Positions 1-27,675 of a DNA stretch of 27,675 nucleotides are shown in pieces; within the stretch, counting starts at the first letter, position 1, and every line of letters starts with the position of its first letter. The translations under genes were made by a program, and so were the position numbers. Source of the DNA: a virus; the IMG/VR virus record IMGVR_UViG_3300040801_001052, positions 1 to 27,675 of that record; one strand, given 5' to 3'. Below the pieces are notes generated by a model. It searched no databases. It saw only the letters and a list, made by a program, of their open reading frames with translations, and was not told where the DNA came from.

Positions 1-274
1 GTTGGCTTGGATACAATACATGATAGGCCGCCCTGCCAACCGGATAGGTTTCTATTCCAGCTTCAAGCCGATATAGGTCCATGTCCCTTATACCTTCCCA
101 GTTGTAATCAAACATGGTGTCTTTATACCCCCAAGAGATGCCGGTCCTGCAAATCATAAACCGTATAGTTGGGTTGGTGTGCAATGCAGCCACACGAAAA
201 TCATACAGATTTCCTGGCAAAGAGGAATACTGCTCAATATCTAATCCAAAGGCATAGCGTGTTTCATCTATCAT
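1..274 (-). CDS. GH25-like lysozyme (endolysin), N-terminal part, runs off left edge
   Basis: About 91 residues are visible, beginning MIDETRYAFGLDIEQY. The layout fits the N-terminal half of a glycoside hydrolase family 25 muramidase, which cuts the glycan strand of peptidoglycan. There is an early Asp in a beta-strand (FGLDIEQY), then an Arg-x-Gly-x-Ser-x-Gly strand (CRTGISWG) followed by D..F..NW, and later a strand with AYHV. The ATG at 274 lies 8 bp after the stop of the upstream nuclease gene and has only a weak AAGAG ribosome site. Being last in the late operon suits a lysis enzyme. The C-terminal catalytic residues are outside the window, so activity cannot be judged. The match is by pattern only. 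Confidence 0.6.
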   Translation of the reverse strand, partial: MIDETRYAFGLDIEQYSSLPGNLYDFRVAALHTNPTIRFMICRTGISWGYKDTMFDYNWEGIRDMDLYRLEAGIETYPVGRAAYHVLYPSQ

Positions 275-282
275 ATCTACTC

Positions 283-639
283 TTAGTATAACAATTTTTG
301 TAAAGTTTTGTAAGCATCTTCAACCGTTTCGCAATCCTCTCCCCAAATAATCTTTGGTTCTGCCCAATGATTTCTGGATTGAGTAGCTATTTCCGTTAGT
401 TTCAATTCATCCTCAACAGCCTTTTTACCCTTGTGCCAATACTCGCCATGAACAAACAGGGGCGTTGGTTTCGGGATCGTGTATACCAAAAAGTCTATAA
501 CCTTGCTGCCTCTCACACCGGTCAACCCAATCAAATACTGGTATTCATAGGTGTAGTTTAGCTGATCCAGAGCCATGGCCACGTTGACCTCGTTCTGTGA
601 TCCAACCGAATGACCCTGAATACGTATCTTCTCGGCCAT
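283..639 (-). CDS. Vsr/DUF559-like PD-(D/E)XK nuclease
   Basis: A 118-residue protein with the order of motifs seen in very-short-patch-repair-like and DUF559-type endonucleases. It has a Gly-x-x-x-Glu helix near residue 16 (GSQNEVNVAMAL), a strand ending in Asp (KVIDFLV, about residue 50), then a strand with Glu and a Tyr-Trp-His (HGEYWHKG), a helix rich in Lys and Glu, and a final strand (KIIWGED). These give the E...D...E-x-x-x-H active-site set of the fold. The ATG shares its A with the TAA stop of the tail gene upstream (TAATG). Its place between tail and lysozyme genes says little about its job; DNA processing, host DNA degradation or exclusion of rivals are all possible. The family call is by pattern. 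Confidence 0.6.
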   Translation of the reverse strand: MAEKIRIQGHSVGSQNEVNVAMALDQLNYTYEYQYLIGLTGVRGSKVIDFLVYTIPKPTPLFVHGEYWHKGKKAVEDELKLTEIATQSRNHWAEPKIIWGEDCETVEDAYKTLQKLLY

Positions 640-3323
640 TAGACCTCATACATCGTAAACTGAACGATCTCTTTATACTGCCGCCTGTATCCCGACCTGC
701 CGGTCACAAGCTCAACCTGCTGAAAGCTAAGACTCGCCGGATCAATGAACACATACTTATTGTCGTAGTATTCTATGTTGTGCCTGAGCAATAGAGGAAC
801 AGCCGTGACATCTGAGTTAGCCCAGGCATCCAGGGTTTCCATGATATTGTCTTGTGTGTCTGTTATTCCTCTTAGATCGCGCTCGTTCTCGCTAATAATC
901 CGAACACTCCATCCTTTTTTTACGTCTATTCTTATTACGCCCTTGACAACAAATGCTACTATTCTTGGCGTAGAGGTAGACGTTCCTGTGTGCAGCGTGA
1001 ACCTGAATTTTATACGGTAGCCGGTGACATCATAGCTGTCTGATAGTTCCAATTCTTCAATCGGTGAAGTGTTGGCGATGCCAGCCTCCGTCCACGATGT
1101 ATCCTCATCGAGTTTATATTCAACCTTTACCAGCTTGCCCGATGAGGCTAATCCTTCTGAGTGCATTTTGATTGAGTGCCAGTATTTCTGTACGTCTTTC
1201 AGGTTTCCGTAAATCCACGCTGTTTCAAACATGGACAAATCCCTGTACGTATAGTTTGAATCGTTTTGCGGGTTGATGGATATTGGAATATACATCAATT
1301 TGCCGCCATGATTAAACCACAACTTATCAATAATGTTGCCAGATATTGACTGAACGATCATATCGCTTATTCCCGCCGAGCCAGCCAAGTCTGTGACGGT
1401 GTAATCAAATTTGTCATCATCCCCGGTTGCGCCTGAGTCAGCATCGTCCACCCGCGTAGGTCGCCATACCTCATTCCAGCCTATGCCGTTGTTGCATAAT
1501 ATGGACGGCACGTTTGATTCTGTGAACAATGCAGCGTAATAACGCCCTGGATACGGCAGCAGCTTTCTGACAATACCATTCCTGGGTTCCGGCATACCCT
1601 CAAATCTATTGGGACCAACGTCATCCAGCCGTTGATCATAATAACGCTCAATCATTTCGCCCATATTGAAATAAAGATACACGCCAAAGTGCATAACTGC
1701 GTTGCCGTTATAACTTGATCTCACGGCAGCCATCTCACCAACAGGTATTTCTGCGTAGATATCGCTTTCTATTGATCCAAAGCTGTCCTCTTTCAAAACA
1801 TAAGGAATGCCTGGGTTTCCATATATGATCATGTTTGTTATTAATGAGCTATCGCTTCCAATAACAATTGCAGTACCAAACGAGTGAGCCGTTCCCCAAG
1901 CTTTCGCCTCTGCTTTCGCCACCTGGTTTGAGTCTATCAGCGACTTCCACACATAATGCTTCCCGTCTGTACCCATGTGCGTTATCAGATGGTTGCCCTT
2001 GTTTGTCCCATCAGCCTCATAAGCCAGCGTCCAGGTCCCGGAGTTGTTGTATGCCCTCATCCTCCGCATATTAATTCCGCTGCCCTGGGTAAACAACACG
2101 TAGTTTTTTACCACGGCAATATCATAAACCTTGCCAGTTAGTCCGTGACCTGTTATAGCCGTCCAGTCGTCCGACCCCAACACAACCCAAGAGGTCGTGG
2201 CATCCTGCGCTATCTTCCACGGCCTATCCACCCTGATCTCATCGTTTGTACCGCCCGTTGTGTTGCTTATAATTCTGCGCCAAGGTTGTTCTTCTTCTGA
2301 TCCAGCGCCGTCCCATATCACTATGGTTTTCCCAAACAGGCTTGCTCCCGATAGGTCCTGGTCTGTTTTGGTGTAGAAATACGCTGGATAGCTACCAACG
2401 GCACTTTCTGCGGTATTGGCAGCGCCAGCGCCAACGTAGCCGTTGCGGTATAAATCCGGCGCACCGTTGCCAGCTTTATTAAGCAGGGCGTACAGGCATC
2501 TTTGATACTCAAAGTATTTAACATCCTCCACGTCTGTAATGTTTTCTACAAGCGTGTAGGCTAGCTCATAATCTTCCTCCCTGGTATCCCATGATCCGGT
2601 ACGGAGATACATAACATCCTTTCCGGTACTTGGTCGCATATAAGCGTATACATAACCCCCGCCCGCAAGACCTGATTTGTATACAATGGCTACCCAATAG
2701 GTGGTAGTGTCCGTTAATTCGATGGTTGAATCTAAATACACTTCCGGGTCTGTGCTGTAATAATCCCTGTTTTCCCCCGATGCCAGCAACGTGTCCGGTT
2801 CACCCGCGCTGTCCGAATAAATAGCCACTTGTCGCCAGTGTGTGCCGCGTATTGGAACCTTGATGGATTTTATGGTTATGGTTTGATCCATTGTTATACT
2901 TGATGCGAAGTAATCTGCGTCCGGATAATAAACGCTGTCTGTATATTCCAATGATCCTATTTCTTCTGCTCCATAATCAGCAGCCTCCGTAGGCAGGGGA
3001 CCGCAAATTATATCACCCCTGGTTGTGTCACAGTGACGACCATCGCGATACTTTGTCCTGTCATCCTCGAAGTCCTCCGCCAGCATACCACCTGAGTAAT
3101 CATCCTGGATAATGCTGGTGAATGGCAACTCGAAGTCCTCGTAGCTTGCTGCTCCGCTCGCTGTTTTGAGTGCGGTTCGTGGCATTGGGGATTGCTGCCA
3201 TCCATCCACAATGCTCTTGCGCCCCTGGCGATCACAGGTTATTAGCCCCAGGGTTGTTGTTCCATCCGATAAGCTAAATATGTGGGTTGGGTTATTTTCT
3301 GTTGGTCCTACTGATACGGTCAT
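639..3323 (-). CDS. large beta-rich tail protein, tail-nozzle-like
   Basis: An 894-residue protein made almost wholly of predicted beta-strands. Roughly residues 110-215 resemble the jelly-roll, carbohydrate-binding-like domain often found in phage surface proteins (SITMDQTITIKSIKVP, later TTYWVAIVYKSG). Residues about 300-560 look like repeated strands of a propeller (VYDIAVVKNYVLFT, GTDGKHYVWKSL). A gene of this size directly after a 187-residue connector mirrors the T7 gp11-gp12 adaptor-nozzle order, which is why a nozzle or central tail role is inferred. The start overlaps the connector stop by ATGA with an AGGAAG ribosome site. It could also be a receptor-binding protein. No catalytic motif was seen. 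Confidence 0.6.
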   Translation of the reverse strand: MTVSVGPTENNPTHIFSLSDGTTTLGLITCDRQGRKSIVDGWQQSPMPRTALKTASGAASYEDFELPFTSIIQDDYSGGMLAEDFEDDRTKYRDGRHCDTTRGDIICGPLPTEAADYGAEEIGSLEYTDSVYYPDADYFASSITMDQTITIKSIKVPIRGTHWRQVAIYSDSAGEPDTLLASGENRDYYSTDPEVYLDSTIELTDTTTYWVAIVYKSGLAGGGYVYAYMRPSTGKDVMYLRTGSWDTREEDYELAYTLVENITDVEDVKYFEYQRCLYALLNKAGNGAPDLYRNGYVGAGAANTAESAVGSYPAYFYTKTDQDLSGASLFGKTIVIWDGAGSEEEQPWRRIISNTTGGTNDEIRVDRPWKIAQDATTSWVVLGSDDWTAITGHGLTGKVYDIAVVKNYVLFTQGSGINMRRMRAYNNSGTWTLAYEADGTNKGNHLITHMGTDGKHYVWKSLIDSNQVAKAEAKAWGTAHSFGTAIVIGSDSSLITNMIIYGNPGIPYVLKEDSFGSIESDIYAEIPVGEMAAVRSSYNGNAVMHFGVYLYFNMGEMIERYYDQRLDDVGPNRFEGMPEPRNGIVRKLLPYPGRYYAALFTESNVPSILCNNGIGWNEVWRPTRVDDADSGATGDDDKFDYTVTDLAGSAGISDMIVQSISGNIIDKLWFNHGGKLMYIPISINPQNDSNYTYRDLSMFETAWIYGNLKDVQKYWHSIKMHSEGLASSGKLVKVEYKLDEDTSWTEAGIANTSPIEELELSDSYDVTGYRIKFRFTLHTGTSTSTPRIVAFVVKGVIRIDVKKGWSVRIISENERDLRGITDTQDNIMETLDAWANSDVTAVPLLLRHNIEYYDNKYVFIDPASLSFQQVELVTGRSGYRRQYKEIVQFTMYEV

Positions 3324-3883
3324 TTAACACTTCCTAGTCTTGGGTCTTTTGACATCCTTCTAACACGATACGTCTGCCTTGCCATATTTCTTTCAGAACT
3401 TAACTGCTCTAATATGGCCTCGTCCTTGGCGCTCAAATTAGACTGATCCATAAAATTTATTTGCTCATACCAGTAACGTGCCTCTGCGACAATCAACGCC
3501 AGGGGGATGTCATCGCTGATCGTGTCTGTATCATCAACAACCTCATCTGGCACATCGTTGTAATATATCACTATCTTGTTTCCAGCGTCATAGCCTAATT
3601 CGTAATTAAAATATAGGCTGCCATCGATCTCGGTCCAGTCATAGTTGATATCAAATTCTGCCTCGGAGCTATCCGTTGCGATCTTGACACGAACAACATT
3701 CGTTACGCCGGATGGAAGCGAGTAGGTCTTTTGATTGTCCACAACCACCAGGGTTTCGTCTACCTTTGTGACCTTTCCCAAGTCACCAAGCGCAATATTA
3801 ATAGCATCAACCATTGTGATCCGGTCAGCCGATCCAGGAATGCGCCTGTCCAACCCCGTTAGTATTGTTGATAGCGTTGTCAT
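3320..3883 (-). CDS. head-tail connector / tail adaptor-like protein
   Basis: A 187-residue protein with an N-terminal helix (ITMVDAINIALGDLG), a central set of beta-strands including an Asp-rich strand pair (DNQKTYSLPSGVTNVVRVKI, NKIVIYYNDVPDEV), and a long C-terminal helical region (ALIVAEARYWYEQINF, then AKDEAILEQLSSERNMAR). This helix-sandwich-helix plan and length fit podophage adaptor proteins that sit below the portal. It overlaps the GT-C gene stop and the tail gene start by ATGA at both ends, so the three genes are likely co-translated. AGAAAGGA precedes the ATG. The assignment rests on size, plan and position, not on a family signature. Confidence 0.5.
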   Translation of the reverse strand: MTTLSTILTGLDRRIPGSADRITMVDAINIALGDLGKVTKVDETLVVVDNQKTYSLPSGVTNVVRVKIATDSSEAEFDINYDWTEIDGSLYFNYELGYDAGNKIVIYYNDVPDEVVDDTDTISDDIPLALIVAEARYWYEQINFMDQSNLSAKDEAILEQLSSERNMARQTYRVRRMSKDPRLGSVK

Positions 3884-5109
3884 TTCTTGTCCTTTCTATA
3901 AACCACAAAGTATAACGATTTGGCTACGGCATGATAGCCTCCATAATCAAATATTACACCCGCTGTGCGACCATCGGCAACAACCCATTCTGGCGGGTTC
4001 TTCACAAACCTGTTTCTCATTATCTGCCTTCGCTCTGTTGCGACATTCGCTATTTCCACCTGCTCCGTCATGCCGTAGACAGGCGGCTTTTTTGACCAGA
4101 TATAAATTTCTGAATACATAGAGTTCACCCATAGCACACCGGGTTTGTCCTTTAGCCATTCGCCAATCGACCTCGCTTCTTTGATTACGTCCCGTAAGCC
4201 AGGGTAGAACCGCATCCATATATCCGAAATATAAAATCCAGCAGCTATAATATCAACGCTGGACAGCGCCAGCACATAAACCGGATCAAGTCCAGATGCA
4301 GCAACCCACGCTATGATGGGTAACAAATGATTGGGCCTTATCACCCTTCCCGCAAACATAAATAGCAGATACAACAATGGCGGAAACCAGTAGATTATAT
4401 CGTGATTTATAATGCCTGCGTGCGTCACCCACATTCCCAAATACAAAAAACACACAGATGTAAACGAGGGCATCCACGGGTATCCGCCCTTGCGACTTTT
4501 ATTCATTCTCTTTGGGATCGTTATGTTCGCTTCCACAAGCCACTCAAACCAATCGTGCTTGGCATACCAGATCAATCCCAAGCCAGCTAATCCAATCAGT
4601 CCGTAGACCACAGATTGCCACCAGAAGCCACCAGAAGCCCACCAAGCGATTAAAGCAACAATTAGCTTAGGCTCATATAGGGTAGCTAAAATAAACAACC
4701 CAAAGGCGACCCAAGGATTTTTGATCGTCAGCGCCAGCAGTATTAATCCAGCCGGGATGTCGCCAACATTGCCATGAAATGCCAGAAGGAAACCGGAGTG
4801 AACCAATATAATAAATGCTAACCCTCCCCAAACATCTCCGGTTAGCCCCGTATAAATCATTCCTGGTACACCCACAAGGGTATAGTGCAAAAACCTTACG
4901 CCGTATACACTCGCCCATATCTTAGACAATAGCCAGAACCAGATATGAACAAGCGGTGATTTGCAGTCTACAATATCCCTGCCATACCACGCCCCCGTCT
5001 GACCCGCCATGTTAAATAATGCGAAGTCGGGGTCTATATCTGTACCCGCATATCGCCAGGCATAGTAAACATTAAGAGCGAATAACGGTAGCAATAACAA
5101 TATGCTCAA
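3880..5109 (-). CDS. GT-C-type integral membrane glycosyltransferase
   Basis: A 409-residue protein with about eight to ten hydrophobic segments in residues 1-295 and a soluble C-terminal part (about 300-409). The first loop carries an acidic pair (DIDPD, residues 24-28) followed by a G-W-Y-G-R-D...D-x-K-S-P stretch (residues 39-52). This matches the pattern of ArnT/PMT-type GT-C enzymes, which move a sugar from a polyprenyl-phosphate carrier on the far side of the membrane. The C-terminal PPEWVVADG strand also fits that superfamily. The start is TTG at 5109 with an AAGGAGG ribosome site inside the preceding methyltransferase-like gene (38-bp overlap). Such enzymes are rare in phages and very unusual between capsid and tail genes. 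Target and donor are unknown; surface or virion glycosylation is inferred. Confidence 0.65.
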   Translation of the reverse strand: MSILLLLPLFALNVYYAWRYAGTDIDPDFALFNMAGQTGAWYGRDIVDCKSPLVHIWFWLLSKIWASVYGVRFLHYTLVGVPGMIYTGLTGDVWGGLAFIILVHSGFLLAFHGNVGDIPAGLILLALTIKNPWVAFGLFILATLYEPKLIVALIAWWASGGFWWQSVVYGLIGLAGLGLIWYAKHDWFEWLVEANITIPKRMNKSRKGGYPWMPSFTSVCFLYLGMWVTHAGIINHDIIYWFPPLLYLLFMFAGRVIRPNHLLPIIAWVAASGLDPVYVLALSSVDIIAAGFYISDIWMRFYPGLRDVIKEARSIGEWLKDKPGVLWVNSMYSEIYIWSKKPPVYGMTEQVEIANVATERRQIMRNRFVKNPPEWVVADGRTAGVIFDYGGYHAVAKSLYFVVYRKDKK

Positions 5110-5551
5110 CGGCTGGAACCTCCTTGCCTGCGCTTGTCAATTTGAATTTACCAACCGTTGCAACCCTGATGATTGCGCCAGCCTGCTCGACTATCAAGCG
5201 TAGCCACAGAAGATTGAAGCCAGTATGAAAAGGACGGTCCTTTGATCCCCACACCATATAAAATGCTACGGGGTCCTGCGAGCCTTTCATCAACGCCTTT
5301 AGCGCCTGTTCTGTTGCCGGCACGTGGATATGCAGTTCGCCCATCTGTGCGAGATCGTCTACCAGTTTTTGTATTACCCCTGATACCTGATCGGTCCAGA
5401 GGGTCTGCAAGGCGTGAACACATAGGATGATATCAAACTTGTGGTCGTATTCTGTTACCATATAGTCGTCTAATTTAACCTCGGTAATTTCAGCGTCCTC
5501 TGGTAAGTCCACGTTGATGTCAATGTCGCTAGTAATCTTCAATACTCTCAC
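5072..5551 (-). CDS. truncated SAM methyltransferase-like protein
   Basis: A 159-residue protein resembling the C-terminal two thirds of a class I SAM-dependent methyltransferase of the Methyltransf_11 kind. It has a FDIILCVHALQTL strand and helix (about residues 39-51), a following helix, a MGELHIHVPA strand (about 69-78), and a late helix-strand pair (LLWLRLIVEQAGAIIR). The glycine-rich SAM-binding motif I expected at the N terminus is missing, so it may be inactive or may act as a partner. The start is GTG at 5551, overlapping the GT2 stop as GTGA, with AAGGA upstream. It sits between two glycosyltransferase genes, which suggests a shared sugar-related pathway. Confidence 0.5.
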   Translation of the reverse strand: MRVLKITSDIDINVDLPEDAEITEVKLDDYMVTEYDHKFDIILCVHALQTLWTDQVSGVIQKLVDDLAQMGELHIHVPATEQALKALMKGSQDPVAFYMVWGSKDRPFHTGFNLLWLRLIVEQAGAIIRVATVGKFKLTSAGKEVPAVEHIVIATVIRS

Positions 5552-6408
5552 TGGAATATTCCTTCCACTTTTTCCATTTCGTTGTCGTAAGCCTCAACCG
5601 TTGTGGGCTGCATCTTCCAATGCTCGCACGTTATCGTGGCATCTATCCAGGGTTTTACGCCAACGTTATCTGCCAACTCACAGAAGTGATGATCTTCTGT
5701 GCGGCCATGCTCCAACAAATAATAGGGAAAGTTTCGATCATCTTCCGGGTCTTGAAGCACAACCCGCTCGCGATACTCTCCGTATTTCACAACTGGCTTT
5801 CGCCTCTTGTCATGCCGGTAAGCCTCTGGTAGTTTCACCTGGCTTTTATGTACCGGGAAGATCGAGCCATTGTATCTCATAAAGACCTTGTGTTCGTTTT
5901 TTATCCTTTGATAAACGGAGCGATGGATCAGAGTACACCCCATTCCAACGCTGTCTACCTCAAACACGCCGCCCTTGGGATAATTGTAAATAGGGTTGTA
6001 TAGATTTTCCGGTGTTCGTTTATAGGCAATGGGGTTGTATGGTTCTTGGGGAAGAAAATAAAGACCTGCTATAAATTCACGGCCAGCCTTAACCAGCCTG
6101 ATGATTGCATCTATTGGGGGAACGGTGTCGTCATCGATCCAAAAAATCCATTCAGCATCACCGTTCAAAAATCCCTCGTTCACGATGCTATTCCTGTTCA
6201 CATCCGTCAGGGACCAGCGCTTTTTTATCACGCCAATTTGATTGTTCTTTTTGCTATCTGGTAATGCGCCCGTGGCAGTTCTTAGCTGCCCGATGTCTAC
6301 CGTACCTTCCCTGAATGTATACATGATCAATCCCATTAATGGCCCCCACCAGTTTGGCGACTGTGCCGATGAACAGGCAACGGCAATATCAACAATCGGT
6401 TTACTCAT
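5548..6408 (-). CDS. GT2-like (GT-A fold) glycosyltransferase
   Basis: A 286-residue soluble protein with a WIDDDTVPP motif (Asp92-94), the metal- and nucleotide-sugar-binding DXD of GT-A enzymes. It is preceded by a helix of the N-S-I-V type and followed by FIAGLYF and VDSVGMGCTLIHRSVY, the acceptor-side elements seen in many phage family 2 glycosyltransferases. TEDHHFCE (237-244) and His263 supply the likely catalytic acid/base and metal ligand. No transmembrane segment was seen, so it differs from GtrB-type polyprenyl-phosphate transferases. It overlaps the zinc-protein stop by 8 bp (ATGAGTAA). The acceptor is unknown; virion proteins or a lipid-linked sugar used by the GT-C gene two genes downstream are inferences. 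Confidence 0.75.
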   Translation of the reverse strand: MSKPIVDIAVACSSAQSPNWWGPLMGLIMYTFREGTVDIGQLRTATGALPDSKKNNQIGVIKKRWSLTDVNRNSIVNEGFLNGDAEWIFWIDDDTVPPIDAIIRLVKAGREFIAGLYFLPQEPYNPIAYKRTPENLYNPIYNYPKGGVFEVDSVGMGCTLIHRSVYQRIKNEHKVFMRYNGSIFPVHKSQVKLPEAYRHDKRRKPVVKYGEYRERVVLQDPEDDRNFPYYLLEHGRTEDHHFCELADNVGVKPWIDATITCEHWKMQPTTVEAYDNEMEKVEGIFQ

Positions 6409-6673
6409 GTTTTTTAGCCAACCTTTCTAGTTTGTCGAAATCTATGTTTACAAAAGCCCCCCGCATAAACTCATCTTGCCTGCCCTGCTTCTGGTAATAC
6501 GCTAGCTTCTTACGGCAGGAAGGGCAGATGCGTGCGATCTTACCAAGGTTACGCATAAAATCACCGAGTAATTCACCGTTGGGATCAGGTTTTGCTGTTC
6601 TTAATTCACGCACATAAACAGGTTTACCACAGTAATCACATTTGAATACTGCGGTTGTACTCATTTGACTCAT
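6401..6673 (-). CDS. small zinc-ribbon-like protein
   Basis: A 90-residue protein with two Cys pairs, C12-x-x-C15 and C50-x-x-C53, spaced like a zinc ribbon, and a basic C-terminal helix (KLERLAKKHE). The ATG at 6673 is chosen because AAGGGA lies 5 nt before it; a longer GTG-started form (6688) would put its ribosome site on top of the start codon. It directly follows the capsid gene after a structured 92-bp gap and is coupled to GT2. Function is unknown; a nucleic-acid-binding or capsid-linked role would be guesswork. Confidence 0.65.
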   Translation of the reverse strand: MSQMSTTAVFKCDYCGKPVYVRELRTAKPDPNGELLGDFMRNLGKIARICPSCRKKLAYYQKQGRQDEFMRGAFVNIDFDKLERLAKKHE

Positions 6674-6699
6674 GTGATTCCCTTTCACTCCCGAATGTA

Positions 6700-6753
6700 T
6701 GGCTGGTCAGGGGCCGGGAAACCCTTTTCGGCACTAGCAACCTAGACCAGCCA
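6700..6753 (-). other. inverted repeat between capsid and zinc-protein genes
   Basis: A 9-bp perfect arm pair, TGGCTGGTC at 6700-6708 and GACCAGCCA at 6745-6753, encloses 36 bp that include a second short pair, GCCG at 6713-6716 and CGGC at 6729-6732. It lies 12 bp past the capsid stop. No T-run follows on either strand, so it is not a typical rho-independent terminator. It could stabilise or process the capsid mRNA, or lower read-through into the genes below. Confidence 0.55.
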
Positions 6754-6765
6754 GGTGAACTTATA

Positions 6766-7890
6766 CTACGTGGTCAACATGGCGTGGGCTTTATCCTGCC
6801 GTAAGCAGAATGTAAACTCGCCCACAACCTCGCCCTTGATGCTGTCGCCGGTTTTGGCAAGCGGCTCTTGCGTCCAGGGGCGTAATGTCAATAGACCAGC
6901 GTGTTTTGGATCAATCAGGGCGATCTTAGATGCGAGCGCCCAACGATCCAGCAACAACTTCACGTTGCCGTATGGTGTCACAACCTCATCGATCACCATA
7001 CCAACCTGGGATTGAGATGGATCAACCCGCAAGAAGTTCGATGAATCGTAGAAGTTCTTGATGGTTTGCAGGTGGGTTGGGTAGCAGGGTGCGACCCAGG
7101 GACCTGTTCCACCGTCCATGTAGGCAGACATAACGGCTGATTCAAAGTTGGATTGCTCCAAACTTGCGCCGTAATCCACCAAGTTGTCGGTGATGAAGGT
7201 ATCCAAGCCACCAAACGCTCGCGGTGTAGTTGCCGATCCAGCATTTCGCTGCCCGTAGAACAACGAACGTTCCACAAGCCGCATCAACGATGGGATGGCT
7301 TTCTTCGCCTGGTAATCAAACTCATCGCCAATGCCGTACTGGTCAATGACCTGTTGGGTTTGGCTGACCTTCACTTCTTGATGGAAGATTTGGGTGTAGT
7401 TTGAATTGGTTGTCCGATCCGTGAAGCCGAGATCATCGCTGTCGTCACCTTCCAGACGTGCCATGCCGATGATGGTCACTGTGGAACCTGTGGCGTGACT
7501 TGCCTGAGTGCCACCGTAGTTTCGGGTGACAGTCAAAGTGCTTGTCGACCCCGTAACAGCCGAAACCCAAACCTGCTCTGCATCAATCAGAAGGATATGT
7601 CCTTCTTGGAACATGTTGGGGTCCGAAACAATCAACGAGGTTGCGCCAGAGGCGGTGTTGTCGGTGGATGAGGTCAGCGCACCAACCAATGGGGTCAGGG
7701 TATCTTCTAACCATTCAGGTTTAGTGCCTTTGTTGACGAACTTGAACTTACCGGCTGCACCATCAAGGCCGCCCAGTGACTCCACCAAGGGAGCATCGGA
7801 AGGATCAATGAGGGTGATATAGTCGGTAATGACCCGCTTCTGCGGGGTCGTATCAGAATATGTGGTGAAGGGACTGGCTAAATTTGCCAT
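6766..7890 (-). CDS. major capsid protein, SU10/DUF5309 type (HK97 fold)
   Basis: A 374-residue protein with features of the DUF5309 (SU10 major capsid) family. The N-terminal arm has a TYSDTTPQKRVITDYITLIDP-like run, broken here as TYSDTTPQKR then DYITLIDPSDAP. The middle has NYTQIFHQEVKVSQTQQVI, then a helix ending in SLMRLVERSLFYGQ and GLDTFI. A C-terminal strand region (YGNVKLLLDRW) follows. Between about residues 85 and 140 lies a small beta domain (LIVSDPNMFQEGHILLI, then TLTVTRNYGG) of the kind found as a surface insertion. AAGGAG lies 7 nt before the ATG. The gene follows scaffold by 17 bp and shares its dedicated promoter. Confidence 0.88.
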   Translation of the reverse strand: MANLASPFTTYSDTTPQKRVITDYITLIDPSDAPLVESLGGLDGAAGKFKFVNKGTKPEWLEDTLTPLVGALTSSTDNTASGATSLIVSDPNMFQEGHILLIDAEQVWVSAVTGSTSTLTVTRNYGGTQASHATGSTVTIIGMARLEGDDSDDLGFTDRTTNSNYTQIFHQEVKVSQTQQVIDQYGIGDEFDYQAKKAIPSLMRLVERSLFYGQRNAGSATTPRAFGGLDTFITDNLVDYGASLEQSNFESAVMSAYMDGGTGPWVAPCYPTHLQTIKNFYDSSNFLRVDPSQSQVGMVIDEVVTPYGNVKLLLDRWALASKIALIDPKHAGLLTLRPWTQEPLAKTGDSIKGEVVGEFTFCLRQDKAHAMLTT

Positions 7891-7907
7891 GATCTAACTC
7901 CTTTTTG

Positions 7908-8735
7908 TTAGATGTTCAACCCCTTATTCCGATATGCTATCTGCAAATTCTGAATTGCCATGTGCTGCCCCCTCTTTATCGTGGGGTGTGTCCCTTTCGC
8001 TATCTGCGCCATCTCTTTGTCGTACTGCTGCTGTAATGCGCTTTGCGATCCCGGAGCTTTGCCACCTGTAACATAACTAGGAATGGCCGCACTTGGACCC
8101 TGGGGTTGACTGCTATTCGATTTTCTTTGCTGTGCAAGCGATTCAAACGCTTGTATGTACCGATATGGGCTAATCTCCTGGTCTGTATCCTCACCGATAA
8201 TCAGCTTGTCAGCTTCCTCCGGCGGAATATAAACGCCAGTGTCGCGCATAATGCGCTGCACTTCTAGATTTACCCACATCCATGGGTTTGCCTGCTGGCC
8301 CATCTGATCCTGCATTTGCATTTCTTCCTGCTGCTCAGAATAAGATGGTGAAGATTGGTCTGGCTGATTCAATTTTGCGTAGGCGCTGTTAATCGCTTTG
8401 TCACGGATAGCTTGTTCTTGCTCTGGCGTATACTGAATGCCAGCTTGCTTTCCGAGTTCAATGGATTGCGTTGCGACCTGGAGTGCTGTTTGAATCTCCT
8501 TGTCCAGCCTGCTTCCCATTTTGTCGGTCATGGATTGCGCTCTGCGCGTTGTTTCTTCAATGATGCGCTGCTCCATTTCCTTTAGGTATTCTGGTGTGAT
8601 TGTTAGCTCACTACCCCTTCGTTCCTGGCCTTCGGGTTGGCTGCCCTGTTGACGAGAAACATTCTGATCCGATGCGAGAGAAGTGCCACCTTCTTGTTCG
8701 CCACCTGATCGGGTTCCATAAACCTGCTCACCCAT
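7908..8735 (-). CDS. scaffold-like protein
   Basis: A 275-residue, Gln- and Glu-rich, largely helical protein with a disordered N terminus (GSQPEGQERRGS), a long charged coiled-coil region (about residues 48-100), a low-complexity QQEEMQMQDQMGQQ stretch, and a basic C-terminal segment. The last feature is typical of scaffolding proteins that bind the capsid protein through a positive C terminus. It lies immediately upstream of the capsid gene, the usual scaffold position. A GGAGG ribosome site precedes the ATG. No protease motif was seen, so self-cleavage is not indicated. Confidence 0.65.
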   Translation of the reverse strand: MGEQVYGTRSGGEQEGGTSLASDQNVSRQQGSQPEGQERRGSELTITPEYLKEMEQRIIEETTRRAQSMTDKMGSRLDKEIQTALQVATQSIELGKQAGIQYTPEQEQAIRDKAINSAYAKLNQPDQSSPSYSEQQEEMQMQDQMGQQANPWMWVNLEVQRIMRDTGVYIPPEEADKLIIGEDTDQEISPYRYIQAFESLAQQRKSNSSQPQGPSAAIPSYVTGGKAPGSQSALQQQYDKEMAQIAKGTHPTIKRGQHMAIQNLQIAYRNKGLNI

Positions 8736-8774
8736 TTTTGTACCTCCGTATTTAGTTGTTAATACACTAAATTC

Positions 8775-8804
8775 ATTATATCACAATATCGGCATTTTTT
8801 TCAA
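8775..8804 (-). promoter_or_regulatory. leftward promoter for scaffold and capsid
   Basis: On the minus strand TTGAAA (8804-8799), 18 bp, then TATAAT (8780-8775) with an extended -10 TG one base upstream. The TGATATAAT core is identical to that of the main late promoter at 23989-24017. It fills the 73-bp gap between the stop of the giant gene and the scaffold start, leaving a leader of about 33 nt before the ATG. Confidence 0.7.
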
Positions 8805-8808
8805 GTGC

Positions 8809-11800
8809 CTATCTTGCGATTTGCTTTAACACCTCTGTTGACCATTCCTCAAAGCTGCCGCCTGGGTATCCCATTGACTCCCACATAGCCCTTAGCATAG
8901 ACCTTGCTCCGCCGGATACGTCCTGTCCAGAATAATAAGCGAATAGCATTTGCATAAGCATAGCAGGCTCGTTCTCGGATATCGCCTGTAATGCTACGGA
9001 TTGGGATGTTGGTATATCCATACCTTGTGCAGACGTGTAAATCTCCTGGTTGTCCTCATATCGCTTTGCTTGTTCGTCCTGATAAGATTTTACCAATGGA
9101 TATTTGTCGTAGTAATTATCCTTCCAATCCCAATACTCTGTTAGCTCCGGGTACTCCGCCAAAAATTCTCTGCGGACGCTCTTGGGGTCCTCTGGTAAAT
9201 CAAAGTAGGTCGTCTGTAAAAACTTATAATTGGGGAACTGCTCATCCCTCTGTGCCTGGAAGTCCTCTACCTGCGCGATCACGTCTGGTCTATACAGCTT
9301 TAGGTTTTCTTGCTGGTATAACGGGATATTAGATACGCCGCTTGTTTCCTCGGTCTGCGGTACATAGCCTCCCAGTAACCTCGCCCAATACGCCAGGGTT
9401 TCCTGATCAACGGCGGTATAATCCCGCGTGTTCTTGTCGAGGAACATCCGTTCAAAGTTTTCTCCTAGCTGGTCAACGACCAATGGTTTGTTTTTGTTTT
9501 CTAATAAAGTCCATCTTTCCCATATTTCCGAAACAAGGAATTGGCGCATCCGTTCTTCTGGCTCATCAAATAATGCCAGGCGTGCCTGATACTCCGGGTG
9601 CTTATCAAAAAATTCATTGATCGCTGCCGGGTTGCCATTCTTGTAATCGTCCCACGCCTTGCCGTACTCGTACTTCAACCCTCGCTGGATCAACTCGCCT
9701 TCTGGCAGCAAGCCTGCGGGGAATAATGTTGTCAGCAGGGTGTAGGGGATCGCGCCAAACTTACCCTCTTTGATAGCCAAAGCGGTTTGTGAGCCGGGGA
9801 TTTTTAGTGCCATTTCCTGCTCAACACGCTGGTATGCTTCTTCAAACAATTCACCTTGCCGCTCTATCATCGCCACCATGACATCTTTTACGGGATACCC
9901 CTCTGTGGCCATATTGGCTAATGTGCGGTCTATATAATAATCGCCCCATTCGCCATAGGCAGAGAGATTAAACTTACGCCTAATCGTTTCCTCTGGCAGC
10001 GCCATGATATTTCCGATCACGCCAAGCGGTCCGCCAAGCGATCTTAATGCCTGCCCGGTACGCGTCCCTGGTAGGGGATAAAGTTTTTCAGGCGTACCTT
10101 TGAGCATGTGGTAGGGGTACGTCCACCACATAGCGGGCGACATCATCATACTGGCAAGGCTCATTCCGGTGAGATCGCCAGACTGCTGCATTTCTGTTTG
10201 TGCCTCCGCAAGCGCCATTTGCCAAATTTCTCCCTCTTTTGTGTCAATGATTTGCTTTGCTTGTGTGGCTGTCAGCTTTTCTTCTGCCACATATTGTTGA
10301 ACTTTCTGCACAGCAGCATACTGAACGTTATCGCCAGTTTGTGCCATCCTATCAAACGGGGCAGCAAATTGTGTGAATGGGAATATTTGAGAGAGGGGAT
10401 CAATATACAGCGCGTTGCCCATAAAATCTGGCAGCCATTCTGCTGGTATCCTGAACTTGCCCTTTAGCCTCGATGGTATTCCTTCTTCCTCCATACGCTC
10501 CTGATGCCTGCGGATGCGTGCATACATGGAGAACCAAGACGGTCTTTCGACCATTCGTTTCGCCCACTCACCCATCGACCTGGTGAACCAGAATTGATAG
10601 GGAAATACAATATTCAAGTAATCATCAATGTTATAACGCTCCTGATAGTTCAATAACGATCTATCTCGCATCATCTCGCCATAGCGCATTGAAGCCAGCT
10701 TGGTCCCTGCCATTTGCTCTGGAAGGGATGTCAGCCACATGTTAACTTCATCGTTCAACCCCTCCGGTATGTCGCCCAAAGAGAAGGCTTGTCCGCTATC
10801 CATATCAGAGAGTGCGATCTCACGCATTGTTTTCAGCAGGGGTGAAAGGGTTTCGGTATATGCTTCTTCTGTGATCCTGCCTTCGTACATTGGCACGGGC
10901 GTGCCGGCGAGGGGTGTATCTCCAATAGCGCGGGTCTGGAACAGGGTTGGTCCAGCAGGTTTTTCGTAACCCTCAAACGGGTAGGATATCTTCTCGTTTA
11001 CAAGTGTCTGGAATATTTCACTTGCGATTATGTGCTTCGGGGTTCTGTCAACGGGGAATATTTCAATCTGGTTAGCCATATATTGTGGCTGCTCCAAAAC
11101 TTTTTCTACATACATTTTGAAAAACTGGGTTTGAGGCTCAGTCTTTCTTGTGTTTTCTGCAAAGAAGTGAAATAAATCTACCTTAAATTGCCTGACATTA
11201 TCGGGTGTATTTGGCTCAATTAATCCAATGTCAACATAAGACTCACCAAATATAGTGGGACTTAATTCCCAATGCTTTTGAAATTCTGCGTAAGACCCAT
11301 ACCTGTTTGTTACCGTTACATGCGCCATAACAACATCTGCAATGTCTTGTGACAAAGACATTTCAGGCATGGTTGTGCCGGACCTCACCTTGCTTTCTAG
11401 TTTTGCCAATTCTGGTAGCGCATTGTCAATTGCATTTCTTAGATTTTTAATTGTTGCCGGGCTGGTTGATTCGGCAAACATGTGAACAATTTGTTTACCC
11501 TTTTCACCTGGGAATAGATATGCATAAAGAGATGCAATTATCCTTTTTGTCCCGTCTGTTGATAGCTTTCTAAAAGCATCAATCATTTGATTTTTTTCTG
11601 CTGCGGGAGTCTTATCCAAGAACGACTGGACAATAGCCTCGTTCTTGTCTATCCGTAAGGCTGTGTAAATATCATTTGTTCTCGCAATATTTATTTCACC
11701 TAGCAATTCTGGCTCCCATTTACCAGCATCAACAAAAGCGTTTTCGAGAACCGACATACCGCCAGTACGTCTTTGGTTAGCGTCCTCCGCAAAGATAACC

Positions 11801-14800
11801 CTGTCTACGTCATCCAGCCGCTCTCTTACTAAAACGGGTAATTCAATTCCTTCCAAGGCATCGGGGTTAAATCCGTTGTCATCAAGTTGGTTTGTTAACT
11901 CGGTAACATATCTGTTCCATAATTCTGGATAATCCTTGGCGATAATCATTAATGCAATTGTGCGCCCATTCCCGCTCTCAACGACCATATCCGGGCCAAT
12001 AACCATCGGTCCGGTATCCGTTTCTCTTGTGTCTAACAACAGCTTAAATTCGTCAAAATTATTTATGATATCCCATATCTGCGTTTGGTTGCCGATAAGT
12101 TCCCTAAACCGTGCTTGCAATTCTTGGGGATAATTCTTGTTTTTAGTAAAGTCAGCAAAGTGACTTGTGATCAGGTCGGTTAAAGAAACAATCCTGAACC
12201 GCATATTAAATTTGTCTGGAAGTTTTACGCCCAACGCCATCGTTGTGTTTCCCGTAGGTGCGTGTTGCAGTTTTGCTGCCTGCGTCTGGCGGTAGTCCAT
12301 TACCTGCTCATCGAATAGCAACCCGTCATACAGGCGTTTCATTTCAGGTGAGATGTCTACAAGTTGCATATCTTTACCATCGTCTAAAAGTTTACTGACG
12401 ATTGTGGCGACCCAAGACTTGAATTTCTGAAAGATATTACGCATGGCTGGCGGTGCAACGTCAAGAGCCATACCCTCGTGTTGATACATTACAAAACCAT
12501 CTGCGAACTGTTCCTCTGCCGCCATATATCTTTTGTAGTCTGGCGTTCCCTCTTTTAGTTTGCCATCACGCCATGCCTGGTCCAGCGCAATGTAATCATC
12601 CACGCTATCAAAGCCAACCCAATTTGCATAAACCTCTATCTCGCCTGCGTCTAATTCGTACCTGAAAACATGTCCTATTTCGTGCAGCGCGTCAACTAGA
12701 TTTGCATCTTGAAAGCCCCTGATTATGTGCATGCCATTTTCAAGTAGTTCCGCTTCACCAACCACTCGAACCGTATCTCCGTATGCGTCCGTAATAACTT
12801 TTGAAACATCGCTGACCTCTATATCTGCAAATGTTTCAGCATAATAGCTGTCCGCACTCTTGCCCTCACGCTTGCCCCATATCTCGGCGTGTGCGTCCAC
12901 CAATGCCATAACAGCCGATTGCTGATCCCTGGTCAGGCTAAAGGCAGTCCTGATCTTATCTCTAAAAGCATTGCGGTTCATCACCGCATCCGCCCTAACC
13001 TGCTGTTGCTCGGCGGCTTCCTGTGAGCGCCTATTGATGTCGGCTTCGTTGTATTTTGCTACTTCGGCTGGATCGGCATTGTCGGCTGGTCGCCCATCAA
13101 ACAGCGATCCCTGACCCTCGCTTACCCGTGCAGCGTCTAACACCTGCCCAAGATTAGCTTTGATGTTGTCGGGGATGACGTACTCGCCTTCTTCTGTGCC
13201 TACCGCTACGATCATATCCAGGGCAGCCCTGACTCTTGATCCCTTTGCCTGCATTGCGCTGGATGCGTCAAACAGGTATCTCTGGACCATGTGGCGATCT
13301 GCGTCATCTGGATACAACTCCGATAGCATCATTGCCAGGAAGGTTCGTTCTTCTGTTGAGGCTACATAGTCATCTCCGTATTGTTTTGATCGTGCGTCTA
13401 AATCTATTCTTATAGCTTCTGCGCCGGGATAAACGGTTGCCGGTGGCGGTGTTTCCATCGGGATCACCACCCCTTGTTGCTCTGGTGTAGCAGCCTGTTG
13501 CCCCTGGTTGTTTTGCCACAACTTATATGCGCCATCGACCATTGCGCTGCGCTGTTGTGATATCAGCGGTGCAAAGGTTTCGGTGTTGAAGGTTTCAAAA
13601 GCCTGCCGTACCTCTGGTATAGAAAGCTCTGTGTTCCGCAAACTCTCTCTAAATTCTTTGACCTTGTTGGCGGCATCGTTCCAGGCTTTGATTGTTTCCT
13701 GCCCCCATGCCAACACCTCCGTTCCCGGACGGTGGCTGGTATCCTCATACACCTTCCCCAACTGCTCAAACATTTGGGTTAGCTGCCTGGTTTCTATTTC
13801 GGTGTGCCGATCATACATCCCGGCGATCTTTTCCTGTGTTGCCTTCCACAGCGATTCACGCTGCGGTCCCCTGACATTCGATTGGTAATACTTTTTCAGT
13901 TCTGCGTTCTTCTCAGTATAAAACCGCTCCCAATCCTTTATCCAGGCTGTCATCGTATTGACATAATCAACCGTGCCGGGATTATCTGATCCTAGCGCAT
14001 CAAACATACCCTTGGCTGTTGTCAGCATAATGGTGTGAGTGCGCCGCCAATCTGTTTCCGCCTCTGTTAATCTTGCCTTCCAAACCTGACGTGCCAAGTC
14101 CCGGTTGCCCTGTGAGCGGAGCGCATCTGATGTAGCCGCCGCAATTTGGTTGTCTACCAAATCCTTCATACGCCTGTTCGTGAACAGGCTCCACAGGTCC
14201 GACCACAAGGGCATCATCGCTGCCATGCCTTCTGATCGAATGCGGTTCGCAACATCATCCGGGATTGCCAGAATATCATCTGCAATAGCCTGCTCTATGA
14301 TAGCGTCTATCCGGCTCTCGATAAAGTCAAATGCGCGGGTGATATCGTCTTTTGTTTTTGCGCCTTCTAATTGGCTTTTTAGTTCTTCAATGATGCCAGA
14401 TTTAGTGATAATATCCCTGGCTTTATCCGGCTGGTTTGTGAACACCTGTTGTACCGCACGCTCCAATGTGCTTTCTACGCCCTGGAATTTCGACCTGGTG
14501 TACAGGCTGTTGGTGATCTCGTCCATATTCAAACCCTGGTTGACCAGCGAATAAATTAATTCCGGCGCACGTGGGTTGATGGTGCGTAATTGCGCCTCAA
14601 TCTCAGGCGACATCTTGTTATAACCAACGCCCTCTTTCCAGGTCTTATTCCATAGCTGTAAAAAGCCTATGGTTGTTGCCTGGCGGCTTTCTGCAATTTC
14701 AATTCTTGCAGCAAGTTTTGAAAATAATCCTAATTTTGATGCCTTCCTTCCAAGTTTGTGCATTTGGCTGATGAAGTCTTTGGTGTCCATAGCGGCTGCG

Positions 14801-17800
14801 ATAGCCTGACCGCCTCTGTGAGTGCCTGCAATATCAACCGCCGGTCCAACGCCCTTTTCAAAACCTGCTGGCTTTATGCCAATCCGATCCCAAACAGACT
14901 CAATCTGATTGGGGGTCAGAAATCCATATACGCCCTGCGCTGCACGTGTGAACACATTGTTCACGGCGTTATTGATAGCATACATTGGGTTGAAGCCTAA
15001 TACGGCTAACGATTGGAACGATTTTAGCGCCGCACTAAGCCTAAATTGCCAGCGTTTCGGCTGGATACCATAGTGATCAACCAAAAACTTATCCATAAAG
15101 ACACCCATTTTGCCGATAAGCTCTGCTCCGAACATATCTGGATGCCAGGGGACATAGTTTTTGCCCCAAAAGATTTCAAATCTCTTGGATAGGGTTTCTG
15201 CGTTAAGTGTTCCGTTGTTGATTGCCTCAATAAACGGCGCTAATTTACCGGATGGCGTGCCTTGCGATACATTTGCGATCATTTGTATAGCAGCGTCAGG
15301 GTTTGTGCGGACTTCTTCAAGAAAATTTGCCGCTTTCATCCCAACGGCATCGGCAATTGTGAGCAATTCGGTTCTAATCGGGGTTGTTGTCACCCAGTTT
15401 GCCAGCATTTGCTCAGGTAATTCACTTTTATAAAAGGCGCTCATCGCCGGAGCGACTGTTTTCCCGGCAGGCGAGTTGATCATAGCCTCCGCAACCTTGC
15501 CGGCAGTAACAGCATCGCCGCCAAGGGTCATTTGCTTTAATATACTGACCATACCAACGGGATCGTTGTCATAAAGGGACATCAATCCGGCGGTATTTGT
15601 GTAAGCCATATCAAGAAACAGCGCTGCCTGTGATTCTGGCGTTAGCTGCGCCAGCCGCCTGAACCAGCTTGTTGATTGGTTTGGTTGCAGCTCCGCATAT
15701 TGCCCATCGTCCGTCAGTTTTGCAAACTTTCGCTCCCAGTCGGATATTTCTGGATAAACCTTTACCACCTGTCCATCAACACCCGTTCTGATTTGCCCTA
15801 AAATACGCTCGTCCAGGTAGTCATCGAAGGCTTGTGTCAGGTTTCTGTTAAATTCTGCGTCCGTTTTACCGGGATTGTTTTGTGCTACATCCAGAAGAAC
15901 GTCATAAGCATCGTTTGATGCCTCCGTAATAATGGTTTGTATTTCCTGATTGGTTAGATCAATGTTTGCGTTGGTGAGTTGCGATTCTACGTATGCCCTG
16001 AAATCGTTGGTAAACCCATCCGTGTTGTAAGAAAGCACGCCGGTGTCCGCGTTTGCTGTGGCGTTATTGTTGATTATTGTTTTAATTTCTGTATCAGCGG
16101 TCAAAAATAGATCGGGACGCGCCATTTTCAAGGTCGGGTTGTCAACGGTCTGATCCAGCCAGTATTTATACGGCAGGTTCCCGTGGCGTAAATAATCCTT
16201 ATAAAGACCGAGCGTGTCGAATAAGCCAGCCGAACCAGACCTGCCTGTAATTTTGGTATACATCCTTTGAAAAGGCGCTGGCAATATATCTGCGTCAAGA
16301 TGTCCCTTTGTGCCGTCCACCGCTGCCCTAAAGTTTGGATTATTTGTGGCATCCGCTATCTTACCAAGGGATGCGTTGACAAGAGAAGGCGCTACTTGCA
16401 GAGGATCGAGAACGGATTGCAACATAAAATCGCCAATGTTGCCGCTATATCCAAAGCGGTCAATGTAATCAGCGTATACTTCGTGCATATCCTCGCCAGA
16501 AGCCAGGCGTGAGCGTGCCTGGTCGAGCGCCGCACCAGCCACCAGGCCCTCCCTGATCAATACTGGCTCTACGATGGCTTTTTCTAACGCCCATATTTCT
16601 GCGTTGTTTCTGGCAACTTGTCCGCTGGACCATTCAACGTCACCGCCCAGGGAATTTACAACCTTCTCCGCCGCCTGAAAACCTTTTGACATCCCGTTGA
16701 GCAGCCAGTTGCCAACCGGCAGCGATTCATACATAAATTGACCTGCTTGCCAGGCGGGTTTAAGGTTTTGTAATACCTCTTTGGTTTCTCCATCCGAGGC
16801 TTGAACAACGGTTCCGACAAGTTTTTCAAACATTTCGTCTGGAAGATCAAGAACGCGAAGAACGGTATTCAGCCCCCATATTTCTGTGCCTGTATAAGCC
16901 TGATAAGCGGCAGCGCCGCCAACCACTGCGCCAGCGACACCGCCAACAATAGCGCCGGCGGGTCCTCCTACCGCCACACCTGCTGTTGAGCCAATGGCAA
17001 TCAGCGCTTTTGAAACAGCCAGCGCGCCCATTGCCGCTTGTGCGCCCTGCACAGTTGCCGCCACACCCCTTGTCCAATCAGGTCGCCCTTCCATCGGTTG
17101 AGGATTGAGAAACGATAGCGCCCACTGCTGCCAGGTTTCCATATTTTCCCATGCGCCCTCTTGCATGAAGGGTGAGATTTCTTTTTGCTCACCCCCATAC
17201 ATCAACTGCATGAGTTTGTCGTGTTCTGTGGGTTGCAGGCTAGAAATATCAACAAGGCCGTTTTCATCAAGAGGCAGGCTTGATACCAGTTTTAACAGTT
17301 CGTCCGATTCATTGATCTCGCCGGGAAATTTGAAATCATTCGGCGGCTCAGATAGCGTGGTTAGATAGATGGCTGATGGATCGTCCCGATCAAACGGCTT
17401 CCAGGAAGCCCAGTCGCTCCCCTGAACGGCGGTCATGTACTCGTAAGCCTCTGCTATTTTATCGTAGTCATACCATTCAGGCGGCTGCCAGTCCTGCGGT
17501 GCGGTTGCGCCAAAGTAATAATACTTTGCCAGGCGCTTTGGGTCCTCTGCGAAATACGACTGGTTGGGATACTGCATATTTTTGAAGGTCGCATTAGACC
17601 ATTCTTCACCGAGAAGCTGGTAGTTTTGTTGCTCTGGCAACCCCTTTAATATCTGGTAATTCCAGAAGAACTTCTGTCCTTCCGGCAACTGCTCTCTTAG
17701 CTCACGAGTGGGCAGCACATAATTGAACCTGGTCTTTTTGAGAGGTTCTTTAGGCGGCTTGTATTCTGTCACCTGTTGAGGTAGCGCTTGCGGATTATAA

Positions 17801-17835
17801 AAGGGTTGTTCTTCTTGATCAGAAGTTGTGGCCAT
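8809..17835 (-). CDS. giant polyvalent protein (zincin protease + DdrB-like ParB), likely virion-packaged
   Basis: A 3008-residue protein read without a break over 9 kb. Visible parts: a Pro/Gln-rich N terminus; a glycine-zipper membrane-like segment around residues 260-318 (GGPAGAIVGGVAGAVVGG); long helical regions; a Gln/Pro-rich linker near 1450; and a metallopeptidase motif H1718-E-I-G-H1722 with Glu1774/1775 (EEQFADGF) as likely third ligand. A DdrB-like ParB domain follows at about 1870-2245 (LITSHFADF, V-V-E1953-S-G-N-G-R). The long helical C-terminal part resembles 'large polyvalent protein-associated' regions. Such multi-domain proteins are known from phages and conjugative elements and are thought to enter the cell with the DNA. 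The ATG shares one base with the stop upstream. It lies between portal and scaffold, as expected of an ejected core protein; this role is inferred. Confidence 0.8.
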   Translation of the reverse strand: MATTSDQEEQPFYNPQALPQQVTEYKPPKEPLKKTRFNYVLPTRELREQLPEGQKFFWNYQILKGLPEQQNYQLLGEEWSNATFKNMQYPNQSYFAEDPKRLAKYYYFGATAPQDWQPPEWYDYDKIAEAYEYMTAVQGSDWASWKPFDRDDPSAIYLTTLSEPPNDFKFPGEINESDELLKLVSSLPLDENGLVDISSLQPTEHDKLMQLMYGGEQKEISPFMQEGAWENMETWQQWALSFLNPQPMEGRPDWTRGVAATVQGAQAAMGALAVSKALIAIGSTAGVAVGGPAGAIVGGVAGAVVGGAAAYQAYTGTEIWGLNTVLRVLDLPDEMFEKLVGTVVQASDGETKEVLQNLKPAWQAGQFMYESLPVGNWLLNGMSKGFQAAEKVVNSLGGDVEWSSGQVARNNAEIWALEKAIVEPVLIREGLVAGAALDQARSRLASGEDMHEVYADYIDRFGYSGNIGDFMLQSVLDPLQVAPSLVNASLGKIADATNNPNFRAAVDGTKGHLDADILPAPFQRMYTKITGRSGSAGLFDTLGLYKDYLRHGNLPYKYWLDQTVDNPTLKMARPDLFLTADTEIKTIINNNATANADTGVLSYNTDGFTNDFRAYVESQLTNANIDLTNQEIQTIITEASNDAYDVLLDVAQNNPGKTDAEFNRNLTQAFDDYLDERILGQIRTGVDGQVVKVYPEISDWERKFAKLTDDGQYAELQPNQSTSWFRRLAQLTPESQAALFLDMAYTNTAGLMSLYDNDPVGMVSILKQMTLGGDAVTAGKVAEAMINSPAGKTVAPAMSAFYKSELPEQMLANWVTTTPIRTELLTIADAVGMKAANFLEEVRTNPDAAIQMIANVSQGTPSGKLAPFIEAINNGTLNAETLSKRFEIFWGKNYVPWHPDMFGAELIGKMGVFMDKFLVDHYGIQPKRWQFRLSAALKSFQSLAVLGFNPMYAINNAVNNVFTRAAQGVYGFLTPNQIESVWDRIGIKPAGFEKGVGPAVDIAGTHRGGQAIAAAMDTKDFISQMHKLGRKASKLGLFSKLAARIEIAESRQATTIGFLQLWNKTWKEGVGYNKMSPEIEAQLRTINPRAPELIYSLVNQGLNMDEITNSLYTRSKFQGVESTLERAVQQVFTNQPDKARDIITKSGIIEELKSQLEGAKTKDDITRAFDFIESRIDAIIEQAIADDILAIPDDVANRIRSEGMAAMMPLWSDLWSLFTNRRMKDLVDNQIAAATSDALRSQGNRDLARQVWKARLTEAETDWRRTHTIMLTTAKGMFDALGSDNPGTVDYVNTMTAWIKDWERFYTEKNAELKKYYQSNVRGPQRESLWKATQEKIAGMYDRHTEIETRQLTQMFEQLGKVYEDTSHRPGTEVLAWGQETIKAWNDAANKVKEFRESLRNTELSIPEVRQAFETFNTETFAPLISQQRSAMVDGAYKLWQNNQGQQAATPEQQGVVIPMETPPPATVYPGAEAIRIDLDARSKQYGDDYVASTEERTFLAMMLSELYPDDADRHMVQRYLFDASSAMQAKGSRVRAALDMIVAVGTEEGEYVIPDNIKANLGQVLDAARVSEGQGSLFDGRPADNADPAEVAKYNEADINRRSQEAAEQQQVRADAVMNRNAFRDKIRTAFSLTRDQQSAVMALVDAHAEIWGKREGKSADSYYAETFADIEVSDVSKVITDAYGDTVRVVGEAELLENGMHIIRGFQDANLVDALHEIGHVFRYELDAGEIEVYANWVGFDSVDDYIALDQAWRDGKLKEGTPDYKRYMAAEEQFADGFVMYQHEGMALDVAPPAMRNIFQKFKSWVATIVSKLLDDGKDMQLVDISPEMKRLYDGLLFDEQVMDYRQTQAAKLQHAPTGNTTMALGVKLPDKFNMRFRIVSLTDLITSHFADFTKNKNYPQELQARFRELIGNQTQIWDIINNFDEFKLLLDTRETDTGPMVIGPDMVVESGNGRTIALMIIAKDYPELWNRYVTELTNQLDDNGFNPDALEGIELPVLVRERLDDVDRVIFAEDANQRRTGGMSVLENAFVDAGKWEPELLGEINIARTNDIYTALRIDKNEAIVQSFLDKTPAAEKNQMIDAFRKLSTDGTKRIIASLYAYLFPGEKGKQIVHMFAESTSPATIKNLRNAIDNALPELAKLESKVRSGTTMPEMSLSQDIADVVMAHVTVTNRYGSYAEFQKHWELSPTIFGESYVDIGLIEPNTPDNVRQFKVDLFHFFAENTRKTEPQTQFFKMYVEKVLEQPQYMANQIEIFPVDRTPKHIIASEIFQTLVNEKISYPFEGYEKPAGPTLFQTRAIGDTPLAGTPVPMYEGRITEEAYTETLSPLLKTMREIALSDMDSGQAFSLGDIPEGLNDEVNMWLTSLPEQMAGTKLASMRYGEMMRDRSLLNYQERYNIDDYLNIVFPYQFWFTRSMGEWAKRMVERPSWFSMYARIRRHQERMEEEGIPSRLKGKFRIPAEWLPDFMGNALYIDPLSQIFPFTQFAAPFDRMAQTGDNVQYAAVQKVQQYVAEEKLTATQAKQIIDTKEGEIWQMALAEAQTEMQQSGDLTGMSLASMMMSPAMWWTYPYHMLKGTPEKLYPLPGTRTGQALRSLGGPLGVIGNIMALPEETIRRKFNLSAYGEWGDYYIDRTLANMATEGYPVKDVMVAMIERQGELFEEAYQRVEQEMALKIPGSQTALAIKEGKFGAIPYTLLTTLFPAGLLPEGELIQRGLKYEYGKAWDDYKNGNPAAINEFFDKHPEYQARLALFDEPEERMRQFLVSEIWERWTLLENKNKPLVVDQLGENFERMFLDKNTRDYTAVDQETLAYWARLLGGYVPQTEETSGVSNIPLYQQENLKLYRPDVIAQVEDFQAQRDEQFPNYKFLQTTYFDLPEDPKSVRREFLAEYPELTEYWDWKDNYYDKYPLVKSYQDEQAKRYEDNQEIYTSAQGMDIPTSQSVALQAISENEPAMLMQMLFAYYSGQDVSGGARSMLRAMWESMGYPGGSFEEWSTEVLKQIAR

Positions 17836-19022
17836 TAGTCCCTACCGATTGTCCATTGGAGCATCTTTTCATACCAATTGCTGATTTGTTCTTGTGGGCT
17901 ATATTCCGGGAAGTTGAAGTTTGTGCCTCCGCCGGTTGGGTAGCCATAATAGCCTCCGCCACCCGAATATCGTGGGTACTGAGCGTAGCCATAACCTCCG
18001 GGGCTTGCGGGGGGCGGTGGAGCCATCCCGATCTGACCGAATGGGCTATCCCGATATTCTTCCCAATCATAGAAATGATCGCCGTATTTCAGCCAGGGGT
18101 TTTCTTTGTTTGGTAAGAAATTTCCAACGTTGTATCCTGGGGGTGGCCCTGTCTGCGCTGCTGGTCTTGGGTCCCATCCAGCAAGACCTGGAATGCCCTT
18201 GGGCCTTGCTTCTTCGTAGGCTGCCGCATTGAACGGTATTTGATTTTCTGACCTCGCCTGACCGTATAGCTGCATTCCTGGCTGTTGCCAGCCTGTCCAG
18301 AAATCAATGCCTGGTTGCCTAAATCCAGGAATAGCATAAGACGCAAAAGGCACGCCAGATTGATCTTGGCCGTATACCTGCGGTGTTCGCAAGGATGGCA
18401 TAGTTGGTGCATTACGTCCGTAGATATCCTGCGCTGGCAGGTTCCAGCCAGCCATACCAGGCACACCCTGTTGTGGACCTTGCGTGGTCTCCTGTCCGGG
18501 TTGTGTTTGTTCTGGAAGGGAATATCCGGCCATGCCCTCTACACGCTCTCCGCCTCCACCCTGGAATAAATTTTGTATCCAGCTTGCGGGGGCCATCCGC
18601 TCTGCCGTGCGCTGTTGCTTGGCTTGTTCGAGGGCTTTGGCTTGTGCGGCTGCCTGCTCTGCCAATTGCTGCATCTTTCTTGCCTTGATTTGCGCTTGCC
18701 GTCTGGCTAACACCGCCTGCCTTTGCGCCTCCGCTCTTGCCTGTGCGCGTATCTGCGCGATCCTTGCCTCCGCTTCTGCTGCGGATTGTGCTGCGTTGTA
18801 GCGCCCTTCTTCCCTGGAGCGTGGCACTTCTGCCCTGCGAGCGGTAGAAGTGGGTTGGGTATTAAAGGCATTTTGCTTTGAAGATGACTTCCGAGCAGCG
18901 CTCCCTCCATACAGGTTATATGGATCGTAAACATTCCATGAGTACCTTGGTTTATAGGTCGTTCTGGACGCTCTGCCTCCGCCCCCGTCAATTTGTCTTG
19001 TTTCACCTCCGTAAACTGCCAT
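17835..19022 (-). CDS. low-complexity coiled-coil protein with GMAGW repeats
   Basis: A roughly 395-residue protein not matching a family I know. It has a Gly/Ser/Tyr-rich N terminus and an Ala/Arg/Gln-rich helix (about residues 75-142) that should form a coiled coil. Then come three near-repeats, GMAGYSLPEQ (164), GMAGWNLPAQ (191) and GLAGWDPRPA (280), and a Pro/Gly/Tyr-rich C terminus ending in a short helix (EQISNWYEKMLQW). Two ATGs lie in tandem; the second (19022) is taken because the GAGG ribosome site is 6 nt from it, against 3 nt for the first (19025). It sits between portal and the giant gene, so an internal or connector-linked virion protein, or a chaperone for the giant protein, is plausible but unproven. 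Confidence 0.6.
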   Translation of the reverse strand: MAVYGGETRQIDGGGGRASRTTYKPRYSWNVYDPYNLYGGSAARKSSSKQNAFNTQPTSTARRAEVPRSREEGRYNAAQSAAEAEARIAQIRAQARAEAQRQAVLARRQAQIKARKMQQLAEQAAAQAKALEQAKQQRTAERMAPASWIQNLFQGGGGERVEGMAGYSLPEQTQPGQETTQGPQQGVPGMAGWNLPAQDIYGRNAPTMPSLRTPQVYGQDQSGVPFASYAIPGFRQPGIDFWTGWQQPGMQLYGQARSENQIPFNAAAYEEARPKGIPGLAGWDPRPAAQTGPPPGYNVGNFLPNKENPWLKYGDHFYDWEEYRDSPFGQIGMAPPPPASPGGYGYAQYPRYSGGGGYYGYPTGGGTNFNFPEYSPQEQISNWYEKMLQWTIGRD

Positions 19023-19224
19023 CATTCACCTCGATTTCTTGTTGTTCCATCGGAAACATATCTGGTTCCATCATCTGCTGGCTTGGCGCTTGTGCCGATT
19101 TCTTTGCCAGACCGATGATCATTTCTCCTACGGGCTTATAAAAGCTGCCCATAAATTCGCTTTGCCATTCCGCAATTTTCATTTTTGCCGTTAGATATGC
19201 GTCAAGTGCATCTGTTATGTCCAT
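19003..19224 (-). CDS. small helical protein, unknown function
   Basis: A 73-residue protein, mainly helical, with a Met/Gln/Glu-rich tail (QQMMEPDMFPMEQQEIEV). No known family is recognised. AAGGTG lies 7-8 nt before the ATG. It overlaps the upstream Cys-rich gene by 10 bp and the downstream coiled-coil gene by 20 bp, which supports real translation by coupling within the portal operon. Confidence 0.6.
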   Translation of the reverse strand: MDITDALDAYLTAKMKIAEWQSEFMGSFYKPVGEMIIGLAKKSAQAPSQQMMEPDMFPMEQQEIEVNDGSLRR

Positions 19225-19403
19225 ATTTTATCACCTTCTTCTCTCATTGGGCAGGCACTATCCCTTTCGAGCATGGGATCACACTCCAATATCATATCGC
19301 CGGTCAGCCAGCACATCGGATGATCGCCTGATAGGTCAGAGAACGAGCAGTCAAGACAACTGATTGGCAATATGTCAACCTTAACACTGATTATCTGTGT
19401 CAC
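19215..19403 (-). CDS. small Cys-rich, probably zinc-binding protein
   Basis: A 62-residue protein with five cysteines (C16, C19, C31, C41, C51) in the order CLDCSF...HPMCWLTG...CDPM...ACPMRE. The spacing suggests a zinc or other metal site, as in many tiny phage proteins. The start is GTG at 19403, overlapping the portal stop as GTGA, with AAGGTG upstream. Nothing in the context gives a role beyond co-expression with portal. Confidence 0.6.
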   Translation of the reverse strand: MTQIISVKVDILPISCLDCSFSDLSGDHPMCWLTGDMILECDPMLERDSACPMREEGDKIWT

Positions 19404-21199
19404 ATCTCACCTTCCTGTAATGGCATGCCCTCGCCCGTGGGGGGTGCGGGTCGTGTTCCGGGTCTTTGCGCTGGCGTTAGTCCAGCCTGCGCCTGCATTG
19501 CCGATCCGGGAGATACCATCCCCCTCATCGGCGGTCCCTGTTGTGGCATACCTTGTGGCGGCATGCCCTCTGGCGGCATCTGCGCCCCCTGCTGTTGCCC
19601 CTGCTGCCTCATCGCTTCCTCTCGCATCATTTGCTCTCGCATAAAATTAGAGAGTATTCGCTCAAATTCCTGTGCGGAAGCCTGGTCATTCCAGATTTCC
19701 TTGTCCATCTCATCGGATTGCCCGATGTTGAGTATCTTTTCTCTTGCCCAACGGCGTGATGCCAGGCCTGCCTGCGTGACAAGGTGGGCGATATTTGCCT
19801 GGTTCATCTGGTCTTGCGGAAGATCGACTTCCAGACGAGATTCTATGATCAGGTCATCCGGTATTTCATCCGGGTCGAACTCCATAAATCCCTCTTTGGT
19901 TTTCAGTTTACGCTTTTTACCCTTATCTTTCATCAGGTAGAACATCGTTTCCATCGCCGATCCGATACCCCAACCGCCGCGCTTTTGCGGGGATACCAGT
20001 GGCAAGCGCCCAACCTGGTGCAGTAAGCTGACGGTTGAGAAGGCGGCATTAGCGCCAAGCCCTCCCATGCCGCCGAGCGCCTGGCGGAAGATGGTGCTTT
20101 CTTCAAACAGCCGGTCAGCGACCTGTAACCCTTGAAGCATATCCTTGTTGACCACATCCTTTTCAAGCATGCGGTATTGTTCGCCTGGCCGCAACTTGAT
20201 GACACCGCCGGGGATCGAGTAATCGACATCAAGCTCATCCTCGCCGATGGTTTGGTACAGGTAGGTTGGATTGGCAGCGAGATTGAACAGGTTGGTATAC
20301 ATGTAGGTAAGTTCAAGATTTTGCCGTTCCCACAAATCGCCTTTGAGGATGGTGTAGAGAAATGGCATTGCCTGGTATTCCCGCTCCGAGTCAATATACG
20401 ATCCCTCGCTGGTTTGAACGATGATGGGGATACAGGGCAGGTTGTGGTTTTCGTCAACGATGGGATCGCCGGCGATGATCGTTTCGCCCTCAGAGGCGGT
20501 TGAGGAAATCCACGCCATGTGTTTTTCGAGGTCCCAATAATCTGCGTACTGGACGATCTCATTCGGCGTATAGTTATCCAGGGAAAGAACTTTATTGACC
20601 ACATTTTCGCCAAACTGATCGATCACTTCTGCGATGGTCATCTGGACGGTGCGGTACAGAGAATTTAATCCAAACCGTCCCCATTCGGGGTACACGCCCT
20701 TGGGGTCCCAAGCTTCCACCAGGTAGGGGGTTGTATCCACGAGCCTTTGTATTTGTTGTTTTTGCGCTTTACTGGCTCCCTTTTTGTCAAACATTTTTTT
20801 CAAATCTTCGGTGTCGGTGATCGCCAGGCACATCATGCCGTAGCGCAATAAGCTTTCAATAGCAGGCTGTTCCAGGGGAACGCCGCGAAAGCGCCCGGAG
20901 TGATACCACACGGTCTTGCACAGCTTTTCGATCTTCTCGCTCGGCGCTTTAGCCTCTTTTTTGTTCTTGTCATAAGGCACGTTGAACAAGGGTTCGGTGC
21001 TGGTCATCAACCGGATAGCGCCAAGCAGCGCATTTCTGGCGCTTGGGGATGTCGTAAACTTAAATTCTCTGCCACTGGGCTTGTCGTCCCAGTCCATGAA
21101 GTACATTTTGTCAACATCTTCCATCATCTCTTTTTGGCTAGCATAGTCGTTTACGAGGTCCTGGGCGTGCTGCATAGCCTGTTCAATTGATTTGGCCAT
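19400..21199 (-). CDS. portal protein
   Basis: A 599-residue protein placed directly after terminase. It has an N-terminal helical region, a core with YFMDWDDKPSGREFKF and SPSARNALLGAIRLM near the start, a GMMCLAITDTEDL strand region, and a middle stretch (GVYPEWGRFGLNSLYRTVQM) like the wing/stem of portal rings. The C terminus is a long Gln/Pro/Met/Gly low-complexity tail (about residues 525-599, with repeated PPQGMPQQG-type units), expected to hang into the head or serve as a flexible tether. AAGGA lies 8 nt before the ATG, 2 bp after the terminase stop. Assignment rests on position, length and overall pattern rather than on a single catalytic motif. Confidence 0.8.
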   Translation of the reverse strand: MAKSIEQAMQHAQDLVNDYASQKEMMEDVDKMYFMDWDDKPSGREFKFTTSPSARNALLGAIRLMTSTEPLFNVPYDKNKKEAKAPSEKIEKLCKTVWYHSGRFRGVPLEQPAIESLLRYGMMCLAITDTEDLKKMFDKKGASKAQKQQIQRLVDTTPYLVEAWDPKGVYPEWGRFGLNSLYRTVQMTIAEVIDQFGENVVNKVLSLDNYTPNEIVQYADYWDLEKHMAWISSTASEGETIIAGDPIVDENHNLPCIPIIVQTSEGSYIDSEREYQAMPFLYTILKGDLWERQNLELTYMYTNLFNLAANPTYLYQTIGEDELDVDYSIPGGVIKLRPGEQYRMLEKDVVNKDMLQGLQVADRLFEESTIFRQALGGMGGLGANAAFSTVSLLHQVGRLPLVSPQKRGGWGIGSAMETMFYLMKDKGKKRKLKTKEGFMEFDPDEIPDDLIIESRLEVDLPQDQMNQANIAHLVTQAGLASRRWAREKILNIGQSDEMDKEIWNDQASAQEFERILSNFMREQMMREEAMRQQGQQQGAQMPPEGMPPQGMPQQGPPMRGMVSPGSAMQAQAGLTPAQRPGTRPAPPTGEGMPLQEGEM

Positions 21200-21201
21200 T
21201 G

Positions 21202-22035
21202 TTAAATTCCTTCCATTCCGATAAACGGATTTCTTACGATTTGTTTGTATTTTCTAAACTTATGCGTTACGGACGGTGCTGTATAGTTGCTGAGCGCATA
21301 ACACAGAGCGTCATAGGCATGATCCGATTGGTTTGGCAGCGGTCTTTCTGGATGATCCGGATCGGTCATCAAGCCTTCGATTTCTGCGATAAGATTTTTG
21401 CAGGTGCTAAAAATTTTCATTCCAGGTTGACCGTCATGGATATCGCCGAGCGCCTGCCGGATGCGCTGTGATTTTCTCTGCTGGTTGTTATCCGCTTTTG
21501 TTAATAATATTTGGTGTTCGATAAATACGTCATAAGTGCTTTTGGCGATGATGTCAACGCTGCGTTTGGTCCAGACGGACGGATCGGCAAAGGAGAATAT
21601 AAAGCGCTCGTTGCGCTGTGTGATATCGTTGATCATTTCCGCCTGTTGGGGATCGGTCAAGCCAGCTTCGTACATCTCGTTGTAGACAAACAGCCTGCCC
21701 GTGGAAGGCTCTTTGGCGATCCACAGCATGCAGGCGGGGGCAGCGAACCCCCAGTCATACCCTCGAAAGCGTGTCCAGGTGCGGGGGATGTCAAAGGGTT
21801 TGACCACATGGCGGTGATAGGCAAACTCTGAAAGAAATTGACCTGCGAACACGGACCAGTCGCCTTCGAGCAAGGCACGTGCCAGGTGTTCGCCCTGGGC
21901 ATACAGGCGTTCCCGGTAGCCGGGGTCACGTTCTTCCAGCAGGGGGTTATCCTCTAAAAACGCCGGCAGGAACACCGAATCAATCATGCGGTGTTCTGGG
22001 TTCTCAACGGTCTTGACTGCTGGCAATTCACTCAT
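21202..22035 (-). CDS. terminase large subunit, nuclease part (separate gene)
   Basis: A 277-residue protein carrying the RNase H-like nuclease half of a terminase. It has a short linker with DSVFLPAFLEDNPLL, GDWSVFAGQF, then D94 in RGYDWGFAAP, D151 in FADPSVW, and D242 in DHAYDALCYAL, the acidic triad that cuts concatemeric DNA during packaging. The ATG (22035) overlaps the stop of the ATPase gene as ATGAGTGA and has its own AAGGAT ribosome site 7 nt upstream. That supports a true two-gene split with coupled translation. A +1 frameshift or an assembly error would be the alternatives. The longer open frame up to 22200 is antecedent read-through in the ATPase coding region. Confidence 0.8.
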   Translation of the reverse strand: MSELPAVKTVENPEHRMIDSVFLPAFLEDNPLLEERDPGYRERLYAQGEHLARALLEGDWSVFAGQFLSEFAYHRHVVKPFDIPRTWTRFRGYDWGFAAPACMLWIAKEPSTGRLFVYNEMYEAGLTDPQQAEMINDITQRNERFIFSFADPSVWTKRSVDIIAKSTYDVFIEHQILLTKADNNQQRKSQRIRQALGDIHDGQPGMKIFSTCKNLIAEIEGLMTDPDHPERPLPNQSDHAYDALCYALSNYTAPSVTHKFRKYKQIVRNPFIGMEGI

Positions 22036-22771
22036 CAGCGCGATCCTTGATATCGTAAACCTTCTTGTACCACATGTGGCCCACGCCGCCGGGGTTAGTA
22101 GACATAATTGCAAAGGGTTTGGGTAATTTACTGTGACCGCTGATGCGGTTACGGGTGAGCAGGTAGCGGATGATGGACCAGGTGAAGTGAGTGGCCTCAT
22201 CGATCATCAAGATATCAAAGGCGGCTGACTGGTAATTGATCACATCGCTTTCAAACTGGCAGTGGCAGAAGCGCAATGCGGGTGCTGTGCCTTCGTTCCA
22301 ATCCTCATCGCCCTTATCGCCAAAGCGCCAGACGTGGGATGCCTTGTTATACTTGCCCCCGATTTTCGGAAAGAGGTACTGCGCCCTTTCGATAGGACCG
22401 TCCGATCCTTCCAGTTCTGTAAACTTACGCCTGAAATAACCGATCTTTACACCGGGGACCTGGTGGAGCGCAATCAGGGCTGCGCCGATCATGCCCTCTG
22501 TCTTTCCTCCGCCGGCAGCGCCTCCGTAGCCGATCAAGCCGCATACAGCGGGTTCTACCTCTTTACCATCCAGCGCCTTATGCAATCCACAAAGCTGTAA
22601 TAGATTTAGCTGCTTGGGCTGCGGTTGCCAGATATCACTCGGTATCTGTTTCGTCTGTTTCAGATACGTTTGTACTGTTTCCTGATCCCAGGTTGGCCAC
22701 AGGTCTGGCCTCCGCAACGATGGCGGCAGGTTCTTCTTCGTGGTTGGCTGTGAGGATTGAGAGAATGTCAA
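22028..22771 (-). CDS. terminase large subunit, ATPase part (separate gene)
   Basis: A 247-residue protein with the packaging ATPase half of a terminase. It has an adenine-binding W-Q-P-Q-P-K-Q motif (about residues 48-54), a Walker A YGGAAGGGKT (82-91), a Walker B FDILMIDE (185-192) and the coupling motif MSTNPGG (223-229). It stops at YDIKDRADE, just where the nuclease domain would begin. The start codon is TTG at 22771, supported by a strong AAGGAG 6 nt upstream inside the small-subunit gene, giving an unusually long 137-bp overlap with that gene. It pumps DNA into the procapsid through the portal encoded two genes downstream. Confidence 0.85.
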   Translation of the reverse strand: MTFSQSSQPTTKKNLPPSLRRPDLWPTWDQETVQTYLKQTKQIPSDIWQPQPKQLNLLQLCGLHKALDGKEVEPAVCGLIGYGGAAGGGKTEGMIGAALIALHQVPGVKIGYFRRKFTELEGSDGPIERAQYLFPKIGGKYNKASHVWRFGDKGDEDWNEGTAPALRFCHCQFESDVINYQSAAFDILMIDEATHFTWSIIRYLLTRNRISGHSKLPKPFAIMSTNPGGVGHMWYKKVYDIKDRADE

Positions 22772-23105
22772 GTCTTACTCCTTCCGTTTGGATACGGGCC
22801 TCTTTGAGCAGGTCGAGATATGTAAATCCGCTCACGTCCAGTTTACCATCTCTCTCAAATTCCCTGGCGGCTCGCTTGATCTGCCTCATGCGCTCCGCCC
22901 TGCTGGCAAGTCCGTATATCAGCGACAGGCGATCCACTTCTTCGGCAAAGTCCTCGTTTTGCGTCCAGCGGGTTATCGTGCTTGGGTGAACATCAACCTC
23001 CCTGGCGACCTCAGACTTGGCATAACCCTCTGCCAGCATTACCGCTGCGTGCGATTGTTGTTCAGACCAGACGATATTCTTTACGATTTTGCTTCCGCTT
23101 GCCAT
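22635..23105 (-). CDS. terminase small subunit
   Basis: A 156-residue protein with an N-terminal helix-turn-helix (about residues 15-50: AVMLAEGYAKSEVAREVDVHPSTITRW, written here as two helices around the V-H-P-S-T turn). A helical oligomerisation region follows, and the C terminus is disordered and acidic (SETDETDTE). This is the plan of phage DNA-recognition subunits that start packaging. It lies directly upstream of the large subunit. The ATG shares its A with the preceding TAA stop; AGAGGA gives the ribosome site. The last 137 bp also encode the start of the ATPase in another frame. Confidence 0.75.
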   Translation of the reverse strand: MASGSKIVKNIVWSEQQSHAAVMLAEGYAKSEVAREVDVHPSTITRWTQNEDFAEEVDRLSLIYGLASRAERMRQIKRAAREFERDGKLDVSGFTYLDLLKEARIQTEGVRLDILSILTANHEEEPAAIVAEARPVANLGSGNSTNVSETDETDTE

Positions 23106-23419
23106 TAGATGTCCTCTAACCTGGCCGGTGTGATGCCGGCGCTTTCAAGCTGCGACACCAGCCGCTTTGCCCATTTGCGATAGCGCACAATCTCGCTGGC
23201 TAACTCGCCTAGCTGCACGGCTGTGTCACGTTTGTATTCTTCAAGCTCTCTCTTGATCGCCCTGTTCTCGCATTCAAGATCACGAACCGTTTGAAAAAGC
23301 GATGCGATGGTGTCAGCGTCTACTTTGTTCTCGTCGTGGGTTTGCCGCTTGATTGAAAAGTACAGACTGACTGCGGATGCCAGAAACGCCAATACCATAA
23401 TTGCTTTGTCTACGGTCAT
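23105..23419 (-). CDS. membrane-anchored coiled-coil protein, spanin-like
   Basis: A 104-residue protein with one N-terminal transmembrane helix (about residues 5-22), then a charged heptad-rich coiled coil (about 35-90). This topology resembles inner-membrane spanins of the Rz type, which help break the outer membrane, though no outer-membrane partner lipoprotein was found. It stands between two likely holin-type membrane proteins and terminase. The ATG shares a base with the preceding stop; the ribosome site is weak, so coupling is likely. A packaging or membrane-tethering role is also possible. Confidence 0.45.
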   Translation of the reverse strand: MTVDKAIMVLAFLASAVSLYFSIKRQTHDENKVDADTIASLFQTVRDLECENRAIKRELEEYKRDTAVQLGELASEIVRYRKWAKRLVSQLESAGITPARLEDI

Positions 23420-23712
23420 TATTTCAGCCGCCTTAGTTCGTGAAGTGTCACAAATGCGCCGCTTGCGACAAGGGATATCGTGACCAGGATACCTGAGCGC
23501 ACAAAGATTTGATGGTCAGGAAACGACCAGCCAAATGAAGCACGAAGCAGAGAATAGGAATAATAAGCCGCCCAGTATAAGCCCATGATGCCAAGCCCGC
23601 ACTTGATCCAGCGCATACGGTAGCGTGACACCTGCTTAAACTCGGCATAAGCCATGAGCAAGCCAGCGATAACAATGGCTATTTTCTCTAGCTCGTAAAA
23701 CACGGTCCACAC
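23419..23712 (-). CDS. small membrane protein, possible holin or antiholin
   Basis: A 97-residue protein with three hydrophobic stretches (about residues 10-22, 38-58 and 70-90) separated by short basic loops, and a basic C terminus (HELRRLK). This fits a small three-pass holin-like protein but there is no family signature. The start is GTG at 23712, 4 bp after the stop of the preceding gene. Together with its two neighbours it forms a membrane-protein cluster at the head of the late operon. Confidence 0.45.
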   Translation of the reverse strand: MWTVFYELEKIAIVIAGLLMAYAEFKQVSRYRMRWIKCGLGIMGLYWAAYYSYSLLRASFGWSFPDHQIFVRSGILVTISLVASGAFVTLHELRRLK

Positions 23713-23716
23713 AGGA

Positions 23717-23905
23717 TCACTGCCTGCTCAAACCATCTTCAAGCGCCGTACCCATGATGTATGACACAAGAACGATCACCAATGCCAGGATTTGATCTTC
23801 TGCAATGGGGAAGTCCGGCACAAAAGCCTTGACGATCACCATCACCAAACCAACTATGGCTGCCCAAAATTTCCTCGATCCTAACAACAGTTTGAATTTA
23901 TCCAT
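23717..23905 (-). CDS. small holin-like protein
   Basis: A 62-residue protein beginning MDKFKLLLGSRKFW, with two hydrophobic helices (about residues 12-28 and 36-52) joined by a short Pro/Asp turn (FVPDFPIAED) and a polar C terminus. This is the plan of small two-pass phage holins. The ATG at 23905 is chosen because AAAGGA lies just upstream; a longer frame starting at 23977 would begin inside the leader hairpin. It is the first gene after the late promoter. Confidence 0.55.
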   Translation of the reverse strand: MDKFKLLLGSRKFWAAIVGLVMVIVKAFVPDFPIAEDQILALVIVLVSYIMGTALEDGLSRQ

Positions 23906-23935
23906 TATGCGTCCTTTCAATTGTGAATGATTGTC

Positions 23936-23975
23936 GTCCCCCGGCATGATGCAGTCACTCACCATACCAGGGGAC
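23936..23975 (-). ncRNA. 5'-leader hairpin of the late transcript
   Basis: On the minus strand the arms GTCCCCTGGTATGGTG (23975-23960) and CATCATGCCGGGGGAC (23951-23936) can pair over 16 positions, 13 Watson-Crick and 3 G-U, around an 8-nt loop (AGTGACTG). From the promoter at 23989-24017 the transcript would start near 23982, so the hairpin lies within the first 10 nt of the mRNA. This is typical of a 5' stability element, though a regulatory structure or protein-binding site is equally possible. It ends about 30 nt before the first start codon. No independent transcript is implied; the type is the nearest available. Confidence 0.65.
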
Positions 23976-23988
23976 ATACCTAGTTTTT

Positions 23989-24017
23989 ATTATATCATAC
24001 CTTTTTTACCTTTACAA
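23989..24017 (-). promoter_or_regulatory. main leftward (late) promoter
   Basis: On the minus strand TTGTAA (24017-24012), exactly 17 bp, then TATAAT (23994-23989) with an extended -10 TG one base before it. The -10 is a perfect consensus. It reads into the membrane-terminase-portal operon. The nearest GTAACG repeat starts 33 bp upstream of its -35, so a protein on the repeat array could readily act on it. Confidence 0.75.
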
Positions 24018-24049
24018 CATTTCCGATACCCTTCAACTTATTTTATCTT

Positions 24050-24120
24050 GTAACGTTTCTGTAACGTTTCGTTACGGAGTCTTGTAACGTTTTGGTAACG
24101 TTTCTGTAACGAATCGTTAC
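24050..24120. repeat. GTAACG repeat cluster A
   Basis: Five copies of the half-site GTAACG on the plus strand at 24050, 24061, 24084, 24095 and 24106, spaced 11, 23, 11 and 11 bp. There are two inverted copies (CGTTAC) at 24070 and 24115. The pairs form two 15-bp palindromes, GTAACGTTTCGTTAC (24061-24075) and GTAACGAATCGTTAC (24106-24120). The 11-bp step is close to one helical turn, so bound proteins would line up on one face. It fits an iteron or operator array. Confidence 0.9.
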
Positions 24121-24123
24121 GTA

Positions 24124-24174
24124 GATTAAGATATAGATATAGATAAGATAAGATAAGATATATAAATTAAAAAA
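24124..24174. repeat. AT-rich segment with AGATA repeats
   Basis: A stretch of over 80 percent A+T made of ATAGAT and AGATA units in tandem (24131-24160), then TATAAATTAAAAAA. It lies between the two GTAACG clusters, where a DNA-unwinding element would stand in an iteron origin. No ORF or promoter core on the usual spacing was seen. Confidence 0.7.
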
Positions 24175-24185
24175 GGGGATCATCA

Positions 24186-24218
24186 TTTATCGTTCATTCT
24201 ATGTTTTTATCGTTCATT
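24186..24218. repeat. TTTATCGTTCATT direct repeat
   Basis: Two identical 13-bp copies, at 24186-24198 and 24206-24218, 20 bp apart, between the AT-rich segment and cluster B. The spacing is near two helical turns. The CGTT core resembles part of the GTAACG half-site complement (CGTTAC); the second copy runs straight into ACGATTAGTGTAACG. Confidence 0.7.
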
Positions 24219-24227
24219 ACGATTAGT

Positions 24228-24321
24228 GTAACGTTTCTGTAACGTTTTGGTAACGTTTCGTTACATACCTGCGTAACGTTTCGTTACACTATCCTGTAAC
24301 GTTTCGTAACAAAAACGTTAC
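24228..24321. repeat. GTAACG repeat cluster B
   Basis: Five plus-strand GTAACG copies at 24228, 24239, 24250, 24273 and 24296 (steps 11, 11, 23 and 23 bp), a variant GTAACA at 24306, and inverted CGTTAC copies at 24259, 24282 and 24316. Two perfect 15-bp palindromes GTAACGTTTCGTTAC lie at 24250-24264 and 24273-24287, the same word as at 24061 in cluster A. The order TGTAACGTTTT then GGTAACGTTTC is also shared with cluster A (24083 and 24238), so one cluster probably arose by duplication of the other. Confidence 0.9.
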
Positions 24322-24687
24322 ATCATTTAGTTTTAATCTTAATAATCCGATACCTTTTTGTTTTATTTGACTGTGATATTTTAGAACTGGGAATTTTCAG
24401 ATGTTAAAAATTGGGGCGGTGGATGGAACCAACACATCAACCACAACCACAAACGACTATCCCCCCTACCCAACTACCACCTACCTCCGATATGCATATA
24501 TGTTCTCATCACACACGCTCACACCCAGGAAGGAAGGCATCACACCCACGCACGCACGCACGCAGCAGCAGCGCGCACACGGTCACGCATCCAGGAAGAA
24601 AACAGATCAAAAAATAGTTTATGAGAATAAGTATTTTCAAAAGCTATCATCAAACCATGCAATCCATCGCGCAAACTGCACGATCTA
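24322..24687. other. non-coding low-complexity stretch
   Basis: No credible gene is seen. An open frame from 24401 gives a Thr/His/Pro/Arg low-complexity product without a ribosome site and is taken as chance. The first part is AT-rich; 24420-24480 is C/A-rich and nearly free of G; 24548-24572 is a short tandem repeat. The stretch separates the repeat array from the early promoter. Confidence 0.6.
24548..24572. repeat. tandem microsatellite (ACGC)4(AGC)3
   Basis: Four ACGC units (24548-24563) run straight into three AGC units (24564-24572), then GCGCGCACAC. Simple repeats of this kind are uncommon in compact phage genomes and may vary in length between isolates. Confidence 0.8.
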
Positions 24688-24709
24688 AATGTGACTGGGT
24701 AGTCACATT
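24688..24709. promoter_or_regulatory. 22-bp perfect palindrome, possible operator
   Basis: Arms AATGTGACT (24688-24696) and AGTCACATT (24701-24709) around GGGT. No T-run follows, so a terminator is unlikely. It lies about 190 bp before the early promoter and could bind a dimeric regulator. The TGTGA/TCACA halves recall CRP sites but the centre is 8 bp, not 6. Confidence 0.5.
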
Positions 24710-24755
24710 GCAATTAATGTAGGGCTTCCTGGTTGGGATATCCTCCTGGGTTGGC

Positions 24756-24785
24756 GTGATTTTTTCGACGATTGCAAAAAATCGC
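24756..24785. other. inverted repeat with T6/A6 arms
   Basis: GTGATTTTTT (24756-24765) and AAAAAATCGC (24776-24785) pair over 10 positions with one G-T, around a 10-bp loop. The arm nature (T-run and A-run) makes a simple terminator unlikely. It may be a bent or cruciform-forming site near the early promoter. Confidence 0.45.
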
Positions 24786-24819
24786 AGTGTTTACACCCAC
24801 CCGGCCACATGCTGCCACG

Positions 24820-24895
24820 TTCCAACCTAACCAACCTAATCCCAACTATTCCAACCAAATTCAAACCAAACCCTAACTATTCAACCTTAAAACAT
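24820..24895. other. 76-nt G-free, C/A-rich tract upstream of early promoter
   Basis: From 24820 to 24895 the plus strand has no G. It is built of CCAACC, CTAA and CAAACC units, some in tandem (CCAACCTAA at 24822 and 24831). The tract ends 1 bp before the -35 of the early promoter. Strand bias this strong suggests a site for single-strand binding, priming or transcript structure avoidance. Confidence 0.65.
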
Positions 24896-24896
24896 G

Positions 24897-24925
24897 TTGA
24901 CAAGTGTACCGTAATAGTGTATAAT
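24897..24925 (+). promoter_or_regulatory. rightward (early) promoter, full consensus
   Basis: TTGACA (24897-24902), exactly 17 bp, then TATAAT (24920-24925): both hexamers and spacing are perfect sigma-70 consensus. Transcription would start near 24932, leaving a leader of about 34 nt with AAAGGA before the ATG at 24966. It fits an early promoter used by the host polymerase at once on infection. Confidence 0.85.
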
Positions 24926-24965
24926 GATATCAGTTCAACCAGTCACTAATGAAAGGATTTTTACA

Positions 24966-25490
24966 ATGACCCGCCAAACAATCACCAAATTAAACGTAAG
25001 CACGCAAGACCCCTCAAAGCAAGAGGAAATAGAATACATCCAAGAGATAGCCTCGAGTATACCGGACGGCGCATATCTCAAGGGGTTATTCACTGATGAA
25101 TTTATCGGATGGGTAGAACGCAAGATTAAAGACGATTGGACGCTCGACATATTAAACGATCTTGAGCATTATATAACACAAGCAAGCAAGGCAGAGCAAG
25201 CATTTAGAGAATGTCAAGAGAACGCAAAGCGCGATTTCAAATGTTACGAAGATCATATCGAACAATTAAAGCAAGAGATAGCAACCATCCACAAAAACAA
25301 AGATCGAAGATTTAACCAAGTTAATGAGCAGTATTCAAACACATGGAACAAATTACACGAATTAAGGAATGAGTACGCGCGGACGTGTAATTATCTAGAG
25401 GATGCAAGCGCAAAGATACAAGAGCAATCACTTGAAATATTAAAGCTCAAAGCCCAAATGTTTGATATGAGTCAAGAGAGAGAGAGTTAA
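24966..25490 (+). CDS. early coiled-coil protein, unknown function
   Basis: A 174-residue protein with a mixed N-terminal part (residues 1-60, KQEEIEYIQEIASSIPDGAY, then FTDEFIGWVERK) and a long helical, heptad-like region from about 70 to the end that should form a coiled coil. No family is recognised. The start at 24966 is chosen over an in-frame ATG at 24924 because that one overlaps the -10 box and would not be in the transcript; AAAGGA lies 8 nt before the chosen ATG. It is the first gene of the rightward operon, a place often used for host takeover factors. Confidence 0.75.
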   Translation: MTRQTITKLNVSTQDPSKQEEIEYIQEIASSIPDGAYLKGLFTDEFIGWVERKIKDDWTLDILNDLEHYITQASKAEQAFRECQENAKRDFKCYEDHIEQLKQEIATIHKNKDRRFNQVNEQYSNTWNKLHELRNEYARTCNYLEDASAKIQEQSLEILKLKAQMFDMSQERES

Positions 25491-25492
25491 CC

Positions 25493-25594
25493 ATGTATCA
25501 ATCACGCACGTACAATCAAACCAAGCACGACATAAGGCGCAAGCTCAAATCACTACGGTCTAAAGCACGCAAGCAAGCAAGGCGGTTAAAATGA
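25493..25594 (+). CDS. 33-residue basic protein
   Basis: A very short frame coding MYQSRTYNQT followed by a Lys/Arg-rich helix; 13 of 33 residues are Lys or Arg. The ATG lies 2 bp after the preceding stop, behind a run of GAGAGAG that can serve as ribosome site. The TGA overlaps the next start as ATGA, which supports translation. Nucleic-acid binding is a reasonable guess from charge alone. Confidence 0.5.
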   Translation: MYQSRTYNQTKHDIRRKLKSLRSKARKQARRLK

Positions 25595-25824
25595 TCGCTC
25601 AATTAGATATCTTCACGGGTGAGCCGGTAACACAACCCACCCAACCCAAACCAAACCAGGAACCAGCAGCACAACAACGGAGCTTATTCACCGTAGAGGA
25701 TGCGCCTTTATTCACTGGCAAGGCCCAAACCGTAACCCTACCGGATGTATCAAACCTCCCGGTAATGCGTCAAGACTGGCGCACAGGAACCAACCCAAAC
25801 CAAGCCACAAAGAAAGGACAATAA
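25591..25824 (+). CDS. small disordered protein with two sliding-clamp-binding-like motifs
   Basis: A 77-residue Pro/Gln/Thr-rich protein, probably unfolded. It has QLDIF at residues 4-8, a close match to the bacterial beta-clamp-binding consensus QL(S/D)LF, and QRSLF at 29-33, which fits the looser Q-x-(S/D)-L-F form. The two are joined by a Pro/Gln linker. Proteins with such motifs bind the DnaN clamp cleft; a phage protein with two could block or borrow the host clamp. It is translationally coupled to the 33-residue gene (ATGA). Function is inferred from the motifs only. Confidence 0.6.
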   Translation: MIAQLDIFTGEPVTQPTQPKPNQEPAAQQRSLFTVEDAPLFTGKAQTVTLPDVSNLPVMRQDWRTGTNPNQATKKGQ

Positions 25825-25828
25825 TATC

Positions 25829-26152
25829 ATGACACAAGAAACAAATTATAACACTCGTGAAACTATGCTTTGGCTCGACAATGAGCAGGGAAGTTATAAC
25901 GCCTTCGTAGACTACACCGAGGAATTACTCGAAAATGATCTCCGAGGCTATGAGATCGCTGACGCGCTCAAAGAATACTTTGAAGAAATGTATTCAGTTG
26001 ATGAGGTATACGATAGCTTACCATCCGGACCGCTTCAAAGCCTGTTTAACTTTGCCGTTGAACAAATCGACTGGTATGAGATCGCTGATCATTACATCGA
26101 CATTGTAAACGATAACCGCCGTTACAATAACGAGGAACCATTCGACATATAA
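25829..26152 (+). CDS. acidic protein of a widespread uncharacterised phage family (DUF7249-like)
   Basis: A 107-residue protein with the pattern N-T-R-E-T...L-W-L-D-N-E-x-G-S-Y-N near the start, then two helical blocks each ending in (W)YEIAD. I recall this pattern from many phage genomes, where it is unnamed or called DUF7249; the name is from memory. It has 26 Asp/Glu against 5 Lys/Arg, a net charge near -21. AAAGGA lies 9 nt before the ATG. The strong acidity would fit a DNA mimic, but no such function is shown. Confidence 0.65.
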   Translation: MTQETNYNTRETMLWLDNEQGSYNAFVDYTEELLENDLRGYEIADALKEYFEEMYSVDEVYDSLPSGPLQSLFNFAVEQIDWYEIADHYIDIVNDNRRYNNEEPFDI

Positions 26153-26168
26153 CCAAACCAAGCGCCCC

Positions 26169-26191
26169 ACCGGGAGGCCTTGTATCCCGGT
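26169..26191 (+). other. intergenic hairpin before zinc-finger gene
   Basis: Perfect 7-bp arms ACCGGGA (26169-26175) and TCCCGGT (26185-26191) around a 9-nt loop. It ends exactly where the AGAAAGGA ribosome site of the next gene begins. No T-run follows. It may tune translation of the zinc-finger protein or mark an mRNA processing point. Confidence 0.6.
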
Positions 26192-26203
26192 AGAAAGGAC
26201 ATC

Positions 26204-26380
26204 ATGAAAACTAAACACAAACACTACACGATTGAAAACCGGACCGAAGAAACTTATTGCCACTTGTGCGGGATGCCTTTAATTGAAGGGGACCGGGTCT
26301 ATTATGATGATGAATGGGGTCCTTCGTTCTGCTGCCCCTCGTGCCTGGATCAACACACCTTGGAGGAAGCAAAAGCATGA
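26204..26380 (+). CDS. small zinc-finger protein
   Basis: A 58-residue protein with C19-x-L-C22 and C44-P-S-C47 pairs, 21 residues between, typical of a treble-clef or zinc-ribbon fold (YCHLCGMPLIEGD ... FCCPSCLDQH). The ATG at 26204 has AGAAAGGA 4 nt upstream; a TTG in frame at 26180 lies within the hairpin and is not used. The stop overlaps the start of the membrane gene. The partner, nucleic acid or protein, is unknown. Confidence 0.65.
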   Translation: MKTKHKHYTIENRTEETYCHLCGMPLIEGDRVYYDDEWGPSFCCPSCLDQHTLEEAKA

Positions 26381-26472
26381 GCAGAGAATTATGCTACGTC
26401 TTATTTATCCTGATGGTATCCATAGCCCTGTTCGTTTGGCTGGATGACGTTCACCTGCCCCCGGATGATTAG
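26377..26472 (+). CDS. 31-residue single-pass membrane protein
   Basis: A tiny frame, MSRELC followed by a hydrophobic helix (YVLFILMVSIALFVWL, residues 7-22) and an acidic tail (DDVHLPPDD). The ATG overlaps the zinc-finger stop as ATGA, with GGAGGA 9-10 nt upstream. Orientation should place the acidic tail outside. Small early membrane proteins of phages often affect host envelope or superinfection; this is inference. Confidence 0.55.
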   Translation: MSRELCYVLFILMVSIALFVWLDDVHLPPDD

Positions 26473-26488
26473 AGAGAGAGGTTAACCA

Positions 26489-26743
26489 ATGATCAAAACA
26501 TTAGCAGACCTATTAAAAGCAGAAGCGAAGCACGTTAATAATGGATTTTGTTACAGTACCTATCCTTATGCGTGTTGTATTGACGAAGCACTCATTGACG
26601 CGAAGCGATACAAAGCCCCGACAAACCCAACCATTACCCGGATTGACAACGACAAAATCACAGAAACAACAATCGAACTTAAGCCCCTGCCTGGCAGCCG
26701 TAAGCGCAAACCATTCACAATCACGCTGTACTGGTGGAAGTAA
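26489..26743 (+). CDS. unknown early protein
   Basis: An 84-residue protein with an N-terminal helix (IKTLADLLKAEAKHV), two Cys residues in YACCIDEAL, and C-terminal strands (TETTIELKPL, KPFTITLYWWK). No family is recognised. AGAGG lies 7 nt before the ATG, in a GAGAGAG-TTAACC leader like that of the 33-residue gene. Confidence 0.6.
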   Translation: MIKTLADLLKAEAKHVNNGFCYSTYPYACCIDEALIDAKRYKAPTNPTITRIDNDKITETTIELKPLPGSRKRKPFTITLYWWK

Positions 26744-26747
26744 ACCA

Positions 26748-26945
26748 ATGACCAAAGGCAGCGCAATAAAATACATGGTAACGCACGGACTGAGCAGTGA
26801 TGAGGCGCATAGGGTGTTTAATTATTATCTAAAGAATAAGATCGTCAAGTATAACGCGCACGATGGCTATACCTTAACCCATGGTCGGTACTTTGATCGC
26901 GATGTCCTGGTCAAAGCCGCATTAGTTTCAGAAACGGAGGCGTAA
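26748..26945 (+). CDS. small helical unknown protein
   Basis: A 65-residue protein (MTKGSAIKYMVTHGLSSDEA...). It has two helices followed by a strand-turn region (KIVKYNAHDGYTLTHGRYFD), which might form a small winged-helix-like or HTH-like unit, but no family signature is clear. The ATG is 4 bp after the preceding stop with only a GGAAG ribosome site. A longer frame from 26541 overlaps the preceding gene and is rejected. Confidence 0.5.
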   Translation: MTKGSAIKYMVTHGLSSDEAHRVFNYYLKNKIVKYNAHDGYTLTHGRYFDRDVLVKAALVSETEA

Positions 26946-26946
26946 C

Positions 26947-27216
26947 ATGAAAGTATATAACGATGTAATACCAGAGGTAATCGCAAATAACATAGGCAAT
27001 TATATTGCCTTTGGAGGTTTGGGAATTGTTGACGGGTTGAAGTTAATGCGTGATCGATCCTGGCTGTATAAGATCATCAGCATTGATGATGATGGCTTAC
27101 ACTGTAAAAGATATGGCCGGCGTAAAGGCAACGTCTTACCACCATATAACTTTAATCAAGGCTGTATCATCGTGACGCAGGCTGACTATAAGCTGATCCC
27201 ACCGCCAAGGTACTAA
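26947..27216 (+). CDS. unknown early protein
   Basis: An 89-residue protein with an N-terminal helix-strand part (VIPEVIANNIGNYIAFGG), then a strand-rich C terminus with basic YGRRKGN. No family is recognised. GGAGG lies 6 nt before the ATG, and the gene starts 1 bp after the previous stop. Confidence 0.6.
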   Translation: MKVYNDVIPEVIANNIGNYIAFGGLGIVDGLKLMRDRSWLYKIISIDDDGLHCKRYGRRKGNVLPPYNFNQGCIIVTQADYKLIPPPRY

Positions 27217-27219
27217 CCC

Positions 27220-27471
27220 ATGACCCTAAACAATAAAGCCTCACGGATTGAATCGTCATTGCTAACCAGGTTGATGACCGCATCAGGTCATGAGCATGCA
27301 GTCATCAGCAGCATGATTAAAGTTTATCGTGATGGAGGGATGCCAGCTAAACGCTGGCTATCCCTCTTTGACACCAACCAGGTTGACCGGATCATTCAGT
27401 CTATACCAGAAGGAACCAACCCGGTTAACATAAGGATAATTTTAAGGAGTGAATATATATGGCAACTCTAA
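27220..27471 (+). CDS. small helical unknown protein
   Basis: An 83-residue, mostly helical protein (ESSLLTRLMTASGHEHAVI, KRWLSLFDTNQVDRIIQSI). No family is recognised. The ATG lies 3 bp after the upstream stop with a weak AAGG site. Its last 13 bp overlap the next gene, so the two are probably translated together. Confidence 0.5.
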   Translation: MTLNNKASRIESSLLTRLMTASGHEHAVISSMIKVYRDGGMPAKRWLSLFDTNQVDRIIQSIPEGTNPVNIRIILRSEYIWQL

Positions 27472-27665
27472 CACAAACAAGCATACGAATGAGCGAACAA
27501 ACCAGGCGCAAAATTGATGCGCTGATTGCAGCAGGTCACAGCGGGACCATCACGGGCATACTGGCGCTGGCCGTTGATCGACTGTATGAAGATGAGATGG
27601 TGCGCGGTAACGTGCGCCAGATATCAACTAAACCGGGGTGGCAGGTATTCCCGGATCAGAATTAG
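27459..27665 (+). CDS. ribbon-helix-helix DNA-binding protein
   Basis: A 68-residue protein whose first 45 residues fit the RHH (MetJ/Arc) fold: a polar strand TQTSIRMS, helix A EQTRRKIDALIAAG, a turn, and helix B TITGILALAVDRLYED. Such dimers bind DNA through the strands and often recognise repeated short sites. AAGGAG lies 9 nt before the ATG. It is the only clear DNA-binding regulator in the early operon and could be the one acting on the GTAACG array, but nothing here proves it. The frame ends 10 bp before the window edge, where AGAGAGGA looks like the ribosome site of the next gene. Confidence 0.65.
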   Translation: MATLTQTSIRMSEQTRRKIDALIAAGHSGTITGILALAVDRLYEDEMVRGNVRQISTKPGWQVFPDQN

Positions 27666-27675
27666 AAAGAGAGGA

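Follow-up and report, generated by a model that had tools for sequence, protein, structure and literature searches.

The window analysed here, an entire viral record of 27.7 kb (27,675 nucleotides), carries between its two transcription arms an array of short phased boxes with the consensus GTWAC (W = A or T), which is very probably an iteron-type origin used by an initiator of the replisome-organiser type encoded elsewhere in the genome. This reading is drawn, at the level of sequence, from the layout of the array, its conservation in four relatives and an association of the box with a family of initiator genes.

Layout and genomic setting of the array

GTAACG occurs in the array ten times on the plus strand (at 24050, 24061, 24084, 24095, 24106, 24228, 24239, 24250, 24273 and 24296) and five times on the minus strand (at 24070, 24115, 24259, 24282 and 24316), which matches exactly the ten direct and five inverted copies given for positions 24050 to 24321 in the initial annotation. 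The four 15-bp palindromes recorded there are exact, and two clusters do flank an AT-rich core (Table 1), which has a GC content of 15% between positions 24127 and 24167. The steps of 11 or 23 bp hold for the direct copies; when the inverted copies are included the steps become 10, 11 and 13 bp, the step of 23 bp being the sum of 10 and 13 bp. The array is real and far beyond chance. The whole window contains 22 copies of GTAACG, compared to 8.4 (sd 2.9, largest 16) in 100 dinucleotide shuffles. Positions 24050 to 24321 hold 16 GTWAC boxes, seven in cluster A and nine in cluster B, and a 600-bp region with these 16 boxes contained 2.4 (sd 1.4, largest 8) in 1000 shuffles; in 100 shuffled windows the maximum in any 272-bp stretch was five.

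The array had been placed between a leftward and a rightward transcription unit, and it is indeed located in a 1-kb non-coding region between the two arms. The leftward arm encodes an SU10-type capsid protein, the portal and, as two separate genes, the large terminase; the rightward arm carries small early genes. The array is flanked by the gene of a small membrane protein and by an early gene for a coiled-coil protein. A promoter-like site of the leftward unit lies approximately 35 bp from cluster A, with a similar promoter at the same spot in relatives. The same non-coding region also contains an imperfect palindrome (GAAAATACTTATTCTC, 24615-24645) and a C-run (24450-24470; GGGGGGATAGTCGTTT on the minus strand), both of which are recognisable in the related contigs L007 and L012; L009 has the palindrome and a diverged C-run.

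The two large terminase genes (21202-22771, minus strand) comprise an ATPase ORF at 22028-22771 and a nuclease ORF at approximately 21202-22035, a split that is kept in L007, L008, L009, L012, L013 and L014, several of which have an extra ORF of 60-70 amino acids in between. A third of the contig is taken up by a single ORF of 3008 amino acids (8809-17835, minus strand), and an ORF of 2639 amino acids is found between the corresponding modules of record G002.

No initiator gene is present within the 27.7-kb window, which ends before one. The last 5.7 kb (22000-27675) gave no DNA match in the phage collection and no DNA similarity to a named phage, and no prophage carrying the portal was detected in the cellular genomes searched. 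The cumulative GC-skew minimum, which had been suggested as a check, falls at position 26724 in the window and not at the array (in the relative G001 it falls at 6160). An AT-skew minimum is found near the array, but it simply tracks gene direction.

Table 1. Features of the array and its surroundings in the window
Feature	Position	Strand	Remarks
Small membrane protein gene	23717..23905	-	First of the leftward unit; conserved array neighbour in relatives
Sigma-70-like promoter, leftward packaging/structural unit	23989..24017	-	TTGTAA-17-TATAAT, TG before second hexamer; consensus match only
Iteron cluster A	24050..24120		7 GTWAC boxes at 24050, 24061, 24071, 24084, 24095, 24106, 24116; steps 11/10/13/11/11/10; palindromes 24061-24075, 24106-24120
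AT-rich core	24121..24180		TATCT/AGATA repeats; candidate DNA-unwinding element
Spacer, core to cluster B	24181..24227		Two 13-bp direct repeats TTTATCGTTCATT at 24186 and 24206
Iteron cluster B	24228..24321		9 GTWAC boxes at 24228, 24239, 24250, 24260, 24273, 24283, 24296, 24306, 24317; palindromes 24250-24264, 24273-24287
Perfect sigma-70-like promoter, rightward early genes	24897..24925	+	TTGACA-17-TATAAT; consensus match only
Ribbon-helix-helix-like (RHH) protein, 68 aa	27459..27665	+	About 3.1 kb from the array; rival candidate binder

Conservation of the array in relatives

Eight related contigs were found by searches with the portal. Conservation in relatives had been named beforehand as a check of the array, which proved to be present at the same place in four of them (L007, L008 and L011/L012; portal 65-76% identical). 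The arrays of L007 and L011/L012 consist of two clusters and a TATCT core, and that of L008, which is cut at the contig end, of one cluster beside the core; the TATCT repeats are kept in L007, L008, L011 and L012. The word itself drifts, with L007 retaining GTAACG and L008 and L012 having mostly GTAACA, and the orientation of the boxes flips among relatives from GTAAC-5-GTTAC to GTTAC-5-GTAAC with the 10/11/13 steps unchanged. This conservation of spacing over orientation points to a protein that would read GTWAC as a unit. The conserved unit is better read as this 5-bp near-palindrome than as GTAACG.

The array is absent from L009, L013 and L014. A DNA methyltransferase gene (L009:2539-3519) is located in L009 where relatives carry the array. 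The RHH protein of the window was tried as the binder of the array and rejected: homologues occur in array-less relatives, and searches of Pfam, PHROGs and PDB gave nothing specific.

G002 has the same packaging/terminase module as the window and lacks the array, and its record shows no conspicuous cluster of GTWAC. Its initiator is a Phage_rep_O protein (6.7e-14), and its origin-like element (L021:14500-14611) consists of four 25-bp inverted-repeat iterons inside the Phage_rep_O gene, with an AT-rich stretch after them. G002 represents a natural swap, in which the origin appears to have changed along with the initiator.

Association of the box with replication initiators

Viral contigs were scanned for four GTWAC boxes at steps of 10/11/11 or 10/13/10, which yielded 69 and 17 stretches, respectively, compared to 4 for one control word of the same composition; as several matches share families, the independent cases are fewer than the raw count. 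Many of these loci carry arrays far denser than the scan pattern demanded, at G+C contents ranging from 31 to 66%. Among 115 proteins, comprising the G001 initiator described below and 114 proteins encoded beside arrays, phrog_3926 (replication initiation) was the PHROG matched most often; primases, helicases, further initiators and DnaD-like loaders came next, and Pfam matches were obtained to VapE, Prim-Pol, AAA_25 and Phage_rep_org_N. Most members of a group of related viral contigs (L030, L041, L047, L048, L050, L062, L072, L073, L075, L078, L082 and L088; hereafter the L062 group) have a fixed array pattern of 10, 11, 11, 43, 8, 13 near a small-terminase-like gene, with no obvious initiator beside the array, and in L034 the array is located between the small and large terminase genes. 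In cellular genomes, 102 stretches match the four-box pattern (many in Clostridia, some in Bacteroidota and Chloroflexota; loci L129-L208), and a weak initiator-like ORF overlaps the array in six fetched cellular loci.

As the window is without an initiator gene, its partner is inferred from one relative, the best-covered one, G001 (the 24.5-kb contig of L012), which encodes a 219-aa protein matching phrog_3926 (2e-7) approximately 9 kb from its array. AlphaFold predicts a confident winged-helix N-domain for this protein, and its Foldseek matches, which have weak E-values, are to MarR/ArsR/CRP-like structures. Used as a query against array-side ORFs, it retrieved L102 (3e-30), L074 (1e-23) and L086 (4e-11); L117, which comes from the same phage as L102, scores above the Pfam threshold for Phage_rep_org_N. 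An iterated profile extended this to 13 loci, in all of which the initiator gene overlaps the array or lies at most 63 bp away. When initiators found through arrays were left out of the profile, an array was still found within 100 bp in seven of seven loci, compared to a mean of 1.7 under random placement, with seven of seven reached in none of 10000 placements. In the 13 loci, the boxes are often located in the linker after the winged helix, where they code for VT peptides. The linker of the G001 initiator contains no boxes, the array of G001 lying elsewhere, and near the G001 initiator gene there is no second array but only a 15-bp coding repeat.

The association was also followed in the reverse direction. 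An alignment of six initiators was too diverse for scanning, and 18 records were fetched by initiator similarity with a two-sequence query (the G001 and L102 initiators); G010 (L102/L117) cannot be counted as independent of the arrays because the L102 initiator was part of this query. Triple-box arrays were present in 7 of the 18 records, in 5 of 16 when G001 and G010 are set aside, and in 0 of 18 in the backwards control; the other 11 records are without an array, several of them being fragments. Near the gene, GTWAC ranked first of 32 palindromic pentamers in 6 of 17 records besides G001, including L117. Furthermore, exact 15-mers of the window recur in otherwise unrelated phages, namely GTAACGTTTCGTTAC in G009 and G010 and GTAACGAATCGTTAC in G009 and G016. 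Origin word and initiator family co-vary across the loci and records compared.

Proposed function and alternative explanations

We propose that the array serves as the theta-type replication origin of the phage. A phage-encoded winged-helix initiator (replisome-organiser/O-like), whose gene would lie in a stretch of the genome that the contig does not cover, would bind the GTWAC boxes of both clusters. As the boxes are about one helical turn apart (10, 11 or 13 bp), bound initiators would be expected to stack along one face of the DNA and to bend it. The stacked initiators might open the TATCT-repeat core between the clusters, and a helicase loader and the helicase would then load at the opened core. 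A second role is conceivable, in that bound initiator may also influence the leftward promoter, which is approximately 35 bp from the array. The initial annotation had proposed a replication or partition origin; replication is strongly supported by the relatives, the two-way gene association and the origin of the Streptococcus phage Sfi21 (see below), and partition is not. Counted against an origin are the lack of an initiator gene in the window, the GC-skew minimum away from the array, the absence of the array in 11 of the 18 initiator-fetched records, the location of the arrays near terminase genes in the L062 group and L034, the five phages without an array of the box listed in the next section and the differing steps of the Sfi21 origin.

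It is very unlikely that the array is instead a cooperative operator, coated by the RHH protein or by the Xre-type HTH protein of G001, which would repress or activate the leftward late and perhaps the rightward early promoter. The array does lie close (approximately 35 bp) to a good promoter of the leftward unit and separates two divergent units, the window and G001 have few early genes in common, the RHH gene being one of them, and a near-palindromic GTWAC box with free orientation would suit a two-fold symmetric RHH dimer. However, homologues of the RHH protein are also encoded in the array-less G002 and L013, and the same is true for the Xre gene; an operator does not need a two-cluster plan around an AT-rich core, and the arrays that this box forms in other phages are found within or next to initiator genes. 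The predominance of replication genes over terminase genes beside arrays of unrelated phages likewise argues against a pac/cos region upstream of the terminase genes, in which a small terminase ring would wrap DNA carrying one box per helical turn. This possibility, which we consider even less probable, is consistent with the start of the terminase genes approximately 1 kb downstream of the array in the window family, with the array between the two terminase genes of L034 and with the small terminase gene nearby in the L062 group; yet G002 has the same terminase module without the array, and the origin region of Sfi21 is a separate element.

The parC site of plasmid R1 consists of 11-bp repeats in two clusters, which the array resembles, and an RHH gene is present in the window. 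A role as partition centromere for a plasmid-like prophage, with the RHH protein binding as ParR does to its 11-bp repeats, is nevertheless the least credible of these readings: no ParA/ParM-type gene (partition NTPase) is found among the early genes of the window, the contig being truncated, the RHH gene and the array are not consistently together (they are about 3.1 kb apart in the window, and the RHH gene also occurs in the array-less G002 and L013), and in other phages the box tracks replication initiators.

Breadth of the array and comparison with known systems

The origin type itself is already known; what is new here is how widely GTWAC arrays occur among unrelated phages. We tentatively suggest, at a little short of an even chance, that GTWAC boxes at about one helical turn constitute a general origin code of many unrelated phages with different initiators (winged-helix replisome organisers, Prim-Pol/VapE primases, AAA helicases), by common descent of an origin-binding domain or by strong convergence, and that origins could be recognised from the sequence itself. 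For uncultured phages the origin is almost never known, and a short phased box could predict it; a box that also ties a family of initiators to the word they bind would allow origin finding and initiator specificity to be tested in thousands of phage genomes.

A search of the literature on GTAAC or GTTAC iterons gave nothing relevant. The initial annotation knew of no named phage system with this repeat word; the annotated origin of Streptococcus phage Sfi21 (AF115103), however, contains 11 GTWAC boxes in 298 bp, the next most common pentamer occurring three times, and this element is an independent origin (PMC6356513). Like the array of the window, it is non-coding (a 302-bp element), and its GTWAC boxes flank a long AT-rich core. 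Its steps are 8, 13, 23, 44, 46 and 76 bp as opposed to 10, 11 and 13 bp, and it adjoins a putative primase gene, whereas the array of the window is located at the early/late junction and not next to a primase gene; the related initiator gene of G001, approximately 9 kb from the array, also differs from this layout. In Streptococcus phage Javan393 and Listeria phage vB_Lmo_C2, the gene annotated for replication initiation carries GTAACG/CGTTAC boxes in its linker, and the encoded proteins (replisome-organiser, Phage_rep_org_N-like) are related to the array-linked family. We infer, beyond their annotation, that these genes may hold the origin; their boxes are coding and few, in contrast to the larger non-coding array of the window away from an initiator gene. 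No array of the box was found in 80alpha, TP901-1, Tuc2009, 7201 and A118, where the annotated origin or rep gene was searched, and the word is thus common but not universal.

The lambda ori in gene O shares with the array its iterons and an adjacent AT-rich stretch, but it belongs to a different initiator family and has long iterons inside the initiator gene, which is the type found in G002. In layout, the array also resembles PICI/SaPI origins. These are located 3' of pri-rep in satellites without structural genes, whereas the window derives from a tailed phage with capsid, portal and terminase. PICIs have been described as the only known replicons with two iteron sets around an AT core (PMC6092414), and the array of the window would extend this plan to tailed phages.
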